64,000 bases of DNA, taken from Candidatus Bathyarchaeia archaeon. Lineage in GTDB: Archaea; Thermoproteota; Bathyarchaeia; Bathyarchaeales; Bathycorpusculaceae. Made by a program: the position numbers and the translations under genes. How positions within the stretch are numbered: position 1 is the stretch's first letter; each line of letters starts with the position of its first letter. The DNA lies in NCBI GenBank assembly GCA_030019335.1, contig JASEET010000002.1:1-64000 (forward strand), written 5' to 3'. Shown here in pieces: positions 1 to 64,000 of this stretch. Below the pieces are notes generated by a model. The model was not told the origin of the DNA, searched no databases, and saw nothing but the letters and a program-made list of their open reading frames with translations.

Positions 1-223
1 CAACATCTTTAACCGCCCTTTCAGCGACAGCCAAATCTTTTAGATCACCCTGAACAAAATCGAAGTGATGATCGTTTAACCACCGCTTAATATTCACCAG
101 CTCGCCACTACTTAAATTATCCACAACCCTAACAAAGTATCCTGCATCCATCAATCGGTCAACCAGATACGACCCTACAAAACCAGCTCCGCCAGTCACT
201 AAAGCCCTAGAAAACTGGTTCAT
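1..223 (-). CDS. NAD-dependent epimerase/dehydratase, N-terminal part (runs off the window)
   Basis: The minus strand is open from an ATG at 221-223 to the window edge, about 74 codons. The product begins MNQFSRALVTGGAGFVGSYL, with the glycine-rich Rossmann motif GGAGFVG at residues 11-17, and continues with an acidic VVDNLSSG segment after beta-2, which fits NAD binding. This is the N-terminus of an extended SDR sugar-nucleotide epimerase/dehydratase (UDP-glucose 4-epimerase type). The substrate cannot be told because the catalytic YxxxK region lies outside. A frameshifted glycosyltransferase upstream on the same strand fits a surface-glycan locus. Confidence 0.85.
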   Translation of the reverse strand, partial: MNQFSRALVTGGAGFVGSYLVDRLMDAGYFVRVVDNLSSGELVNIKRWLNDHHFDFVQGDLKDLAVAERAVKDV

Positions 224-269
224 TTCACAACCCAGAAACATTCCATACTAAAACTGAAACAAAGTATGT

Positions 270-359
270 TTATTCACCAATAAATCTCAAAATCCACCCG
301 ATCGTCCACAGCATGACTATAAACGGAAATAAGACCAAAATCAAAAAGCGGCTCCTCAA
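270..359 (-). CDS. possible 29-residue single-pass membrane peptide
   Basis: Between the epimerase and the glycosyltransferase, a minus-strand frame from TTG (357-359) to TAA (270-272) encodes about 29 residues: a basic start (LRSRF) followed by one strongly hydrophobic segment with two tryptophans and the end RFIGE. The positive-inside start and membrane-helix composition look like a genuine tiny membrane protein, but there is no clear ribosome-binding site and a stop codon lies just upstream. The rest of 224-436 shows nothing else recognisable. Confidence 0.2.
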   Translation of the reverse strand: MRSRFLILVLFPFIVMLWTIGWILRFIGE

Positions 360-436
360 GGCCCTTTACATCTCTAAACCCCATTTCCAACCCTCATCCT
401 ATAAAGCAGTTCCGAACCACAAATAAAGATTCAAAA

Positions 437-1133
437 TCAAGTTAAAGCTTCAGCCAAGATTCTCCTCAAAATAGTGAAGCCATGCCTCAACTTTAACTTC
501 TTTTCTCCTAACCTCTTGCGGTAGTGTATGGGTATCTCCCTAATCTTGTAGCCCTTCCTCTCCACAAGACAGTTGAGTTCCGCTTCCACATCCCTTAGAC
601 CTGGGCTGCCAGTCTTTAATCATCTCCCAGCGTACAACCCTCAACCCAGTCAAGGGATCCCTCATGTTAACCCCGTTCACCATAAAATGCGCAAAAGCCA
701 AAAAACGGTTTCCTAAGTAATAGGCACTTCTAACATTAGCCATCCCAAACGGCTTGTCAAACCTGTCTCCACAAACCATCCCCACCTCAGGGTTTTCCTC
801 CAAAACCCCAATCATACGGGGAATGTACTCAGCAGGATAAGTGAAATCCGCATCTATGAAAACTGCATACTTAGGATCCGCATACCTTAAAAGTTTAAGG
901 GCTTTCCCTATGGCGTCTCCCTTACCCTTCCCATCCTGAAAAACAACATCCAAACCCAACCTTTTAGCAACATCCACCGTCCCATCAGAGCTATTTCCAT
1001 CAACAACAAGAATGTAAGGCTTATTTAAAAACTGCATAACCTCCAATACGGTAGCAGCTAACCCTTCCTCCTCATTCAAAGTTGGAATCAGCACAACCAC
1101 ATCTGAGTTTACATACTCATCCAAAGCATTCAC
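437..1133 (-). pseudogene. family 2 glycosyltransferase (dolichyl-phosphate sugar transferase type), frameshifted
   Basis: The first ~180 residues form a GT-A fold: VVLIPTLNEEEG near residue 13, VVDGNSSDGT near 43, KGKGDAIGKAL near 69, and the metal-binding FIDADFTYP (DAD) near 92. The family transfers a nucleotide sugar to a polyprenyl phosphate at the membrane (DPM1/AglJ-like). The continuous frame ends in an atypical tail stopping at 540. In the neighbouring frame from about 595 to the TGA at 437-439 the expected C-terminus continues: DVEAELNCLVERKGYKIRE, then a YRKRLGEKKLKLRHGF-type end. One indel near 595 therefore splits the gene. Full length would be about 232 residues. Cause (assembly error or real mutation) is unknown. 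Confidence 0.8.
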
Positions 1134-1298
1134 TAACTCCTAAACCAGACCCGAACCTGTTCTCCATCGAATCTTGGGCGCCTTTCTCCCTCAACCTCAA
1201 ATAAAACCAGCTTAATCCCCGAATAAAAACGCCTATGGAAAAACCAGAAATTTTTCTATATCAATGTTCTGAACGCTAAACCTCAAATTTAAACCAGC

Positions 1299-1922
1299 CT
1301 AAACACCAGTCATGTTCAACCATAAGCCAACAAAACGATTATGAAATTCAAAATCGCGGGATTCAACATTGTATATCCAAAGCTCCATGAAGAACTGATA
1401 ATAGTAACCATTATTTTCAGCATCCCATGAAGCCCCCTTATCAACGTTAAAAGTCACACCGTTTATCATCAAACTTCCAACAAAAGACCTGTTCTCAGAA
1501 AAGGAAACACTGGAAAATGAAAACCTTAACGGAGCCTCCCAACTCTTTCCATCCTCAACAAAAAGGCGAAACTCAAACAACGGCGGAAGCGGGCTGGTCG
1601 TCCCAGCAGTGGCATTAGGCAAAGACTCAGTCTGACTCCTAAACTTAACATAAACCACATAATATGCGGAGCAACCCATATGGTTGCCAACACCAACATA
1701 AACCAAATAATTCACATCAGCCCTAACATTAAAGGGATAATCCTCAGCCATATGCCCAGGACCCAAAACCCAAAGCTCAGAAAACCTTTCCCCGCCATGC
1801 AAATGCAAAACAAGGCTAAACGTCGGAGAGGCAAATAACAGAATCCCAATTAACCCGACGGATGCGAAGACAAGCCTGTAATCATCAAGCTTCAACATCA
1901 GCGGCAACCCCAAGCTACTCAA
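1299..1922 (-). CDS. secreted or membrane-anchored DUF1616-like surface protein
   Basis: This 207-residue protein has a hydrophobic segment at about residues 17-38 that would act as signal or anchor, then an extracellular region rich in Tyr, Phe and Asn with several NxS/T sequons. The stretch ERFSELWVLGPGHMAEDYP followed by a VGVGNH segment resembles the extracellular repeat of archaeal DUF1616 proteins (LGP..xAExYP, then a GxxNHE strand). It is shorter than usual DUF1616 proteins and has only the anchor helix. The start may be the internal Met at residue 9. Function unknown; a cell-envelope role is inferred. Confidence 0.55.
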   Translation of the reverse strand: MSSLGLPLMLKLDDYRLVFASVGLIGILLFASPTFSLVLHLHGGERFSELWVLGPGHMAEDYPFNVRADVNYLVYVGVGNHMGCSAYYVVYVKFRSQTESLPNATAGTTSPLPPLFEFRLFVEDGKSWEAPLRFSFSSVSFSENRSFVGSLMINGVTFNVDKGASWDAENNGYYYQFFMELWIYNVESRDFEFHNRFVGLWLNMTGV

Positions 1923-1990
1923 TAAAAAAACTTCTAGAAAGGGTTAAATGTTCGTATACGTTTAACAACAAATGTATATGAGGGTTTAAC

Positions 1991-2299
1991 ATGGCGATAA
2001 TCACCACACGAGTCCCAGAGGAATTAGCAAAGGAAGTTGAAAGAATAGCACAAGCCGAGGCTTTGGACAAATCAACAACAATAAAACGACTCCTAATCAA
2101 AGCAGTGGAAGCATGGAAAATGGACCACGCGCTAAAACTGTATCAAGAGGGGAAAATATCGATTGGAAAGGCTGCTGAAATCGCAGGTGTATCCCTTTGG
2201 GAAATCATTGACAACATACTTAAACGAAAAATCCCCCTACAAATGAGCAGAGAAGATCTGGAAGAGGATTTGAAAGCCGCGTCAGCGGAGTCGTGGTAA
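1991..2299 (+). CDS. UPF0175-family antitoxin
   Basis: 102 residues. The first ~45 residues (ITTRVPEELAKEVERIAQAE, then DKSTTIKRLL) look like a ribbon-helix-helix DNA-binding unit. The remainder (ALKLYQEGKISIGKAAEIAG, then VSLWEIIDNI) matches the UPF0175 helix-turn-helix signature. It would bind and neutralise the PIN protein encoded immediately downstream and repress the pair's promoter. Its TAA stop (2297-2299) overlaps the toxin's GTG start at 2293, indicating translational coupling. Upstream, around 1960-1985, is an AT-rich stretch that could hold the promoter. Confidence 0.85.
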   Translation: MAIITTRVPEELAKEVERIAQAEALDKSTTIKRLLIKAVEAWKMDHALKLYQEGKISIGKAAEIAGVSLWEIIDNILKRKIPLQMSREDLEEDLKAASAESW

Positions 2300-2817
2300 C
2301 CTTCTCTGCTATAGTTGTAGACGCTGGACCCCTAATCCATCTCGCCCACATAAACAAACTCGACCTACTACACGCTCTTTTTAAAGAAATCCACATACCC
2401 AACGCGGTGAAAACCGAAACAGTGGACAAAGGCAAAACTCAGGGATACGTGGATGCAATTGCAATAGAGAAAGCAGTTTCCTCTGGATGGATCAAAGTAG
2501 CTCAAGCCAAACCTAACGCCGAAAAGTTAGCTAAAGAAGCAAACATAAGCATAGGCGAAGCTGAAGCTATAATCCTAGCAAAAAAGATGGAAACCACAAA
2601 GCTGCTCATCGATGACGCCCGAGCCAGAAAAATCGCACAAACCCTAGGATTAAAACCCCACGGAACAATCTACGTTCTCAAACTAGCACTGGTCAAAAAG
2701 ATAATATCTAAAAAAGAATACAAACAATCGCTTCAAAAAGCCCTTAACACCGGCCTATATCTCACAACAGAACTGTACATGCGAGCACTTAAAAACGCAA
2801 GTGCGCTGGAACGTTAG
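2293..2817 (+). CDS. DUF3368-type PIN-domain toxin
   Basis: 174 residues, GTG start at 2293 inside the antitoxin stop. The N-terminus VVDAGPLIHLAHINKLDLL carries the first catalytic aspartate of a PIN nuclease. GEAEAIILA near residue 97 supplies the conserved acidic residues and LIDDARARKIA near 112 the D-D motif, all as in DUF3368 proteins, which pair with UPF0175 antitoxins. Predicted activity is Mg-dependent RNA cleavage. The length is normal and all acidic motifs are visible, so the pair looks intact. A chromosomal toxin-antitoxin cassette beside broken genes fits an accessory region. Confidence 0.85.
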   Translation: MVTFSAIVVDAGPLIHLAHINKLDLLHALFKEIHIPNAVKTETVDKGKTQGYVDAIAIEKAVSSGWIKVAQAKPNAEKLAKEANISIGEAEAIILAKKMETTKLLIDDARARKIAQTLGLKPHGTIYVLKLALVKKIISKKEYKQSLQKALNTGLYLTTELYMRALKNASALER

Positions 2818-2851
2818 CCAACCCGACATAGGCGAAAATAACCTATAATCC

Positions 2852-3411
2852 TCAATCTTCAACATCAACGGCAATCTCAGGCTTCATCTTCAACAATTTC
2901 TCCGCGTAAGCGCGCCTAAACCAACGCCAAACGAAAAATAACACTGCGAGAAATGTAGCACCTCCCACCCATGAAAATGTCAGCGTTTGCAAGACAGCCT
3001 TCTGCGCATCAGCCAAAGCTGAACTCTTGAGGCTTAAAGCCTCCCCTACAACGCCATCCGCCAGCACAGAACACTCTTCAACCCTACTAACAGCTTCGCT
3101 GAAATTCCCAACTCTGTCTTGATGAATTTGCCCCATCCGCCGACAATGGGGTCAGGAGCATAAATGCAACCCTGAGAGGCCCAAAACTCAACAACTTCAG
3201 AAAAACTTGGAGCCTTAGCATCCCTGCTCGCGAAAATAACAAAGCCACGATCCATAAAAACCAAGGGGTAATCCCGAACAGCCACCCCCTCAGCCCTAAC
3301 CCTATCATCAAACCGCTCCCTCCACAAAAGCCTCCACTCCTCCTTAAGCCTCCTCAAAAACTCATCCCGCTTAACACGTTCACTGCTACTCACTAACCCA
3401 ATCCCTCCCAC
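2852..3411 (-). pseudogene. frameshifted gene for a C-terminally membrane-anchored protein
   Basis: Two overlapping minus-strand frames appear to be one gene. The upstream frame (3411 down to about 3110) encodes a charged domain: DEFLRRLKEEWRLLWRERF, then a core LVFMDRGFVIFASRDAKAP. The downstream frame (3136 to 2852) continues with a coiled segment SEAVSRVEECSVLADG and a transmembrane helix with a basic RWFRRAYAEKLLK tail. The overlap near 3110-3136 reads ...FIKTELG in one frame and GNFSEAVSR in the other, consistent with one indel. The N-terminus also lacks an obvious signal, so the copy may be truncated. Family not recognised. Confidence 0.4.
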
Positions 3412-3644
3412 AGGAGCGGACTTGAAACATCATAGACAGGAATAGCCATCAAAGCCTAAACGCTTCTTCCTCTCCTCTTCCCACTCAGTGACAAAACTAG
3501 TTGTCAAAATCTCTTTATAAACCGTATAGAATGAAAAATCTAGGATAATTGTCGAGAAGAAAACAACATCATCTCTAGAGCAAACCAAACTTTGGCTAGA
3601 CATCTAACCTAAACCTTAAAAATTAACATAACAGCTTAAAAACC

Positions 3645-4007
3645 ATGCTAAGCACAACAGACATATTAACAACAATCAAAGAAGAAGAAACCTATAACAT
3701 CAAACAACTGGCAAAGAAGCTGGAAATACCAACTGAGGAGCTGGAAAAGATAATAAAAAACCTCAGGGAACACGACCTCTTAGAGTATAACGAACAAACA
3801 GGAGAAGTAAAGCTACCCTCATGGCTTATCAACATTGACAAGGAAGTTGAAAACATAAAACCCGCAACTGGAACCATACTTCTCCCAAAAAATCAGGAAA
3901 TAACACTACAAGACGTCGTCATCGGAAATTTCACAGATAAAGACCTTGAACTGAACGTCAGATTAAAGATGAAGCTGAAAGAAATCGCCTTATGCAAAGT
4001 AACCTAA
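3645..4007 (+). CDS. small winged-helix protein
   Basis: 120 residues from ATG 3645. Residues 1-55 form a helix-turn-helix: LTTIKEEETYNIKQLAKKL, then TEELEKIIKNLREHDLLEYN, followed by a wing-like EQTGEVKLPSWL. This layout is typical of archaeal winged-helix transcription regulators. The second half (ATGTILLPKNQEITLQDVVI, then NFTDKDLELNVRLKMKLKE) is a beta-rich domain that I do not recognise, possibly for sensing or dimerisation. An AT-rich leader with TTAAAAATTAA near 3617 may hold the promoter. Target unknown. Confidence 0.65.
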   Translation: MLSTTDILTTIKEEETYNIKQLAKKLEIPTEELEKIIKNLREHDLLEYNEQTGEVKLPSWLINIDKEVENIKPATGTILLPKNQEITLQDVVIGNFTDKDLELNVRLKMKLKEIALCKVT

Positions 4008-4259
4008 CCACGTAAAGCTGACTTAACTTCTTTCAACTTGTTCAAAAGAAGCTTACCCCTCTCCATTGTGCGATACACAACAGAACCGTCACCATGGCGC
4101 ATATTGCTGATTAACCCCTTATCCAAAGCCATAAACAAATACTTCCTAAGGGTTGAATAGCTCAAATTCGCCTTATACAAGATGAGTAATCCTCACACAA
4201 TTCAAACATACACTTAAAACATCCATGAGAATCTCAACTTCTCCCCTTCGACGCCCCAC
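4004..4259 (-). pseudogene. archaeal winged-helix regulator (HTH_45-like), frameshifted
   Basis: Reading the minus strand from GTG at 4257-4259 gives VGRRRGEVEILMDVLSVCLN, then CVRITHLV and a stop. Shifting one base near 4170 gives YKANLSYSTLRKYLFMALDK, GLISNMRHGDGSVVYRTMER, then GKLLLNKLKEVKSALRG and TAG at 4004-4006. Together these form the classic ~85-residue archaeal winged helix in which a THIMYKANLSY-like segment joins the two halves. A single indel therefore interrupts it. Its end overlaps the end of the convergent gene at 3645-4007 by a few bases. Confidence 0.7.
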
Positions 4260-4533
4260 GCTATCACCAACCTAATAACCAGAAGTATACATACATATTA
4301 GAGAAAACGCTAATAAAACTGCAACACTTCTACAAAGCCCTCCAAAACTTAGGCTACTACTTAATAAAAGAAATTCTGAGCATGTAAACTAACGAGTTCA
4401 ATAATAGAAGAGCTGAAGAATGAAAAACCTTTCACCCGCCTCCTGTCTTGGTGGTGCTTCCGAAAAGAATACTATAAATGTCGACGCTGCGGATAGGCAT
4501 GGAAAAAAAGGGAACCAAACTCGTGAATGTACG
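4260..4533 (+). other. gene-poor stretch with a possible short coding remnant
   Basis: No complete gene is convincing here. A plus-strand frame ending at TAA about 4387 reads YILEKTLIKLQHFYKALQNL, then GYYLIKEILSM, and looks protein-like but has no start. A later frame ending near 4492 contains a CRRCG-like motif. These are best regarded as decayed pieces in a region already rich in broken genes. No RNA gene or repeat was seen. Confidence 0.25.
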
Positions 4534-5085
4534 TTAAGAAGGGTATTTCTTTTCTTCAATGATGTCTCCGGAAACAGTTATCAAAAGGTTGTTTCCGTTA
4601 AGCGAAACCACCCTATGTTTTCTTTCCAAATTGTAAAATCTCCAGAATGATTCTGGAATCTGAAAAACCATTTTTCCTTCAGCTTCTTGTATAGGAATCT
4701 TTTCCAGAAAACAAGATATTTCTTTCCACTCAGGCACTTCACAGCCTGAAACACCTATCGTTGAACTGTCCAATGCGTAAACAAAAGCAGATTCATTCCA
4801 AACTGGATTAGCGCGCGCCAACAGTTCAGTTGGAACTTCTATTATGTTTAGCGGCTTCTGGTCTTTCGGATAAACAAGATTTACTCGCCTACCGTTTCTT
4901 ATAAGAACTCTAACGAAAATTTTATTTGCCTTGAGCAAACGTCTTATAGAGCCGTCAACATGACCAGCTTTCCATTTCAATTTCTTTCCTAACTCGTATT
5001 GAGAGAGACCTGGGTATTTCTCGATAATATCCAATAGAATTTCGTCTGATTCTCTGCCTCTTTTGTTTCGTTTTTGTTTTGTCAT
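4534..5085 (-). CDS. winged-helix DNA-binding protein, unknown role
   Basis: 183 residues. After a very basic start (MTKQKRNKRGRES) comes a MarR/Lrp-like winged helix: DEILLDIIEKYPGLSQYELG, then KKLKWKAGHVDGSIRRLL and KANKIFVRVLIRNGRR. The C-terminal half contains a FQIPESFWRFYNLERKHRVV segment followed by a short beta-rich end, suggestive of a swapped-hairpin (AbrB-like) fold, but that is a weak impression. It lies upstream of a terminase remnant on the same strand, so it could be a phage- or plasmid-derived regulator. The gene looks intact; a TATA-like AATAGTTGG/TATTTAAAT region precedes it near 5130-5150. Confidence 0.65.
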   Translation of the reverse strand: MTKQKRNKRGRESDEILLDIIEKYPGLSQYELGKKLKWKAGHVDGSIRRLLKANKIFVRVLIRNGRRVNLVYPKDQKPLNIIEVPTELLARANPVWNESAFVYALDSSTIGVSGCEVPEWKEISCFLEKIPIQEAEGKMVFQIPESFWRFYNLERKHRVVSLNGNNLLITVSGDIIEEKKYPS

Positions 5086-5134
5086 TTTCGTTTACTTACC
5101 TAACCCCTTACCTACATACTTACCTAACTAATAG

Positions 5135-5515
5135 TTGGTGAACTATTTAAATTTTTGGAATATTCCAAAACACTCAAATACGGGGGGCCATGTAAATAGG
5201 CTCATGTTTCGTTCTCAACCGCTTAATTGGATAAAACAGCACAGAAGTTTTACAAGTAAAGAATGGTTTGAAAGCCAAGTTAGATATGGCGTATGGATAA
5301 GAGAACGGAACAAGCCAAATCAATATCTGATATACGCAACGATCATCGAGAAAATAAAACGTTGCCCCACCCACGTTGTAGTTTATCACGCTCACGTCTT
5401 AAGAAAAGGAAGTTGACACTCTCCCCACTAAAGTCAGGAAGATTCTCGGCTCCTCAGCCTCTACGGCTTCATTATACCGAGTTTTGGGCTGTGTCAAGCC
5501 AGCCCCTGCTAAACC
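5135..5515. other. gene-poor stretch with a possible IS200/IS605-type end
   Basis: A plus-strand frame (5186-5416) encodes about 75 residues (MFRSQPLNWIKQHRSFTSKE, then WFESQVRYGVWIRERNKPNQ) without a recognised family. It is directly followed at 5414-5445 by GTTGACACTCTCCCC and a GGAAGATTCTCGG segment, resembling the GACACTC-CCC...GATTC ends often seen beside tnpB genes of IS200/IS605-like elements. No transposase gene is present. I regard this as a possible transposon scar next to the terminase remnant; nothing else is supported. Confidence 0.3.
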
Positions 5516-5776
5516 TTAAAAGAATATAAACGAGTCAGGCTTGCCTTCTGTTTCGTGCCTTGTTGCTGCAACGCTGAGGGCTAACGCCCAGAATTTGTCA
5601 TCATGCGTATTTTCAGGGTAATTAAACTTGATTTTTCCGTCCTTCGTGAGCTCAAACCGTTCGATGTTCAGCTCTGCAATTAAATCGCTGTCGTAAGGTA
5701 TTTTCAGCGTTTTTTGAACCATGCATTGTTTCAGATAACTCGCCATCTTCTCTTTCATTGGTTGTGTGAATTTCAA
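5516..5776 (-). pseudogene. C-terminal fragment of a phage-type terminase large subunit
   Basis: 86 residues matching the end of the RNase H-like nuclease domain of large terminases: IPYDSDLIAELNIERFELTK, then NYPENTHDDKFWALALSVAA. The HDD-[KR]-FWALALA signature contains the last metal-binding aspartate of the nuclease. Full-length large terminases are about 400-500 residues and also carry an ATPase motor; all of that is missing. The remnant marks a former provirus insertion. No portal, capsid or integrase gene is found nearby. Confidence 0.7.
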
Positions 5777-5836
5777 TCCATTTAAAACTTATAATCATTA
5801 AACAGGAAAAGAAATAGCGGGAAAAGAGGAAGTCAA

Positions 5837-6349
5837 ATGGGTTATATTTATTTATACACTGGGACGGGAGCTGGAAAAACAGCAAATGCTTTAGGCTTGG
5901 CACTGCGTTCTGTTGGACACAAACGAAAAGTCGTCATAATCCAGTTTCTAAAATGGTGGAAGAACACTGGTGAGTATAAGATTCGGAAAATGCTCGCGCC
6001 TTATTATGAAATCTACCAGTTTGGACGTGAAGGCTGGCATGGACTAGATAACTTGGGTGAAGAAGACAAAAGGTTAGCCTGCAAAGCCTTAAAATTCGCT
6101 GAGAAAATCATTAAGGAGAAAAAGCCGCATCTGCTGGTTCTAGACGAGATTAATTTGGCTTTACACTGCAAGCTTTTAGAAGTAAAAGAAGTTTTGGAAT
6201 TCCTGAACAAAATTCCAAAGAAAACCGATGTTGTTTTGACGGGAAGATTCGCCCCAAAAGAACTTATAGACCGAGCAGAGTTTGTAAACGAATTAGTTGA
6301 TGTTAAACATCCAAAGGAAATGGTTACAACAAAAGGAATACAATATTAA
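5837..6349 (+). CDS. cobA: cob(I)alamin adenosyltransferase (CobA/BtuR type)
   Basis: 170 residues. Transfers the adenosyl group of ATP to Co(I) corrinoid, forming adenosylcobalamin in the cytosol. P-loop YTGTGAGKTANALGLALRS at residues 7-25 uses the family's reversed-fold Walker A. Further motifs are VVIIQFLKWWKNTGE near 34, the LLVLDEINLAL Walker B near 98, and VVLTGR near 130. Length is typical of the archaeal form. It starts with ATG 5837, about 60 bases after a terminase remnant on the other strand. Shows that the cell uses or salvages corrinoid, as does the putative uptake pair at 33.6-35.0 kb. Confidence 0.93.
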   Translation: MGYIYLYTGTGAGKTANALGLALRSVGHKRKVVIIQFLKWWKNTGEYKIRKMLAPYYEIYQFGREGWHGLDNLGEEDKRLACKALKFAEKIIKEKKPHLLVLDEINLALHCKLLEVKEVLEFLNKIPKKTDVVLTGRFAPKELIDRAEFVNELVDVKHPKEMVTTKGIQY

Positions 6350-6412
6350 AATTTTCAAAAGGCTAAGATTTAACAATAATTTGAAAAGCTTAAAGAAGCT
6401 ATTGCTCATTTA

Positions 6413-7834
6413 GTGTTAATTCTATTGGTGAATCCATTGGGCAAGCACACTCACCCATATATTCCGAATTCTCTGCCGGAAATCAAACGAGAAATGATGC
6501 GGGAAATGGGCATAAAAAGCATAAATGAATTGTATGCGGATATTCCTGAAAAGTACCGTTTAAAAAAGCTGTTGAATCTTCCAGACGCCTTATCAGAATT
6601 TGAGGTGAAAACGCACGTAGAGAGTTTGCTTTCAAAGAACAAGACATGTAGTGACATGCCAGTATTTTTGGGTGCTGGGTGCTGGCCTCATTATGTTCCA
6701 GCTGCCGTTAAAGAAATTGTTCAACGTAGTGAGCTGCTTACCTCTTATACACCTTATCAGCCTGAAATTTCGCATGGTATGCTTCAAGCTCTCTTCGAAT
6801 ATCAGAGTATGATTTGTGAGCTAACCGGTATGGAAGTTGCCAACTGTTCCATGTATGACTGGGCTTCAGCATTGGGTGAAGCCGCTCGCATGGCATCCCG
6901 CCTGACAAGGCGAAGCGAGATTTTGATTCCTAAAATCATCCATCCGGAAAGAGCTGCAACGCTGCATGTTTATGATGAACCAGCTGGGCTCTCAGTAAAG
7001 CAGATTGCATACAACAGCGAAACCGGACAAATCAGCCTCGAAGACCTAAGAAGTAAAATTTCGGACAAAACAGCGGCAGTCTACATCGAGAATCCATCCT
7101 ATTTGGGCTTTATTGAAACGCAGGTTTACGAAATCAGTAAAGAGATACATGAGCATGGTGCCCTTTTTATAGTAGGTGTTGACCCGACGTCTCTTGGAAT
7201 TCTAAAACCACCAGGCGAATACGATGCGGACATTGTGGTTGGCGAAGCACAATCCTTGGGAAATTCTATGAATTTTGGCGGTCCACTTTTAGGAATATTT
7301 GCTTGTCGTGATGATTTGAAATTGATTAGGCAGATGCCCGGTCGCATAATTGGTATGACAACAACTCTAGATGGTAGTAGGCAAGGTTTTTGCATGGCTT
7401 TGCAGACACGTGAACAGCATATTAGACGTGAGAAAGCAACATCTAACATTTGTTCTAATGAGGCTCTATGCGCCGTAGCTGCGGCTGTTTACATGTCTTT
7501 GCTTGGACCAGAAGGCTTACGAGAACTTGGCGAAACAATCATGTATAAGGCAAATTACGCAATACATTTGCTCTCGAAAATAAATGGTGTCAAAACTCCA
7601 GTTTTCAAATCCGCCCACTTTAAGGAGTTCACTGTAAACTTTGATGGAACAGACTTAAGCGTTAAAAAGGTGCATGAAAAGCTTTTGCAGTGTGGGATTC
7701 ATGATGGTAAAGATGTCTCAAAGGAGTTTCCTGAGCTCGGCAAAACAGCCCTATACTGTGTAACTGAAATCCATTCTGAAGAGGATATTGAGCGTCTTGC
7801 AGCGACTTTAGAGGAGATTTTAATTGGAAGGTGA
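6413..7834 (+). CDS. gcvPA: glycine dehydrogenase (decarboxylating) subunit 1
   Basis: About 470 residues. With GcvPB it forms the PLP-dependent P-protein that decarboxylates glycine and passes the aminomethyl group to the lipoyl arm of GcvH. Family signatures: HPYIPNSLPEIKREMMREMG at the N-terminus, FLGAGCWPHYVPAAVKEI near 85, TSYTPYQPEISHGMLQALFE near 108, and EAQSLGNSMNFGGPLLGIFA near 275. As expected for the A subunit, the PLP lysine is in GcvPB. Start: GTG 6413 is possible, but GTG 6428 (MNPLGKHTHPYIP) better fits relatives. It overlaps gcvPB. No gcvT or gcvH is in the window. Confidence 0.95.
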   Translation: MLILLVNPLGKHTHPYIPNSLPEIKREMMREMGIKSINELYADIPEKYRLKKLLNLPDALSEFEVKTHVESLLSKNKTCSDMPVFLGAGCWPHYVPAAVKEIVQRSELLTSYTPYQPEISHGMLQALFEYQSMICELTGMEVANCSMYDWASALGEAARMASRLTRRSEILIPKIIHPERAATLHVYDEPAGLSVKQIAYNSETGQISLEDLRSKISDKTAAVYIENPSYLGFIETQVYEISKEIHEHGALFIVGVDPTSLGILKPPGEYDADIVVGEAQSLGNSMNFGGPLLGIFACRDDLKLIRQMPGRIIGMTTTLDGSRQGFCMALQTREQHIRREKATSNICSNEALCAVAAAVYMSLLGPEGLRELGETIMYKANYAIHLLSKINGVKTPVFKSAHFKEFTVNFDGTDLSVKKVHEKLLQCGIHDGKDVSKEFPELGKTALYCVTEIHSEEDIERLAATLEEILIGR

Positions 7835-7841
7835 AAATGGA

Positions 7842-9371
7842 ATGTTTAAGCAGGCAAAATGGAATGAGCCATTAATTTTTAAACTCGGGAGAAAAGGACG
7901 AAAAGGGCATATTCTGCCAAAAGTGGAAGATGAAGTTAAGCGAGCTGTTGGCGATGTGAACGCGCTTATACCAGAGAACATGAGACGCATAAGCCAGCTT
8001 AGGCTTCCAGAGCTTTCAGAGGTTGAAGTTACACGTCACTTTATGCGTTTGTCACAGATGAACTATGGCGTTGATTCTGGTTTGTATCCACTTGGAAGCT
8101 GCACAATGAAGTATAATCCAAAAATAAACGAGTTTCTTGCGAATCTGCCAACCATTGGCATGCTTCATCCTTATCAAAATGAAAGCACCGTGCAAGGCAT
8201 ACTTGAGATTCTTTATAGGCTTGAGCGTTGGCTTACTGAGATAACTGGCACCTATGAGATTTGTTTGCAGCCCGCTGCAGGTGCTCACGGCGAGTTTTTA
8301 GGCACATTGTTGATGCGTGCATATCATAAATTGAATGGGGAATGTAAAAAACGGAATGAAGTGATTGTTCCAGATTCTGCTCACGGCACAAACCCTGCAA
8401 GTGCGGCTATGGCTGGATTTAATGCAGTGGTTGTCCCTTCAGATGAGAATGGTTGTGTTGATTTAGAGGCGTTGAAGGCGGCTGTTTCTGAACGAACAGC
8501 AGGTCTAATGCTCACTAATCCTAATACTCTCGGAATTTTTGAAGAGAACATCGAGGAAATAGCCAAAATTGTTCATGAAACTGGCGGACTGCTCTACTAT
8601 GACGGTGCAAACCTTAATCCAATACTTGGTAAGGCTAGACCGGGCGACATGGGCTTCGACATAGTTCACATAAACATCCACAAGACTTTTAGTACGCCTC
8701 ATGGAGGAGGCGGTCCTGGAGCCGGCCCGGTTGGCGTTTCTGAAGAATTAACCAAGTTCTTGCCTGTTCCACGCATAGTTTTTGATGGTGAACGTTACCG
8801 CTTAGATTATGATAGGCCATACAGCATCGGAAAGATTCGGAGTTTTTATGGTAATGTTGCTGTTTTGTTGAAAGCTTACGCTTACATTTTGAGTTTAGGT
8901 GGTGAAGGCTTGAAGGAAGTGGCGGAAGTCTCTGTTTTGAACGCTAATTATCTAATGAAGAAACTTAAGGAGATTGAGGGATTGACGCTTCCATATATCA
9001 GTGAAAAACCAAGAAAACACGAGTGTGTCTTCAGTGCTAAGCCTTTAAAAAACGAGACTGGAGTTTCAGCCTTAAACATTGCTAAACGCTTGCTTGACTA
9101 TGGATTGCATGCACCAACAATTTACTTTCCGCTTATCGTTGATGAAGCATTAATGATTGAGCCTACGGAAACCTTTGAGAAGGAGGAGCTTGATCGCTTT
9201 GTTGAAGCTATGCGCAAGATCTGCGAAGAAGCATATACAAACCCCGAAGCAATCTTACAAGCACCACATAACACTTCTGTTTCGCGGTTGGATGAAGTGA
9301 AGGCTTCACATCCGAGGACTATGGCTTTGAGTTGGCGCATGTACCTGAAGAAGAATGGGCAGAATCTGTAG
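7842..9371 (+). CDS. gcvPB: glycine dehydrogenase (decarboxylating) subunit 2
   Basis: About 510 residues; the PLP-binding subunit of the two-part P-protein. The lysine sits in HINIHKTFSTPHGGGGPGAG near residue 285. Also seen are LYPLGSCTMKYNP near 82, LQPAAGAHGEFLGTLLMRAY near 140, and PDSAHGTNPASAAMAGF near 177. A frame opening at TTG 7824 exists, but ATG 7842 gives the usual MFKQAKWNEPLIF start and lies downstream of a GGAAGGTGA ribosome-binding site that overlaps the gcvPA stop. Operon with gcvPA. Complete and apparently intact. Confidence 0.95.
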   Translation: MFKQAKWNEPLIFKLGRKGRKGHILPKVEDEVKRAVGDVNALIPENMRRISQLRLPELSEVEVTRHFMRLSQMNYGVDSGLYPLGSCTMKYNPKINEFLANLPTIGMLHPYQNESTVQGILEILYRLERWLTEITGTYEICLQPAAGAHGEFLGTLLMRAYHKLNGECKKRNEVIVPDSAHGTNPASAAMAGFNAVVVPSDENGCVDLEALKAAVSERTAGLMLTNPNTLGIFEENIEEIAKIVHETGGLLYYDGANLNPILGKARPGDMGFDIVHINIHKTFSTPHGGGGPGAGPVGVSEELTKFLPVPRIVFDGERYRLDYDRPYSIGKIRSFYGNVAVLLKAYAYILSLGGEGLKEVAEVSVLNANYLMKKLKEIEGLTLPYISEKPRKHECVFSAKPLKNETGVSALNIAKRLLDYGLHAPTIYFPLIVDEALMIEPTETFEKEELDRFVEAMRKICEEAYTNPEAILQAPHNTSVSRLDEVKASHPRTMALSWRMYLKKNGQNL

Positions 9372-9437
9372 CATTATGAATGTTTATATGGCACATTTCC
9401 ACTTATTCACGGAGAACATTGTGGATGTGAAAAGTTT

Positions 9438-9734
9438 TTGACGGATTTAGAGGATAAGGTGCGTGAAGCTGTTGGCAAGGTTGTTGATCCTGAGACTGGT
9501 TTGACTTTTGCGGAGATGCATATGATTACTGGTGTCAAGGAGGGGGAGCCTGGCATTGTTAAGGTGGATTTTGTTCCTTCCAGTCCCTTCTGTCCTATCG
9601 CTTTCAAGTTGGCTATGGATATTAAGAATACGGCTTTGAAGGTTGCTGGCGTCAAGAAAGCCTTGGTTTATTGTCATGGGCATATGATGGAGCAGCAGAT
9701 AAACGAAATGACGAATAAGGAACAACAGAAATAA
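9438..9734 (+). CDS. MIP18/PaaD-like (DUF59) protein
   Basis: 98 residues, TTG start at 9438 as the only sensible in-frame start. DLEDKVREAVGKVVDPETGL is the DUF59 signature (D-P-E), followed by a beta strand ending VDFVPSSPFCPIAF, with the conserved Cys near residue 52 replacing the usual TxxxCP region, and a helix LAMDIKNTALKVAGVKKA. DUF59 proteins act in iron-sulfur cluster assembly or repair. The extra CHGHMM near the end may bind metal. Placed 66 bases after gcvPB in the same orientation; the functional link is unknown. Confidence 0.8.
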   Translation: MTDLEDKVREAVGKVVDPETGLTFAEMHMITGVKEGEPGIVKVDFVPSSPFCPIAFKLAMDIKNTALKVAGVKKALVYCHGHMMEQQINEMTNKEQQK

Positions 9735-9779
9735 CATTAATCTGGCTTCTTTACCCCTTAGGTTGCGAGCGTTTAAGCC

Positions 9780-10676
9780 ATGTGTGTTAAGGGCGAGCAT
9801 GAAATCTATTGTTGCGGTGCCCGTGTTCGGATTTCAGAAAAAGGCATAGAAGTTTTAAGTGAGCCTTTGATTGAGTATTGCCCCTTACATGAAGCTTTGT
9901 ACGGAACGAAAAAGATTGATGTTAAAGCCGTGCTGAAAAGCGTAGAAATGAAAATTGCTGGTTTTGGCTTTTGCTGTAGAAACCGTGCATTTAAGGCTGA
10001 GCCTATTGTGGCTTATGGGGCTTCTGAGATGATGAGTGTCTGGCTTGAAAAGAAATTAATTGACTGTGCAGTTGTTGTTTGCGAGGGGGCAGGCATGGTT
10101 ATAACGACGAATGGCAAGCTTGTGCAGGCTATTGGTGCTCGTTTGACCGGTGTCATTAGGACTTCGCCTATACTCGAGGTTATTGAACATATTGAGGCGA
10201 ATAGTGGGGTTGTTTTGGATGAGGATGAGGCTAGTGCACGGATTGACCAGTTTGAAGGTGTTAGACGGGCTTTTGATTTAGGGTTCAAACGTGTTGCTGT
10301 CAGTGTTGCTGGTTTCCAAGCGAAGGCTATCAGTGAAATTAGAGATTTTGAGGCTGGTGCTGGCTTGGATGTTTTGGCTTTTTCTGTCTGCAACACTTGT
10401 GTGAGCAAAGCTGATGTGAAGCATATAGCTAAGGCTGATGTTGTTTGTGCAAGTGCTTCGAAAATACTTCGAACAAAAATCGGCAATAAAGCATTACTAC
10501 AGTTAGGCGTGACAATCCCTGTTTACGCTTTGACCGAGAAGGGAAAAAGGCTCGTTTTGGCTTATTTAGCTGAATTTAAGGATAAACTTGTTGTTTTTAG
10601 GACTGGTAGACTGCCATATCTTGTGGAAAGTAGGGGTCCAAGGCTTAAAGGCTGTGTTGATAACCAAAAACCTTAA
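9780..10676 (+). CDS. methanogenesis marker protein 8 homologue (DUF2099)
   Basis: 298 residues. The N-terminus carries IYCCGARVRISEKGIEVLSE and YCPLHEALYG, then FGFCCRNRAF near residue 60, and later VVVCEGAGMVITTNGKLVQA, VSVAGFQAKAISEIRDFE and FSVCNTCVSK near 203. This cysteine-rich arrangement is that of DUF2099, known as methanogenesis marker 8, common in methanogens and in some related archaea, of unsettled biochemical role. No other methanogenesis gene is present in the window, so it may serve corrinoid- or methyl-related metabolism. Same strand as gcvPAB and the DUF59 gene, with 45 bases between. Confidence 0.85.
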   Translation: MCVKGEHEIYCCGARVRISEKGIEVLSEPLIEYCPLHEALYGTKKIDVKAVLKSVEMKIAGFGFCCRNRAFKAEPIVAYGASEMMSVWLEKKLIDCAVVVCEGAGMVITTNGKLVQAIGARLTGVIRTSPILEVIEHIEANSGVVLDEDEASARIDQFEGVRRAFDLGFKRVAVSVAGFQAKAISEIRDFEAGAGLDVLAFSVCNTCVSKADVKHIAKADVVCASASKILRTKIGNKALLQLGVTIPVYALTEKGKRLVLAYLAEFKDKLVVFRTGRLPYLVESRGPRLKGCVDNQKP

Positions 10677-10729
10677 GTGTTATGGCAATGTTAGGTGTTT
10701 TGTTAAAATGTGTAAAGGTGTTGAATTAG

Positions 10730-11191
10730 TTGGTTGTTGAAGGTTTTTCTAGAAGTAGAGAACCCGTAGACGTGAAAGTAGGCGAATTAACTCCGACTTC
10801 TAGGGCTGTAAACGTTATAGCAAAAGTAGTTTCCAAAAGCGAAGTTAGAAGCATCGCCGCTGGAAGGGATGGAGCACCACACCGTGTATGCGACGCACTA
10901 GTGGGCGACGAAACAGGATGCGTTTACCTAACCCTGTGGGACGACAACATCGAAAAAGTGAACGAAGGAGATACGATAAGCGTAAAAAACGGCTATGTAA
11001 ACCTGTTTAGGGGTAACATGCGTTTGAACGTTGGCAGATATGGCATATTAGAAGTTGCGGAAGAAGCGTTGGAAGGCGAAGTAAACACTAAGAACAACTT
11101 ATCCACTAAAGTGTATGAGCAACCTAGACGTCCATTCAGGGAAAGAAGAGACTTCGGCAGAAGAAGAACAGGCGGATACAGAAGAAGATAA
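10730..11191 (+). CDS. OB-fold single-stranded nucleic-acid-binding protein
   Basis: 153 residues, TTG start at 10730. Residues 14-110 form one OB fold: VKVGELTPTSRAVNVIAKVV, CDALVGDETGCVYLTLWDDN, then EGDTISVKNGYVNLFRGNMR. The tail is basic and Arg/Gly-rich (RRPFRERRDFGRRRTGGYRR). This layout, one OB fold plus a basic disordered tail, resembles crenarchaeal SSB and archaeal RPA-like proteins. Predicted to coat ssDNA or bind RNA. Codon use and length look normal. Not clearly co-transcribed with the preceding gene (about 50 AT-rich bases between). Confidence 0.8.
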   Translation: MVVEGFSRSREPVDVKVGELTPTSRAVNVIAKVVSKSEVRSIAAGRDGAPHRVCDALVGDETGCVYLTLWDDNIEKVNEGDTISVKNGYVNLFRGNMRLNVGRYGILEVAEEALEGEVNTKNNLSTKVYEQPRRPFRERRDFGRRRTGGYRRR

Positions 11192-11374
11192 TCTATGTTG
11201 GTTCTCCTTTGTAGAGAAATTGTATAGGCGTAAACATTGCTCTTCTTAATCCTACTGACTTCGTTTTTCTTAGTTAGTTGAGTTAATCTCGAACCTAATG
11301 TCTTCTTTTTTTATGTGAATAGTGTTCATAGCCAAAGCGGAGTGTATTTCATTTAATGTCCTAGGTGTCTTCGC

Positions 11375-11749
11375 TCAGTCTGTAGATAGGGTTTTCACGA
11401 TTGCATCGTTTTGACTTGTCGGTTTTTCCATGCTTGGAAATTCAGAAATTTCGCTTATCACGCGTCCTTTTCCTGCAAATGTTAACATAATAGCGTCTCT
11501 TAATCCTAGGAGGCTTTCTATGCCTTTTCTAAAGAGTATTCAAGCATAGTCGCGTTTAACGAGTTCTAGCATGTATGGGCTTGGTTCATACCTGACGTCC
11601 AGAACTTTTCCAACTTAATTTTCGAGAACTCCCTAACATAGCTCAAAGAAATCTGCTTCTTTGCGTATGTCTCTAAAGCTGAAGGCAACCTCGTAATAGA
11701 AGGGATTATCATACAAGTCAAGAGTCGTTTCCTTCTCACTGATAGCCAT
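11375..11749 (-). pseudogene. decayed class I SAM-dependent methyltransferase
   Basis: Reading the minus strand from ATG 11747-11749 gives LYDNPFYYEVAFSFRDIRKE, ADFFELC, stop, then VGKVLDVRYEPSPYMLELVK, RDYA, stop, then FRKGIESLLGLRDAIM and AGKGRVISEISEFPS to TGA at 11375-11377. An intact relative would read VLDIGCGPSPYMLELAKRGY, so motif I (GxGxG) is mutated and three stops interrupt the frame. This explains most of the otherwise gene-free 11192-11877. The remaining 11192-11374 shows nothing recognisable. Confidence 0.65.
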
Positions 11750-11877
11750 ACGCCATACCAGCCTTTATAACAGGTATATCCCCGCAATTTACATTGCTTT
11801 CTCCTAAAACTCATCACAACTTTTAAAACTTATACACTTAAACAGAATCTTACATACGTTAAAGGAGAATAAATAAT

Positions 11878-13254
11878 ATGACAAGTTCACAGGAAAGAAA
11901 ACCGACAGTGGAAGAGTTATTGGCAAAAGCTAAAAAACCATCACAGCTGGCTCCGCCATTGCATAGGTTTTATGAAGGAAAAGTTCAAGTGATGCCGAAA
12001 TGCGCAGTTAAAAGTGCAGATGATTTTGCAATCTGGTATACGCCCGGTGTGGCTGCACCATGCAGAGAAATCCATGCAGACCCGGATAAATCCTTCGAGC
12101 TTACAAACCGTTGGAACTACGTGGCTGTTGTCTCTGATGGAACACGTGTTTTGGGTTTAGGAGACATAGGTCCAGAAGCAGCCATGCCAGTGATGGAAGG
12201 AAAAGCCCTACTATTCAAATATCTAGGCGGAGTTGACGCGTTTCCAATCTGTCTAAGAACCAAAGACCCAGAAGAAATAATTCACACATGTGAACTGCTT
12301 GAACCATCTTTCGGAGGCATAAATCTAGAAGACATAGCAAAACCGAAATGCTTCCATGTGCTGGAAAAAACAAGAGAACGCCTACAAATTCCAGTTTGGC
12401 ACGACGACCAGCAAGGGACAGCCACAGTAATATTAGCAGGCTTAATGAACGCTTTCAAACTAGTCGGCAAAGACCCGAAAGAAAGCTTAATAACTCTAGT
12501 AGGCGCAGGCTCAGCCAACATCCGAACAGCCTACGTCCTAATAAGATGGGGAATAAAACCAGGCAATTTAATAATGGTGGATTCAAAAGGCATACTACAC
12601 CCGGACAGAACAGACATAACAAAAGAGAAAAACACATGGAAATATGACCTAGCACAAAAAACAAACGCAGAAGGCAGAACTGGCACAATAGCAGAAGCCT
12701 TCAAAGGCGTAGACGCGGTAGTAGCCGCATCCAAGCCAGGACCAGGCACAATAAAGAAGGAATGGGTGGCAACAATGGCTGACAACTCAATAGTCTTCGC
12801 ATGTGCAAACCCAATACCAGAAATATGGCCATGGGAAGCCAAAGAAGCCGGAGCCCGCATCATAGCCACAGGCAGAAGCGACTTCCCAAACCAAGTCAAC
12901 AACAGCCTAGGCTTTCCAGCCATCTTCCGCGGTGTCCTAGACGTAAGAGCAAAAACCGTGACAGACGACATGTGCATAGCGGCAGCCCAAGAACTGGCAA
13001 AATTCGCAGAAGAACGAGGAATACATAAAGAGGATATTCTTCCAAGAATGGAGGAATGGGAGGTCTACCCACGAGAAGCAGTGGCATGCGCATTAAAATC
13101 CATAGAGCAAGGCGTGGCAAGAATCAAGCCAAGCAGACAAGAACTCTACGAAAGAGCCGTGGCAATAATCCAAAACGCCAGAGAATCCCTAAAAATACTA
13201 ATGAAGGAAGGATTGGTAAAACAGCCGCCGCCAGAGGAAGAACTACTAAAGTAA
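11878..13254 (+). CDS. maeB: malic enzyme (malate dehydrogenase, oxaloacetate-decarboxylating)
   Basis: 458 residues. Converts malate to pyruvate and CO2 with NAD(P). Visible motifs: [17 protein letters not shown] near residue 48 (catalytic Tyr), [20 protein letters not shown] near 96, [19 protein letters not shown] near 173, the Rossmann [15 protein letters not shown] near 206, and [18 protein letters not shown] near 305. It is the short form without the phosphotransacetylase tail of bacterial MaeB. ATG 11878 follows AAAGGAGAA (about 11861) at a good distance, and TTTTAAAACTTAT near 11821 is a plausible TATA element. C-terminal extension after residue 400 is unusual but modest. Confidence 0.93.
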
Positions 13255-13374
13255 ATGCGTTGGATCGATGAGGAATAGCCATAAAATAGTGAATTTCCGC
13301 GTTTCCGCCAGAAAAATTCAGAAAATTATTTAAACCCTTCCATAGAACAATAGATGGAGTTAGGAGAAATTAGT

Positions 13375-13812
13375 ATGCGTTCAGATTACGCTCTTTACAC
13401 GGTAGCAATAATATTCTTCATAATAACAGGAGTGGTACTAGCCTATCAAGTGGAATACATGTGGACTGTTGCAACAGTTGTACTTGGGCTCCTCTTCATT
13501 GGATTGGGATATTCCCAAAGACCAAAATCAATGGTCACAACAATCGAGACGCCACTAGCTCCAACCGCTCCAACCACACTTACGGAAGAGAAAAGTGAAA
13601 CTGCAATGGAGATTGCGCCCACAGCTGTGGAACTTACAGAGGTAAAAGGCATCGGAGAGAAGCGAGCGGAACAATTAAAGACCCTCGGCATTAACAGCGC
13701 AGAGGATTTAGCTAAGGCTTCGGCAAAGGATTTAGCCGTTAAATTGAAGGTTTCCCCGAAAATCACCGAAAGATGGATTAAAAACGCAAAGGAAATAGTT
13801 GAAAAACCCTAA
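13375..13812 (+). CDS. two-helix membrane protein with a C-terminal helix-hairpin-helix domain
   Basis: About 145 residues. Two transmembrane helices (residues ~7-22 and ~27-46 counted from ATG 13375), a Thr/Ala/Pro linker, then LTEVKGIGEKRAEQLKTLGI, NSAEDLAKASAKDLAVKLKV and SPKITERWIKNAKEIV: two helix-hairpin-helix motifs of the kind in RadA and DNA-binding enzymes. ATG 13375 is preferred over the in-frame ATG 13354 because GGAGAAA lies 6-8 bases upstream of it. May tether DNA or a partner at the membrane; role unknown. Common type in this archaeal group. Confidence 0.75.
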   Translation: MRSDYALYTVAIIFFIITGVVLAYQVEYMWTVATVVLGLLFIGLGYSQRPKSMVTTIETPLAPTAPTTLTEEKSETAMEIAPTAVELTEVKGIGEKRAEQLKTLGINSAEDLAKASAKDLAVKLKVSPKITERWIKNAKEIVEKP

Positions 13813-13839
13813 AGGAACCACTTAACCAAACGCTTCTGT

Positions 13840-14103
13840 TTACATTGCCAAGATTCTTATTATGTTCCTTCTTTCCAGCCTTCTTATAGCATCTAAAAAT
13901 TCATTCTTCTTTTTGCCAGTCAACTTGAAATTGCTAATCATGTCGTCCACAGTCATCTGAGGTTTCCCGAACCACCTAGTTCTTTTATTAAGATAGCCCA
14001 CAATTAACCGTTCCAATTTTCCACATCTCCAAGTAGTATTGCGTATAAGAACCACAATAGCCTTGACAAGCCTCTGCGTTTCACTGTTTTTTCTACCAGT
14101 CAA
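13840..14103 (-). CDS. small helical, possibly DNA-binding protein
   Basis: 87 residues, basic. MTVDDMISNFKLTGKKKNEF, then LDAIRRLERRNIIRIL looks like the recognition half of a winged helix, preceded by LVKAIVVLIRNTTWRCGKLE. No family recognised. Convergent with the membrane-HhH gene at 13375-13812 and separated from the DUF296 gene by 120 bases that contain both promoters. The composition and charge pattern support a real gene. Confidence 0.5.
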   Translation of the reverse strand: MTGRKNSETQRLVKAIVVLIRNTTWRCGKLERLIVGYLNKRTRWFGKPQMTVDDMISNFKLTGKKKNEFLDAIRRLERRNIIRILAM

Positions 14104-14223
14104 GATTTCTCCACTAGTTAAGTAGTTTATAGCCCCAATATTTTAGAGTTTACGTTCAAACAGTTAAAGTTGCTAAAATTTAAATGGAAAGGTGTGTTAA
14201 AAGGTTGACTAGGAGAGAGAAAA

Positions 14224-14649
14224 ATGCTAAAGGGAATCATTGGAAAAATCTGTTTTTCCCGCATACTTGAAGATGAAGACTTGGCTGAAGCAATTAAGAA
14301 AAGGGTTGAGGAAAGCGGAATAAAAGCGGGAGTCTTCATCTTAATTGGAAGCTTGAAAAATGTAGTTTTAGGATACTACAAGGAAGGAGAATACAAATCT
14401 ATAGAATTGGAAGGCACCTTGGAAATTGCTTCATGCATGGGGAATGTAGCCGTGGACAAGAAAGGCAAAATAGTCATTCACCCCCACATAGTTGTTTCAA
14501 ACGAGAAAGGTGAAGCCTTCGGAGGCCACTTAATGAAAGGTTCCCATGTTGGGGCAACAGCAGAACTGGTGATAATTGAAGGTGTCGGAGTAAACTTGCA
14601 GAGAACCTTTGACGAAAAAACGAAATTAAACTTGTGGAAGCTAGGTTAG
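14224..14649 (+). CDS. DUF296/PPC-domain protein
   Basis: 141 residues, one PPC (DUF296) domain: GVFILIGSLKNVVLGYY near residue 36, a strand IELEGTLEIASCMGNVAV near 60, HPHIVVSNEKGEAFGGHLMK near 90, and a final ATAELVIIEGVG. The GGHL motif and preceding H-x-H are characteristic. In plants the domain is fused to AT hooks; stand-alone prokaryotic forms are trimers of unknown function, possibly metal- or nucleotide-binding. GAGAGAGAAA lies just before the ATG at 14224. Its end overlaps the convergent GNAT gene by 9 bases. Confidence 0.88.
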   Translation: MLKGIIGKICFSRILEDEDLAEAIKKRVEESGIKAGVFILIGSLKNVVLGYYKEGEYKSIELEGTLEIASCMGNVAVDKKGKIVIHPHIVVSNEKGEAFGGHLMKGSHVGATAELVIIEGVGVNLQRTFDEKTKLNLWKLG

Positions 14650-15096
14650 AACTTTTTTAAGGTATACCCCGTGGGCGTTTCCATAGTAGCTTTCAAGTCT
14701 TCCAGCTTTTTTGTATCCAAATTTTTGGTAAAGGCTTAACGCCGCAACGTTATCTTCCCGTACTTCTAAACAACAGACTTTTACACCTTTACATCTGAAC
14801 ACCCTTTCAATATTCCATAAAAGCTTCAGTCCAATCCCTCTTCGACGATGCTTAGGTGAGACATCTATGGTGAGTATATGCCCAATCGCTGATTTTTCAC
14901 TCACGTATATTTTACCTATGATAAAGCCTACAATCTCACCGTCTACTCTGGCAATTAAACTCACAGAATCATAATCGGTCAGTAGATAGGCAATTTGCTG
15001 TCTGGTAAAGGCTTCCTTTTCAAAACATTCCATCTCAATTTCATATAGCCTATCTAAATGTTTAATTGACGCTTCTTCTACCGTTACTTTCGCCAT
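14641..15096 (-). CDS. GNAT N-acetyltransferase, RimI/Ard1 type
   Basis: 151 residues covering one GNAT fold. Acetyl-CoA-binding motif A is DVSPKHRRRGIGLKLLWNIE near residue 81, with R/Q-x-x-G-x-G/A as RRRGIG. Motif B is LEVREDNVAALSLYQKFGYK near 109, typical of RimI, the ribosomal-protein/N-terminal alanine acetyltransferase, and of archaeal Ard1. Likely acetylates protein N-termini. Precedes, on the same strand, the membrane protein at 15134 (38-base gap), so the two may be co-transcribed. Confidence 0.88.
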   Translation of the reverse strand: MAKVTVEEASIKHLDRLYEIEMECFEKEAFTRQQIAYLLTDYDSVSLIARVDGEIVGFIIGKIYVSEKSAIGHILTIDVSPKHRRRGIGLKLLWNIERVFRCKGVKVCCLEVREDNVAALSLYQKFGYKKAGRLESYYGNAHGVYLKKVLT

Positions 15097-15133
15097 TTAA
15101 TACATCTTTTAGCAAATAAGGTGAAAGCAAAAT

Positions 15134-16210
15134 TTAGGTTTTTTCTATTTTAGGCATAGCTATTTTATTGTTTGCGTCTATTATCGCCTTAATTCCAAGC
15201 CACTGCTGCACTGCAAACCCTATGAAAAACCTAAGCCACACGGTTAAAATTCTTATTAGAATTGTTGCTGTTGCGCTTATGTCTGGTTGAACACCCAACA
15301 CGATGTACAACGTTGACATGGTTATTTCCGGCAGTCCAGCCTCAAATGGCACGCCCAAGGGGATGGCTTTTACCGTAGCCACTATTGAGCATGTTAGAAT
15401 TATTACACTCCAGTGGATTGGAGGTCCTATGGATAGAAATACAAGATAGGATACTCCTGTACTGAAAAGCCATGAAAGAACATGGAAGAATAACGATGTG
15501 AAAAGAGTTTTTGGGGCACGCCCAAACTCTTTCATCGAATTGTGAAACATCTTTGCAGCCTTAACAACCTCTTCTCTAATGTTCAATAGTTTCCATTGTC
15601 CTCGACCCACATATTCCACGAACCTTATGGCAACGTCAATAATTTTTAGTGTCCACCTCTCTTTAACGCTTAAAAGAATCAACAATATTAGAAAAATTGT
15701 TGTTGCAGCAATTAGGAACAATGTTACATTAAGCACGATTCCGTTAAACTGCTTCCCCATCAACAAAACGACTGTGCCCACCAACAAGCTTACAATGTTT
15801 ATACCCATACCCATGAACCTGTGAGCCACGAGGGAAGCAACAACCTTCCCGCTTGTTCCATTTTGCTCTCTTGTGACTAAGTATATCCTTGAAATTTCCC
15901 CGCTTATGGATTCGGCTGGAATTAGTGTGTCCATAAAAATTCCAAACCAAACATAAAGAAAAGACTTCATGACAGAAAGTTTCACAGAAAGAAAGTTAAG
16001 CAAAGAATGCCACGACAAAGCAAAGAAAAAAGTTTCAAAAATAACAGCAACGATTGCCAAAGAATAAATAGTGAGGTCGATGCGTTGGGCGGTGGCAATT
16101 ATTTTTGGAACATCTACATTGAAGAGGTATAGATATAGGAAAAAAGCCAATAGACCCAACGCTGGTAAGAGAACGGTTTTCCAAGTGATTTGGAATCTCT
16201 TTGAAGCCAT
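15134..16210 (-). CDS. UPF0104 / lysylphosphatidylglycerol-synthase-type membrane protein
   Basis: 358 residues with seven or eight transmembrane helices. The LPG_synthase_TM pattern is visible: SWHSLLNFLSVKLSVMKSFL near residue 67, PAESISGEISRIYLVTRE near 98, VASLVAHRFMGMGINIVSLL near 122, and GVPFEAGLPEITM near 290. Archaeal relatives include AglD-like and flippase-like proteins of unknown or lipid-linked function. Acts in the cytoplasmic membrane; lipid transfer is inference. Its start lies about 140 bases from the divergent radical SAM gene, and this gap includes AT-rich promoter sequence. Confidence 0.85.
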   Translation of the reverse strand: MASKRFQITWKTVLLPALGLLAFFLYLYLFNVDVPKIIATAQRIDLTIYSLAIVAVIFETFFFALSWHSLLNFLSVKLSVMKSFLYVWFGIFMDTLIPAESISGEISRIYLVTREQNGTSGKVVASLVAHRFMGMGINIVSLLVGTVVLLMGKQFNGIVLNVTLFLIAATTIFLILLILLSVKERWTLKIIDVAIRFVEYVGRGQWKLLNIREEVVKAAKMFHNSMKEFGRAPKTLFTSLFFHVLSWLFSTGVSYLVFLSIGPPIHWSVIILTCSIVATVKAIPLGVPFEAGLPEITMSTLYIVLGVQPDISATATILIRILTVWLRFFIGFAVQQWLGIKAIIDANNKIAMPKIEKT

Positions 16211-16352
16211 ACACGCCTACACCTAACTAGTGAAGCAAAAGGACTTAGAGCACAATTATATATTTTGCCTATTTCGCCGCAAAATCACCGATTTTAACAA
16301 TTTTTATGTTTTTTATCTCAAAGTTTAACTATACTAGCATATTAATGTTTAA

Positions 16353-17273
16353 GTGGTGCTGTTATTGGAATTGAAAGGTGTTCATTTTCTCCTCACTTAT
16401 AGATGCGATTTGGAATGTGATCATTGCTTCGTTTGGGGCAGCCCGAAAGCAAGAGGTGTATTCACCCTCAAGCAAATAAAGAATATTTTAACAGAAGCAA
16501 AGAAGCTGGGAACCGTGAATTATGTTTCAGTAGAAGGTGGGGAACCCTTCTTATATTATCCGGTTATGGTTAAGGCTGTTAAGGAGGCGGTAAACCTTGG
16601 TTTTCATGTGGAGATTCTCTCAAACTGCTATTGGGCTACTTGTCCGGAAGACGCTGTAGAATGGCTCCTTCCCATAGCCGAAGCCAAAGATGTTGAATTA
16701 AGCTTGAGCAGCGACCTTTACCATGGAGAAAGCTGGGAAATCGAAGATGTGAGAAACGCTGTGAGGGCTGCAAACACCTTAAATGTAAATGTTGAAGTGA
16801 TTGCCGTCAAGTATCCGAACGCTGAAACTCCTTGTCCAAGCGAGATTGAAGGAGCGAAAGTTGATTTATGTGAATTAATGTATCGAGGCAGAGCATTCTC
16901 AAAACTAACTGAGAAGACAAGCAAAAAGCGTTGGCGTGAACTCACAGAATGTCCATACGAAGACTTTGCTAATCAGGAAAGAGTCCACATAGACCCCTTT
17001 GGATACGTTCACGTTTGTCAAGGCATATCAATTGGCAACGCTTGGCAGAAACCCTTCTCAAAGATAATTGAGGAATATAATCCATATGAAAATCCCATTC
17101 TTGAGCCTTTAATTCGTGGTGGTCCAGCAGCATTAGTCGAAAAGTTCAGTTTACCTTACGATGAAACCTATGCTGATGCATGCCACTTATGCTATGCCGC
17201 ACGCCGCATGCTGCGAAAGAGATACCCAGACATACTGGTTCCAGATCAAATGTACGGAGAACTTGAACATTAA
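16353..17273 (+). CDS. radical SAM protein
   Basis: 306 residues. The [4Fe-4S]/SAM motif CDLECDHC at residues 18-25 fits CxxxCxxC, followed by VSVEGGEPFLYYP (GGEP) near 62. The C-terminal part has further cysteines: CPYEDF near 202, VHVCQGISIGN near 224, and CHLCYAARRMLRKRYP near 284, as in the auxiliary-cluster or SPASM-like regions of peptide- or protein-modifying enzymes. Substrate unknown. The frame opens with GTG/TTG codons at 16353; the precise start is uncertain. An HD protein follows in the same direction. Confidence 0.88.
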   Translation: MVLLLELKGVHFLLTYRCDLECDHCFVWGSPKARGVFTLKQIKNILTEAKKLGTVNYVSVEGGEPFLYYPVMVKAVKEAVNLGFHVEILSNCYWATCPEDAVEWLLPIAEAKDVELSLSSDLYHGESWEIEDVRNAVRAANTLNVNVEVIAVKYPNAETPCPSEIEGAKVDLCELMYRGRAFSKLTEKTSKKRWRELTECPYEDFANQERVHIDPFGYVHVCQGISIGNAWQKPFSKIIEEYNPYENPILEPLIRGGPAALVEKFSLPYDETYADACHLCYAARRMLRKRYPDILVPDQMYGELEH

Positions 17274-17338
17274 CATGTTAAAACAAAATGAAGAAATTAT
17301 AAAGTAATAGTTTCTACATAAAGGGTTTAGGTGATGTT

Positions 17339-17893
17339 ATGTTAACGAGAGAGGAAGCCCTTAACCTTGTTAAAAAGAACGTCACGAAAAGAAACATTGT
17401 TTACCACATGCTTGCCGTAGAAGCTATCATGAGGAGCCTAGCAAAATATTTCGGAGATGATGAAGACATATGGGGGTTAACTGGCTTGCTGCATGATGTT
17501 GATTATGTGAAAACTGAAAGCACACCGGAAATTCATGGCATTTTGGCTGAAGAAATCTTAAAAGGGCTGGTTTCTACGGAGGTCATCAGAGCTATTAAAG
17601 CCCACAATTTTGAGAACACCAACGTTATGCCAGAAGCCAGAATGGAACAAGCCCTAATTGCTTGCGATTCTATTTCAGGTCTATTAGTTGCTTGTGCTTT
17701 GGTGATGCCTTCGAAGAAACTGGCAGAAGTGAGGATTAAGACTGTGAAAAAGAAGTTTAAGGATAAAGATTTTGCGGGAGGAGCGGACAGAGAAAGAATT
17801 CTCTTCTGCGAGAAGATTGGAGTTCCGAGGGAGAAATTCTTTGAAATTGCTTTGAATGGATTGAAAAATTACGCTGCAGAAATAGGTCTATAG
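17339..17893 (+). CDS. HD-domain metal-dependent hydrolase
   Basis: 184 residues. The N-terminal YHMLAVEAIMRSLAKYFGDD supplies the first histidine, WGLTGLLHDVDYVK the HD pair near residue 51, and HGILAEEIL and IKAHN the later metal ligands. This is the HDIG-type fold of phosphohydrolases that act on nucleotides or phosphoesters. About 65 bases after the radical SAM gene and likely in the same operon; GGGTTTAGGTGATGTT precedes the ATG. Substrate unknown. Confidence 0.88.
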   Translation: MLTREEALNLVKKNVTKRNIVYHMLAVEAIMRSLAKYFGDDEDIWGLTGLLHDVDYVKTESTPEIHGILAEEILKGLVSTEVIRAIKAHNFENTNVMPEARMEQALIACDSISGLLVACALVMPSKKLAEVRIKTVKKKFKDKDFAGGADRERILFCEKIGVPREKFFEIALNGLKNYAAEIGL

Positions 17894-17957
17894 AATGCAT
17901 CCAAATTATTTCTATCATTACGAAGAGTATTGCAATTAAAAACTTATTCTTTGCATA

Positions 17958-17972
17958 GCCTTTATAAAAGGC
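17958..17972. promoter_or_regulatory. symmetric TATA element (GCCTTTATAAAAGGC)
   Basis: An AT core flanked by 6-base inverted arms GCCTTT/AAAGGC. The TTTATAAAA core lies about 28 bases before ATG 17993, the spacing expected for a leaderless archaeal transcript, so it should drive the methyltransferase-like gene and it decides for ATG 17993 over the upstream start at 17930. The symmetry could be a regulator site or chance. Confidence 0.5.
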
Positions 17973-17992
17973 TACATTCGTCATTTTCAAAC

Positions 17993-18618
17993 ATGCTAAC
18001 TGAAACTGTTGTGACCACTTTTCTCCTCGTTTGCTTAGGATGTTTCTTTTCAGTTAACTTACATAACATTTTAAAGGTTCATAAGCGTAGGAGCGGCGTG
18101 AAAACCTTTGCAGAAGTTGAACGCCCCCCAGGTTTTATTGTAGGCCTAGCCGCTGTTGGAACAATAGTTTACTTTCTAGAAGCGCTCTCGTATCCGTTTC
18201 TTGTCTTCACCGGTCTCATTTCTATGCTATGTATTTTTCCTTTTCACTTCCAAGTTCCATTCATGTCTCACACGCAAATTCTAGGCTTAGTTTTAACATC
18301 ATTCGGGTATTTCCTCTTCATTTGGAGCGTGGTTGTTCGAGGCCAATATGCCGTTTCGTGGGAGATGCCCGAGGACCAAAGGCTTGTCACTTGGGGTCCA
18401 TACCGTTATGTGCGGCATCCCTCCTATCTCGGCTATTTCATTATGTTTTCGGTCTCTTCTTTTTATGGCCCAACTTGTTTACGCTTTTTCCACTAGTCGC
18501 GATTCCCGGATACTTCCGCGTTACTTTTGAGGAGGAAAGACTTTTGGTGAAGCGTTTTGGTGATGAATATGTGCAGTATCAGAAGAAGACTGGGCGATTT
18601 ATCCCTAGGTTTCCATGA
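17993..18618 (+). pseudogene. isoprenylcysteine carboxyl methyltransferase-like membrane protein, frameshifted
   Basis: Four or five hydrophobic segments precede the family's C-terminal signature, which is split. The first frame gives WGPYRYVRHPSYLGYFIMFS before drifting to a stop at 18496. The next frame, from about 18450, gives GLFFLWPNLFTLFPLVAIPG, then FEEERLLVKRFGDEYVQYQK. Joined, they read RHPxYxG...EE..L...FG.EY..Y, the PEMT/ICMT pattern that binds SAM and methylates a lipid or cysteine in the membrane. A one-base slip in the T-run near 18446-18452 is the likely break. Full length about 208 residues. Confidence 0.75.
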
Positions 18619-18641
18619 TGCCGAGCGCCCTGAATTATCCA

Positions 18642-20267
18642 CTAAAATTCAGGTTTAGACTTGCCCAACTTTCTGTCTAAGCATGCCTTAACAAAACCGT
18701 AATATTCTGGATCTGGGTTTCCCGGGCGACTTTTGAATTCTCCGTGAAATTGCGAGGCGAAAAAGAAGAAGTGGTCGGGCTGTTCCAGAATCTCCATCCT
18801 TCTGCCGTCTGGGCTTCTTCCCGAAAACGTTAAGCCGTTTTTTTCAAGCCTCTCCGAGTAGTCTAGGTTAACTTCGAATCTGTGGCGGTGGCGCTCGTAG
18901 ATCGCCTCACTCTTGTAAAGGGTGTACGCGACAGTGTCTGGTTTTATGATTATTTTGTGTGCGCCTAAGCGCATGGTGGCACCCTTATATTCTATTCCTC
19001 TCTGTTCGGGCATCAAGTCAATCACTGGATGAGGCGATTTCGGATTGATTTCGGTGCTGTTCGCTTCTTTCAACCCGCAAACATTACGCGCGAACTCTAT
19101 CACGGCGAGCTGGAAGCCGTAGCATATCCCCAGAAAAGGTATGTCTTTTTCCCTTGCAAACTTAATCGCCGTTATTTTTCCCTCAGTGCCTCTCGGACCG
19201 AAACCATACGGGACAAAAACTCCGTCAAACTCCTTGAGAACCTCCGCCTCTTTTGGGTTCTGCTCAAATTTTTCGGCTTCAATGTAATGTATGGAGACTT
19301 TTGTTCTACATGCTGCCCCAGCGTGCCGCAGAGCCTCGTTCATGCTTATGTAGCTGTCCACTAATCCGGCATACTTGCCGACTAGGGCAATTCTCACCTC
19401 GTGCTCTGGGTTCAATGCAGCGTCTACAAAGTTTTTCAATTCGGAGAAGTCTGGTTCACGCTCTGAGAAGCCGAGTCTTTTGCAGACAAATTCGCCCATT
19501 CCCTGCTCGTCCAAGATGAGAGGAACCTGATAGATCGACTGAACATTATATGAGCAGAAAACAGCATCCTCAGATATCGTGCCGAACAAGGCTATCTTCC
19601 TCAAAGCCTCGGAATCTATCATTTTTCTGCATCTGGCGACGATAATGTCCGGCTGAATGCCTATGCGCCTTAACTCGTTAACGCTGTGCTGAAGCGGTTT
19701 TGTTTTCATCTCCTTTGTAACATCTAAAATCGGCACCAAAGCCACGTGCACGTACAACGTGTTCTCGTAGCCCTCTTCCAAACGCATCTGCCGAATAGCC
19801 TCCAGAAAGGGCAAGCCCTCTATGTCGCCAACCGTGCCACCGATCTCCGTCAAAGCAACATCCACGTTAGAACGTTCGGCAACGGAGCGTATACGATTCT
19901 TAATCTCATCGGTTACATGCGGCACGATCTGCACACATCTTCCGAGAAAGTCGCCTCTTCGCTCTTTCTCAATAACCTCCTTGTACACCATGCCTGTTGT
20001 GATGTTGTTCTCCTTTTTCAAGTTCAGATCGAGAAAACGCTCGTACCCTCCCAGGTCTAGGTCCGTTTCGCCTCCGTCGTCAGTCACGTACACCTCGCCG
20101 TGCATGTAGGGATTCATCGTTCCAGCGTCAACGTTCACGTAAGGATCGATCTTTATGACGGTGACCTTGTAGCCTCTCGCTTGGAGCATCTTACCTATAG
20201 AAGAGGTTACAACACCCTTTCCAACGGAGCTCAGCACGCCGCCCGTGACAAAAACATACTTGACCAT
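18642..20267 (-). CDS. pyrG: CTP synthase
   Basis: About 541 residues. Makes CTP from UTP, ATP and glutamine. The synthetase domain begins VKYVFVTGGVLSSVGKGVVT with the P-loop, followed by DPYVNVDAGTMNPYMHGEVY and LTEIGGTVGDIEGLPFLEAI. The class I amidotransferase domain has LGICYGFQLAVIEFARNVCG (nucleophile Cys) and FASQFHGEFKSRPGNPDPEY (catalytic His/Glu). Frame extends to 20297, but the start at 20267 (MVKYVFVTGG) matches the family. The gene looks more G+C-rich than its neighbours, which may simply reflect conservation. Next to a NUDIX gene on the same strand. Confidence 0.96.
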   Translation of the reverse strand: MVKYVFVTGGVLSSVGKGVVTSSIGKMLQARGYKVTVIKIDPYVNVDAGTMNPYMHGEVYVTDDGGETDLDLGGYERFLDLNLKKENNITTGMVYKEVIEKERRGDFLGRCVQIVPHVTDEIKNRIRSVAERSNVDVALTEIGGTVGDIEGLPFLEAIRQMRLEEGYENTLYVHVALVPILDVTKEMKTKPLQHSVNELRRIGIQPDIIVARCRKMIDSEALRKIALFGTISEDAVFCSYNVQSIYQVPLILDEQGMGEFVCKRLGFSEREPDFSELKNFVDAALNPEHEVRIALVGKYAGLVDSYISMNEALRHAGAACRTKVSIHYIEAEKFEQNPKEAEVLKEFDGVFVPYGFGPRGTEGKITAIKFAREKDIPFLGICYGFQLAVIEFARNVCGLKEANSTEINPKSPHPVIDLMPEQRGIEYKGATMRLGAHKIIIKPDTVAYTLYKSEAIYERHRHRFEVNLDYSERLEKNGLTFSGRSPDGRRMEILEQPDHFFFFASQFHGEFKSRPGNPDPEYYGFVKACLDRKLGKSKPEF

Positions 20268-20306
20268 ACCAGCTTTTCCTCGCAATAACAAAACCATAAA
20301 CTGGAA

Positions 20307-20909
20307 TTAGCATTTAAATCCTTTTGCTAAAAGCATAGCTCTGGAAACGAACGGACAAACTTCATGCTTTTCTAAAAGTCTCTTCGCTGAAGCCAGTAGA
20401 GCGGCTACGGCGAGAGCGGCACCAAAACACTCGCCCTCCAACAGTTTCTGAAGCACTGATTTAAAATCTACCAGCTCAACTTGTACTATTTCATCTGGGT
20501 TGAAACTGCTTTTCGCCTTAACAGCTTTGGCAAAAAATACGTCCACAATTGCTTGGCTGCTTGGACCGAGGCTAAATTTTCCGATCTAGTCAAGTCTTTC
20601 AGCGGTGAAACCTGTTTCTTCTTCTAATTCTCTCAAGGCTGCCTGCGAAGGTGTTTCTCCGTTTTCTATGGCTCCTCCAGGTATATCGTATACAACCTCT
20701 CGAAGGGGGTGCCTATACTGTTTAGTTAGAACCATACTCTTGTCCTCTGTGAAGGCTGCTACAGCGACTATTCCGCTGCTCTTGAAGTAGACGTATTCGG
20801 AGGTCGAGCCATCGGCGAATTCCAAAATATCTTCTAAGATTATCGTACCATGCTTATTATAGATCGACTTAGATTTCAGTACTTTGACCTTGCTAAACTT
20901 GTAGCTCAA
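20307..20909 (-). pseudogene. NUDIX hydrolase (ADP-ribose pyrophosphatase type) with an in-frame TAG
   Basis: One open frame of about 200 codons is cut by a single TAG at 20586-20588. Before it: KQYRHPLREVVYDIPGGAIE, then NGETPSQAALRELEEETGFT, a complete Nudix box GX5EX7REUXEEXGU. After it, in the same frame: IGKFSLGPSSQAIVDVFFAK, then DEIVQVELVDFKSVLQKLLE and the usual ALAVAALLASAKRLLE end. Relatives hydrolyse ADP-ribose and similar nucleotides. The stop replaces one residue between RLD and IGKF. Explanations: nonsense mutation, sequencing error, or readthrough (TAG can encode pyrrolysine in some archaea, although TAG ends several genes here, such as gcvPB). Confidence 0.85.
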
Positions 20910-20995
20910 ATTTTCACCAACCTTTTAATTCTTCTGCTATCGTTATTTAATCTTTAAAATTATACTGGTTCAAGACTGGTCTTTCCAATAGTCGC

Positions 20996-21403
20996 TTACT
21001 TCTGTAAGCGTTCAGCCTGACCTATGATTGAATTTAGCTGTTGCTTGTTAAGCGATAAACCGTGAAGGAATCTCCCGCGAACTTTCAAGTCTTTCAAAAC
21101 CGTTTCCTTGATAGATAATGGCTTGTCAAATTTTAAGATGTACTTGAATTCTAAAGCCTTCTTCCATCCCCGTTTTTCGCATTCGCGCCGTTCCTCTTCG
21201 GAAAGCTCATCCCTCTCGTAAACGTTTTCTATCACGCCGTAACCAACGACAGCGTCACCAACACTGGTTTTATGCATGAATATTATTGTTTGTCCCGGGC
21301 GCCATTTTCTGCGGAATCCTGTATAGTAGACTGCTAGGTCGAAAACTTGGTCAACCCACTCCTTTGTTGCTATTCTTAAGATGTAACCTTCAGCTTCCTT
21401 CAT
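20996..21403 (-). CDS. PUA/EVE-like domain protein
   Basis: 135 residues. YILRIATKEWVDQVFDLAVY near the start, RKWRPGQTIIFMHKTSVGDA near 33 and VVGYGVIENVYERDELSEEE near 52 follow the beta-barrel layout of PUA-like EVE/ASCH domains, which bind modified nucleotides or RNA. A helical tail SLNKQQLNSIIGQAERL ends it. No catalytic motif seen, so a binding role is inferred. Just upstream of the dehydrogenase at 21422 on the same strand (18-base gap). Confidence 0.6.
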   Translation of the reverse strand: MKEAEGYILRIATKEWVDQVFDLAVYYTGFRRKWRPGQTIIFMHKTSVGDAVVGYGVIENVYERDELSEEERRECEKRGWKKALEFKYILKFDKPLSIKETVLKDLKVRGRFLHGLSLNKQQLNSIIGQAERLQK

Positions 21404-21421
21404 AAAGCTCTCACGTTCACG

Positions 21422-22450
21422 TTAGGGGTTTATGGTTATTTTTATTTCGGTTTTGGATGTGGAGAGTATTTCGAAGGCTTCTTTGATGTCTTCCAGCCTT
21501 ATTTTACGTGTTATAAGTGGTTTCACATTGATTGTTCCTGAGGCCATTAGATTTAGGGCTTTTCTGAAATGTAAAGGTATTGCATGGAAAGTGCCTAGGA
21601 CTGTTATTTCTCCGTAATGAAGCAGTTCCGTGTTAACTTTAATTTCTGTTCCGGGTGGGCATCCGCCAAACTCTAGGACGGTTCCGCCGTTTCTAACAAG
21701 TTTCAGGGCTTGCTCCCAAGTCGCTGGTAATCCTATGGCTTCGATTACAACGTCTGCACCATACCCATCTGTTAATCGCCGAACCTTTTCCACAACGTTC
21801 TCTCTTCCAGCATTAATCGTTTCACCCGCACCGAGTTTTTCTGCAAAGTTCAGTCGTTCATCCACAAGGTCTATGATGATTATTTTTCCAGCACCAATTT
21901 TTTTAACGGTCAACAGATGCAGTAATCCTATTGGTCCAGCACCAATTATTGCTACGGTGTCACCAAGTTTTACCTTTGCCTTCTCAACTCCATGTAACAC
22001 GCATGCTAACGGTTCAGTGATTGCTGCTTCCTCAAAAGAAACATGTTGCGGAATTTCTTGCATGTTCACCAGAACCATGCGGGCTGGAACCTTGATGTAT
22101 TCTGCGTAGGCTCCCCAAAGCCAAATCATGTTTTCGCAAAGGTTGTACTTGCCTTTCTGGCACATCTTGCAATGCAGACATGGAGCACTGTTACCAGCAC
22201 GGACACGCATGCCCTTTTCTGGCCATTCTAAGCCTTCACCTACATCCACCACTTCGCCTGCCCATTCATGCCCGAAGATTGTCGGAAGTTTTATGACCTT
22301 TTCAACGTAGCCTCTTTGGAAGATTTTTAGGTCTGTGCCACAAGTTGTAGCTGCTTTAACCTTGACGAGGGCTTCACCAGCCTCAACTCTTGGCACTTCA
22401 ACATCTTCAACTCTTAGGTCTTTTACACCGTAAAGCATGGCTGCCTTCAT
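21422..22450 (-). CDS. zinc-dependent alcohol/polyol dehydrogenase (MDR family), copy 1
   Basis: 342 residues. Catalytic zinc site: TTCGTDLKIF near residue 36 and GHEWAGEVVDVGEG near 60. The structural zinc loop CLHCKMCQKGKYNLCEN near 97 has all four cysteines. NAD-binding motif VAIIGAGPIGLLHLLTVKKI near 167, ending in an acidic IIDLVDERLNFAEKLGA that favours NAD. Most like threonine, sorbitol and butanediol dehydrogenases. It sits in tandem with a similar gene (6 bases apart) and near acetoin/pyruvate-dehydrogenase-like genes. Exact substrate not known. Confidence 0.9.
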   Translation of the reverse strand: MKAAMLYGVKDLRVEDVEVPRVEAGEALVKVKAATTCGTDLKIFQRGYVEKVIKLPTIFGHEWAGEVVDVGEGLEWPEKGMRVRAGNSAPCLHCKMCQKGKYNLCENMIWLWGAYAEYIKVPARMVLVNMQEIPQHVSFEEAAITEPLACVLHGVEKAKVKLGDTVAIIGAGPIGLLHLLTVKKIGAGKIIIIDLVDERLNFAEKLGAGETINAGRENVVEKVRRLTDGYGADVVIEAIGLPATWEQALKLVRNGGTVLEFGGCPPGTEIKVNTELLHYGEITVLGTFHAIPLHFRKALNLMASGTINVKPLITRKIRLEDIKEAFEILSTSKTEIKITINP

Positions 22451-22456
22451 ATGACA

Positions 22457-23482
22457 TCACTCGTTCAAAACCATAACTTTCAAACTTTCCTTATTTTCTA
22501 ACGCTGTTTTAAATGCTTTAGTGGCATCCACAAGTCTAAAACGATGAGTTATCAACTCTTTCACGTTTATTCTGCCAGAATTTATGAGTTCTAACGCCGT
22601 TCTCGTTTCTAAATGCGAGGTTGAATAGGAAGGAATTATCTGGACTTCTGAGAAAAACAGTTCTTTTAGACTTAACTGCAGATATTTTCCAGGCTGAATA
22701 GGCGCAAAAACACAGAGTTTTCCACCTTTACGGCAAACGTTTACGCCAGTTTTATATGCCTCTAAATTTGGTGCAGTAACAATTGCAAAGTCTACACCTC
22801 TTCCATCAGTTTCAGCATTAACAACCTCGGTTAAGTCTTCGTTTTCTGGATTAACTGTGATATCTGCTCCAAATTTTTTCGCTACGTTCAGCCGATAGTC
22901 AATTAGGTCACTCACAATTGTTTTTGCAGCTCCGAAGATTTTTGACAGGACTGTATGGATTATTCCTGTTGTTCCGGCACCAATTATCGCTACAGAGTCG
23001 CCTGTTTGGATTTTGCATTTTTTAATGGCTCTCAAGCAGCAGCCGACTGGTTCAATAAGAGTGGCTTCTTCAAAGGATACATTCTCTGGAATTTTTAAAG
23101 TGTCTATTTGAAGGTTTAGGGTTGGAACTTTGAAGTATTCCGCGAATCCGCCCGGTTCAATGTTTGTTTTATGGAATTGCTCGCATAAAGTGTAGTCTCC
23201 ATGTAGGCAGTAATGGCATGTTAAACAAGCCACATGGTGATGCACAAAAACTCTGTCATCAACACTGAAGCCTTTAACCTTGTTTCCTTTTTTGGCGATT
23301 ATTCCTGCTGGTTCGTGCCCTAGAACTAATGGAGCACGACTTTTTAGATACCAATCCATCAGGTCTGAGCCGCAGATTCCACAAGCCTTCATCTCTACTA
23401 GAACTTCGTCTTCGCCTATTTCGGGTATAGGCATTTCCTCTATTCTTATGTCTTTTTGGCTGTAATACGTGGCAGCTTTCAT
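22457..23482 (-). CDS. zinc-dependent alcohol/polyol dehydrogenase (MDR family), copy 2
   Basis: 341 residues. GICGSDLMDWYLKSRAPLVL near residue 36 and GHEPAGIIAKKGNKVKGFSV hold the catalytic zinc ligands. CLTCHYCLHGDYTLCEQFH near 90 carries the structural zinc cysteines. VAIIGAGTTGIIHTVLSKIF near 165 is the Rossmann motif, with VSDLIDYRLNVAKKFGA giving the NAD-favouring acidic residue. Clearly a diverged paralogue of the next gene, probably with a different alcohol substrate. Begins 79 bases from a divergent cupin fragment. A role in oxidising a diol such as butanediol is an inference from the E1/E2 neighbours. Confidence 0.9.
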   Translation of the reverse strand: MKAATYYSQKDIRIEEMPIPEIGEDEVLVEMKACGICGSDLMDWYLKSRAPLVLGHEPAGIIAKKGNKVKGFSVDDRVFVHHHVACLTCHYCLHGDYTLCEQFHKTNIEPGGFAEYFKVPTLNLQIDTLKIPENVSFEEATLIEPVGCCLRAIKKCKIQTGDSVAIIGAGTTGIIHTVLSKIFGAAKTIVSDLIDYRLNVAKKFGADITVNPENEDLTEVVNAETDGRGVDFAIVTAPNLEAYKTGVNVCRKGGKLCVFAPIQPGKYLQLSLKELFFSEVQIIPSYSTSHLETRTALELINSGRINVKELITHRFRLVDATKAFKTALENKESLKVMVLNE

Positions 23483-23560
23483 TTCAGCTCAATCGTTTTT
23501 CTATAGTTAAGCACTTAAGACTTTCCAAAATACTAGTTTACCACCTGTGGGTGAGAAGTG

Positions 23561-23704
23561 ATGTATGTAGCAAGTGTGGATGAGGTTGAAGAAATTGAAA
23601 TGAGTGCGGAGAGTGCACGTAACGTAAAAGTTAGGTATTTACTGCATGAAGGCGTAGGAGCCAAAAAACTTCAGTTCTTATGCACGAAGGAAATGGTTGA
23701 GTAA
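23561..23704 (+). pseudogene. N-terminal remnant of a cupin protein
   Basis: 47 codons from ATG 23561 to TAA 23702-23704: MYVASVDEVEEIEMSAESAR, then NVKVRYLLHEGVGAKKLQFL. This looks like the start of single-domain archaeal cupins, in which VRYLLHEGVGAKNLQLRLFT leads into the histidine motifs. Everything after residue ~40, including all metal-binding histidines, is gone. A deletion between here and the E2 gene is inferred. The ORF is too short to work as a cupin. Confidence 0.55.
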
Positions 23705-23709
23705 AAATC

Positions 23710-24819
23710 TTAGCCTTCAAACCCCAAAGTTTCTTCAATTTTCTCTTTAATCTTTCGCAGGAATTCAGCGGCTGGAGCACCGTCCACAATCCTGTGGTCA
23801 TATGAAAGGCTTAAAGTCATGAACGGTTTCGTTTCGATTTTTCCACTAATTACAATTGGTTTTTCAACGATTTTTCCAACGCCGAGTATGGCTGCTTCAG
23901 GTGGATTAATTATTGGTGTGAAGAATTCAACTCCATACATGCCTAGATTGGTGATTGTAAAGGTTCCGCCACTTAGGTCTTCCCTTGTAAGCTTTCCTTG
24001 TCTGGCTTTTTCCGTCAACTCCTTAATGGTTGCGTCTATTTCCTTCAAGGATTTCCTGTCAGCGTTCTGTATAACTGGAACAACTAAGCCGTATTCTGTG
24101 GCAACAGCCACACCCACGTTCACGTCCTCAAAAATTTTTATCTGGTTTTCTTCAAACATTGAGTTTATTATGGGATGTTCGGTTAATGCTTTTGCAACAG
24201 CCTTCACAAGAATAGCCGTATAAGACACTTCCAGTTTCTCGTGTAATTCTGTAGCTTTAGAAACGTCAACCTCCATCGTTATTGTGCTGTGTGGGGCAGT
24301 TTTAAAGCTCAAAGAAACCCGCTCGGCAGAGGTCTTTCTGAAACCACTTAGTGGAATGATTTCTTTGACTTTCGGCAGAATCCCACGGGTCTCCTCAACA
24401 AATCTTCTAACATCCTCTTCAACTATTCTTCCTTCAGGTCCGCTACCCTTAACAAGCGATAGGTCTATTCCGTACTCTCTTGCTAAACGTTTTGCAGCCG
24501 GAGAAGCCAAAACCCTCTTTTCAGCTTCCTCAACCGTTTGAGGTACTTCAGCAAGTATTTCTGTCTCTGAAAAAAGCTCGTCCGGAGCTGTTATAACGGC
24601 TAGAACCGCGTTAACTGGAGCGTCAACACCTTCCTCCACTAGAATTTTTCGCAGTATTCCAGAAGCTGGTGCTTCCAAATCATATGTTGCTTTTTCCGAA
24701 AGCACTTCTACTATTGGTTCACCCTTCTCAACAATGTCACCCTCTTTTTTGTACCATATGCCAACAGTGCCTTCCTTCATCGTTAGGCTGAGTCTCGGCA
24801 TAACAACTTTTGTTACCAT
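23710..24819 (-). CDS. dihydrolipoamide acyltransferase (E2) of a 2-oxoacid/acetoin dehydrogenase
   Basis: 369 residues in three parts. Lipoyl domain at 1-75 with the lipoylated lysine in VLSEKATYDLEAPASG near 44. Peripheral-subunit-binding domain at about 107-145: LASPAAKRLAREYGIDLSLV, then GSGPEGRIVEEDV. Catalytic domain at ~150-369 ending in LSYDHRIVDGAPAAEFL, the HxxxDG active site. It transfers an acyl group from E1 to CoA. Only one lipoyl domain. Its stop/starts are one base apart from E1-beta, so translated together. No E3 (lipoamide dehydrogenase) gene in the window. Needs lipoylation; see the radical SAM pair near 56-58 kb. Confidence 0.94.
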   Translation of the reverse strand: MVTKVVMPRLSLTMKEGTVGIWYKKEGDIVEKGEPIVEVLSEKATYDLEAPASGILRKILVEEGVDAPVNAVLAVITAPDELFSETEILAEVPQTVEEAEKRVLASPAAKRLAREYGIDLSLVKGSGPEGRIVEEDVRRFVEETRGILPKVKEIIPLSGFRKTSAERVSLSFKTAPHSTITMEVDVSKATELHEKLEVSYTAILVKAVAKALTEHPIINSMFEENQIKIFEDVNVGVAVATEYGLVVPVIQNADRKSLKEIDATIKELTEKARQGKLTREDLSGGTFTITNLGMYGVEFFTPIINPPEAAILGVGKIVEKPIVISGKIETKPFMTLSLSYDHRIVDGAPAAEFLRKIKEKIEETLGFEG

Positions 24820-24820
24820 T

Positions 24821-25795
24821 TTAGACGACTTCCTTAACTGCGTTGATTATGGCTTTCTCGTCTGGAATTACGTATTGTTCAAGCGGTGGGCTAAACGGGA
24901 TGGGCGTGTCTGGCTCGGCTACACGTTTTATCGGTGCATCCAAATAGTCTATAGCTTCCTCAGCCACTACAGCGGCGATTTCGGCGCTTACACCAGCGGT
25001 TTTGCAGTCTTCGTTTACAATAATTATTCTTCCAGTTTTCTTAACAGATTTGATTATTGCTTGCTTATCTAGTGGCGCCAAGGTTCTGGGGTCAACAACT
25101 TCTACGCTTATGCCTTCACCTTCAAGTTCTTCGGCTGCGTTAAGGGCTTTATGAACCATGTATAAAGTAGCCACCACTGTCACGTCTGCTCCCTCTCTTT
25201 TTATGTCCGCAATCCCGAAAGGAACCATGTATTCTTCTTCTGGAACCTCACCCTCGATGGGATACAACAGTTTATGTTCACAGAAGAATACGGGGTTGCT
25301 GCCACGTATAGCCGTTTTCAAAAGTCCTTTCGCATCATAGGGTGTTGATGGGACAGCCACGTACAAGCCTGGAACGTGCATGAACCACGCTTCTAGGCTT
25401 TGCGAGTGGTGAGCTGCTATGTTTACTCCGGCTCCGAAAGGTGTTCTAATCACAAGCGGAACCTTCACTTGACCACCGAACATGTAGTGTATTTTTGCTG
25501 CTTGGTTTGCAATCTGATCCATTGCTAAGGCTGTCAAGTCTCCAAACATTATTTCCGCTACTGGACGCATACCAGTTATTGCAGCACCTACAGCCGCGCC
25601 AATTATGGCGGATTCTGATATTGGCGTGTCTCTCACTCTTTCGTCTCCAAATTCCTCTGCCAATCCTTCCGTAACTTTGAAGGCTCCTCCCCAGTATCTG
25701 CCAACATCTTCGCCTAATAGAAAGACTGTTGGATCTCTGCGCATTTCTTCGCGTAATGCTTCGCGTAGTGCTTCTCTATAAGAGATTTTTCGCAT
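24821..25795 (-). CDS. 2-oxoacid/acetoin dehydrogenase E1 component, beta subunit
   Basis: 324 residues, full length for the family. LREEMRRDPTVFLLGEDVGR near the start contributes the Glu that activates thiamine diphosphate. VRDTPISESAIIGAAVGAAI near 54 and MFGGQVKVPLVIRTPFGAGV near 104 are standard transketolase-like motifs, and ISVEVVDPRTLAPLDKQAII lies in the C-terminal domain. Forms an alpha2beta2 tetramer with the product of the upstream gene. Substrate could be pyruvate, branched-chain 2-oxoacids or acetoin; motifs alone do not decide. Confidence 0.95.
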   Translation of the reverse strand: MRKISYREALREALREEMRRDPTVFLLGEDVGRYWGGAFKVTEGLAEEFGDERVRDTPISESAIIGAAVGAAITGMRPVAEIMFGDLTALAMDQIANQAAKIHYMFGGQVKVPLVIRTPFGAGVNIAAHHSQSLEAWFMHVPGLYVAVPSTPYDAKGLLKTAIRGSNPVFFCEHKLLYPIEGEVPEEEYMVPFGIADIKREGADVTVVATLYMVHKALNAAEELEGEGISVEVVDPRTLAPLDKQAIIKSVKKTGRIIIVNEDCKTAGVSAEIAAVVAEEAIDYLDAPIKRVAEPDTPIPFSPPLEQYVIPDEKAIINAVKEVV

Positions 25796-25810
25796 ATCTT
25801 ATTCCTCTAT

Positions 25811-26776
25811 TCATGCGTAAACATCTTCTGAAGCTTCTTCTGGAGCTGGATATGGGCTTTCCATGGCAAACTTGACTGCTTCCTCAATTTCAGCTGAAAC
25901 TTCTTTTTCGATTTGCTGAATTTCAGCTTCCACCAAAGTATTTGTTTGTAAAAGTTTTTCCTTAAAACGTTTAATCGGGTCTTTCGCCAGCCATTCCTCA
26001 ACTTCTTCTTTAGGTCTATACTTAGCCAGGTCAATCCTCGAATGTCCCTTATGCCTATAAGTCTTACACTCAATAAGTGTAGGCCCTTCACCTTTTCTTG
26101 CTGTTTCCACAGCCTTCTGTGCAGCCTCATAAACCGCTAAAACATCGTTTCCATCCACAACCTCGCCGGGAATTCCATAGGCTGTGGCTCTGTCAGCGAC
26201 GTTTTTAATAGCCATGACTCTTGATTGGCGTGTTCCCATGGCGTAGAGGTTGTTTTCGCAAACAAAGATTACTGGGAGCTTCCATATGGCTGCCATGTTT
26301 ATGCTTTCGTGGAATGTTCCTTGGTTTGAGGCTCCTTCGCCGAAGAAACATGCCGCAACTTGGTCTGTGTCCCTAAGTTTTATGGATAAGCCAGCGCCAA
26401 CGGCTATTGGTATTCCCGCCCCAACCACAGCTGTTGCGCCTAACATGCCTATGCTGAAGTCTGCAATATGCATGGAACCCCCCTTGCCTTTACAGTAACC
26501 AGTCTTTTTGCCTAAAATCTCAGCCATAACCCGCTTTAATTCGGCGCCTTTCGCTATGCAATGTCCATGTCCCCTATGGGTGCTCGTAATGTAATCGTCT
26601 TTTCTGAGGTTGCCACAAACGCCTACTGCGACGGCTTCCTCTCCAGCATAAAGGTGTATTGTGCCTGGAACAAGGTTTTGAGCGTAAAGTTCGAAAACCT
26701 TCTCTTCGAAAAAGCGGATTTCAAGCATTTTCATATATATTTCAACAAGCTTTTCTTTCGTCAAAGTTAATGTCAA
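25811..26776 (-). CDS. 2-oxoacid/acetoin dehydrogenase E1 component, alpha subunit
   Basis: 321 residues. Thiamine-diphosphate motif GDG..N appears as FFGEGASNQGTFHESINMAA near residue 143. STHRGHGHCIAKGAELKRVM near 66, KGKGGSMHIADFSIGMLGAT near 96 and the phosphorylation-loop-like TYRHKGHSRIDLAKYRPKEE near 237 are all conserved. First gene of the E1-alpha/E1-beta/E2 operon. The GEGASNQGTFHESIN wording and the adjacent Zn-dehydrogenases are reminiscent of acetoin dehydrogenase (AcoA), but pyruvate dehydrogenase is equally possible. Confidence 0.95.
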   Translation of the reverse strand: MTLTLTKEKLVEIYMKMLEIRFFEEKVFELYAQNLVPGTIHLYAGEEAVAVGVCGNLRKDDYITSTHRGHGHCIAKGAELKRVMAEILGKKTGYCKGKGGSMHIADFSIGMLGATAVVGAGIPIAVGAGLSIKLRDTDQVAACFFGEGASNQGTFHESINMAAIWKLPVIFVCENNLYAMGTRQSRVMAIKNVADRATAYGIPGEVVDGNDVLAVYEAAQKAVETARKGEGPTLIECKTYRHKGHSRIDLAKYRPKEEVEEWLAKDPIKRFKEKLLQTNTLVEAEIQQIEKEVSAEIEEAVKFAMESPYPAPEEASEDVYA

Positions 26777-27228
26777 TTGTTTTTACCATCCCCGATGTAT
26801 TGGCTTAATTCTTATAGATAGACGCTTCTATATTATTTTACGATTGTTGATAGCTGAAAAGAAGTTGCGTGCCATTACGTCAGCTGTTATAATATCTCTT
26901 CACCGATAGGTCAACCAACAACTTCGAAAGATGGTTCTGGAAAACCAAATTCACTACAAAACGCGATTGATTCTTTGAAACAGCGTCCACAGTTTGCTAA
27001 ATCAAATATCACTAGTGCCTTTGAAAGTGCTGAAAAATAATCGCAACATGCTTGGATGCTTATTGTTGAAGCATTCACTTTATTCATTAGCATTCCAATA
27101 GTTACTATGCTGATTGCTTTATTTTTCTGAAGTGATATCAAACCAAGTGAGAGAAGGAGTACTCAGAGCAAGCAGAAGTTTCATTTATACGGTGTATTAA
27201 TCTTAAGTTAGAGGAGGAAACCGCTTTG
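26777..27228. other. intergenic region with one doubtful small ORF
   Basis: A 76-codon minus-strand frame (26911-27141) encodes a short Cys-containing protein ending ANCGRCFKESIAFCSEFGFP; the composition is plausible but there is no family match or clear start, so I do not call it a gene. The right end carries the next gene's promoter (CATTTATACG near 27183) and its ribosome-binding site GAGGAGG (27211-27217). The left end has AT-rich sequence that would hold the E1-alpha promoter. No RNA gene seen. Confidence 0.4.
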
Positions 27229-28431
27229 ATGGTTGGTATTGTTGGAAAACCAAATACTGGTAAATCAACCTTTTTTAGTGCAGCAACCTTAGCACCCGCT
27301 GAAATTGCGAGTTACCCCTTTACAACGATAAAGCCGAACAGAGGGGTTGGATATGTACGAACACCATGTGTCTGTAAAGAATTCAACGTTAAAGATAATC
27401 CAGTTAACTCCATATGTCTAGACGGCATAAGACTTATTCCCGTGGAATTAATTGACTGCGCAGGACTTGTGCCGGGCGCATGGCAGGGGAGAGGCTTAGG
27501 CAACCAATTTCTAGACGAAATCAGAAAAGCAGACGCTCTGATACACATTGTGGATGCTTCTGGAGGAACAGACTCTGAAGGAAGAATATGCAAACCTGGT
27601 GAACATGACCCTCTAGAAGATGTGCGATTTTTGGAACATGAGATAACCATGTGGATGGGAAACATACTGAAACGAGACTGGCCCAAAATCGCTAGAACCG
27701 CGGAAGCCGAATCAAAAGACCTTTTCTCAATGTTAGAAGAAAGATTAAGCGGCTTAACGATAAAGAGGGGTCACATATTTGAAGCGATAAGAAGAACGGG
27801 ATTAAACGCTGATAAACCCACAATGTGGAGTGAAGAAGACTTTTTAAAATTTGTAGATGTACTGAGACAAATAGCTAAACCAATGTTGATAGTAGCGAAT
27901 AAAATAGATATATCCACAAGCGAAGAAAACTTGGGAAGACTGAAAGAATTAAATTATCTCGTGGTGTCATGTTGTGCCGAAGCTGAACTCGCCTTAAGAA
28001 GAGCAGCAGAAAAACAACTAATAGATTATAGACCTGGAGACTGCAACTTGAAAATAAACAAGCCAGAACAACTAAACGAAAGCCAAATTAAGGCACTAGA
28101 AACAATAAAAGAGAAAATCCTGCTCAAATTAGGTTCAACCGGTGTTCAAGAAGCAATAAACACGGCTTTCTTCAAACTCTTAAACATGATAACGGTTTAT
28201 CCTGTTGAAGATTTAGAGCATCTATCAGACCATAATGGGAGAGTTCTACCAGACGCCTATCTTGTGCCTTACGGAACAACAGCACGTCAACTCGCCTATA
28301 TGATTCACACGGAACTAGGAGAAAGCTTCATCTACGCAGTTGAAGCGAGAGAAAAGAAAAGGGTTGGAGAAGATCATATACTTAAAGACAGAGACATAAT
28401 CTCAATTATAAGCGCCAAGAAAAGAGCTTAA
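27229..28431 (+). CDS. YchF/YGR210-type OBG GTPase with C-terminal TGS domain
   Basis: About 400 residues. P-loop GIVGKPNTGKSTFFSAATLA at the N-terminus, then a G2-like ASYPFTTIKPNRGVGYV, the G3 LIDCAGLVPGAWQGRGLGNQ near 81, and NKID near 225. The C-terminal TGS domain reads VLPDAYLVPYGTTARQLAYM then HTELGESFIYAVEAREKKRV. The archaeal/eukaryotic YGR210 group of OBG GTPases is linked to ribosome function. ATG 27229 is chosen over TTG 27226: GAGGAGG lies 11 bases upstream. Confidence 0.93.
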   Translation: MVGIVGKPNTGKSTFFSAATLAPAEIASYPFTTIKPNRGVGYVRTPCVCKEFNVKDNPVNSICLDGIRLIPVELIDCAGLVPGAWQGRGLGNQFLDEIRKADALIHIVDASGGTDSEGRICKPGEHDPLEDVRFLEHEITMWMGNILKRDWPKIARTAEAESKDLFSMLEERLSGLTIKRGHIFEAIRRTGLNADKPTMWSEEDFLKFVDVLRQIAKPMLIVANKIDISTSEENLGRLKELNYLVVSCCAEAELALRRAAEKQLIDYRPGDCNLKINKPEQLNESQIKALETIKEKILLKLGSTGVQEAINTAFFKLLNMITVYPVEDLEHLSDHNGRVLPDAYLVPYGTTARQLAYMIHTELGESFIYAVEAREKKRVGEDHILKDRDIISIISAKKRA

Positions 28432-28438
28432 TCTCTAC

Positions 28439-29221
28439 TTATCGACCAAAGCGTCTCATACGCTTCTGAAAAGTTCTAACAGCCCTCAACAAATCGATAA
28501 GCCTAAACTCAGGCCAGTAAACATCTAAGAAACAAAGTTCGCTATAAGCGGACTGCCACAATAGGAAACCGCTTAATCTTTCTTCTCCTGATGTTCTGAT
28601 AATTAGATCTGGATCTTGTTTTGGCATATGTGAAGTGTACAGATACTGTTCAAATGTTTGTTCATTAATATTTTCGGGACCTAGTTTCCCTTCATACACT
28701 TTTTCTGCGATTTTTCTCGCAGCGTCCACGATTTCCGCCCTTCCACCATACGCAAGTGCGATATTTAAGAAGTGTTCGTCATAATTTTGTGTTGCCTTCT
28801 CCACATCTATTATGAGATCTTGTAAACTTTCAGGCAACAAGTTCACTCTGCCGATGACTTTGACCCGTACCTTGTTTTTGTGCATGCGCTCGTCTGTTAG
28901 AATTTTCTGAAGCTTTTCTTCTGCAATACGCATGATTTCTTCAACCTCGTTTTTTGAACGACGAAAGTTCTCGGTGGAAAAGGCGTAGAGGGTTATGGAT
29001 TTGACATCAAATTTTAAGCACCAATCTAGCAGTTGCTCAACTTTTTCAGCGCCCTTTTCGTGGCCGAACCATGGGTTAAGAGCTTTTTCAGAGGCCCACC
29101 TACGATTTCCATCCAAAATAATTGCTATGTGCTCTGGTTTTACGCCGTTCTTAACTTGATGCCACAGCCATTTCTCGTAGAGCTTATATGCTCCGGTAAC
29201 TGAAAGGAACTTTTTAAGCAT
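28439..29221 (-). CDS. uppS: cis-prenyltransferase (undecaprenyl/polyprenyl diphosphate synthase)
   Basis: 260 residues. IAIILDGNRRWASEKALNPW near residue 33 holds the catalytic Asp and substrate-binding Arg; HEKGAEKVEQLLDWCLKFDV follows, then ITLYAFSTENFRRSKNEVEE near 77 and DPDLIIRTSGEERLSGFLLW near 205 (RTSGE). Adds isopentenyl units in cis to make the long polyprenyl/dolichol carrier for glycosylation. Complete. Its start abuts the stop of the phosphorylase gene upstream at 29221 on the same strand. Confidence 0.95.
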   Translation of the reverse strand: MLKKFLSVTGAYKLYEKWLWHQVKNGVKPEHIAIILDGNRRWASEKALNPWFGHEKGAEKVEQLLDWCLKFDVKSITLYAFSTENFRRSKNEVEEIMRIAEEKLQKILTDERMHKNKVRVKVIGRVNLLPESLQDLIIDVEKATQNYDEHFLNIALAYGGRAEIVDAARKIAEKVYEGKLGPENINEQTFEQYLYTSHMPKQDPDLIIRTSGEERLSGFLLWQSAYSELCFLDVYWPEFRLIDLLRAVRTFQKRMRRFGR

Positions 29222-30009
29222 TATTTAAACCTCGCATCTTTAAGCGTGCTTGCACATGGACAATTGCCCTTACGCTGGAGGGATAATGCCTTAACGGTCT
29301 CAATTAAAACTTGCTCTATTTTAGGCAAAACACGTTTAGAAACTTTGGAAACTTCAAACGCGGTTAATCTTTCTTGAATGCCAGCAGCCATATTGGAAAC
29401 GTAACAAATAGTTGCATAGCACATTTCAAGTTCTCTTGCAAGTACGGCTTCTGGGATGCCAGTCATCCCAACAATGTCGCAGCCTAAGCGTCTAAACATT
29501 TCAATTTCCGCGGGAGTTTCATAACGGGGTCCTTCAGTGCAAACAAGCACAGCCCTATCCCACGCATGAAGCCCAAGTTTTTTCGCCGTTTCAATCAACA
29601 GTTTGCGAACTTCTGGACAGTAAGGCTGAGAAACATCAATGTGTGTTACCGGGGCATCATCATAAAAAGTTGTTGAACGAAGTTTTGTGAAATCAACAAA
29701 ATCGTGAGGAACAACGATGTCTCCGGGTTTGAAATCATGGTTTATTGCACCTACAGCATTTGTGGCTAAAATTCTCTCTACACCCATTTCATACAACGCG
29801 TAGATGTTTGCCTTGTAGTTTACCCTATGTGGAGGAACAGAATGGTTTAAACCGTGTCTTGGGAGAAAAGCTACGTTTTTTCCCTTTATTCTTCCAATAA
29901 AGATTGGTGGAGGTATTCCATAGGGTGTCCCTAAGCGTAGCCACTTAGCATTCTTAAATAACTTTTCGAAACCTGTTCCACCAACAATCGCAATTTTAAT
30001 ATTCTCCAA
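29221..30009 (-). CDS. mtnP: 5'-methylthioadenosine/methylthioinosine phosphorylase
   Basis: About 262 residues of the PNP/MTAP family. IAIVGGTGFEKLFKNAKWLR at the start binds phosphate; FLPRHGLNHSVPPHRVNYKA near 65 and VLVCTEGPRYETPAEIEMFR near 173, then GCDIVGMTGIPEAVLARELE complete the active site. It cleaves methylthioadenosine or a related nucleoside with phosphate in polyamine/methionine salvage. The frame extends to 30069, but TTG 30009 gives the usual N-terminus (LENIKIAIVGG). It overlaps the end of the DUF373 gene by about 14 bases. Confidence 0.92.
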   Translation of the reverse strand: MENIKIAIVGGTGFEKLFKNAKWLRLGTPYGIPPPIFIGRIKGKNVAFLPRHGLNHSVPPHRVNYKANIYALYEMGVERILATNAVGAINHDFKPGDIVVPHDFVDFTKLRSTTFYDDAPVTHIDVSQPYCPEVRKLLIETAKKLGLHAWDRAVLVCTEGPRYETPAEIEMFRRLGCDIVGMTGIPEAVLARELEMCYATICYVSNMAAGIQERLTAFEVSKVSKRVLPKIEQVLIETVKALSLQRKGNCPCASTLKDARFK

Positions 30010-31183
30010 ATTCTTCAACCTGTTCTTCGGTCTCTTCAAAAAATCCTCTCGCAGATCTATGAATGACAAGTATGACTAGAACTGAGGCTATGCCGATTAA
30101 AATGCCTATAACTATGGAGAAAATGAGCTTTTCATAACCCATTTCGGGTCTAATTAACACGTCGGAAGTTCCATCGAGAATTTGTCTAGACCATCCAATC
30201 GAAACTATTAGGGCTGTGTTACGCAGTAATCTAGCGTCGCGTTCGAAATACAAACGTATGGCTCTCCCTAACAACACTACACAAATGCCCGCTATTATGA
30301 GGTCTATGGAACCTTTAATGAAATAGCCAGCAATTTGCGGTAAAATACTAAGCCAACCAGCCATATCTGGAGGCGCCGTAATTTTTGCTGCAGCATACGT
30401 CCATCCCAAATAAATGCTAACTACTATGCATAGAACTCCAGCAACCGCGGTGAAATTTGAAATTTGCACTCGAAGAGGCGGCGGAGAATACTCCTTCGCC
30501 CATAGATAGAGATTCTTAACTGCTCTGTCAACTCCAAAACCTTTCACGAGCATGAACACGCTTAAGACAAAAATGAACGCTATCCAATAATAATAAAGCA
30601 GATCGAAAATTGACAGAATTCCCAAAATTAGAAAGAGCAGCCCGGGTAAGCCTAATGCGATGCGGGAGTAGCGTGGGTTTTCCATGACCATTTTCAAGTA
30701 TCGTGTGAACAGAGCGGCTGTTTCCTCAATTGATTCGCTGTGTTTTACCACTATTCTCCTAACCGATGAAACTGGCACTCTGGACTCTATAAGCGGTAAA
30801 ACCACCTCGTCTGAATAACCATCTGTAACTAGAATAACCTCGCTTGCGAAAAAGGAATCCAATAATTCACTTAGCTCAGTGACTATTTTTCTGTCGGCGC
30901 CAACCCCGCCAAGTTCGGAACCAGATATAGTTGCTATTTCAAAAACTTCTTCTGGTTTACCCTCGCTTTGTAGGCGGTCATAGATGCGTATCGCTTCGAA
31001 CATTGCATTCGCGTCTGGTTCCTCAGGATCTCTTAAAGCCAAAGCTACAGCGGCATTAAGGTTTTCCTCTCTTCCAACAACGGGAGTGTTAACTCCCGCT
31101 TTTACTCCTAAATCACCGTCCCTGTCCACGCACAAAATGAGAGTTCTTTTTTGCTCTTTCTCTTCCGCTTCTTCCACAGTCAT
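29996..31183 (-). CDS. DUF373 membrane protein
   Basis: About 395 residues from ATG 31183 (the open frame reaches 31279, but ATG 31183 better suits the family). N-terminal soluble part: TLILCVDRDGDLGVKAGVNT, then AVALALRDPEEPDANAMFEA, the DUF373 signature, and EVILVTDGYSDEVVLPLIES. The C-terminal half has about six transmembrane helices. Widespread in archaea, function unknown; the DRDGD motif suggests metal or nucleotide binding. Likely in an operon with the downstream mtnP. Confidence 0.9.
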   Translation of the reverse strand: MTVEEAEEKEQKRTLILCVDRDGDLGVKAGVNTPVVGREENLNAAVALALRDPEEPDANAMFEAIRIYDRLQSEGKPEEVFEIATISGSELGGVGADRKIVTELSELLDSFFASEVILVTDGYSDEVVLPLIESRVPVSSVRRIVVKHSESIEETAALFTRYLKMVMENPRYSRIALGLPGLLFLILGILSIFDLLYYYWIAFIFVLSVFMLVKGFGVDRAVKNLYLWAKEYSPPPLRVQISNFTAVAGVLCIVVSIYLGWTYAAAKITAPPDMAGWLSILPQIAGYFIKGSIDLIIAGICVVLLGRAIRLYFERDARLLRNTALIVSIGWSRQILDGTSDVLIRPEMGYEKLIFSIVIGILIGIASVLVILVIHRSARGFFEETEEQVEEFGEY

Positions 31184-31227
31184 CTCGCTTTCAATTCTCC
31201 AATCATTAATTGTACGCACATTTCTCT

Positions 31228-32103
31228 TTAATCTTGTGCTGTCATCCCTTTCTCTGCTAGGATTTGAAACTCTTCCCATGTTAATTTTTCGCCACGCTTC
31301 AGTTTTTCCCTTGCCCGTTTTTCAAGTTTTTCCCGAAGAACTTCCTCGATTCTCTTCTTTTCTTTCTCTTCTTCCTCTCGAATTTCTTCTTTCAACCGTT
31401 TTATTCGGTCTAAGATTTCTATTATTTTCCCTTGAAAAGGTTTTGTTCTTTCTTTTGTTCGCAGAAAGAGCTGATGTAGGTTGTCGGCTTCCATTTTAAG
31501 CTCTTCTGCTTCAGCAATTTTTTCTAGCATTCTTTCATGAATTCCTTGGCTTTTCTGCGCGGTTTCCGTTAGTTTTTCGTGGTAATGCCTATTTTTGGTT
31601 TCAATAGCTTTGAGTTCGGCGTGCAACTCAAGCATTTTCTGGTTTAATTGTCCAAGTTTTCTGCGAATGTTTAACCGAATTTCTAGTTGTTTCACTTGTT
31701 CAACAAGTTCCTTCTCTTCCTCTAAGTCTAAAGGTGTTGTTTGAATAGTCCATTCAATGCTTTCAACTTTCTTTTGTAGGGTTTGAGAGTTTATTGAAGG
31801 TTTTTTCTTGGTTAGGGCTTTAATTTCTTGACTTAGTTTTTTTATTTCTCCAATTTTTTCACGGATTTCTGTTTTCATCTTGTTTCGTTGCTGTTTTAAC
31901 TCTTTGACTTTTTCGTTTAACTTGTCTCTTTCGCTTCTCAGTTCAAGTGTTTCAGCGCGTAAATTCTTGAACTGCTCATTAAGTTTGTTTCTTTTTTCTG
32001 CCCATTCTCTTGCTTCAGCATTCAGCCTGCTCATTTGCTCTTTTAAACCTGAGAGTTTTTGGGTTAATTCCTTGATTTTTTGCGTTTTATCGGTCTTTGA
32101 CAA
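31228..32103 (-). CDS. long coiled-coil protein (COG1340-like)
   Basis: 291 residues that are almost entirely alpha-helical heptads, with Lys/Glu/Leu repeats from about residue 5 to 250, broken only by a short TTPLDLEEEKELVEQVKQLE segment near 122 that is characteristic of this archaeal family. The end, LKRGEKLTWEEFQILAEKGM, is also conserved. No membrane segment. Archaeal proteins of this type are common, probably structural or scaffolding; function unproven. Lies between Thg1 and DUF373 genes in the same orientation. Confidence 0.8.
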   Translation of the reverse strand: MSKTDKTQKIKELTQKLSGLKEQMSRLNAEAREWAEKRNKLNEQFKNLRAETLELRSERDKLNEKVKELKQQRNKMKTEIREKIGEIKKLSQEIKALTKKKPSINSQTLQKKVESIEWTIQTTPLDLEEEKELVEQVKQLEIRLNIRRKLGQLNQKMLELHAELKAIETKNRHYHEKLTETAQKSQGIHERMLEKIAEAEELKMEADNLHQLFLRTKERTKPFQGKIIEILDRIKRLKEEIREEEEKEKKRIEEVLREKLEKRAREKLKRGEKLTWEEFQILAEKGMTAQD

Positions 32104-32127
32104 CTACTTTTTCCTCTTCTGCCCTGT

Positions 32128-32889
32128 CTATTCCAGAATCTGTTGGATTAGCTTTACTCCCTCTCTTGATGTGAAAAGCGGTAGATTCCAGTTTTCCTCA
32201 AGTTTCCACCTTGTTATTAGGTGGTTTTTGGTTTTCTTAAGGAAAGGGTGCTTATAAATGAATATTCCCCTTCTTTGCCACTGAGGAGTCTTAGCCAAAT
32301 TCACACCTTGTCCAAACACTATTTCGTGAAGCTCTTCAGTTTTTAACCCTTTAAGTTTTTTAGATATTTCAACGGGTTTATATCCCATTTCGCGAAAAAT
32401 CCAGTACGCATACGCATTGTTGTGGTTTCTCCAAGCGTTTATCTGCCGCCAAGACAAGTATTCCATTATCTTTTCTTCAGTTGAAGCGACAACTATGCGA
32501 GAATCAAAGGCTGTGACATGTTTTTCGTTAAAGAACCTCTGCAGGTTTAGTGAAAAGGCATTGGAAACAAGGCTTGCTAATACGGAATTTATTTTTTCAA
32601 TCCTTCTGCGGAAAGGAGCAGCGTTTAGGAATAGGATGTTTAGCTCGTCGCTTGCAACATAAATTAAAGCCGGATTGAAACCCTTTTTGAATAGAATTTT
32701 TCCAGAAGAAACTAGACATTTTGCGAATTTCTTGTCGAAGGGTTTTTCAGCTTTTATGGTTTCTGAAAGCTTCCTAAATTTCCATCCATCTAACCTTATG
32801 AAAAATGAGATTTCTGGCGGAATACATGTTTTTGAAAAGATTTCGTGTTTGGGCCAGTTTTTGTATTTATTCAAGGATGATTCTTGCAT
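32128..32889 (-). CDS. tRNA(His) guanylyltransferase / Thg1-like 3'-5' polymerase
   Basis: 253 residues. SFFIRLDGWKFRKLSETI near residue 29 supplies the first metal-binding Asp and the RLDG motif. YVASDELNILFLNAAPFRRR near 77 has the second acidic pair (SDE). AFDSRIVVASTEEKIMEYLS near 125 and WRQINAWRNHNNAYAYWIFR near 146 follow, the latter matching the D/WRQ..RN motif. Adds nucleotides to the 5' end of tRNA in the 3'-5' direction, either G-1 of tRNA-His or repair. It overlaps the start of acdB (32867) by 23 bases. Confidence 0.92.
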   Translation of the reverse strand: MQESSLNKYKNWPKHEIFSKTCIPPEISFFIRLDGWKFRKLSETIKAEKPFDKKFAKCLVSSGKILFKKGFNPALIYVASDELNILFLNAAPFRRRIEKINSVLASLVSNAFSLNLQRFFNEKHVTAFDSRIVVASTEEKIMEYLSWRQINAWRNHNNAYAYWIFREMGYKPVEISKKLKGLKTEELHEIVFGQGVNLAKTPQWQRRGIFIYKHPFLKKTKNHLITRWKLEENWNLPLFTSREGVKLIQQILE

Positions 32890-33562
32890 CGACTGTTTTT
32901 GCTCCCTTCTCGTAAACCATTATGGGGTTTAGGTCTATCTCTTTAATCTCTTGATGCTCCATAACAAGTTTTGAAGTGTTCAGCAAAATCTGCACTATGG
33001 CATCTATGTCCGCCGGCGGTAAATTTCTATATCCTTTCAGTAATGGGTAAGCCTTAACTTCGGCAATCATCTCGCGAGCTTCATCTTCCATTATGGGTGC
33101 AACCCTAAAAGTTACATCTTTCAGAACTTCCACAAAAATTCCGCCCAGCCCAAACATTAATGCGGGACCAAACTGTGGGTCTTTAATAGCGCCTACTATG
33201 ACTTCCGTTGACGATGGAGCCATTTCCTGGACGAGTATCCCCACAATTCTTGCCTTTGTCCTACGCTTTCTAACATTTTTCACTATTTGCCTGTAGGCAT
33301 TCCGGACGCTCTTTGAATTTTTTAGATTGATTATAACACCGCCAACGTCTGACTTATGGATAATGTCCGGCGAAACGATTTTAAGAACCACAGGGTATCC
33401 GATTTTCTCCGCAAACTTGACAGCTTCTGCTTCATTTTTAGCTACTTTAAAATTAGTAACTTGAATTCCATATTTTGTACATACTGTTTTGGCTTCCGAC
33501 TCAAGCAAAAACTTTCTTCCTTCCTTCTTAGCATTGTTAAAGATTTCTGATACTATATTCAT
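32867..33562 (-). CDS. acdB: acetyl/acyl-CoA synthetase (ADP-forming) beta subunit
   Basis: 231 residues, the ATP-grasp domain only, as in the split archaeal enzyme. GYPVVLKIVSPDIIHKSDVG, VIINLKNSKSVRNAYRQIV, then GILVQEMAPSSTEVIVGAIK and FGPALMFGLGGIFVEVLKDV are diagnostic. With the alpha subunit it converts acyl-CoA, ADP and phosphate to acid and ATP, a major energy-yielding step in archaeal fermentation. The alpha (CoA-binding) subunit is not in this window. ATG 33562. Confidence 0.93.
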   Translation of the reverse strand: MNIVSEIFNNAKKEGRKFLLESEAKTVCTKYGIQVTNFKVAKNEAEAVKFAEKIGYPVVLKIVSPDIIHKSDVGGVIINLKNSKSVRNAYRQIVKNVRKRRTKARIVGILVQEMAPSSTEVIVGAIKDPQFGPALMFGLGGIFVEVLKDVTFRVAPIMEDEAREMIAEVKAYPLLKGYRNLPPADIDAIVQILLNTSKLVMEHQEIKEIDLNPIMVYEKGAKTVDARIILE

Positions 33563-33617
33563 AGTTGAGACACCCTAAAGAATAACTAATATGAATACGC
33601 TTAGCCTTTAAAAACTG

Positions 33618-34454
33618 TTAGGGCCAACGCCAATATTCAAAGTTCCACTTGTAGATGTCCTCATCCTTCAGCATCCAAGCATCGCAACCTACTGGCCCTG
33701 AAAGCCATTCTTGTTTATTATCATCCCAGTAATACCAAATCCAAGCCCTTCCCTCAGAATAACCAGTTTTATATTCTGTATATTCTGTCTCATCATTAAT
33801 TGCGGTTAAGCGTATATGTCCTGGTTTCATCCAAGCAGAATAAGTGTAGTTGACCTTGGCGATTTTTTGTGTAAGTTGGAATAATGAAGAACCTGTAGGT
33901 ATGCTTGTTTTGTTATGCCATTTTTCTGTTCCGTTCTCGTAGATTATGCATATACTCGCGGTTAATGTTACAGTTTCGCTGATTATTCTGCTAAGTTCTC
34001 TTATTGCGAGCAGATTGAACAATTCGTAAAATTCGTTTAGTAATTCTCCAAATTCTTCTCTTGTGACGTTGCCTTTTTGATTAATTGTAATGGTTTGGTT
34101 TAGTAGCGCATGATAAGTTTCATTCAAGTCTTTTTGATTCATCAAAAGATAGCTGTAGTTGCCCTTTAAGTTATCCATTAATATGTTAAACAATTTCGTT
34201 AGTAAGGTGAAGTTAGTACCTAGCGGAAAGGAGTAGTTTCCATACAACATAGAATATTCGCTTAACAATGTATTGCGTTTAGTCATTGCTTCGTTATAAT
34301 TTACGGCCATTGTATTTAGAGACTGCTGGTTTTCAGCGATTTGTTCACTATACGTTGCATTTTGGAGATAAAAATATGCTGCGAGACTTGAAATCGATAC
34401 TGCCCAAACAATTGTGGCTAATGTTGCAAATACGAGTGATCTTTTCTCAACCAA
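33618..34454 (-). CDS. membrane-anchored DUF4430-like protein, putative cobalamin-binding
   Basis: 278 residues. Signal anchor at about 8-30, a long helical/coiled extracellular part with several NxS/T sequons (LLNQTITINQ, NGTEKWHNKTSI), then a C-terminal domain: GSSLFQLTQKIAKVNYTYS, GRAWIWYYWDDNKQEWLSGP and VGCDAWMLKDEDIYKWNFEY. The last part matches the DUF4430 fold of transcobalamin/intrinsic-factor C-terminal domains. Overlaps the ECF S-component gene (34418) by 37 bases, so the two are translated together. Capture of corrinoid outside the membrane is the inferred role. Confidence 0.65.
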   Translation of the reverse strand: MVEKRSLVFATLATIVWAVSISSLAAYFYLQNATYSEQIAENQQSLNTMAVNYNEAMTKRNTLLSEYSMLYGNYSFPLGTNFTLLTKLFNILMDNLKGNYSYLLMNQKDLNETYHALLNQTITINQKGNVTREEFGELLNEFYELFNLLAIRELSRIISETVTLTASICIIYENGTEKWHNKTSIPTGSSLFQLTQKIAKVNYTYSAWMKPGHIRLTAINDETEYTEYKTGYSEGRAWIWYYWDDNKQEWLSGPVGCDAWMLKDEDIYKWNFEYWRWP

Positions 34455-35011
34455 AGTTCCCCGCCACCTATCAAATTATCTAAAGCTTTTATAGATGGAA
34501 GAGTTAAGACTCCGAAAACTGTGGTATTAGATGATATATGAATTATTGAGAAAAAAGTTCCATAAGCCACTGCAGTAAGCAGAGCCAAAATAGGGTCCAT
34601 CCCAGCTAGAATATATGAGAAGCTAACCCCAGCATTTGTAATTAAATCAAAGATTAACGCAGAAAAAGCCCCCAAGATAGCTGCCTCTATACAAAATCTT
34701 GCTGAGTTATCCCTCTCAGAAATGTGCGATTTATAGACTCCTCCCAAAATACCTGTTATGGCCATTCCAACCATCTGAAAAGGCATGTTCAAACCTGAGA
34801 AACCGTAAGGCGAAAGGAAACCATTAACAAACATGACAAAACACCCAAAGAACGCTCCATTCAATGCTCCGTAAATTAACCCTACAATAAATGTAAAGAA
34901 AGACGTAAACTCCACGTTCGGAGGTCTCGGCGTTAATTGTATTGCTAGACATAAAGCTGCCAAAACGCTCAGTAAGGCTAGTTTACGCGTATTTGAGTGT
35001 TGCAATTTCAT
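34418..35011 (-). CDS. ECF transporter S component (vitamin uptake)
   Basis: About 197 residues with five or six transmembrane helices. KLALLSVLAALCLAIQLTPR at the start, PPNVEFTSFFTFIVGLIYGA, NGAFFGCFVMFVNGFLSPYG and NMPFQMVGMAITGILGGVYK match the membrane substrate-binding subunits of ECF vitamin importers, in the group near cobalamin-type S components. It would work with EcfA/EcfT, not found here. ATG 35011 (MKLQHSNTRKLAL) is the likely start within the frame that opens at 35104. A DUF4430-like protein encoded downstream suggests cobalamin. Confidence 0.8.
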   Translation of the reverse strand: MKLQHSNTRKLALLSVLAALCLAIQLTPRPPNVEFTSFFTFIVGLIYGALNGAFFGCFVMFVNGFLSPYGFSGLNMPFQMVGMAITGILGGVYKSHISERDNSARFCIEAAILGAFSALIFDLITNAGVSFSYILAGMDPILALLTAVAYGTFFSIIHISSNTTVFGVLTLPSIKALDNLIGGGELWLRKDHSYLQH

Positions 35012-35066
35012 ACTGGATGGATTATCCAACCATACATATAAGATTTTCGAACAACACCATGAAGTT

Positions 35067-36293
35067 TCATGTAGTTGCCAGAAAAGAGAAGACCTTAGCG
35101 TCATTGACGAGGTTTTCTATTTTCGCATACTCGTTTGGTTGGTGGGCTGTTTCATCTATTGTGCTCCAGACAACTGCTGGAACCTCTAATTTTCTGAAGA
35201 AGGCGGCGCATGTTCCTCCGCCTATTCCTCCAACTTTAGGCTCTACTCCCCTAACCTTCTTAATTGCTTCTTTCAACGTGATAACTATTTTCGAGTTTGC
35301 GTCTGTTGGTTTTGGAGCAACGCTTTTCTGCAATACTTCGATTTTTATTTTTGCTCCGATTTTCTTTTCAAAGTTCTCCGCAAGCCCGTGAATATCATTC
35401 AATATTTTTTCTAGGTCGTAGCTTGGCAGCACTCTACAGTCGAAGTATGTTAGGTCTTCTCCGGGAATAATGTTTACGGCATCAACGTTTTTCTCCTTTT
35501 TTGTCGGTTCAAAAGTGCTCTCTGGCGGGTCAAAATACTCGTCCTTAAGCGAATATTTTTCGTGTAACATTTTGTCTAAGGCTAAGGCGTATTCCATTCC
35601 TATGCGATGGGCGTTTAAGCCTTTGTCAGGTCTGCTGGCGTGAGTCTGCTTTCCAATTGTGCGGGTCCTAAACCATAAGGCGCTTTTTTCAGCTATTTCT
35701 ACAAAGCTTCCATCCTCGTTTCCACCGTCTGGCACAACTATCAAGTCGTCTTTTTTGAACAGTCCTTGTTTTATGAGGTGTTGAATTCCGTAGGTGCTTC
35801 CTTGCTCTTCATCGGCTACAAACGCTAAAACTACTGTTCGTTTCGGTTTTATGCCCAAAATTTTTAGGGTTTTAACCGCGAAGATTGAAGCAATCATGGA
35901 TTGTCCGTTGTCTTCGCTTCCGCGTCCATAAATTCGTCCTTCCTTAATTATTGGTTCAAAGGGTTTTGTAACTGTCCAAAGTGATTCTTCTCCTGGCGGA
36001 ACCACATCTAAATGTGTTATTATCCAGATTTTTTCGCTGAGATTTTCACCATAGTAATAGGCCACAATGTTTGGTCTCCTCTTAGATGGAACTCTCTCAT
36101 CTTCAGCATCGTAGCGTTCTATCTTGTCAAAGCCAACGGTCTCCAGTATTTGTATTAATTTTTCAGCTTTCTTTGACTCTCCTTCTCCATTGTTTTCAGG
36201 TGCTATTGCTGGAGTTTGGATAAGCTCCATTAATGTTTGTGTCATTTCATTTTTCAAACTTTCAATTTTGGAGGAAACACTATCGAATTGCAT
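35067..36293 (-). CDS. M20-family metallopeptidase (ArgE/DapE type)
   Basis: 408 residues. WIITHLDVVPPGEESLWTVT near residue 91 has the first zinc ligands (HxD). GRGSEDNGQSMIASIFAVKT near 124 supplies the bridging Asp, and AFVADEEQGSTYGIQHLIK near 156 the catalytic Glu-Glu. A dimerisation (lid) domain and a final DETAHQPNEY (His ligand) follow. Removes an acyl or amino acid group from a small substrate: succinyl-diaminopimelate, acetyl-amino acid, or dipeptide. Archaeal members of this group are unassigned. Complete. Confidence 0.9.
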   Translation of the reverse strand: MQFDSVSSKIESLKNEMTQTLMELIQTPAIAPENNGEGESKKAEKLIQILETVGFDKIERYDAEDERVPSKRRPNIVAYYYGENLSEKIWIITHLDVVPPGEESLWTVTKPFEPIIKEGRIYGRGSEDNGQSMIASIFAVKTLKILGIKPKRTVVLAFVADEEQGSTYGIQHLIKQGLFKKDDLIVVPDGGNEDGSFVEIAEKSALWFRTRTIGKQTHASRPDKGLNAHRIGMEYALALDKMLHEKYSLKDEYFDPPESTFEPTKKEKNVDAVNIIPGEDLTYFDCRVLPSYDLEKILNDIHGLAENFEKKIGAKIKIEVLQKSVAPKPTDANSKIVITLKEAIKKVRGVEPKVGGIGGGTCAAFFRKLEVPAVVWSTIDETAHQPNEYAKIENLVNDAKVFSFLATT

Positions 36294-36381
36294 GAAACAT
36301 CATGTTTGAAACGATTTGAAATGAATTGTCAGCTTATTGTCTTTAATGTTTCGACCTAGAATGAAAGAACGAAAGTATTTT

Positions 36382-37362
36382 TCAGCTTAATTCTTGTAAG
36401 GTCCTTAGTCTCTTGACTATGTTTGGGTGCGTTGAGAAGATTTCAATGATTTTATCCATGGTTGTTAATTTTTTGGAAAGGATTTCTTGAACCAATTTTT
36501 GGTCGCTTAGCATTCTCATCCTTGATATCTCCATGGAATCTATTTCTGCATGGTCAGGGTCAGCTATGAATAAGGCTTTAAAGGCGTTTAGATTTTGCGA
36601 TTTCTTTATGGTTCTCCTCATTGTTCTGGTTGTGTGAACTATTTTTGCTAGACCTTCTGAAAGCTTCCGCGGGCCATCTTCAACTATTGAAGCGCTGTGT
36701 CTGTCGGCATAGTATTCGCGTAATCGGCTTAGATGGAGTATAAACATGTTTAGAATCCACGAGAAGGCCATAAAACCTATGCCTAACAGTGCTGTGCCGT
36801 TGCTTCCCTCCCTTCGTCTGCCGTACATGGAAAGCATAAGCGAAAAGCCTATGTAATAGAATATTGCAGGCAGTAGTGAAACGAACATCATTGTCTGCAC
36901 GTCCTTGTGCTTCAAATGGCCAAGTTCATGTCCAATAACAGCCTCAACCTCCTCATACTCCAGTCCTTTTAATAATCCGCTTGTGACGGCTACACGGCTT
37001 CCACCTATCGGCGAACCGTATGCAAACGCGTTTGGAATAGGAATTCTTGCAAGCATAAGCCTAGGCTTTTTTATGCCGCTCTTTCTGCTGAGATCTTCAA
37101 CTATTTCGTGAAGCCTTGGATTTTCATGTTCTGGAATCTCCCTTACGCTGTAAAGGGCGTCGATTAAGTATGGTGATATCAGCCATTGAAGAATATTGAA
37201 TGCGACAACTAGGATGCCTAAAGTTACCAGATCAAATAAGCCTACTAGACTTAAGATTACCGTGAAGAATAATGTGGATAAGCCTATTATTATGGCTAAG
37301 GTTCCAACCATAGATAGACGAAGCTTCCAAACGCTCACTGTTATACACCAATTATCTTTCAC
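36382..37362 (-). CDS. htpX: HtpX-type M48 membrane protease
   Basis: 326 residues. Two N-terminal transmembrane helices, then NPRLHEIVEDLSRKSGIKKP and NAFAYGSPIGGSRVAVTSGL, and the zinc site AVIGHELGHLKHKDVQTMM (HExxH) near residue 141. Two more helices follow, with a third zinc ligand in LREYYADRHSASIVEDGPRK near 213 (E of EYYAD). Degrades damaged or misfolded membrane proteins at the cytoplasmic face. Length and topology normal. Confidence 0.94.
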   Translation of the reverse strand: MKDNWCITVSVWKLRLSMVGTLAIIIGLSTLFFTVILSLVGLFDLVTLGILVVAFNILQWLISPYLIDALYSVREIPEHENPRLHEIVEDLSRKSGIKKPRLMLARIPIPNAFAYGSPIGGSRVAVTSGLLKGLEYEEVEAVIGHELGHLKHKDVQTMMFVSLLPAIFYYIGFSLMLSMYGRRREGSNGTALLGIGFMAFSWILNMFILHLSRLREYYADRHSASIVEDGPRKLSEGLAKIVHTTRTMRRTIKKSQNLNAFKALFIADPDHAEIDSMEISRMRMLSDQKLVQEILSKKLTTMDKIIEIFSTHPNIVKRLRTLQELS

Positions 37363-37439
37363 GGTAAACAGTTGCTTATATTCTTTACCTTGAAAAGTAA
37401 GGTTATTTTTAAATTTATCACTAGTGTTAAACTACTTGC

Positions 37440-37529
37440 ATGGATATTACCGTTGGTGATATAGGAAGTTTTCCGCTACCGCCAAATATAAGCAAGAAAT
37501 CATGGCAAAGGGATAAACTATCATCCTAA
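37440..37529 (+). pseudogene. N-terminal remnant, methionine-synthase/UROD-like
   Basis: 29 codons from ATG 37440: MDITVGDIGSFPLPPNISKK, then SWQRDKLSS and TAA. The DIGSFPLP start resembles archaeal MetE-like/uroporphyrinogen-decarboxylase-fold methyltransferases. Everything after the first strand is missing, and the TAA directly abuts the end of another gene fragment on the other strand (37530), which points to a recombination junction. Confidence 0.4.
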
Positions 37530-37820
37530 TTACAGTCTTGATTTCACTAAACTTAGACGCTTTAATATTCTTAAAGCAAGGAGAGTGATCCACTTGCTAG
37601 GTTTGCCCTTCGCTTCTATATTAGTTTGCATCCTTCCAATAGGCGTACTTTCCAAAATCCATGTTTCATTGTTTTGTCGTTTTTGCAGAAGAATTTCAAC
37701 GGCGTCGTTTAAACGTTCATCCTTTACGTAACCAAGTTTGGTTAAAACATCTAATCCCCTTAGTATGTTGTATCCATAAAACCATGGAAAACCAAGTTTT
37801 AGCCATGACTGTTTGATTAC
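37530..37820 (-). pseudogene. C-terminal remnant of a squalene-cyclase/prenyltransferase-like repeat protein
   Basis: The minus-strand frame reads WLKLGFPWFYGYNILRGLDV, LTKLGYVKDERLNDAVEILL, QKRQNNETWILESTPIGRMQ and KPSKWITLLALRILKRL. This is the end of archaeal terpenoid-cyclase-like (alpha/alpha toroid) proteins in which repeats of the form LR..L..LG..D...A...L...Q...G.W are usual. No start or earlier repeats remain: at 37824 the sequence switches to an unrelated piece (see the 57-bp repeat). Clearly truncated. Confidence 0.55.
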
Positions 37821-37823
37821 TTT

Positions 37824-37880
37824 ATGGAATACGCAAAATCCATAAGCCTCATAACAGAAACAATACACAAAACAAAATAA
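37824..37880 (+). repeat. 57-bp direct repeat, copy A (3' end of a small gene)
   Basis: 37824-37880 matches 39017-39073 at 53 of 57 positions by eye, and both encode MEYAKSISLITETIHKTK followed by TAA. Copy B belongs to a nearly complete small gene (38923-39073); copy A has lost all sequence before the Met. The differences are mostly third-position or conservative changes, so both were once coding. The copies flank the PIN/AbrB pair. Confidence 0.75.
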
Positions 37881-38000
37881 GCTAGAGCTAACGTGTGTTT
37901 TAAAAAAGTTTCAACACCACGACAAATTAGCTAACAAGTTAACGCGCGCATCAATCTGCCGTTGGTAGGTAGCATCCCTTTTGACCCGCCAACGAAAATA

Positions 38001-38143
38001 CTACTTCTTTACGTTCACGGTTACTTCAACTTTCTCCAACTTAACACGCCATTCGGGGTTGGAAAACAAAGCCCTCAAAACGTCAGCACGGACACTGAAA
38101 ACGGAATCCTCATGTGCGGTTTGCTGGTTTATTCGCTTTTCTT
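38001..38143 (-). pseudogene. protein remnant of unknown family
   Basis: A minus-strand frame without a start, ending at TAG 38001-38003, reads RINQQTAHEDSVFSVRADVL, then RALFSNPEWRVKLEKVEVTV and NVKK. It has the charge pattern of real protein and overlaps the last bases of the PIN gene. A frame on the plus strand also exists here but looks less protein-like. The rest of 37881-38128 shows nothing I recognise. Confidence 0.3.
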
Positions 38144-38629
38144 AAGAGTTCTTTCTAACAAGCGCAGAAATTTCCCGTATCCGTCTTCCTCTCTCAGCTC
38201 ATCAAAAACTCTTTTTATTTCGGGTACGGTGTCGAATCCGGTGTCAGAGGAGTATATTTCGCTTATTCCATGGCGTTTCATTACTTGTAAGGTGACGAGG
38301 TCTGTGTAGCCCAGTTTGTATTTGCCCATGAGTTTTCCGGCTTTGCCTTGGTCTGTGAGGGACGGGGTCGCTATTTCGAGGGTTATGTAGCCTGGAAGGA
38401 GGGTGAGAAACCTCTTCAGGGTGTTGACTTTGTATCTTGAGAGCCACACAGCGACCTCGTCTTTAACTGTCACTGTTGTCAGTGCTTCTTCTCCTTTTTC
38501 TATTTTGTGTAGGATGTACCCTGAGATTAGCGCCGTCTCGTCTTTGAGTGGTAGGGCGGGCTTGGCCTTTAGCCAGTTTATGAACACGTTCGCATCAACG
38601 AACCTTCTCCCTTGCAAGTTTTTCCTCAA
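38129..38629 (-). CDS. PIN-domain toxin (VapC type)
   Basis: 166 residues. RRFVDANVFINWLKAKP near the start contains the first catalytic Asp. A central acidic helix (KDETALISGYILHKIEKGEE) and GKYKLGYTDLVTLQVMKRHG near 107, then IYSSDTGFDTVPEIKRVF near 128 supply the remaining acidic residues. Typical of archaeal VapC-like RNases. It overlaps the antitoxin upstream by 35 bases. The insert is flanked by two copies of a 57-bp sequence, so the pair may have arrived by insertion or duplication. Confidence 0.87.
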   Translation of the reverse strand: MRKNLQGRRFVDANVFINWLKAKPALPLKDETALISGYILHKIEKGEEALTTVTVKDEVAVWLSRYKVNTLKRFLTLLPGYITLEIATPSLTDQGKAGKLMGKYKLGYTDLVTLQVMKRHGISEIYSSDTGFDTVPEIKRVFDELREEDGYGKFLRLLERTLKKSE

Positions 38630-38855
38630 CCTCTCTTGTCAATGCCTCCTCCAGTTCTTCCGGGTGTCCAGCTGCCAGTCCAAGCATCTTTAACGTAGGA
38701 TTCTCCGGTATCTTCGGCGAGGTTAGCACCATCTTCGCCCCCTCGATCGCGAACTCCAGCACATCACCCAGCTCGATCCTCAACTTTCTCCTAGCCTCCT
38801 GCGGAAGTGTGATCCTAAACCCCTGCAGAACCTTAACCTTACTCATATACATCAC
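38595..38855 (-). CDS. AbrB/SpoVT-type antitoxin (VapB)
   Basis: 86 residues. MSKVKVLQGFRITLPQEARR, then KLRIELGDVLEFAIEGAKMV, is the swapped-hairpin AbrB DNA-binding fold. The C-terminal helix (ELEEALTREVEEKLAREKV) would embrace the toxin. ATG 38843 (MSKVKVLQGF) is an alternative start within the frame opening at 38855. Upstream bases 38880-38910 are AT-rich and should hold the promoter. The gene looks G+C-rich compared with its surroundings, a possible sign of transfer. Confidence 0.85.
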   Translation of the reverse strand: MMYMSKVKVLQGFRITLPQEARRKLRIELGDVLEFAIEGAKMVLTSPKIPENPTLKMLGLAAGHPEELEEALTREVEEKLAREKVR

Positions 38856-38922
38856 TGAAATACAATTTTGAGATACATAAAATAAAAACCTTTCTTATTT
38901 GTATCTTATTTAGGGCTTGACG

Positions 38923-39073
38923 ATGCCGGAATGGATAAAGGTCTACCTAAACAAGGAGCAGAGAGGTCTTCTGAGAGAATTGGTATGGGGGGAGCAAGGT
39001 TTTCCATCAAGCCTTGATGGAATATGCCAAATCAATAAGCCTCATAACAGAAACGATACACAAAACAAAATAA
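38923..39073 (+). pseudogene. small conserved-looking gene with a frameshift in a G6 run
   Basis: ATG 38923 gives MPEWIKVYLNKEQRGLLREL, VWG. Removing one G from the GGGGGG run near 38986-38991 lets the frame continue SKVFHQALMEYAKSISLITE, TIHKTK, TAA at 39071-39073. The total of 151 bases is one more than a multiple of three. The C-terminal 57 bases are duplicated at 37824-37880, which supports the corrected frame. About 49 residues, basic, helical; function unknown. Confidence 0.55.
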
Positions 39074-39184
39074 TCAGGAGCATCTACTTGAAAAAATGGT
39101 GGAAGAGAAGTCATATAGGATTTGTAGGGTGAAAAAGCAACTATGAAGGATGCAAAGGGCGTCTCGAACAGTCAAAGGAATTGG

Positions 39185-39286
39185 CGGGCCCGCCGGGAAT
39201 TGAACCCGGGACCTACGGGTTAAGAGCCTCAACCTAACCACGCGCCACGGTTAGTCCGCCGCTCTACCTTACTGAGCTACGGGCCC
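39185..39286 (-). tRNA. tRNA-Lys(CUU) with a 28-nt intron at a non-canonical position
   Basis: Acceptor GGGCCCG (39286-39280) pairs with CGGGCCC (39192-39186). The D arm GCTC/GAGC, T arm CCGGG-TTCAATT-CCCGG and discriminator G are intact, and CCA is encoded (39184-39182). The anticodon stem and loop are complete only if 39228-39255 is removed: GCGG + G-CTCTTAA-CCCGT, giving anticodon CUU (39224-39222). The intron holds a CTAACC...GGTTAG hairpin and lies between tRNA positions 30/31 (or 29/30), not the usual 37/38. Such introns are spliced by the heteromeric archaeal endonuclease at a relaxed bulge-helix-bulge. A TATA element lies about 28 bases upstream. Confidence 0.95.
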
Positions 39287-39307
39287 TAGTATGCACATTT
39301 TCGGTTC

Positions 39308-39320
39308 ACTTTTATAAGTT
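39308..39320. promoter_or_regulatory. shared TATA element between tRNA-Lys and dphB
   Basis: The near-palindromic CTTTTATAAG reads as a TATA box in both directions. On the minus strand it lies about 28 bases before the tRNA 5' end (39286); on the plus strand it would start a transcript near 39340, about 25 bases before the dphB TTG. No other good candidate exists in the 80-base gap. Confidence 0.5.
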
Positions 39321-39366
39321 TAGCCTTCTTAGAAAGAGTGAGAATCACTATTGTGAGGGTTAAGCT

Positions 39367-40161
39367 TTGGGTGAAATTGTTTTCGTCGGACTTGGCTTGT
39401 ATGATGAGGGGGGAATAAGCTTACGCGGTTTAGAAGAGGTGAAAACAGCGGACAAGGTTTTCGTAGAACTTTACACGAGTTTAATGCCTCATTTCTCAAT
39501 AGAAAATTTTGAGAGGATTTCTGGCAAAAAGCTTCACATGGTTTCAAGGAAGGAGCTTGAAGAAGAGAACGGAGAAGCCATTTTAAAAGCTGCTGAAACT
39601 GGTAAGGCTGTTTTGCTTGTTCCAGGCGACCCGCTTATAGCCACCACGCATGTTGCCTTAAGGATACAAGCTGAAAAGCTTGGAATAAAAACTCGCATTG
39701 TTCACGGGGCTTCTATAATTTCCGCTGTGATAGGCTTGTCAAGTTTGCACAACTACAAGTTTGGAAAAAGCGTTACAATACCTTTTTCGGAAGCCTCCGA
39801 AACTCCATATGAAGTTATCGCCCAAAACAAAAAGGTGGAACTTCACACCCTTTGCCTATTAGATGTTAAAGCTGAGGAAAAACGCTATATGAGAATTCAT
39901 GAAGGATTGGAATCACTTCTGAAAATTGAGGAGAAAAGAAAAGAGAAAATAGTAGCAATGGATACGCTTGTGGTGGGTATAGCGAGAGCTGGAAGCACCA
40001 ACCCAACGGTGAAGGCCGGCTTCTTGAAAGATTTGTTAAGCTATGATTTTGGAGAGCCGCCTCATAGCATTATTTTTCCTGGAAAGCTTCATTTTATGGA
40101 AGCGGAAGCCCTCATGGTCTTGGCTGGTGCCCCAGAAAGTTTGAAGGAGATTGTTGAATGA
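39367..40161 (+). CDS. dphB: diphthine synthase
   Basis: 264 residues. SAM-dependent methyltransferase that makes diphthine on elongation factor 2, an archaeal/eukaryotic modification. EIVFVGLGLYDEGGISLRGL at the start, KADKVFVELYTSL-type strand near 30, VLLVPGDPLIATTHVALRIQ near 80, and VVHGASIISAVIGLSSLHNY-type segment near 112 are diagnostic of the tetrapyrrole-methylase fold. TTG 39367 is the only sensible start. Overlaps the DUF357 gene by 4 bases. Confidence 0.95.
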   Translation: MGEIVFVGLGLYDEGGISLRGLEEVKTADKVFVELYTSLMPHFSIENFERISGKKLHMVSRKELEEENGEAILKAAETGKAVLLVPGDPLIATTHVALRIQAEKLGIKTRIVHGASIISAVIGLSSLHNYKFGKSVTIPFSEASETPYEVIAQNKKVELHTLCLLDVKAEEKRYMRIHEGLESLLKIEEKRKEKIVAMDTLVVGIARAGSTNPTVKAGFLKDLLSYDFGEPPHSIIFPGKLHFMEAEALMVLAGAPESLKEIVE

Positions 40162-40454
40162 GTTTGGAGAAGCTTGTTTTGAAGTACATGGCTTCAGCAG
40201 AACATGTTTTAAGCAGGATGGAAATTGCTGGAAGTTCTGTAAATCTTAATGTGGATGACGTCAGAAAAGTTGTTGAACTCGCTAAAGCCTATCTAGAGGA
40301 TGCTAAATATTATAGGGAGAGAAAGAAATTTGAGATAAGCTTGGCTTCTGTTGCCTATTGCGAAGGCTTACTTGACGCGTTAAAACTGTTAGGAGCCGTG
40401 AAGTTCGAATGGCCAGTAAAAAAGAAAGAAAGGAAAAGAGAAAGAGAAAAATAG
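40158..40454 (+). CDS. DUF357 protein
   Basis: 98 residues, nearly all helical. VVELAKAYLEDAKYYRERKK, then FEISLASVAYCEGLLDALKL and LGAVKFEWPVKKK is the DUF357 signature. It is widespread in archaea and often sits, as here, beside a nucleotidyltransferase gene. Function unknown. ATGA overlap with dphB and a 46-base overlap with ribL point to tight co-translation. Confidence 0.88.
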   Translation: MSLEKLVLKYMASAEHVLSRMEIAGSSVNLNVDDVRKVVELAKAYLEDAKYYRERKKFEISLASVAYCEGLLDALKLLGAVKFEWPVKKKERKREREK

Positions 40455-40885
40455 TTCTGGCTTCAGGGACATTTGATCTGCTACACCTTGAACATGTAAA
40501 GTATTTAGAGGAAGCAAAAAAGACCGGTGGGCGAAACGCTGAACTCATAGTTATCGTAGCCAGAGATAGCACCGTGGAAAAAAGGAGGGGAACAAAACCA
40601 ATTATACCTGAAAATCAACGAAGGGCACTTGTTGACTCTTTGAAAGTTGTTGATGAGGCCATCCTTGGCTATGAAGAGTTTGACATTGAAAAGGTTATTG
40701 AAAAAATCAAGCCGGATGTAATTGCCCTCGGATATGATAGAGGCGACATTGAACAAACTGTGAGAAATTACGTGAAGGAAAAAAGATTGAAGATAAAAAT
40801 TGTGAAGATTGGCAAGTTTGGGGAAGATGAGTTAAACAGTTCCTCAAAAATTAAACAGAGAATCATTGAGCACTTCAGAAGATGA
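40409..40885 (+). CDS. ribL: archaeal FAD synthetase (RibL-like nucleotidyltransferase)
   Basis: 158 residues. KIVLASGTFDLLHLEHVKYL near the start is the HxGH-like (HLEH) cytidylyltransferase motif. ELIVIVARDSTVEKRRGTKP near 42, RRALVDSLKVVDEAILGYE near 69 and VIALGYDRGDIEQTVRNYVK near 102 agree with RibL, which joins AMP to FMN to make FAD. Lysine-rich N-terminus from ATG 40409. Its substrate could also be glycerol-3-phosphate CTP-like, but the neighbouring ribK supports FAD. Confidence 0.9.
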   Translation: MASKKERKEKRKRKIVLASGTFDLLHLEHVKYLEEAKKTGGRNAELIVIVARDSTVEKRRGTKPIIPENQRRALVDSLKVVDEAILGYEEFDIEKVIEKIKPDVIALGYDRGDIEQTVRNYVKEKRLKIKIVKIGKFGEDELNSSSKIKQRIIEHFRR

Positions 40886-40891
40886 AGGTTC

Positions 40892-41494
40892 ATGTATAAG
40901 AGTTCTAAGAAGTTTATGCTAACCTACTTGATTATCGCGTTGAACATAATTGTTTACGCTTATACTGCCATACTTAGCGGAAACTTTTTTGAAATAGGGG
41001 ATTATGTTCTTCGTCAATATGGGCAAGACAACTCATTTGTTTTAAATGGTGGATACTGGCAACTTTTTACAGCCATGTTCGCCCATGTCAACATCATACA
41101 TCTTTTGGGGAACATGTTCTTTCTGCTTATTTTTGGGCTTAGAGCTGAAGAATTGTTTAAGATTCAGGAATACCTTCTTGTTTACTTCTTAAGCGGGTTG
41201 GCTGGAAACTTGTTGACGCTACTTTTCGGGCCTTCTATGGTTTCTGCTGGCGCTTCCGGTGCCATTTTCGGTTTGTTTGGAGCATGCACCATTTATATTA
41301 GGCGTGCAGTCGGCCAGTCGATAATAGGTGCATTGTTGTATTCTTTCTTTTTATTGATGATGAGTGCAGGTCAAAATGTAAACAATTTAGCTCATCTGGG
41401 TGGCTTAGTTGCCGGATTGTTAATTGGCTACGCGCTGGCTGAAAGACGAAAACTTAGGATAATTCATGAATATAGTTACTCTTTTCCAACGTGA
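40892..41494 (+). CDS. rhomboid family intramembrane serine protease
   Basis: 200 residues, six transmembrane helices. GGYWQLFTAMFAHVNIIHLL near 50 (with HxxxH), GNMFFLLIFGLRAEELF, the catalytic serine in AGASGAIFGLFGACTIY near 115, and the catalytic histidine in NNLAHLGGLVAGLLIGYALA near 168. Cuts membrane helices inside the bilayer. Begins 6 bases after ribL and may be co-transcribed. Complete. Confidence 0.92.
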   Translation: MYKSSKKFMLTYLIIALNIIVYAYTAILSGNFFEIGDYVLRQYGQDNSFVLNGGYWQLFTAMFAHVNIIHLLGNMFFLLIFGLRAEELFKIQEYLLVYFLSGLAGNLLTLLFGPSMVSAGASGAIFGLFGACTIYIRRAVGQSIIGALLYSFFLLMMSAGQNVNNLAHLGGLVAGLLIGYALAERRKLRIIHEYSYSFPT

Positions 41495-41502
41495 GTCGGG
41501 GT

Positions 41503-42192
41503 TCATGGAAGCGTTAAAATTTCAACCTTCACTTTGTGTCCGTCTTTAAGTTTAAGATGTTTTCTTAGAAAAACGGGAGCAATAACCTCGATTACTGAAG
41601 CGTCGTAGTGGCTTCTTAAAGCTGAGATTAGAGCGCCTTTCACCTTATTTTCTATTATTGCTGGATAACATTTCACAGGTCCGAAGGTGCGGTTTTCATT
41701 TGTAAATCCCTCAATTTCAATTGCTGGGTAGGCTTCAAGCTCCGAACAAGTTTTGACATCATAATCTGTTGTTAGTTTCAGGTTAAGTGTGCCCGGATAA
41801 GGGTCAAAGCCTAACTTCTCTATGAACTGTTTCCTGTATCGTTCCTTACTTATGTAATAGGCTCCTTCACCTAATCCTGTGAAAACTATGCCTTCTAGAG
41901 TTACTGAAGGAGGATAAGCGGCTTCCATCAAAAAGTGCAGGTTAGAATAAAGTTTTTTCAGCTTTTTGATGCCAGAGTCTGTGATTTTTATAAGACAGCC
42001 TTCGGGCGTTATGGTTCGTTTAATCCAGCCTTTATTATCCAGCTCGATTAGGTGGCGTGAAGCTGTCTGCTGTGACATGCCCAGTTTTCTTGCTAAATAT
42101 TCGGTGGAAATCTTGGCTGTTCTTCGATGTGCTCCCATCTCAGCCAGCTTCAAAAGTGTGAAAAGATGGCGCCACGCGTGCCTTTCAGTCAT
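41503..42192 (-). CDS. ribK: CTP-dependent riboflavin kinase with an N-terminal winged helix
   Basis: 229 residues in two parts. Residues 1-85: MTERHAWRHLFTLLKLAEMG, then STEYLARKLGMSQQTASRHL and IKRTITPEGCLIKITDSGIK, a MarR-like winged helix. Residues 95-229: LEGIVFTGLGEGAYYISKER, YRKQFIEKLGFDPYPGTLNL (G-T-L-N-L motif), and an LRSHYDASVIEVIAPVFLRK-LKL end, the archaeal riboflavin kinase domain that makes FMN with CTP. The HTH may let the enzyme regulate flavin genes. Convergent with ribL-rhomboid, so the two steps to FAD are side by side. Confidence 0.93.
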   Translation of the reverse strand: MTERHAWRHLFTLLKLAEMGAHRRTAKISTEYLARKLGMSQQTASRHLIELDNKGWIKRTITPEGCLIKITDSGIKKLKKLYSNLHFLMEAAYPPSVTLEGIVFTGLGEGAYYISKERYRKQFIEKLGFDPYPGTLNLKLTTDYDVKTCSELEAYPAIEIEGFTNENRTFGPVKCYPAIIENKVKGALISALRSHYDASVIEVIAPVFLRKHLKLKDGHKVKVEILTLP

Positions 42193-42233
42193 TCCAAGAG
42201 CCTCGGTTTCTCGTTTATCTTAGAAGTGATGGA

Positions 42234-42551
42234 TTATGTATTTAAGTGGCTCGAAATAGCTGTATTTGCTTGGACAAATATATCTCGCAAGTCATGCACG
42301 TGTGCTGAAACTTGCACAACATCTGAGAGAGTTTCAATGGTAAAAGAGATTAAGTATGTGCCGTTATCGCAGTCTACAATGGAAAGATTGTTGGATGCGT
42401 CGACTAGTATCCAGTTTCCGAGGTCTTCATAAAATAAGGTTATGTTTTTAGCTAGAGCTTGTTCTCCTTCGTTATACACCTTACACGTTAGATTTGGGTC
42501 TAAAAAGTTTGTGAAGACTGGAAAAGGTGAATTAAGGATTCCTTTACTGTA
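42234..42551 (-). pseudogene. remnant of a secreted protein
   Basis: A minus-strand frame without a valid start (opens after TGA at 42552-42554) reads GILNSPFPVFTNFLDPNLTC, KVYNEGEQALAKNITLFYED and LGNWILVDASNNLSIVDCDN, then a Val/Ser-rich end. The first Met in frame is at 42479. The beta-rich, Asn-rich composition resembles extracellular domains of archaeal surface proteins. Its N-terminal signal is missing, so it is probably truncated. Confidence 0.4.
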
Positions 42552-42570
42552 TCAAGAAGAGTTTGTATAG

Positions 42571-42827
42571 TCATCGATATGCTGCTTTTCTATGCCTTAC
42601 GTTATAGAGTGTGACTGTTTTCCCATGTTCATCTATTACGTAGATAATACGGTAATCTCCAATTCTTAGACTCCATTTACTTGATAGTTCTCCCCGAAGG
42701 GGCTTTCCCAAGCAGGGTTAATTTCAAGTTTTCTAATAGCGAAATCTAATCTTCTTTTTAGCTGGATGTCGAGCTTACGGAAGTCTCTTTCAAAGCTTCC
42801 AGTAACTTTAAGCCTATACTTCTCCAG
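42571..42827 (-). pseudogene. RelE/ParE-type toxin, frameshifted
   Basis: Two minus-strand frames join into one toxin. First: EKYRLKVTGSFERDFRKLDI, QLKRRLDFAIRKLEINPAW (to about 42705). Then, one base shifted: KPLRGELSSKWSLRIGDYRI, IYVIDEHGKTVTLYNVRHRK, ending at TGA 42571-42573. The second half contains the RIGDYRIIY..D and VRHRKAAY motifs of RelE mRNA interferases. No ATG lies in the expected place (CTG at 42825-42827). One indel near TTGGGAAAGCCCC breaks the gene. Confidence 0.7.
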
Positions 42828-43026
42828 ATTCTCTCAACTCCTCAATAAACTCGTTGTAGCCCCTGACCCTTCCAGCTTTCACATCTTCTTCCGCTTCTCT
42901 GATGGATTTCATTGCATCCTCGTCTTCCAGAATGTCAAAGGTTTCAATGATCTCCTCGAGTAGATTACTTACCTTTAAAAGAAGAGCCCGATCCTCATCA
43001 GTTAAGAGAACCCTAATTCCAGACAT
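42814..43026 (-). CDS. RelB-like antitoxin
   Basis: About 70 residues from ATG 43024-43026 (MSGIRVLLTDEDRALLLKVS); an upstream Met at 43050 is possible. Continues NLLEEIIETFDILEDEDAMK, then AEEDVKAGRVRGYNEFIEEL. The final VKAGRVRGYNEF-type segment is typical of antitoxins that pair with RelE-like toxins. Very acidic. Its end overlaps the toxin start by about 14 bases. With the toxin broken, the antitoxin may persist as a relic. Confidence 0.7.
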   Translation of the reverse strand: MSGIRVLLTDEDRALLLKVSNLLEEIIETFDILEDEDAMKSIREAEEDVKAGRVRGYNEFIEELRESGEV

Positions 43027-43248
43027 GGATTCACCAAATCTATATTTCAACCTCTTAATATTTTAACATATCCATTCACGGCTTGGCACACGTTAACCCA
43101 TCACCAAGAGAAGCAAAAACAATTACATTAAAAGCCAGTGAAAGTGTATATCCCGAGAATCCTCAATGGAAGTTAAACGTGTTTAAACAATCCATACAGA
43201 ATTCTTATCTAAGGCTTTTCCTTGAACTTTACCGTCTAGGCGTCAAAC

Positions 43249-44163
43249 ATGAAAGAGGCTAGAGCGTTCTCACCATGCCACATTACTGGTTTCTTCCAAA
43301 TACTTGATCAGCCAGCAAACCCTCTGTACGTGGGTTCCAAGGGGGCTGGCGTTTCACTAAGCCGAGGAGTCGAAACCATCGTAAAGGTTAGAAAAGCATT
43401 GAAAAGCTCCATACAAGTTAGGATTAACGGTTTTGCTTCAAATTCTGCGGAAGTCTCTAAACATGTTGCGGACGCCTTTCTTTCCCGCTTTAAAGAAATG
43501 GAAAACTTCGAGATTACTGTTGAACACCATGTTGAGGTTCCAATAGGAGCTGGATTCGGCACCAGCGGAGCTGCAGCGTTAAGCCTAGCCCTAGCCCTAA
43601 ACAATGTTTTTGGTTTAGGCATGTCTAAAATAGAGGTTGCCCAATTAGCACATATAGCTGAAGTTGAATGTAAAACGGGGCTCGGCACGGTAATTGCCGA
43701 AACTTTCGGCGGCGTAGAGGTCAGAGTTAAGCCAGGAGCACCAGGAATTGGAGAAATAAAACATGTGTCTGTTCCTAAAAACCATGTGATGGCTTGCGTA
43801 ACCTTTGGATCATTATCCACAAAAAAGTTTTTAACAGACGAGGAAATCCGCAAACGCGTAAACGAGTTTGGCGGAAAACTCGTTGATAAATTGATTAGGG
43901 AGCCAAGCGTCACCAGCTTCCTTAAGCTTTCCCGTCAATTCGTTGAGCATGTAGGATTAATAACTAAAAAGGTAAGGAGAGTCTTAAATGCAGCTGATGA
44001 TGCCCACTTCATCTGTAGCATGCCAATGTTTGGAGAATCTGTATTCACTTTAATTGAACGAGAATCCCTTGAAGAGCTTCTCAAAATTTTTCGTAAGTAC
44101 GGTTCAGATGGGAGAATTGTCGTCAGTGAAATTGACTTTAAAGGAGCGCGACTGCTGAAATGA
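43249..44163 (+). CDS. pantoate kinase
   Basis: 304 residues. GHMP-kinase family enzyme that phosphorylates pantoate to 4-phosphopantoate, an archaeal CoA step. [18 protein letters not shown] at the start matches the family's APx[22 protein letters not shown] near residue 96 is the ATP-binding GHMP motif. [20 protein letters not shown] near 141 and [20 protein letters not shown] near 163 are further PoK features. First gene of a seven-gene CoA cluster; its TGA overlaps the ATG of the next gene (ATGA). Confidence 0.93.
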
Positions 44164-44966
44164 CAAGCATCAAGATTCAACCGGAACATCCTAGGGCAGA
44201 ATCTCTTCGAATACGAGAAAAATTAATTGAACATTATAAGGAGGGAGTGGTGGCATCTGCTGGTCTTATAGCACACGGTCGGGGGGAAGCCTTCGACTAT
44301 TTGCTAGGTGAAAAAACAACCAAACATGCCTTAAATGCTATAAAGGCAGCTGCAGCGATTCTTCTAACGGCTGAAAAAGCAGTCATCTCAGTTAACGGAA
44401 ATACCGCTGCTTTAGTAGCTGAAGAAGTGGTAAGGCTAGCTAATGTTGTAAAAGCAAAAATTGAGGTTAACCTGTTTTATAGGTCGCTTGAAAGGGAGCT
44501 GGCAATCAAGGAGCTGCTGGAAAAAGCTGGTGCATATGAGGTTTTAGGGATAGGTGAAGATGCTTCTGCAAAGATTCCGGAGTTGGGAAGCGAAAGGAGA
44601 CGTGTAGACCCGCGGGGCATACTTGTGGCTGATGTGGTTTTGGTGCCCTTGGAGGATGGAGACAGAACGGAAGCCCTCGTTAAAATGGGTAAAAAAGTGA
44701 TAGCAATAGACTTGAACCCTCTGTCTCGAACTGCGCGAAAAGCAACAATCACCATAGTCGACAACGTTGTAAGAGCAATGCCAAAACTTGTAGAAATTGC
44801 GGAAAAACTAAAGAAGCAAGACGTAAAGAAATGCAACGAAATCTTGCTCAACTTTGACACCAAGAAAAACTTAGCTGAATCCATAACCCTAATCAAAGAA
44901 AAACTTTCAAAGCTTGCGGAAAAAGGCAAATGCCTCACATTGGAGGATGAAAAACATGAACTTTAA
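44160..44966 (+). CDS. 4-phosphopantoate--beta-alanine ligase (phosphopantothenate synthetase)
   Basis: 268 residues. [20 protein letters not shown] at the start, [20 protein letters not shown] near 30, and [20 protein letters not shown] near 148 are hallmarks of the archaeal PPS (old DUF137). It joins 4-phosphopantoate to beta-alanine with ATP, replacing bacterial PanC and CoaA. Ends DEKHEL in overlap with the start region of the panE gene. Confidence 0.94.
44942..44946 (+). promoter_or_regulatory. ribosome-binding site GGAGG that sets the panE start
   Basis: GGAGG at 44942-44946 lies 9 bases before ATG 44956 but is almost touching ATG 44947, and the frame also opens further upstream at 44914. 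Only 44956 has a workable spacing. The site is inside the end of the upstream ligase gene. Confidence 0.6.
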
Positions 44967-45864
44967 CAAAATTTTTGTTTTAGGAGCTGGTGCCATTGGA
45001 AGCATCTATGGAGCCTTACTGTCTAAGCGAAATGATGTAACATTGATTGGAAATAAGACCCATGTGAACGCTGTGAATTCAAAGGGCTTATCAATTTCCG
45101 GAGACATAAACGAGGTTTTCCACTTAAAGGCTGACACCGAAATCCGCGAAATACCAGAAAAAACGTTAATCATCCTAACTACAAAAGCATATGACTCAGC
45201 AAATGCCATTGAAGGAATAAAGAAACTTCTCAAAAGAGATACTGTTATTCTGATTTTACAGAATGGTCTTGGAAACGAAGAAATCGTTAAGCGTGCAGTA
45301 GGTGACAAAGCCAAAATTTTAAGGGCTACAACAGCGATGGCTGCTGAATTCTTTGAACCTAGAAAAATAAGATTTTGGAGCGGAGAAACAATCATTGAGC
45401 AGGATGAAGCTGCGGAAAAAATCGCGGAAATTTTTAACAAGTGCATGCTAAAGACAAGCCTTTCCAATGACATTACCAAGGAAGTATGGAACAAACTGGT
45501 CGTTAACTGTGTAATAAACCCGTTGACAGCACTCTTTCATGTTAGAAATTGCGAAATTATCGCGGATTCACTGAAAAGTGTTAGACATGAAATTGTTAAA
45601 GAATGCGTTGAAGTTGGAAAAGCTGAGAAAATAAGCTTCCCCGAAGATTTAGAGGAAAAAATTGACAAAAAAATTTCCAGCTATACGAATTTTTCTTCCA
45701 TGTGTCAAGATATCATGAAGGGCAAGAGAACTGAAATTGATTTTCTAAATGGAAAGGTAGTCGAGTTGGGCAGAAAGCATCACATTTCAACACTAGTGAA
45801 CGAGACGCTTGTGTGCTTCATAAAATTCTTGGAGGAGAAAAATGGAATTTCAAGAAAAGATTAG
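44956..45864 (+). CDS. panE: 2-dehydropantoate 2-reductase
   Basis: About 302 residues. NADPH-dependent reduction of ketopantoate to pantoate. N-terminal Rossmann motif [40 protein letters not shown] near 75 and [20 protein letters not shown] near 97 carry the family's Lys and QNG motif. [20 protein letters not shown] near 175 contains catalytic Lys and Asn. Full length. In Thermococcus this enzyme is the CoA feedback point; that may apply here. Overlaps panB by 23 bases. Confidence 0.95.
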
Positions 45865-46612
45865 GCGGAAAAAGGGTAAACAAAAAATTATAATGCTAAC
45901 GGCTTACGACTATCAAATAGCAAAAATACTGGACGGAATGAACATCGATTTAATCCTCGTCGGCGACAGTCTAGGAATGGTTGTGCAAGGTCGCGGCAAC
46001 ACTAAAAGTGTAACGATGACGGATATGATTTACCACGTAAGGGCTGTGGCAAGAGGAGCTAAGAACACGCCAATCATAGGAGACATGCCGATAAACAGCT
46101 GCAACACTATGGAAGATGGCTTAAGAAACGCTAAGCATTTTCTAGAGGCAGGAGCCCATGGAGTTAAGATTGAAGGAAACAGACCAGAAGTCATAAATGC
46201 TTTAATAGATGCCAGAATTCCAGTGATGGGTCATGTTGGCATGCTGCCTCAAATAGCTGAAACTTATCGTGTAAAAGGGAAAAAGCCTGAAGAAGCTGAA
46301 GCAATTCTCCGAGACGCCTTGGAATTGGATAGGTTGGGCGTGTTTTCCATGGTGTTAGAGTGCATCCCTGAAAGCCTTGCCAAAAAAATAACAGAAACCG
46401 TGAAGACTCCAACAATTGGCATAGGAGCCGGAAGATACTGTGATGGACAAGTTTTGGTAATAAATGATATGCTGGGGCTGGATGAAAATTTCAAACCAAA
46501 ATATGTAAAGAGATACGCCAATCTAAACAAAGTGATAAAGGATGCTGTAGCCAAGTTTATGGAAGAGGTTTCTGCTGGCAAGTATCCGGACAAGGAGCAT
46601 ACATATCATTAG
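45842..46612 (+). CDS. panB: 3-methyl-2-oxobutanoate hydroxymethyltransferase
   Basis: 256 residues. Makes ketopantoate from ketoisovalerate and methylene-tetrahydrofolate (or tetrahydromethanopterin). IIMLTAYDYQIAKILDGMNI at the start, ILVGDSLGMVVQGRGNTKSV near 37 (metal-binding Asp), GAHGVKIEGNRPEVINALID near 103, and PTIGIGAGRYCDGQVLVIND near 192 are diagnostic. GGAGGAGAAAA precedes ATG 45842, inside the panE end. Complete. Confidence 0.96.
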   Translation: MEFQEKIRRKKGKQKIIMLTAYDYQIAKILDGMNIDLILVGDSLGMVVQGRGNTKSVTMTDMIYHVRAVARGAKNTPIIGDMPINSCNTMEDGLRNAKHFLEAGAHGVKIEGNRPEVINALIDARIPVMGHVGMLPQIAETYRVKGKKPEEAEAILRDALELDRLGVFSMVLECIPESLAKKITETVKTPTIGIGAGRYCDGQVLVINDMLGLDENFKPKYVKRYANLNKVIKDAVAKFMEEVSAGKYPDKEHTYH

Positions 46613-46626
46613 AGCTGTAGGAGCTT

Positions 46627-47796
46627 ATGAAGTTGCAAAATAAAGGCTTGTCCCAGAATTTAGTTCTCAAGGAACTTGAGTCAAGGCTTAGAAACGACTT
46701 TGCGTATGATTCTGGGAAAATCATTGGGTCCATGTGTACTTGTCCGCATCCTTTAGCTAGAAAAGTGTACAATCGCTTTCTCGATATAAACCTAGGTGAT
46801 TCAGGGCTTTTCCCAGCAGTAGTTAAGCTAGAAAAGGAAACAATACACATGCTTGGCACGTTGCTTTCAAACTTGGAGGCTTCAGGCCACATAGTAACTG
46901 GAGGAACGGAGGCTAATACTTTGGCTTTGTGGGCTGCTAAAAAACTTTCAAAAAAGAAGCAATGCGAAGTTATTATGCCTGCTTCTGCACATTACTCTTT
47001 TGACAAGGCTGCAGACTTATTAGGTTTGAGAATTGTTAGGGTTGGGTTGAACGACGGATTCCAAGTGGACGTAGAAGCCGTTAAAAAAGCGGTAAATTTA
47101 AACACCATAGCAATTGTTGGCATAGCTGGAACAACTGGTTTAGGCGTGGTCGACCCGATATCGGAGCTTTCCAAAATTGCCGTGGAAAATGACTTATATC
47201 TTCATGTGGATGCAGCCTTCGGAGGATTTGTTCTTTCATTTCTGAAGGAATTAGGATTTAATGTTTCAGATTTTGATTTTGCATTGCCGGGAGTTTGCTC
47301 AATCACTATTGACCCGCATAAAATGGGTTTGGCTCCTATTCCGGCTGGTGGAATATTGTTTAGGAATGAAAGGCTAAGAAAGGCGGTTGCTTGGAATGTT
47401 TCTTATTTGGCTGGAGGAGAAACTGAGCAAGCCACTTTTGTGGGGACGCGTTCCGGCACTTCAGTTATTGCTGTTTGGGCTTTGCTGAAGCATTTGGGAA
47501 GGGAAGGCTACAAAAGAATTGTGAGACGTTGTATGCGTTTAACGGAGAAACTTGCGGAGGAAATCCCAAAGATTAAAGGTTTAGACATAGTTACAGAACC
47601 AACCATGAACATTGTTGGGTTGAAATCTGAAGTATTCGATATTCGCCAAATAGCAAAAGAATTAAGATTTAGAAAATGGGCTGTTTCCCTCTTCCCAAAT
47701 TATATTCGAATCGTTGTCATGCCTCATGTCCGAAAGCATCATATTGAAAGGTTCATAGAGGATTTAAAGGATATCATTGATAAATTGGGAGGTTGA
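46627..47796 (+). CDS. mfnA: L-aspartate/L-tyrosine decarboxylase (MfnA family)
   Basis: 389 residues. PLP-dependent group II decarboxylase. GTEANTLALWAAKKLSKKKQ near 94, PASAHYSFDKAADLLGLRIV near 118, and LYLHVDAAFGGFVLSFLKEL near 189 hold the cofactor residues. SITIDPHKMGLAPIPAGGIL near 227 has the PLP lysine. In archaea it supplies beta-alanine from aspartate for CoA, and in methanogens tyramine; the CoA cluster supports aspartate. Sits 14 bases after panB and overlaps coaBC. Confidence 0.93.
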   Translation: MKLQNKGLSQNLVLKELESRLRNDFAYDSGKIIGSMCTCPHPLARKVYNRFLDINLGDSGLFPAVVKLEKETIHMLGTLLSNLEASGHIVTGGTEANTLALWAAKKLSKKKQCEVIMPASAHYSFDKAADLLGLRIVRVGLNDGFQVDVEAVKKAVNLNTIAIVGIAGTTGLGVVDPISELSKIAVENDLYLHVDAAFGGFVLSFLKELGFNVSDFDFALPGVCSITIDPHKMGLAPIPAGGILFRNERLRKAVAWNVSYLAGGETEQATFVGTRSGTSVIAVWALLKHLGREGYKRIVRRCMRLTEKLAEEIPKIKGLDIVTEPTMNIVGLKSEVFDIRQIAKELRFRKWAVSLFPNYIRIVVMPHVRKHHIERFIEDLKDIIDKLGG

Positions 47797-49067
47797 AAAG
47801 AGGAGGATTCTTGTTGTCTACCCATCCATCTAAAGACATTGTAGGAACGAAAGGAAAAGAGTTAAAAGATAAACGCATAGTTTTATGTATAACTGGCAGC
47901 GTAGCAGCAGTTCAATGCCCAGAAATCGCCAGAACACTCATGCGACATGGAGCAGAAGTTTTCGCTGTGATGTCACCGATGGCGCAGAAAATAATTCACC
48001 CATATCTTATGGAATGGGCAACTGGAAACACTATCATAACCGAGCTAACGGGGAAAATTGAACATGTGGCTTTGGTTGGAGAACACCCTAAAAAGGCTGA
48101 TCTGGTGCTTGTTGCTCCAGCTACAGCAAACACGATAAGCAAAATTGCCTGTGGAATAGATGATACAACGGTGACGTCTGTTGTTTCAACAGCTTTCGGC
48201 TCAAAAATCTCTATAATTGTTGTTCCAGCCATGCATGAGTCCATGTATAACCATCCCATATTAAGTGAAAACATTAAGAAACTAAAAGCGTTAGGCGTTG
48301 AATTTGTCGGTCCAAGAATTGAGGAGGGAAAGGCAAAAATTGCTGAAACAAAGGAAATTGTTGATGCAGTTATTCGCAAACTTACAGTTAAACAGGATTT
48401 CTCTGGATTGAGGGTGCTGGTTACTGCGGGACCCACTATAGAGTATATAGACCCTATCCGTGTTGTTACAAACAGAAGTTCTGGAAAAATGGGCGTTGCA
48501 ATTGCAGAAGAAGCCTTAAACCGCGGAGCAGAAGTGACATTAGTTTACGGATTGGGAACAGCAGCTCCTCCACGAAAAGCCCGTGTGATTTCTGTTGAAA
48601 CAACAGAGCAGATGCATGAAGCCGTTGTTTCCGAGTTAAAATCGAAGAAATATAATGTGGTGATAGCTGCAGCAGCGGCGGCTGACTGGACCATTGAAAA
48701 ACCGTATTCTTACAAGGTTTCAACGCATAAGCTTCATTCGATTAGCTTGAAACTGAAGCCTACAAGAAAAATTATTGATTACGTAAAAAAGGTTAGTCCC
48801 AAAACTTTTCTGGTGGCGTTCCGTGCAGAATACAAGTTATCTAAGAAGGAATTGATTGAAAGTGCGTATAAGAGGCTGTTGGAAGCTGATGCTGATTTAA
48901 TTGTCGTGAACGATGTGGGCAAGAAAGGTGTAGGATTTGGAACCGAAACAAACGAGGTTTTCATTGTAGATAGAAAGAAAAAAGTGGTTCATGTTCCCTT
49001 GGCCCCTAAACGGGAAGTTGCGAGGAAAATTCTTGATGTTGTGAATGAAAAAATCAAACCAAAATAG
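47793..49067 (+). CDS. coaBC: phosphopantothenoylcysteine synthetase/decarboxylase (bifunctional)
   Basis: About 420 residues. N-terminal flavin-dependent decarboxylase CoaC: RIVLCITGSVAAVQCPEIAR near residue 28, DLVLVAPATANTISKIACGI near 106, and PAMHESMYNHPILSENIKKL near 146. C-terminal synthetase CoaB: LRVLVTAGPTIEYIDPIRVV near 205, TNRSSGKMGVAIAEEALNRG near 226 and VVIAAAAAADWTIEKPYSYK near 286. Adds cysteine to phosphopantothenate with CTP, then decarboxylates. TTG 47814 after GAGGAGGATTC is an alternative to TTG 47793. Confidence 0.95.
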   Translation: MKRGGFLLSTHPSKDIVGTKGKELKDKRIVLCITGSVAAVQCPEIARTLMRHGAEVFAVMSPMAQKIIHPYLMEWATGNTIITELTGKIEHVALVGEHPKKADLVLVAPATANTISKIACGIDDTTVTSVVSTAFGSKISIIVVPAMHESMYNHPILSENIKKLKALGVEFVGPRIEEGKAKIAETKEIVDAVIRKLTVKQDFSGLRVLVTAGPTIEYIDPIRVVTNRSSGKMGVAIAEEALNRGAEVTLVYGLGTAAPPRKARVISVETTEQMHEAVVSELKSKKYNVVIAAAAAADWTIEKPYSYKVSTHKLHSISLKLKPTRKIIDYVKKVSPKTFLVAFRAEYKLSKKELIESAYKRLLEADADLIVVNDVGKKGVGFGTETNEVFIVDRKKKVVHVPLAPKREVARKILDVVNEKIKPK

Positions 49068-49106
49068 TCTTATAGGCTTTTAATACGTGATTAAACGTGA
49101 GAGCCA

Positions 49107-49589
49107 ATGCGGAAAAAGTTCAAAACTGTGGCTGTTGGCGGTACTTTCGACGAGTTTCATAAGGGACACAGAGTCTTGCTTATGAAAGCCTTTGAGGTGG
49201 GCGAGCAGGTTTTAATTGGTTTATGCTCTGACGAGTTCGCCAAGAAACTGAATAAGCCTCACGCAACAGCGTCCTATAAGCAGAGGTTAGAGGAGCTAAA
49301 GATTTTCTTACGTGAGCATGATTTTTTGAAAAGAACCCGAATTATTCCTTTAAATGATGTTTATGGAGTGACTTTATCTAAAGGCTGCGTTGAAGCCTTA
49401 GTTGTAAGCAAAGAAACAGAACCCACAGCCTTTAGAATTAATGAGGAAAGGAAAAGGCTTGGGCTTCCTCCGCTTCACATAGTGGTTATAGAGATGGTTC
49501 CCTCGAAAAATCATGTTCCAATATCCACAACTCGAATTCGCCGCGGAGAAATTGACCGAGAAGGACTGTTGCTGAAAACGCCACATTAA
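49107..49589 (+). CDS. coaD: phosphopantetheine adenylyltransferase, archaeal type
   Basis: 160 residues. KTVAVGGTFDEFHKGHRVLL at the start has the T/HxGH nucleotidyltransferase motif. LIGLCSDEFAKKLNKPHATA near 34, TRIIPLNDVYGVTLSKGCVE near 73, and PISTTRIRRGEIDREG near the end (ISTTRIR) are typical. Converts phosphopantetheine to dephospho-CoA. Last gene of the CoA cluster; only the final dephospho-CoA kinase is absent from the window. Confidence 0.94.
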   Translation: MRKKFKTVAVGGTFDEFHKGHRVLLMKAFEVGEQVLIGLCSDEFAKKLNKPHATASYKQRLEELKIFLREHDFLKRTRIIPLNDVYGVTLSKGCVEALVVSKETEPTAFRINEERKRLGLPPLHIVVIEMVPSKNHVPISTTRIRRGEIDREGLLLKTPH

Positions 49590-49638
49590 CGTTCCTATAA
49601 AAAGGGAATAGTTTAAACACCTTTTAACCTACATTTTA

Positions 49639-50790
49639 TTGGAAGGATTACTTGTGCAAAGAACTGGCATTGCTAAGCTTCCACTTCATTACGGCAAAGC
49701 ACCAAGATGGCTAGTTATCCGCATGCGCAAACTTGCCAAAGAAATCGTCACAATTATCGTTGACGAGTATGGCACGGATGATTTCCTCAAGCGAATTTCA
49801 GACCCTTTCTGGTTTCAGGCTTTAGGCTGTGTTTTAGGTTATGATTGGCATTCATCAGGTGTAACCACGGTTGTTACGGGGGTCTTGAAACAAGCTGTTG
49901 TGCCGGATGAACATGGCATTGCTGTCTGCGGCGGCAAAGGTAAAGTTTCTCGGCAGGCACCACTAGAAATTGGAAACGTTGGCGAAAAGTTTGGTTTTTC
50001 AATCGATAGAATTGAGGGTTTGTGTTATGCAAGCAAAATGAGTGCTAAGGTTGATAATACGACTATTCAAGCTGGCTACCAGCTTTATCATCATGCCTTT
50101 TTTGTGGCTGAAGATGGTAAGTGGGCGGTTATCCAACAGGGTATGTGTCCACAAGACCGCACGGCTAGGCGTTATCATTGGCTCTCCGACAATGCCAAAA
50201 ACTTTGTTGTTGAACCCCATGATGCTATAGTTGGCGATGTAAAACGTGAAGTTGCTTTGAACATGACTGCAAGAGAAAGTGAAGGCTGCAGAAAAACTTC
50301 AGTGGACGTAGCCAAAGAACCACCAAAAAAGACTATGCGAATGATAATGTCTATTAGGCCAGTCTATCAGAAGTCGCTTCAGGAGTGGCTGCCAAAAACT
50401 GCGGATATCCAATGGAAAGAATACCCAATTGACGTTTTGTCTATGCCAAGGAACATAAACTGGAAAGCATTGCGAGAAGTTTACGAATTCCAGCCTAGAA
50501 ATTATGAAGAACTGTTAGGATTTAAAGGCATAGGTCCAGCCACTGTAAGAGGCTTAGCCTTGATTGCAGAGCTGATTTACGGTGAAAAGCCAAGTTGGAA
50601 AGACCCAGTGAAATATTCCTTTGCGTATGGAGGAAAGGATGGTGTGCCTCATCCCGTGAATCGCAAAGCCATGGACGAGTCAATACAGATTCTTAAGTGT
50701 GCAATTCAAAAAGCTAAGGTGGGGAACAAAGAGAAGGTGAAGTCTCTGCAGAGGCTTAGGCGATTTGTCCCAGACAACACAACTCATTAA
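49639..50790 (+). CDS. DUF763 protein
   Basis: 383 residues. Starts GIAKLPLHYGKAPRWLVIRM, and includes FQALGCVLGYDWHSSGVTTV near 55 and VIQQGMCPQDRTARRYHWLS near 163, the DUF763 core. A helix-hairpin-helix near 288, ELLGFKGIGPATVRGLALIA, suggests nucleic-acid binding, and PVKYSFAYGGKDGVPHPVNR follows. Widespread in archaea and some bacteria, function unknown; DNA/RNA metabolism is inferred. TTG 49639 is used as start. Confidence 0.9.
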   Translation: MEGLLVQRTGIAKLPLHYGKAPRWLVIRMRKLAKEIVTIIVDEYGTDDFLKRISDPFWFQALGCVLGYDWHSSGVTTVVTGVLKQAVVPDEHGIAVCGGKGKVSRQAPLEIGNVGEKFGFSIDRIEGLCYASKMSAKVDNTTIQAGYQLYHHAFFVAEDGKWAVIQQGMCPQDRTARRYHWLSDNAKNFVVEPHDAIVGDVKREVALNMTARESEGCRKTSVDVAKEPPKKTMRMIMSIRPVYQKSLQEWLPKTADIQWKEYPIDVLSMPRNINWKALREVYEFQPRNYEELLGFKGIGPATVRGLALIAELIYGEKPSWKDPVKYSFAYGGKDGVPHPVNRKAMDESIQILKCAIQKAKVGNKEKVKSLQRLRRFVPDNTTH

Positions 50791-50797
50791 AAGGATT

Positions 50798-51001
50798 TCA
50801 CTCTTCAACCATTATTGCTTGTGTGGGGCATGATGTTACACATGCCATACACACTATGCAATCGCTTTCTCGCACAGGAACGGATTTCTGAGTGTCTGGA
50901 TATTCCGGCAAATCTTGAAGTTCAAAAACGTTTACGGGACAAACTTCAACGCATATGGCGTCGCCGTTGCATTTGCTCCAATCAACCTTTACTTTTGGCA
51001 T
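50798..51001 (-). CDS. dicluster ferredoxin
   Basis: About 67 residues. VDWSKCNGDAICVEVCPVNV and DCIVCMACVTSCPTQAI give two CxxCxxCxxxCP-type sites, the first with a longer gap (CNGDAIC), as in archaeal ferredoxins that may carry one [3Fe-4S] or altered cluster. ATG at 51001 (MPKVKVDWSKC) is preferred to 51019. Likely electron carrier for oxidoreductases such as 2-oxoacid enzymes. Convergent with DUF763. Confidence 0.9.
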   Translation of the reverse strand: MPKVKVDWSKCNGDAICVEVCPVNVFELQDLPEYPDTQKSVPVRESDCIVCMACVTSCPTQAIMVEE

Positions 51002-51151
51002 TCCTATCAACCTTGCCATAAAGTTTTGGTTTTCGTTGTTTTAAATTTTTGCGTTCACTTCACCATGAATGTTGCTGCTCCCATGCAGCATGTTTTTAAA
51101 CAACACCTAAAAATAGCTTTAAGCTGTTCCTAGGGCAAGGAGCGTCGTGTT

Positions 51152-51760
51152 ATGAACTCGAAAAATGTTGCTTGGCTTAAAATATCCGGAGTTAGTGGTA
51201 TAGTCACACCCATAGTCGCGTTTACATTTATTTTGCTTGCAATAACCTCTTATCCACAGTTCAGCTGGACGGACAATGCCCTAAGCGATTTAGGAGTGGT
51301 GGAGGGAGTCACTGCAGTTCTATTCAATTCTGGTCTCATAATTAGCGGAATTTTAGCCATAATATTCGCGTCTGGATTATTCATTTTTCTACGCAACAGA
51401 GTGTTAGGGAGAATCGGCGCTTTCATCTTCACTCTTGCCGCATTGGCTCTTGTTGCAATTGGGATTTTCACAGAAAATTTTGGAAGAATACACTACTATG
51501 TTTCGGTTGCGTTTTTCATTTTTGCTCCAATATCAATGCTTATCATTTGCGCAACGTTCTTTGTCATTGGTAAAGTGAAAATGGGCTTGTTCACTTTTCT
51601 AACTGCAATTATTGTGGCATTTGTCTGGGTTCTACAATTTGCAATGCGATATGTTCCGAACGTTGCCATTCCAGAAACGATTTCTGCACTTTCAGCCTCA
51701 ACATGGTCCATAGTTTTGGGCTTCCAAATGCTTAAGCAAGGTTCACGTTCAAACAAATAA
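51152..51760 (+). CDS. DUF998 membrane protein
   Basis: 202 residues with six transmembrane helices. ISGVSGIVTPIVAFTFILLA at the start, SYPQFSWTDNALSDLGVVEG near 37 (the W-x-x-N-A-L-S-x-L-G signature), and FIFLRNRVLGRIGAFIFTLA near 75. DUF998 proteins are common in archaea; function unknown. Complete. Its end overlaps an ADP-ribosylglycohydrolase remnant on the other strand. Confidence 0.85.
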   Translation: MNSKNVAWLKISGVSGIVTPIVAFTFILLAITSYPQFSWTDNALSDLGVVEGVTAVLFNSGLIISGILAIIFASGLFIFLRNRVLGRIGAFIFTLAALALVAIGIFTENFGRIHYYVSVAFFIFAPISMLIICATFFVIGKVKMGLFTFLTAIIVAFVWVLQFAMRYVPNVAIPETISALSASTWSIVLGFQMLKQGSRSNK

Positions 51761-52292
51761 AACTGCAAGCCAGTTCAACCTGCGCGGGCGCTAAACATTC
51801 CCCTAATCTCGCCGCTGATTCCATATCTCTAACGATCTTTTCAAGGTTCTTGGGTCTGTTAATTATACCTATAAGCGAAACTCTCATAGGTGCACCGTTT
51901 CGATCTCTCCACTTTGCAAATTCGGCAATCTCATCCTCACCAAGCAGAGTAGCCTTAGAAAAATCTTCCCAACCGGGCCAGCCTTTAATCTTCGTCTTAT
52001 CATTAAGGATTCTTTGAATGATATCTTGCCGAACCACGTGACTTTTCTCCATAATTGATTCAGCGATTATCAAGGCAAACCTAGTATCATCAGTAACTTC
52101 CGCACATCCCCAAGTGAATCTGCTTTTAGGCTGAAAAAGCTGACGAAAACCTTGCAAATAACCGCCATAATGAGTGAGAACCTCCTCAGGCCAGTATCCT
52201 TCAGTCATCTTCCCCATCGCGTCGCCTACGGCAACTGCTTTAATACAAGCAATAGCACTCTCATCGATCGAGAACTCAAACATTCCTCTCAA
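51732..52292 (-). pseudogene. truncated ADP-ribosylglycohydrolase
   Basis: 186 codons. ACIKAVAVGDAMGKMTEGYW near residue 14 and FTWGCAEVTDDTRFALIIAE near 60 contain the metal-binding TDDT motif of the DraG/ARH family. ISLIGIINRPKNLEKIV-type sequence follows, but after about residue 160 the frame loses the family pattern and runs to a stop. The second half with the D-x-D metal ligands (normally ~100 more residues) is missing. Inactive copy. Confidence 0.7.
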
Positions 52293-52478
52293 CCGCCTCT
52301 AAAGGTTCCAGGTAAGACACTTTTATTAAAGTCTATAAGTGTAATGCGGTTTAAGTTAAGAAATCCTTAAGATGGTCTTCGATGGAGAGACATGAGTTAA
52401 AGTGAAAAGGATTTCGAGTAAGAGCTATAACTGAAAAGCTTAATCTTCATAACTGTCTATATAATTCTAGGGCTTTAA

Positions 52479-52538
52479 ATGGCAAAGAAGCCAAGGCTTT
52501 TTGATAGACCTGAATGTAAGAACTGCGTTTTTAACTGA
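52479..52538 (+). CDS. possible 19-residue peptide or gene remnant
   Basis: ATG 52479 opens MAKKPRLFDRPECKNCVFN then TGA. CTATATAATT near 52457-52466 is a good TATA element about 17-20 bases upstream, and the CxxC may bind metal. It could be a 5' remnant of a longer gene. Otherwise 52293-52604 shows only the promoter region of the ARH remnant and a G+C-rich patch near 52560-52600. Confidence 0.2.
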   Translation: MAKKPRLFDRPECKNCVFN

Positions 52539-52604
52539 GAGCTTCCGCTTTTTGCCTTGCCCTTTGCCCCATGTCCCACACGCCCAAAGCGCGCGCGAGC
52601 AACT

Positions 52605-53864
52605 CTATTCTGTCGTCTGACAAAATTGTTGGGAACTAAAACTTTTCATTTTTATATTTCTCTTCGACAAGCTTACTATTAGGGTTATCATTGCAATTAT
52701 CGATGAAAGTACAATTGATACTACAAATGGTAAAATTGTTGATAATTGCCAAAGCGCAGCCCCTACTACTGGAAACGGCATGGAACTCAAGGCTGAGAGC
52801 GCATCCAGGGAGCCAAAAGCTAGGGCCTTATGTGATGCTTCGCTTTCCTTCGCTATGAGTGTCCTATAGCCTACATTATGAAAGGAGCCAATCATGGATG
52901 CGATAATGAGCGAACTTGCTGCGATGAATTTTGTTGGACTTAGGATAAAAAATAGTACGCCTATAGCGCCAACCAAATTGCCTATAAAAATCGAGGTTAA
53001 TGGGCCCCGCTTATCAGTGACTCTTCCAGCTGCAAGCTGAATCGTGGCTTGACTAATTGGGATTAAGGCGAAAACTAGGCCAATAGTAAATGCATCTATT
53101 TTAAGGACGCTGTCCATAAATATCGAATAATAAGGTCCATCGATGGAGGTTTCAACTCCGATTAAGACCGTTAAAAAAATAAGGAAAAAGTGTATCATGC
53201 TTAATTGCCTAAGCGATTTTAAAGGGCGAACACATTCTTCCATATATTTTCTTCCCTTCTCTCTAGTCTTAAGGGTTTCCTGTAAAAACAATCTAAAAAA
53301 GAGGGCGCCTATCACTAGAATCATACAGATTGCCAAAGCGTTAACTGCTGAGATTTCAAAAACGAAGCCTAAAATCAACGAGCCGATGCCGCATGCTGCT
53401 AAACTTGACATCTGAATGATTGAATAACATACTCCGATACTCTTCTCATCAACAGACTCAGCTGCGATAGCATAAATCGCAGGAGAACCTATAGTTGAAG
53501 CTCCCTCGTACATCAAAAAACCCGCCGTCAATAACGCAATACTATTTAAGGTCACGGCCAAAAAAAGCGAGAATATGCCAAGAAGATCAATTAACAAACT
53601 GGCCACTATAACTCTTTTTCTTCCAAACATATCAGAAACAACTCCACCAAGAAGAGGGCCAAAAAGCGAGAGTATATAGGTCATTGCAAAGAGAAAACCT
53701 ACCATCTCTATTCCACCAAATCTGTTAATAATCAATGATAAAGCCCAATAAAAAAAGCCGAAAACAGAACCAGTAAAAAAGGTCGAAAATACTAATACTA
53801 CGATGTTTCGTGAAGCAATTACACTTTTGATAGCTTGAACTTCTTTTTTAATTAGAGTTTTCAA
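52605..53864 (-). CDS. major facilitator superfamily transporter
   Basis: 419 residues with twelve predicted helices. The MFS loop motif between helices 2 and 3 is GGVVSDMFGRKRVIVASLLI near residue 74, and a second half-repeat AGRVTDKRGPLTSIFIGNLV near 278. Exporter-like. Its GTG/ATG start region overlaps the end of a radical SAM fragment by 4 bases, so they were once co-translated; an export role for a modified peptide is an inference. Complete. Confidence 0.9.
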   Translation of the reverse strand: MKTLIKKEVQAIKSVIASRNIVVLVFSTFFTGSVFGFFYWALSLIINRFGGIEMVGFLFAMTYILSLFGPLLGGVVSDMFGRKRVIVASLLIDLLGIFSLFLAVTLNSIALLTAGFLMYEGASTIGSPAIYAIAAESVDEKSIGVCYSIIQMSSLAACGIGSLILGFVFEISAVNALAICMILVIGALFFRLFLQETLKTREKGRKYMEECVRPLKSLRQLSMIHFFLIFLTVLIGVETSIDGPYYSIFMDSVLKIDAFTIGLVFALIPISQATIQLAAGRVTDKRGPLTSIFIGNLVGAIGVLFFILSPTKFIAASSLIIASMIGSFHNVGYRTLIAKESEASHKALAFGSLDALSALSSMPFPVVGAALWQLSTILPFVVSIVLSSIIAMITLIVSLSKRNIKMKSFSSQQFCQTTE

Positions 53865-54620
53865 ATGTACTTAATCACCCTTTCGTCGATAGTAAAATGA
53901 CTACAAAGATTTTTAATTTTCGGAAGGTCGTTTGCGTTGGCAAGTTGATTAACAAATGTTTTTATCAGGGGATCTCTAGCGCTTGTGTTGACTTTATTCC
54001 ACAGAATATGAGGGTCATCTTTTAGAAGATTTCCGACGATTAATGGTAAACCGTCTGAAACTCTTACTTGAGAATTTGGTTTTATTACGAACATTGGCTG
54101 AACATGTTCGACACGATCTTTTAAGTCTTCCAATATGCCAATGTCGATATACAACCTTTTCTTTTTAATATCATCTTTGTACTTATCTTGCAGATGTACT
54201 TTAATTTCGTCGCGTACAGATTGCTGTGGAATAATTAACTCTCTGTTCAAGTATGCTCTCCCAAACGGAACAACCTCGTTTATCCATATCCTTTGAACCC
54301 CTCGCGACAGAGCAAAGTCGATAATATCATCTATTTCATTAATATTAAAGTTCATAACTACGGAAATCAAACCAGTATCTATGGAAGCTTTTGTAAGTTC
54401 AACAATGCTATTCCGAGCTTTTTCCCACGCACCCTTTACTCCCACAAACTTATCGTGGGTCGATGGCTTAGAGCCATGTAAGCTTACACAAACGAAATTA
54501 CATTCGAGTTCATTGAGTCGTCTGACAGTATTTTCATTTATTAGAGTTCCGTTTTCAAACCTACCGAGAACCCCTAAAAAGGAAAGCGAAACGCTTCGGA
54601 AATCGCAAACACTTTTATCA
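53861..54620 (-). pseudogene. radical SAM protein lacking its N-terminus
   Basis: An open frame from about 54620 reads FLGVLGRFENGTLINENTVR, RLNELECNFVCVSLHGSKPS, THDKFVGVKGAWEKARNSI, then VVMNFNINEIDDIIDFALSR and RIWINEVVPFGRAYL. These are beta-3 to beta-6 of a SPASM-type radical SAM barrel (NGTLI, VSLHG...HD). The frame has no start upstream, and the CxxxCxxC motif is missing. The first valid start (GTG, 54443-54445) is inside the barrel. Degenerate or truncated copy next to an MFS gene. Confidence 0.7.
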
Positions 54621-54650
54621 ATTTAGCAAGGTTATAATAACTTGAGGAGA

Positions 54651-55103
54651 ATGGCAAAGAAAAATAACAACAAAGATGCCAGCACAGGCAGTTCAAGCAT
54701 CGAGGAATTAAGCAGAAAACTGGACTTGATAATCAATAGGCTTGAAACTCTTGAAGCTTTCATATTGAACAATCCAGAATATGCTGGATTAGCCCCATAC
54801 TTGCGCATGACTCGCGCTGGCTTAGGCTTGTATGGTGAACCATTAAAAATAGCTTCGAGACTTAGAACCGCTGAAAAGCATTTAAAGAAAAAGTGGGTAG
54901 CTCAAGACGATATTGCAAGATGCGTTGTTCAAGTCTTAGCATTGCATCAGAGATTAAACATTTCTGCAATAACTCGTCAGGTTCGAATGATGCGTGGAAA
55001 ATCTTCAAGAAGAATTATAAGGGAAAGAATTAAACGTTTGGAAGAAGAAGGCATTGTTCAACATGCTAAAGGGTACGGAAACGCTTACGAACTTGCAGAG
55101 TGA
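54651..55103 (+). CDS. small winged-helix-like regulator
   Basis: 150 residues. [20 protein letters not shown] near the start is a coiled coil; [20 protein letters not shown] near 85 and [20 protein letters not shown], then [20 protein letters not shown], form a basic helix-turn-helix with wing. ATG 54651 follows GAGGAGA (54644-54650). Archaeal proteins with this architecture act as transcription regulators, target unknown. Followed by two small helical proteins on the same strand. Confidence 0.7.
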
Positions 55104-55198
55104 CCGAATGGGTGGTCACTTTTTCCCATAATAAATAATAACAATGCTCAGATTCCAAAATTGTTAATTGGGACAAAATTAGAGTAAAGGGAGGTGAA

Positions 55199-55576
55199 AT
55201 GGAAATGATTGATGAAGAAAAAGAACATAAAAAGAGTAAAGTGGAAGATGCGGAAGAAGTCAAAGCTGTATTTGAAGTTTTTTCTAAAGAGATACCTGCA
55301 CTAATCAAGGGTATAATTGGCTCAGTATTCTCTGAAGAAGCTGGAAGAGACATGGGCAGAGCAGCTGGAGCATTCTACAAAGAACTTAAGGAAAGCGGTA
55401 TGCCAGACGAAATAGCAGTAAAAATGACTGAAAACTACATCAGCGTATTCACAAGCCTCGGTGACATAATGACAAAGTTCGGCAAGGGCGAGAAAGATTC
55501 TTCAGAAATAGAAAAAGAGATAGAAAGAAGAATCAAGAAGAAACTTGCAGAGAAAGGCTTAACAGAGGAAGAATAG
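55199..55576 (+). CDS. small acidic helical protein (pair member 1)
   Basis: 125 residues. EAVFEVFSKEIPALIKGIIG-like helix near 24, then GAFYKELKESGMPDEIAVKM and TENYISVFTSLGDIMTKFGK, and a charged tail. The central xxGMPxExAxKMxxxY segment is shared with the protein encoded just downstream. GGAGGTGAA lies before the start. No family recognised; the pairing suggests a complex or a membrane-associated stress protein. Confidence 0.6.
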   Translation: MEMIDEEKEHKKSKVEDAEEVKAVFEVFSKEIPALIKGIIGSVFSEEAGRDMGRAAGAFYKELKESGMPDEIAVKMTENYISVFTSLGDIMTKFGKGEKDSSEIEKEIERRIKKKLAEKGLTEEE

Positions 55577-55604
55577 CCTCTTCCCTTCCATTTTTGGTGA
55601 AAAA

Positions 55605-55844
55605 ATGAAAATTTCAACCATAATAAAAGCAGGGCTACACTTATCAAAGTTAGTTTTGAATCTTGTTTTTATTTGGTTAACTTTGGGCTGGAAGGTTAGG
55701 AAGGCAAGGAAAGCCTTCGAAAAAGAGCTTATAAAAGGTGGAATGCCAAAGGAGGCTGCCAAAAAACTCGGAAAGAAGTACTCTTCCGTAAAGGACGAAG
55801 TCATGAAGCAACTTTGGAGTTCAGTCAAAAAGTTTAGAGGGTGA
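55605..55844 (+). CDS. small basic membrane-associated protein (pair member 2)
   Basis: 79 residues. One hydrophobic helix at about 12-28 (LSKLVLNLVFIWLTLGW), then KARKAFEKELIKGGMPKEAA and KKLGKKYSSVKDEVMKQLW. GMPKEAAKKLGKKY parallels GMPDEIAVKMTENY in the upstream protein. 28 bases separate the genes, so one transcript is likely. An acidic soluble plus basic membrane pair would fit a partner complex. Function unknown. Confidence 0.6.
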   Translation: MKISTIIKAGLHLSKLVLNLVFIWLTLGWKVRKARKAFEKELIKGGMPKEAAKKLGKKYSSVKDEVMKQLWSSVKKFRG

Positions 55845-56823
55845 AGTCTGAGTAAATTTGAGAACAGCAAAGTGAAGAAAAAGTTGTTTCATAACCAGGT
55901 TTTTCTGCGAATTTTATCGCTTCTTCTGTTGGAAAGGCTATAGCATTTACTCCAGCCTTTATGGCTAAAATATCCGTTTCTATTCGATGTTTTCCTTTCG
56001 GTCGCATGCATCCAAGCGTTAAAGGTGTTTTGGGAAACATTAATCTTGCCGTTGCTGTGACTTTTGCTATGTCCATTGGTTTTGGCGGGGCAACATTTTC
56101 CATTTCTGTTCCAGGTATAGGCATAAAGGCGATAATAACCAAGGCGGAAGGCGGATATTCTGAAATCATCTTTAAAGCGTTCAGTTCGCCTTTTAATTTT
56201 CCGTAGTGAAGCCCGACAATAACATGGGGCACAAAAGGAATACCAACTTCGTGTAATGCCCTTAAAGAATCTTCATAAGCTTTAACTGTTGTATTCAAAT
56301 TGTAAATTTCCCTTATCGTTTCATTCGACCCAATGATATCTATTAACGCAGCATCAACTCCAGCATTTCCAAGTCCTTCGGCTGTATTGAAATCAATTAT
56401 GCCTGAGTGAACAAATATGGTTAAACCCAATTCGCGTTTAACCTTCCCAATTACATCGATGAATTTTCCAAGGGGAACAGAACCGTCTGGTAGGCATCCG
56501 CCGCTTATTAGGCAACCTAAAGCTTCCTTACGCTTAAGCTGCACACACAGCTCAAACAGCGTTTCAGGTGTAGTAGTCGAATACATGGTGTTCAAAACCT
56601 TTCCACCGCAATGCTTGCACTTTAATGCACAGCCTTTGCCAGTAACCGAGATTGTTGGAAAATCTGCGGGTGAAGAATGGTAATAGCTTGTTTTGTAATA
56701 CATGAAGCTTGGAGCATAAAAATGAATTTTTTTCGTTTTGGAAACGAATGTACTTGCATCTAATAGTTTTGTAAGTTCTTTTTCATCCATGTGCCAAATA
56801 GTTTCGGGTGAAAGTTGTGTCAT
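55834..56823 (-). CDS. radical SAM protein, candidate archaeal lipoyl synthase subunit (LipS1/LipS2 type)
   Basis: 329 residues. CALKCKHC at residues 65-72 is the CxxxCxxC motif, followed by LISGGCLPDGSVPLGKFIDV near 109 and VPHVIVGLHYGKLKGELNAL near 198. A late GCMRPKGKHRIETDILAIKA near 276 and a C-terminal SSLCCSQ suggest an extra cluster. It was long annotated as a BioB-like protein (COG1856). Such proteins pair with a second radical SAM protein, as at 57344, in the two-subunit lipoyl synthase described in Thermococcus. The window's E2 and glycine decarboxylase need lipoyl groups. Subunit identity (1 or 2) I cannot assign. Confidence 0.75.
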   Translation of the reverse strand: MTQLSPETIWHMDEKELTKLLDASTFVSKTKKIHFYAPSFMYYKTSYYHSSPADFPTISVTGKGCALKCKHCGGKVLNTMYSTTTPETLFELCVQLKRKEALGCLISGGCLPDGSVPLGKFIDVIGKVKRELGLTIFVHSGIIDFNTAEGLGNAGVDAALIDIIGSNETIREIYNLNTTVKAYEDSLRALHEVGIPFVPHVIVGLHYGKLKGELNALKMISEYPPSALVIIAFMPIPGTEMENVAPPKPMDIAKVTATARLMFPKTPLTLGCMRPKGKHRIETDILAIKAGVNAIAFPTEEAIKFAEKPGYETTFSSLCCSQIYSDFTL

Positions 56824-56856
56824 CGCCTTATCTTAGAAAAACCCGCTATAGTTTGT

Positions 56857-57207
56857 TTAATAGTTTTCGTTTTCAGCTTCCTCTTCCTCTTCGCTGGCAC
56901 GCTTTGAAATTATGGGTATTACTTGTAAGGCGTCATCTATAGCCCTGATAGATTTTGTGATTTTCTGTAGGTACTTTTGGAAGTTGATTGCTTTAAACAC
57001 TGCTATGCCTCTTTCCGTAATGGCATACAGTGTTTTCTTATCCGAGAATCTTTCTTCGACAAGACCGTTTTTTATGAGAAAGTCTAGATATCGTCCTAGA
57101 ACGGTGCAACTCATGGTAGTTTTGTATGCTATGTTATCAACTGTTAAAGGCTTTTTCACCAAAACCTCTAGTATTGCCTCATATGATTCCAGCTTTGACC
57201 TTCGCAT
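56857..57207 (-). CDS. winged-helix transcription regulator
   Basis: 116 residues. SYEAILEVLVKKPLTVDNIA, YKTTMSCTVLGRYLDFLIKN then GLVEERFSDKKTLYAITERG IAVF is the standard archaeal HTH_45-like winged helix, followed by a coiled-coil helix and a very acidic end (SEEEEEAENENY). It sits between the two divergent lipoyl-synthase-like genes and could regulate them; that is inference. Confidence 0.82.
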   Translation of the reverse strand: MRRSKLESYEAILEVLVKKPLTVDNIAYKTTMSCTVLGRYLDFLIKNGLVEERFSDKKTLYAITERGIAVFKAINFQKYLQKITKSIRAIDDALQVIPIISKRASEEEEEAENENY

Positions 57208-57343
57208 TTATATACGTCCTTACTTTTCGGTTTATTCTGCTTTCATAAATCATTTGTGAATTCCAAATAATTAGTATAAAGCACACGCATTGTAACAGAT
57301 ATTAAGACTAACTTAACCCAACTATATTGAATCATTAGAGTGT

Positions 57344-58372
57344 GTGAAGTTGGCTATTTCCAAAGATCCGCCTAAAAAAGTTCGTGTTTCGTTAGGCTCT
57401 GCTATTGTTCTTGGGCTTCTGAAGGGGAAACTTGACGCTGCGCCTACAACTGCTTATTTGCTAACTTATAGTAAAGGTAAATGTGTTGCAAACTGTGGTT
57501 TTTGTCCGCAAGCTAGGGGGAGCCGCGGCAGGGCAGACATGCTTTCCAGGGTTTCATGGCCTGTTTTCTTAACAAATTATGTGCTTAATGGAATAGAGAA
57601 GGCTGTTAATAATGGCGAAATAAACCGTGTTTGTCTTCAAGCCTTGAACTATCCGGAAGTTTTCACACATCTGTTAGCCTTTACAAAAGCAATTTATCAA
57701 TACACAAAGGTTCCTATTTCGGTTTCATGTCAACCGTTGAACCGCGAAGACATGAAGCAGCTTGCAGATGCTGGAGCTGAAAGAATAGGCATTCCATTAG
57801 ATGTTGCCACTGAAGAACTGTTTGACAAGATTAAAGGGCCTGCTGCTGGAGGCCCATATAACTGGGAAAAACAGTTTAAACTTCTAAGCGATGCCGTTGA
57901 CATTTTTGGAAAGAGTAAAGTCAGCACGCATTTGATTGTTGGATTGGGGGAAACTGAGAAGGAAATGGTTGAAGCAGTTCAGAGATGTGTAGATATGGGG
58001 GTTCTTCCAGCATTGTTTGCATTTACACCAATTCCAGGAACGGCTCTAGAAAATAATTCTCAACCGCCAATTTCAGTGTATAGAAGTGTCCAGCTTGCTA
58101 GACACTTAATTTTCCATAGAATTGTAAGGTATGAGGATATGCATTTCGACGAGAAAGGCTGCATAAGTAATTTCGGCGTTGATAAAGAAGTTTTGATGAG
58201 GATAATTCAAAGGGGAGAACCCTTTCTCACCTCAGGATGCCCAAACTGCAACCGTCCATACTACAACGAAAAGCCAAGCGGACCTATCTACAATTACCCA
58301 AGAAAAATAAGCCAAAAAGAGTTATCGGAAATAGAAAGCCAACTAAGCCTACCTGGGGAGTTAAAATTTTGA
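57344..58372 (+). CDS. radical SAM protein, second candidate lipoyl synthase subunit (LipS1/LipS2 type)
   Basis: 342 residues. CVANCGFC at 47-54 is the CxxxCxxC motif in YLLTYSKGKCVANCGFCPQA. ISVSCQPLNREDMKQLADAG near 125, HLIVGLGETEKEMVEAVQRC near 198, and a C-terminal FLTSGCPNCNRPYYNEKPSG near 297 (CxxC for a second cluster) follow. It resembles the BioB/LipA fold without the usual LipA N-terminal cysteines, as in the archaeal LipS1/LipS2 pair. GTG 57344. It overlaps the polymerase gene start (TTGA at 58369-58372). Confidence 0.75.
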   Translation: MKLAISKDPPKKVRVSLGSAIVLGLLKGKLDAAPTTAYLLTYSKGKCVANCGFCPQARGSRGRADMLSRVSWPVFLTNYVLNGIEKAVNNGEINRVCLQALNYPEVFTHLLAFTKAIYQYTKVPISVSCQPLNREDMKQLADAGAERIGIPLDVATEELFDKIKGPAAGGPYNWEKQFKLLSDAVDIFGKSKVSTHLIVGLGETEKEMVEAVQRCVDMGVLPALFAFTPIPGTALENNSQPPISVYRSVQLARHLIFHRIVRYEDMHFDEKGCISNFGVDKEVLMRIIQRGEPFLTSGCPNCNRPYYNEKPSGPIYNYPRKISQKELSEIESQLSLPGELKF

Positions 58373-60265
58373 ACTCTCTTTGTCTTCTCGATGCTGCACT
58401 AACTGAAACAAACAAGGTAAAACTCAAATTTTTGGACACAAACGGAGAAATCAGAGAATTTATTGATAATCATTAGTAAACCATACTTTCTTGCCGCTAG
58501 TCCACTGACAGAAGAAGAAAAAGGAGCCATCAAATATTTCAGTGGAGAAACAGAAACCGTAGAAAAAGCTGACTTGTTTACTGGTGAATCGAGAGTTTTG
58601 GAAAAAGTTTCTTGGCCGAATCCTAAAATTGCCTTAAAGGCTGCGGGAAGTTTCCGTCAACCTTGGGAAAGCGAAGTGGACTTTCTAAAATCATATGTTT
58701 ATGATAAGGGTCTAATTTTCGGAGCATTACATTCTGAAAACAATTTACAGCCAATTTTTGATGCTCCAACAGCGGTAAAAGAAAAATTTGAAGAGAGATT
58801 TAAAGAAGTTAAAGCAAAAGACGCGTTAAAGTATGTTCAGATTCTTTATTGGCTTAATCTGCTTCTTCAACCAATCCCGAAACTGAACCCAGATTTCTTT
58901 GGGGTTAAAGAAATTGACCAAGAAAAGGTTTGTGCTACTTGGATGCTTTCTAGGATAGCTAACATCCCTTTGGCTGAAGCGTTTAACAGTAGACGGGTAA
59001 GTGAATGGATAAAATCGATGATTTACACTTATCTGCGAAAGAATAGGATTCTCATTCCAACTTCTGAGGAGTTGAGAAAAGGAAAACCGACACATAGAGT
59101 TGTTGGAGCTTTGACGGTTGCGCCTACTCCTGGAGTCTATTTTGGGACTGTTGTGTGCGATTTTGAAAGTCTATATCCAAGCTGCATTGACAGTTTCAAT
59201 TTGTCCTACGAAACAGTTGATTGCATCCATCCGGAATGTAGAAGCAACAAGATTCCAGACGTTGATTATCACGTTTGCACAAAACGCAGAGGATTCTATT
59301 CAATACTTGTTGGAGCCTTAAAGGAACTGCGAATCAGACTGTTCAAACCCAATTCAAAAGACAATTCTTTATCGGAGGAGGAGAGAAAAATTGCTGGTAC
59401 TGCGGCAAAACTGTTGAAGTTGATTACTGTTTCTAGTTATGGGGTTACGGTTAGAATTCACGGGGTGGCTTGTCCGCCACTTGCAGAAGCCATAACGGGT
59501 TATAGCCGCTATGCACTTAAGGAATCTTGGAAGATTGCAGAAGGAAAGGGTTTAAGACCTCTTTACGGCGATACGGATTCTCTGTTTTTAGATAATGCTT
59601 CAAATGAGCAAGTGGAATGGTTGATTAAGGCTGTTAGGGAACGGTTTAGTTTGGATTTGGCTGTGGAGAAACGCTACAATTTATGCGTTTTGCCGAAGGC
59701 AAAGAAGGCCTATTTTGGAATCCTGTCCGATGGAACACCTGACATTAAAGGAGTTACGCCGATAAAATCCAATTCGCCTAAGTTCGTAAACAGTGTATTT
59801 CAGCAATGTGTTAAGACGCTTTCAGCGGTGAAGAATCAAGAGGAATATGCACAGGCTAAGAAAGTGATTAAAGACATTGTTAAGAAAGCTATTGGCGATT
59901 TGAAGAATAGGCAGGTTAAGTTGGAAGATTTAATTTATACAGTGCGGCTTTATTTTGACCCTAACGAGAAAATAGCAGATATGAAGACTGCGGCTCAGCA
60001 GTACCAATGTGCTCTGCAACTGATAGATGCAAGTAAAAAATTGAAAAGATGGGACACCGTTTCCTTCATTAAAGTGAAGCCTTTCAAGTATAAGGAAAAA
60101 ATCTTCACAGTGAAACCAGCAGAATTCGTGAAAAGCCTAGTTGAAATAAATGTAGAGGATTATGTTCGAAATTTGCTAACTGCTTTGAACCAAACTTTTG
60201 AACCAATGAGCATCAAACTGGAGACGGAAAGGAAAACTGAAATTTCAAGATGGTTAACAAGCTAA
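58369..60265 (+). pseudogene. family-B DNA polymerase lacking an evident exonuclease; frame broken near its N-terminus
   Basis: Polymerase core is complete in motif layout: A, VVCDFESLYPSCIDSFN near 236; B, KLLKLITVSSYGVTVRIHG (usually ..NSxYG) near 340; C, LRPLYGDTDSLFLDNAS near 385. The N-terminal 35 codons lie in another frame: TTG 58369, after GGGGAG, gives MNSLCLLDAALTETNKVKLK, then FLDTNGEIREFIDNH and TAG 58474-58476. The remaining frame begins near TTG 58463 (ISKPYFLAASPL), so one extra base breaks it. Between the N-terminus and palm the usual DIE/exonuclease motifs are not seen. About 632 residues in total, versus roughly 780 for typical PolB. Confidence 0.75.
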
Positions 60266-60359
60266 AGTTGCGAATCTAATGTTTGCTTGTCTTCCCCGAT
60301 ATCACAAAATTTAATTTTATTATCGTCCTCATGATTAGGGAAAACCACGCGGTGAGAAG

Positions 60360-61703
60360 ATGAAAGGCTCTGTTAAAAGCTGGATTTTCCAGCCGGAATT
60401 CGAAAAAATGCCAAGAAATAAACTCGTGAAGCTGCAAGAAGAATGTCTCAGAAAAATTGCCAAGTACTGCTACGAAAAAGTTCCTGCCTACAGAAAGAAG
60501 TTTAAAGATGCTGGAATAACCCCCGATGATATAAAAACTCTGGATGACTTAGAGAAAATGCCTTTCACTGAAAAAGAAGACCTGCGGAAAGCATATCCAT
60601 ACGGAATGTTAGCCGCAGACCTAAGTAATGTTCTCGAGTTACACGCAAGCTCTGGAACAACCGGACATCCAACAACATGCGCATACACTAAAAGAGACCT
60701 AGAGGTCTGGTCAAAGGTCATGGCGAGGATATACGCTTCCGCTGGAACAAAGAAGGGCGACATCGTGCAAAACGCATATGGATATGGCTTATTCACTGGC
60801 GGCTTAGGCTTCCATTATGGAGCATTAGAAATAGGTGCAACAGTTTTGCCAATCGCATCAGGAGAAACAGAGCGACAGATAAGCCTTGCAAAAGAATATG
60901 GAACAACAATACTTGCATGTACGCCCACCTATGCAGCCCACATGGGTAGATACGCAAAAGAAAAAATGGGAATCGATCCGGCAAAGGAGCTTAAATGGAA
61001 AAGCGGATTGTTTGGCGCAGAAGCATGGTCTGAACAGCTAAGAGAAAGAATTGAAGAGCTTTTAGGACTGGAAGCCTTCGACATCTACGGCTTGTCAGAA
61101 GTGATTGGACCTGGTGTGTCTGTAGAATGTTCCGAGCATAATGGACTGCACATTCAAGAGGATCACTTCCTACCAGAAATAATCGACCCAATCACTGGTG
61201 AAAAAGTTGAAGAGGGCAAGACTGGAGAACTTGTGTTGACAACTTTGACTAGAGAATCAACGCCAGTTCTTAGGTTCAGAACAGGTGACACAACCTTTTT
61301 CAAAACTGACGAATGTTCATGTGGCAGAACTTTTGGAAAGATGGGCAGAGTTTTTGGAAGAGCAGATGACATGCTAAAAGTTAGGGGTGTCAAATTCTGG
61401 CCAAAAACCGTGGAACATGCACTTCTACATGTGAACGGAACCTCTGAAAACTATGAAATAATTATCGAAAGACCCGAAGAACTAGACATTATGACCCTGC
61501 GCTTAGAACCCAGCAGAGAACTCTTCGAAAGTACAAGCGGAGACTTATCAAAACTGCAAGCCCTGGCAAAAGAAATCGAAGAGCAAGTTAAATCCATTGT
61601 TGGTGTAAAAGCAAACGTTGAGCTAGTTCCGTGTGGAGCTTTACCAAGGTTCATGGGAAAAGCAAAAAGAGTAAAAGACCTAAGAAAAACATCTAAAATA
61701 TAA
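60360..61703 (+). CDS. paaK: phenylacetate-CoA ligase-family AMP-forming enzyme
   Basis: 447 residues. ADENYLATION motif: ELHASSGTTGHPTTCAYTKR near 94 is the P-loop-like A3; LKWKSGLFGAEAWSEQLRER near 213, FDIYGLSEVIGPGVSVECSE near 238, and VLRFRTGDTTFFKTDECSCG near 307 follow. The end ADDMLKVRGVKFWPKTVEHA near 337 is the hinge. Activates phenylacetate or another aryl acid to its CoA ester. Archaeal PaaK-type genes are often accompanied by indolepyruvate ferredoxin oxidoreductase, not seen here. Complete. Confidence 0.92.
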   Translation: MKGSVKSWIFQPEFEKMPRNKLVKLQEECLRKIAKYCYEKVPAYRKKFKDAGITPDDIKTLDDLEKMPFTEKEDLRKAYPYGMLAADLSNVLELHASSGTTGHPTTCAYTKRDLEVWSKVMARIYASAGTKKGDIVQNAYGYGLFTGGLGFHYGALEIGATVLPIASGETERQISLAKEYGTTILACTPTYAAHMGRYAKEKMGIDPAKELKWKSGLFGAEAWSEQLRERIEELLGLEAFDIYGLSEVIGPGVSVECSEHNGLHIQEDHFLPEIIDPITGEKVEEGKTGELVLTTLTRESTPVLRFRTGDTTFFKTDECSCGRTFGKMGRVFGRADDMLKVRGVKFWPKTVEHALLHVNGTSENYEIIIERPEELDIMTLRLEPSRELFESTSGDLSKLQALAKEIEEQVKSIVGVKANVELVPCGALPRFMGKAKRVKDLRKTSKI

Positions 61704-61710
61704 TTTAGAC

Positions 61711-61738
61711 GAAAGTTCGAACCTCTCCCGGGCTACCA
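61711..61738 (+). tRNA. orphan 3' fragment of a tRNA (T arm, acceptor strand, CCA)
   Basis: GAAAG (61711-61715), loop TTCGAAC (61716-61722), CTCTC (61723-61727), acceptor 3' strand CCGGGCT (61728-61734), A (61735), CCA (61736-61738). The T stem has one A-C mismatch. No matching 5' acceptor AGCCCGG or anticodon arm is found just upstream; the preceding bases end the paaK gene. This is the pattern of an attachment-site scar left in a tRNA 3' end by an integrated element, or of a tRNA half. Confidence 0.6.
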
Positions 61739-61875
61739 ACAAAACGGTCACATTTTGGCCGCAATTTGGATACAAAAAGGCTACGTTTTAACTTGCTATA
61801 GCATTGTGGAGTGATAGGCTTTTGGTGCGAAAGTTTTATTTTTTGATATATATGAAAAGATAGGAGAAAAATGAA

Positions 61876-62874
61876 TTGTTAAGGAAAGCTGTTTCAGGAA
61901 TAACGCTGACACTGCTGATAGCGAGCATGTTAACTTTGGCGTTTAACATTCAATTTGCCAAGACAAGTGATTCACTGAGCGTGGGTGTTTCGCCTAAAAC
62001 TGGGCCTCCGGGAACGATGGTCAGGGCTATGGTTCAGAACCCGCAGCCCAGACCTGATGATGAGTCGGTCAGACTCATATTCTACTTTAATAATGTGATT
62101 GTTGGGAATTATACATATTCTGTACGGTTCTCTTCGTGGAGTACCGCTTTCCGGGTTCCAGACATTGAGCCCGGAAAATACACCATTAAGGTTTTGCTCG
62201 TAGATTCAAACGCCACCGGCACGGCAACATTTACTGTTCTTCCGGCTCCTCCTCCCCCTAAAGCAGGTGTTATGGCTGGCGACTGGATAAAATATGATTA
62301 TGCAGTTACCGGGTGGCCTGCTGGACAGCCGTATCCGCTTTGGCTGAAGGTGGAGTTTCTTAGCGTTGCGGAAACAAACGCTACTATACAGGCGACCATG
62401 CACATGTCTGATGGAACAGAACAAAATGCAACGGTGCCTGTGGATGTTATGGCTGGAGGTCAAGCCCTTGGGCTTTCAGGATTCATCATCCCCGCCAACT
62501 ACACAGCTGGGTATTCCATTAATATGGGTGGAGCAGGCTTCACATTCCCAGTTACAATCGCTGGCGAAACCACAAGAACTTATGCTGGAGCAAGCAGAAC
62601 CGTTATCTATGCAAGCTTCTCGCAGTATGGAACCTACCTAACCTATTACTGGGATAAACAAACCGGAGTCATGGTGGAAGCATCTACAATTTCAGGCAGC
62701 ACAACCGGAACCGCTAAGGCAACAGAGACAAACATGTGGCAAGCTGCGCCAGGTTTTCCGATTGACCCGATAATACTTTCGGTTCTCATAGCAATAGTGA
62801 TAGTTATAGTCATAGCCATCTTTTTAGTGCGCAGGAAGAAAAAGCCAGCGGAAGCCCAGGGACCAGAAACATAA
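61876..62874 (+). CDS. secreted surface protein with C-terminal membrane anchor
   Basis: 332 residues. Signal peptide at about 5-30 (ISGITLTLLIASMLTLAF-like), then Ig-like strands SVGVSPKTGPPGTMVRAMVQ and YSVRFSSWSTAFRVPDIEPG, a Pro-rich linker APPPPK, a beta-rich domain with ADWIKYDYAVTGWPAGQPYP-like sequence, and a transmembrane anchor SVLIAIVIVIVIAIFLVRRK near the end. Several NxT sequons. TTG 61876 preceded by AGGAGAAAA; TTGATATATATG near 61846 is the probable TATA box. Cell-surface structural role inferred. Confidence 0.85.
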   Translation: MLRKAVSGITLTLLIASMLTLAFNIQFAKTSDSLSVGVSPKTGPPGTMVRAMVQNPQPRPDDESVRLIFYFNNVIVGNYTYSVRFSSWSTAFRVPDIEPGKYTIKVLLVDSNATGTATFTVLPAPPPPKAGVMAGDWIKYDYAVTGWPAGQPYPLWLKVEFLSVAETNATIQATMHMSDGTEQNATVPVDVMAGGQALGLSGFIIPANYTAGYSINMGGAGFTFPVTIAGETTRTYAGASRTVIYASFSQYGTYLTYYWDKQTGVMVEASTISGSTTGTAKATETNMWQAAPGFPIDPIILSVLIAIVIVIVIAIFLVRRKKKPAEAQGPET

Positions 62875-63074
62875 TCGCAAAACCCAGTTTAGCAACCCAA
62901 TCACCCAATGCACATTCAAGTCTCTTTCAGAGGAAAATGTATTTTAATGCTCCTCGGTTGAAATCTCTTTTTAAACTCATTTTGAGAACATTTTCCAGAA
63001 GGGAGAGCAAATCGAGTTTTAACGCCGATATTTTAAACCGATATTTGAACCTAAACCGAGATACCATTGTAAGA

Positions 63075-64000
63075 TTATTCTTTTTGAAGTTTGAGAAGGA
63101 TTTTTTCATAAAAATCCAGCGATTCTGGATTAATCAAGGCATCTCTATTCATAACCGGCTTACCATTCAATATGTTAGCAACAGCGCTCTCGACCTTCTT
63201 CATATTAAAAGTATACGGAATATCTGGCGCTTCAATGATTAAGGCTGGAACATGCCTTGGAGAAGCTTCCTCACGCAAAGCCTTCTTAATCTTGTTTTCT
63301 AAGTCTTCTGTCAATTGGAATCGCTGAGCAAGTTTGACAAAAAGGATAATACGCTGATCCCCCTTCCAATCCTGCCCAACAACCATACTGTCCGCAATTT
63401 CTTCAAATTTTTCCACCACACTGTATATTTCAGCTGGACCAATGCGCACTCCGGAAGGTTTTAAGGTGAAATCAGAGCGACCCAAGAAGGTTATTCCACC
63501 TGTGTCGCTATGAATTATGATCCAATCACCATGCCGCCAAACATTGGGATAAACACTAAAGTAAGCATCCCCATACTTTTTACCATCGAGATCGTCCCAG
63601 AAATAAAGGGGCATCGAAGGGGATGGAGCCTCACAAACAAGCTCTGCCTCTTGATCAACTACCGAATTTCCTTTCTCATCATACGCCTTCACCTTCATTC
63701 CTAAAGCTGGACCCTGCAATTCGCCAGCATACACGGGCTGGATTGGAGTCCCGGCGGCAAAACAACCATTGATATCGGTGCCTCCGGAGATAGAATTAAA
63801 GTGTAAATATTCTTTGATTTCCCGGTAAACGTACTCAAATCCTTCGGACGAAAGAGGTGAACCAGTTTGGGATATTTCTCTTAACGATGACAAATCATAA
63901 ACCTGTCCTGGTTTAGCTCCCACACTTCGGAGATAGTTGATGTAACTTGCACTGCAACCAAAAATGGTTATTTTTTCATCCTGAACTAATCTCCACAGGG
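63075..64000 (-). CDS. acetoacetyl-CoA synthetase (acetoacetate-CoA ligase), C-terminal part, start beyond the window
   Basis: The frame is open past the window edge (upstream codons DEKITIFGCSASYINYLRSV precede GAKPGQVYDLSSLRE). FNSISGGTDINGCFAAGTPI and QPVYAGELQGPALGMKVKAY are specific for acetoacetyl-CoA synthetases, followed by VYPNVWRHGDWIIIHSDTGG, ITFLGRSDFTLKPSGVRIGP (hinge) and a final FNMKKVESAVANILNGKPV with the catalytic lysine. Activates acetoacetate. The intergenic 62875-63074 shows nothing recognisable. Confidence 0.9.
   Translation of the reverse strand, partial: LWRLVQDEKITIFGCSASYINYLRSVGAKPGQVYDLSSLREISQTGSPLSSEGFEYVYREIKEYLHFNSISGGTDINGCFAAGTPIQPVYAGELQGPALGMKVKAYDEKGNSVVDQEAELVCEAPSPSMPLYFWDDLDGKKYGDAYFSVYPNVWRHGDWIIIHSDTGGITFLGRSDFTLKPSGVRIGPAEIYSVVEKFEEIADSMVVGQDWKGDQRIILFVKLAQRFQLTEDLENKIKKALREEASPRHVPALIIEAPDIPYTFNMKKVESAVANILNGKPVMNRDALINPESLDFYEKILLKLQKE

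Follow-up and report, generated by a model that had tools for sequence, protein, structure and literature searches.

A divergent LipS1/LipS2 lipoyl synthase gene pair in a Bathyarchaeota genome, with a linked Sso10a-like winged-helix gene and a conserved upstream element

Judged from their sequences, the two radical SAM genes at 55834-58372 of the window (the whole 64,000-nucleotide stretch of a Candidatus Bathyarchaeia archaeon analysed here) very probably encode the archaeal two-component lipoyl synthase LipS1/LipS2. The enzyme system itself is an ordinary instance of one already reported for archaea and is found in an expected host, since LipS1/LipS2 accompanied by LipM and without a ligase have already been described, Thermoproteota included. 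The small new part is the pairing of lipS1 with a winged-helix (HTH) gene that is likely to be autoregulated.

Two radical SAM genes flanking a winged-helix gene

The locus contains three open frames, encoding a 329-aa radical SAM protein, a 116-aa winged-helix protein and a 342-aa radical SAM protein. The first two are co-oriented, with the HTH gene directly 5' of lipS1 and separated from it by 33 nt, whereas lipS2 is divergent. Because the HTH gene shares the strand of lipS1 and lies directly upstream of it, the divergent promoter region (57208-57343) is located between the HTH gene and lipS2. A sequence-only reading had described the locus as two BioB-like radical SAM genes flanking a winged-helix gene, and the open frames, together with the Pfam Radical_SAM and HTH_45 matches, confirm this layout. 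The closest records outside the organism's own genome are from Candidatus Bathyarchaeota. The features of the locus are:

55834..56823, minus strand: lipS1, radical SAM lipoyl synthase subunit, presumed to insert the second sulfur (C6); based on NF053742 and the cluster ligands
56857..57207, minus strand: HTH, Sso10a-like winged-helix regulator gene, probably cotranscribed with lipS1; based on PF14947, the structural model and Foldseek
57245..57269, minus strand: TATTTGGAATTCACAAATGATTTAT, conserved 25-bp promoter/operator-like element, 37 nt 5' of the HTH start
57344..58372, plus strand: lipS2, radical SAM lipoyl synthase subunit, presumed to insert the first sulfur (C8); based on NF053743 and the cluster ligands

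The 55834-56823 protein scores 243.3 bits against the NCBIfam LipS1 equivalog NF053742, only 13 bits above its cutoff of 230, and the 57344-58372 protein scores 355.6 bits against the LipS2 equivalog NF053743 (cutoff 270). Both proteins pass the Pfam Radical_SAM cutoff, and LipA (TIGR00510) is absent from the NCBIfam matches of either. The radical SAM motif CX3CX2C corresponds to C65/C69/C72 in LipS1 and to C47/C51/C54 in LipS2. The auxiliary-cluster ligands of LipS1 (C272, C319, C320 and H200) are, like its motif cysteines, invariant in 81 aligned homologues, and those of LipS2 (C97, C299, C302 and H196) are, like its motif cysteines, present in 38-41 of 41 homologues.

In the Thermococcus enzymes, mutagenesis has identified C27/C31/C34, C230, C276, C277 and possibly H159 as ligands in LipS1, and C39/C43/C46, C85, C276, C279 and probably H178 in LipS2 (PMC9585515). 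We matched ligands by order and spacing, relying on the curated models and on residue numbers taken from the literature, with the TK2109 and TK2248 sequences themselves outside the alignments; on this basis, C272/C319/C320/H200 of LipS1 correspond to C230/C276/C277/H159 of TkLipS1, and C97/C299/C302/H196 of LipS2 to C85/C276/C279/H178 of TkLipS2. The suggestion of the sequence-only reading that the pair is likely LipS1/LipS2 is thus borne out by the curated equivalog cutoffs, by the conservation of all known cluster ligands and by the absence of LipA; the comparison it rests on was with curated models, which both proteins pass, rather than with the TK2109/TK2248 sequences. When the proteins were compared by sequence with solved structures, no close relative was found for either: LipS1 weakly matched PylB and BioB, and LipS2 matched none.

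It is very improbable that one or both proteins are instead a biotin synthase, or some other sulfur-inserting enzyme of the BioB type. The BioB model TIGR00433 does match both (53.2 and 52.6 bits), LipS1 also has a BATS domain match, and the organism evidently uses biotin, as it encodes BirA and biotin carboxyl carrier proteins. However, neither BioB score comes near the 225-bit cutoff, whereas each protein exceeds its own LipS1 or LipS2 equivalog cutoff, the auxiliary-cluster Cys/His sets of both subunits are present and conserved, and the neighbours of lipS1 and lipS2 in relatives include gcvH and lipM. Membership of either protein in a BioB or other radical SAM clade was rejected on the model scores and ligand conservation.

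The system resembles that of Thermococcus kodakarensis (TK2109/TK2248; PMC9585515) in having both subunits, their radical SAM motifs and all mapped auxiliary-cluster ligands, and in lacking LipA. It differs in that lipS1 and lipS2 are divergent neighbours here but lie more than 130 genes apart in T. kodakarensis, in the ~38 extra residues that precede the CX3CX2C motif of the window LipS1, and in that no accessory LplB-type domain was found. The typical archaeal arrangement is lipS2-lplA-lplB-lipS1 (PMC10332631); the text of that study neither names Bathyarchaeota nor mentions a linked HTH gene, both of which are seen here.

Several other genes adjoin the locus. Two small genes without a Pfam match, at 54642-55103 (plus strand) and 55199-55576 (plus strand), face lipS1; they are kept beside lipS1 in about 20 relatives, and in one relative's locus (L113) they lie between lipS1 and gcvH. 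On the other side, 90 nt 3' of lipS2, is a gene for a 600-aa family B DNA polymerase (58463-60265, plus strand), a homologue of which adjoins lipS2 in several relatives. Its Pfam matches cover the polymerase domain only, with the DxxSLYPS and YGDTDS motifs intact, and its first ~176 residues have no exonuclease-domain match. Finally, an open frame at 53861-54553 (minus strand) that adjoins an MFS transporter gene is radical SAM/SPASM-like and apparently lacks its N-terminal part; no homologue of it was found near lipS1 among the relatives compared.

The lipoylation pathway in the genome and the order

Of the 151 sampled genomes of the order, 118 have a LipS1 that scores above its cutoff and 127 have such a LipS2. 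LipA (TIGR00510) has no match in the organism's own genome (completeness 100), nor in any of the 151, so that a canonical LipA elsewhere, a finding that the sequence-only reading had itself named as speaking against it, can be rejected. These results support a reliance of this Bathyarchaeota order on LipS1/LipS2.

A search of the genome with PF03099 retrieved two proteins, BirA and a stand-alone LplA/LipM-type catalytic domain, the latter being the single LplA/LipM candidate besides BirA. The BirA match (contig C4) was considered as a lipoate ligase and rejected, as it is encoded beside biotin carriers with an AMKMEN motif. The LplA/LipM-type protein (contig C22, 84481-85275) is encoded outside the window, ~26 kb beyond lipS2, and scores 182.7 bits against PF21948; the accessory ligase domain PF10437 was not found in the genome. 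A Cys preceding the sequence NGKKISGSAQ is conserved in its clustered homologues, and this residue may be the LipM nucleophile. The data support a pairing of LipS1/LipS2 with a stand-alone LipM-type protein in the window's genome. This combination of LipS1/LipS2 and a single LipM-type protein, with no lipoate:protein ligase, is like that reported in Thermoproteota, Asgardarchaeota and Thermoplasmatota (PMC10332631).

The lipoyl acceptors encoded are GcvH (contig C11) and, in the window, an E2 protein with a lipoyl domain. The lipoyl-domain E2 and the GcvPA/GcvPB pair that had been noted from the sequence are all present:

6413..7834, plus strand: gcvPA, subunit 1 of glycine dehydrogenase, which uses lipoyl GcvH; NF001696, 617 bits (cutoff 364)
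7824..9371, plus strand: gcvPB, subunit 2 of glycine dehydrogenase, which uses lipoyl GcvH; NF003346, 750 bits (cutoff 441)
23710..24819, minus strand: E2 acyltransferase with a lipoyl domain, likely lipoylation substrate; PF00364, 54.2 bits, and 2-oxoacid dehydrogenase E2 models
24821..25795, minus strand: E1-beta of a 2-oxoacid dehydrogenase complex; NF006667, 408 bits (cutoff 321)
25811..26776, minus strand: E1-alpha of a 2-oxoacid dehydrogenase complex; TIGR03182, 407 bits (cutoff 393.85)

As the LplA/LipM-type protein, GcvH and the lipoyl-domain E2 are all present, we infer a complete LipM-LipS2-LipS1 route. The LplA/LipM-type protein would attach octanoyl to a lysine in each of the two acceptors, GcvH and the E2 lipoyl domain, a step assigned to this stand-alone protein because no accessory LplB-type domain was found. 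LipS2 would then insert sulfur at C8, converting octanoyllysyl to 8-mercaptooctanoyllysyl, and LipS1 would insert sulfur at C6 to give lipoyl, with the sulfur presumably supplied in each case by the subunit's own auxiliary [4Fe-4S] cluster. The order of sulfur insertion and the auxiliary clusters are proposed because the ligands match those of the Thermococcus enzymes, in which LipS2 acts first, at C8, LipS1 acts second, at C6, and auxiliary clusters have been shown (PMC9585515).

In relatives, gcvH is found near lipS1 in five loci (L112, L113, L115, L116 and L119), and in many loci only a few kb separate lipM from lipS1 or lipS2; in L113, lipM, lipS2, lipS1 and gcvH all fall within 6.3 kb. 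For the question of which octanoyl donor archaeal LipM uses, left open in PMC10332631, clustered loci such as L113 are good material. Other relatives show further variations in gene content. A thioredoxin-reductase-like FAD protein encoded between lipS1 and lipS2 in L099 (5089-6021) is possibly LipT, a proposed electron donor, and L112 has a second, divergent lipS2-lipS1 pair (1715-6464) in one run with a gene for a 532-aa LplA-containing protein, possibly a fused ligase; this run adjoins a gcvH-like gene. In the window, shortly 3' of gcvPB, the 9780-10676 gene (plus strand) matches methanogenesis marker 8 (TIGR03275) at 232.5 bits, against a cutoff of 232.7.

The winged-helix protein and its upstream element

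The HTH protein matches PF14947 (HTH_45) at 47.4 bits. Its predicted structure (pLDDT 86.6) combines a winged helix with a long C-terminal helix, as in Sso10a/HTH_45 proteins, and contains no ligand-binding domain besides these. Foldseek matches include Sso10a (1r7j) and MarR/ArsR-type proteins, and by analogy with these structures the protein is probably a dimer. As its fold is similar but its score against the Sso10a family model NF053610 (44.7 bits) is under the cutoff of 60, we refer to it as Sso10a-like rather than as a member of the family. It differs from Sso10a/HTH_45 proteins not only in this score but also in its conserved position 5' of lipS1 and in its association with a specific conserved element. 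The HTH protein has an invariant Cys34, which we considered as a specific redox sensor and rejected; the residue is not distinctive, since HTH paralogs have a Cys at the equivalent position.

Among the 65 loci of the family (the window and L045-L108), 34 have an HTH homologue 5' of lipS1 on the same strand, and in ten of these the pair is kept with lipS2 elsewhere. The gap between the two genes is usually 23-76 nt (~550 nt in three loci), cotranscription is probable, and, mapped onto a LipS1 tree, the pairing takes no more than four changes. A clear HTH ortholog lies away from lipS1 in eight other genomes of the family and in one of another family, its neighbours there being GMP-synthase-type, hisS or other genes without an obvious connection to lipoylation. 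The g8, g13, g18 and g27 genomes have the HTH gene and its element among unrelated genes, while their lipS1 and lipS2 remain without it.

The sequence-only reading had pointed to the promoters as a place for HTH binding sites, and a conserved candidate, the 57245-57269 element, was indeed found 5' of the HTH gene. Across the family, the consensus RATTYNRRATTCAYAAAYNMTTTAT stands out amid otherwise diverged DNA and ends ~28-45 nt before the HTH start codon in nearly all loci. It contains two imperfect dyads, ATTYNRRAT and AYAAA-NNN-TTTAT. In a held-out test, all nine relocated HTH orthologs carried the element with at most two mismatches, 33-39 nt upstream, and a reversed control pattern had only 8 matches in the 151 genomes. 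The element also precedes HTH paralogs.

The organism's own genome was searched for the element in ~130 kb of fetched stretches, which included lipM, gcvH, gcvPA and the E2 operon, and with one whole-genome pattern search. Within the ~130 kb, and allowing up to four mismatches, gene-proximal sites occur only before the HTH gene and an HTH paralog, both at 37 nt; none was found at lipM, gcvH, gcvPA or the E2 operon. Around relocated lipS2 genes, too, no copy of the element was found. In relatives, some pilin-like genes and a nuclease-like gene likewise have the element in front of them, about as far from the start codon as in the HTH loci, and the 3' part of the element may therefore be a BRE/TATA core promoter.

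What the winged-helix protein may regulate

The element thus goes with the HTH gene rather than with the lipoyl genes, which makes autoregulation the best reading: we think it likely that the HTH protein controls its own gene through the putative site at 57245-57269. The protein, probably as a dimer, would bind the conserved dyad-containing element before its own gene and so autoregulate the HTH-lipS1 unit, with lipS1 affected through cotranscription; an effect on the divergent lipS2 promoter, ~75 nt from the element, is also possible. Autoregulation with local control fits better than a lipoylation regulon, because the element travels with the HTH gene, precedes its paralogs and is missing at other lipoyl genes of this genome. 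A regulon marked by the 25-bp element is not supported, since lipM, gcvH, gcvPA and the E2 operon lack such sites here and the element relocates together with the HTH gene.

The sequence-only reading had proposed that the HTH protein may control lipoylation, and this idea is weakly supported: the HTH-lipS1 pair occurs in about half of the family loci and is probably cotranscribed, but in other genera the element accompanies the HTH gene to unrelated places, and it was not found at the other lipoyl genes of this genome. In its strongest form, a dedicated regulator responding to the supply of lipoyl or octanoyl groups, with control over lipS1, lipS2 and a wider set of lipoyl genes, the proposal is quite unlikely. 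The same-strand pairing in 34 of 65 loci, maintained in the ten from which lipS2 has moved away, and the placement of the putative site inside the lipS1-lipS2 divergent promoter region are what one would expect of such a regulator; however, the lack of the element at the other lipoyl genes here and at relocated lipS2, the g8, g13, g18 and g27 genomes that keep the HTH gene and element apart from lipS1/lipS2, and the absence of a ligand-binding domain from the HTH model all argue against it. At the other extreme, the HTH protein could be a small, unrelated DNA-binding or chromatin-type protein whose gene lies upstream of lipS1 by chance, with the element serving as no more than the core promoter (BRE and TATA) of a shared transcript. 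The Sso10a-like fold and weak Sso10a-family score point this way, as do the fixed distance of the element from the start codon (30-45 nt) and its presence before some unrelated genes in relatives. We nevertheless consider this unlikely, as the specificity of the element far exceeds that of a generic promoter, as it relocates together with the HTH gene, and as the HTH-lipS1 pairing takes so few changes on the LipS1 tree. The specificity in ~130 kb likewise disfavours the view that it is a generic core promoter, with some unrelated genes that carry it in relatives weighing the other way.

Autoregulation with local control thus remains our preferred reading, and the HTH protein and its element form a concrete candidate regulator-site pair; a search of the papers available found no regulator of LipS1/LipS2. 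The broader proposal, that Bathyarchaeota of this family have in an autoregulated, lipS1-cotranscribed Sso10a-like winged-helix protein acting on a conserved 25-bp dyad-containing element in the lipS1-lipS2 divergent promoter region a form of transcriptional control of archaeal lipoyl synthesis, is tentative, and we regard it as possible but doubtful.

The nuclease-like gene that also carries the 25-bp element (its product containing VSIEK) is divergent from a glycoside-hydrolase-like gene and is found in many relatives, among them L237, L239, L240, L244 and L248. A nuclease-like homologue is also encoded between lipM and lipS2 in L113 (2032-2772), where the copy of the element is weaker, with three mismatches.
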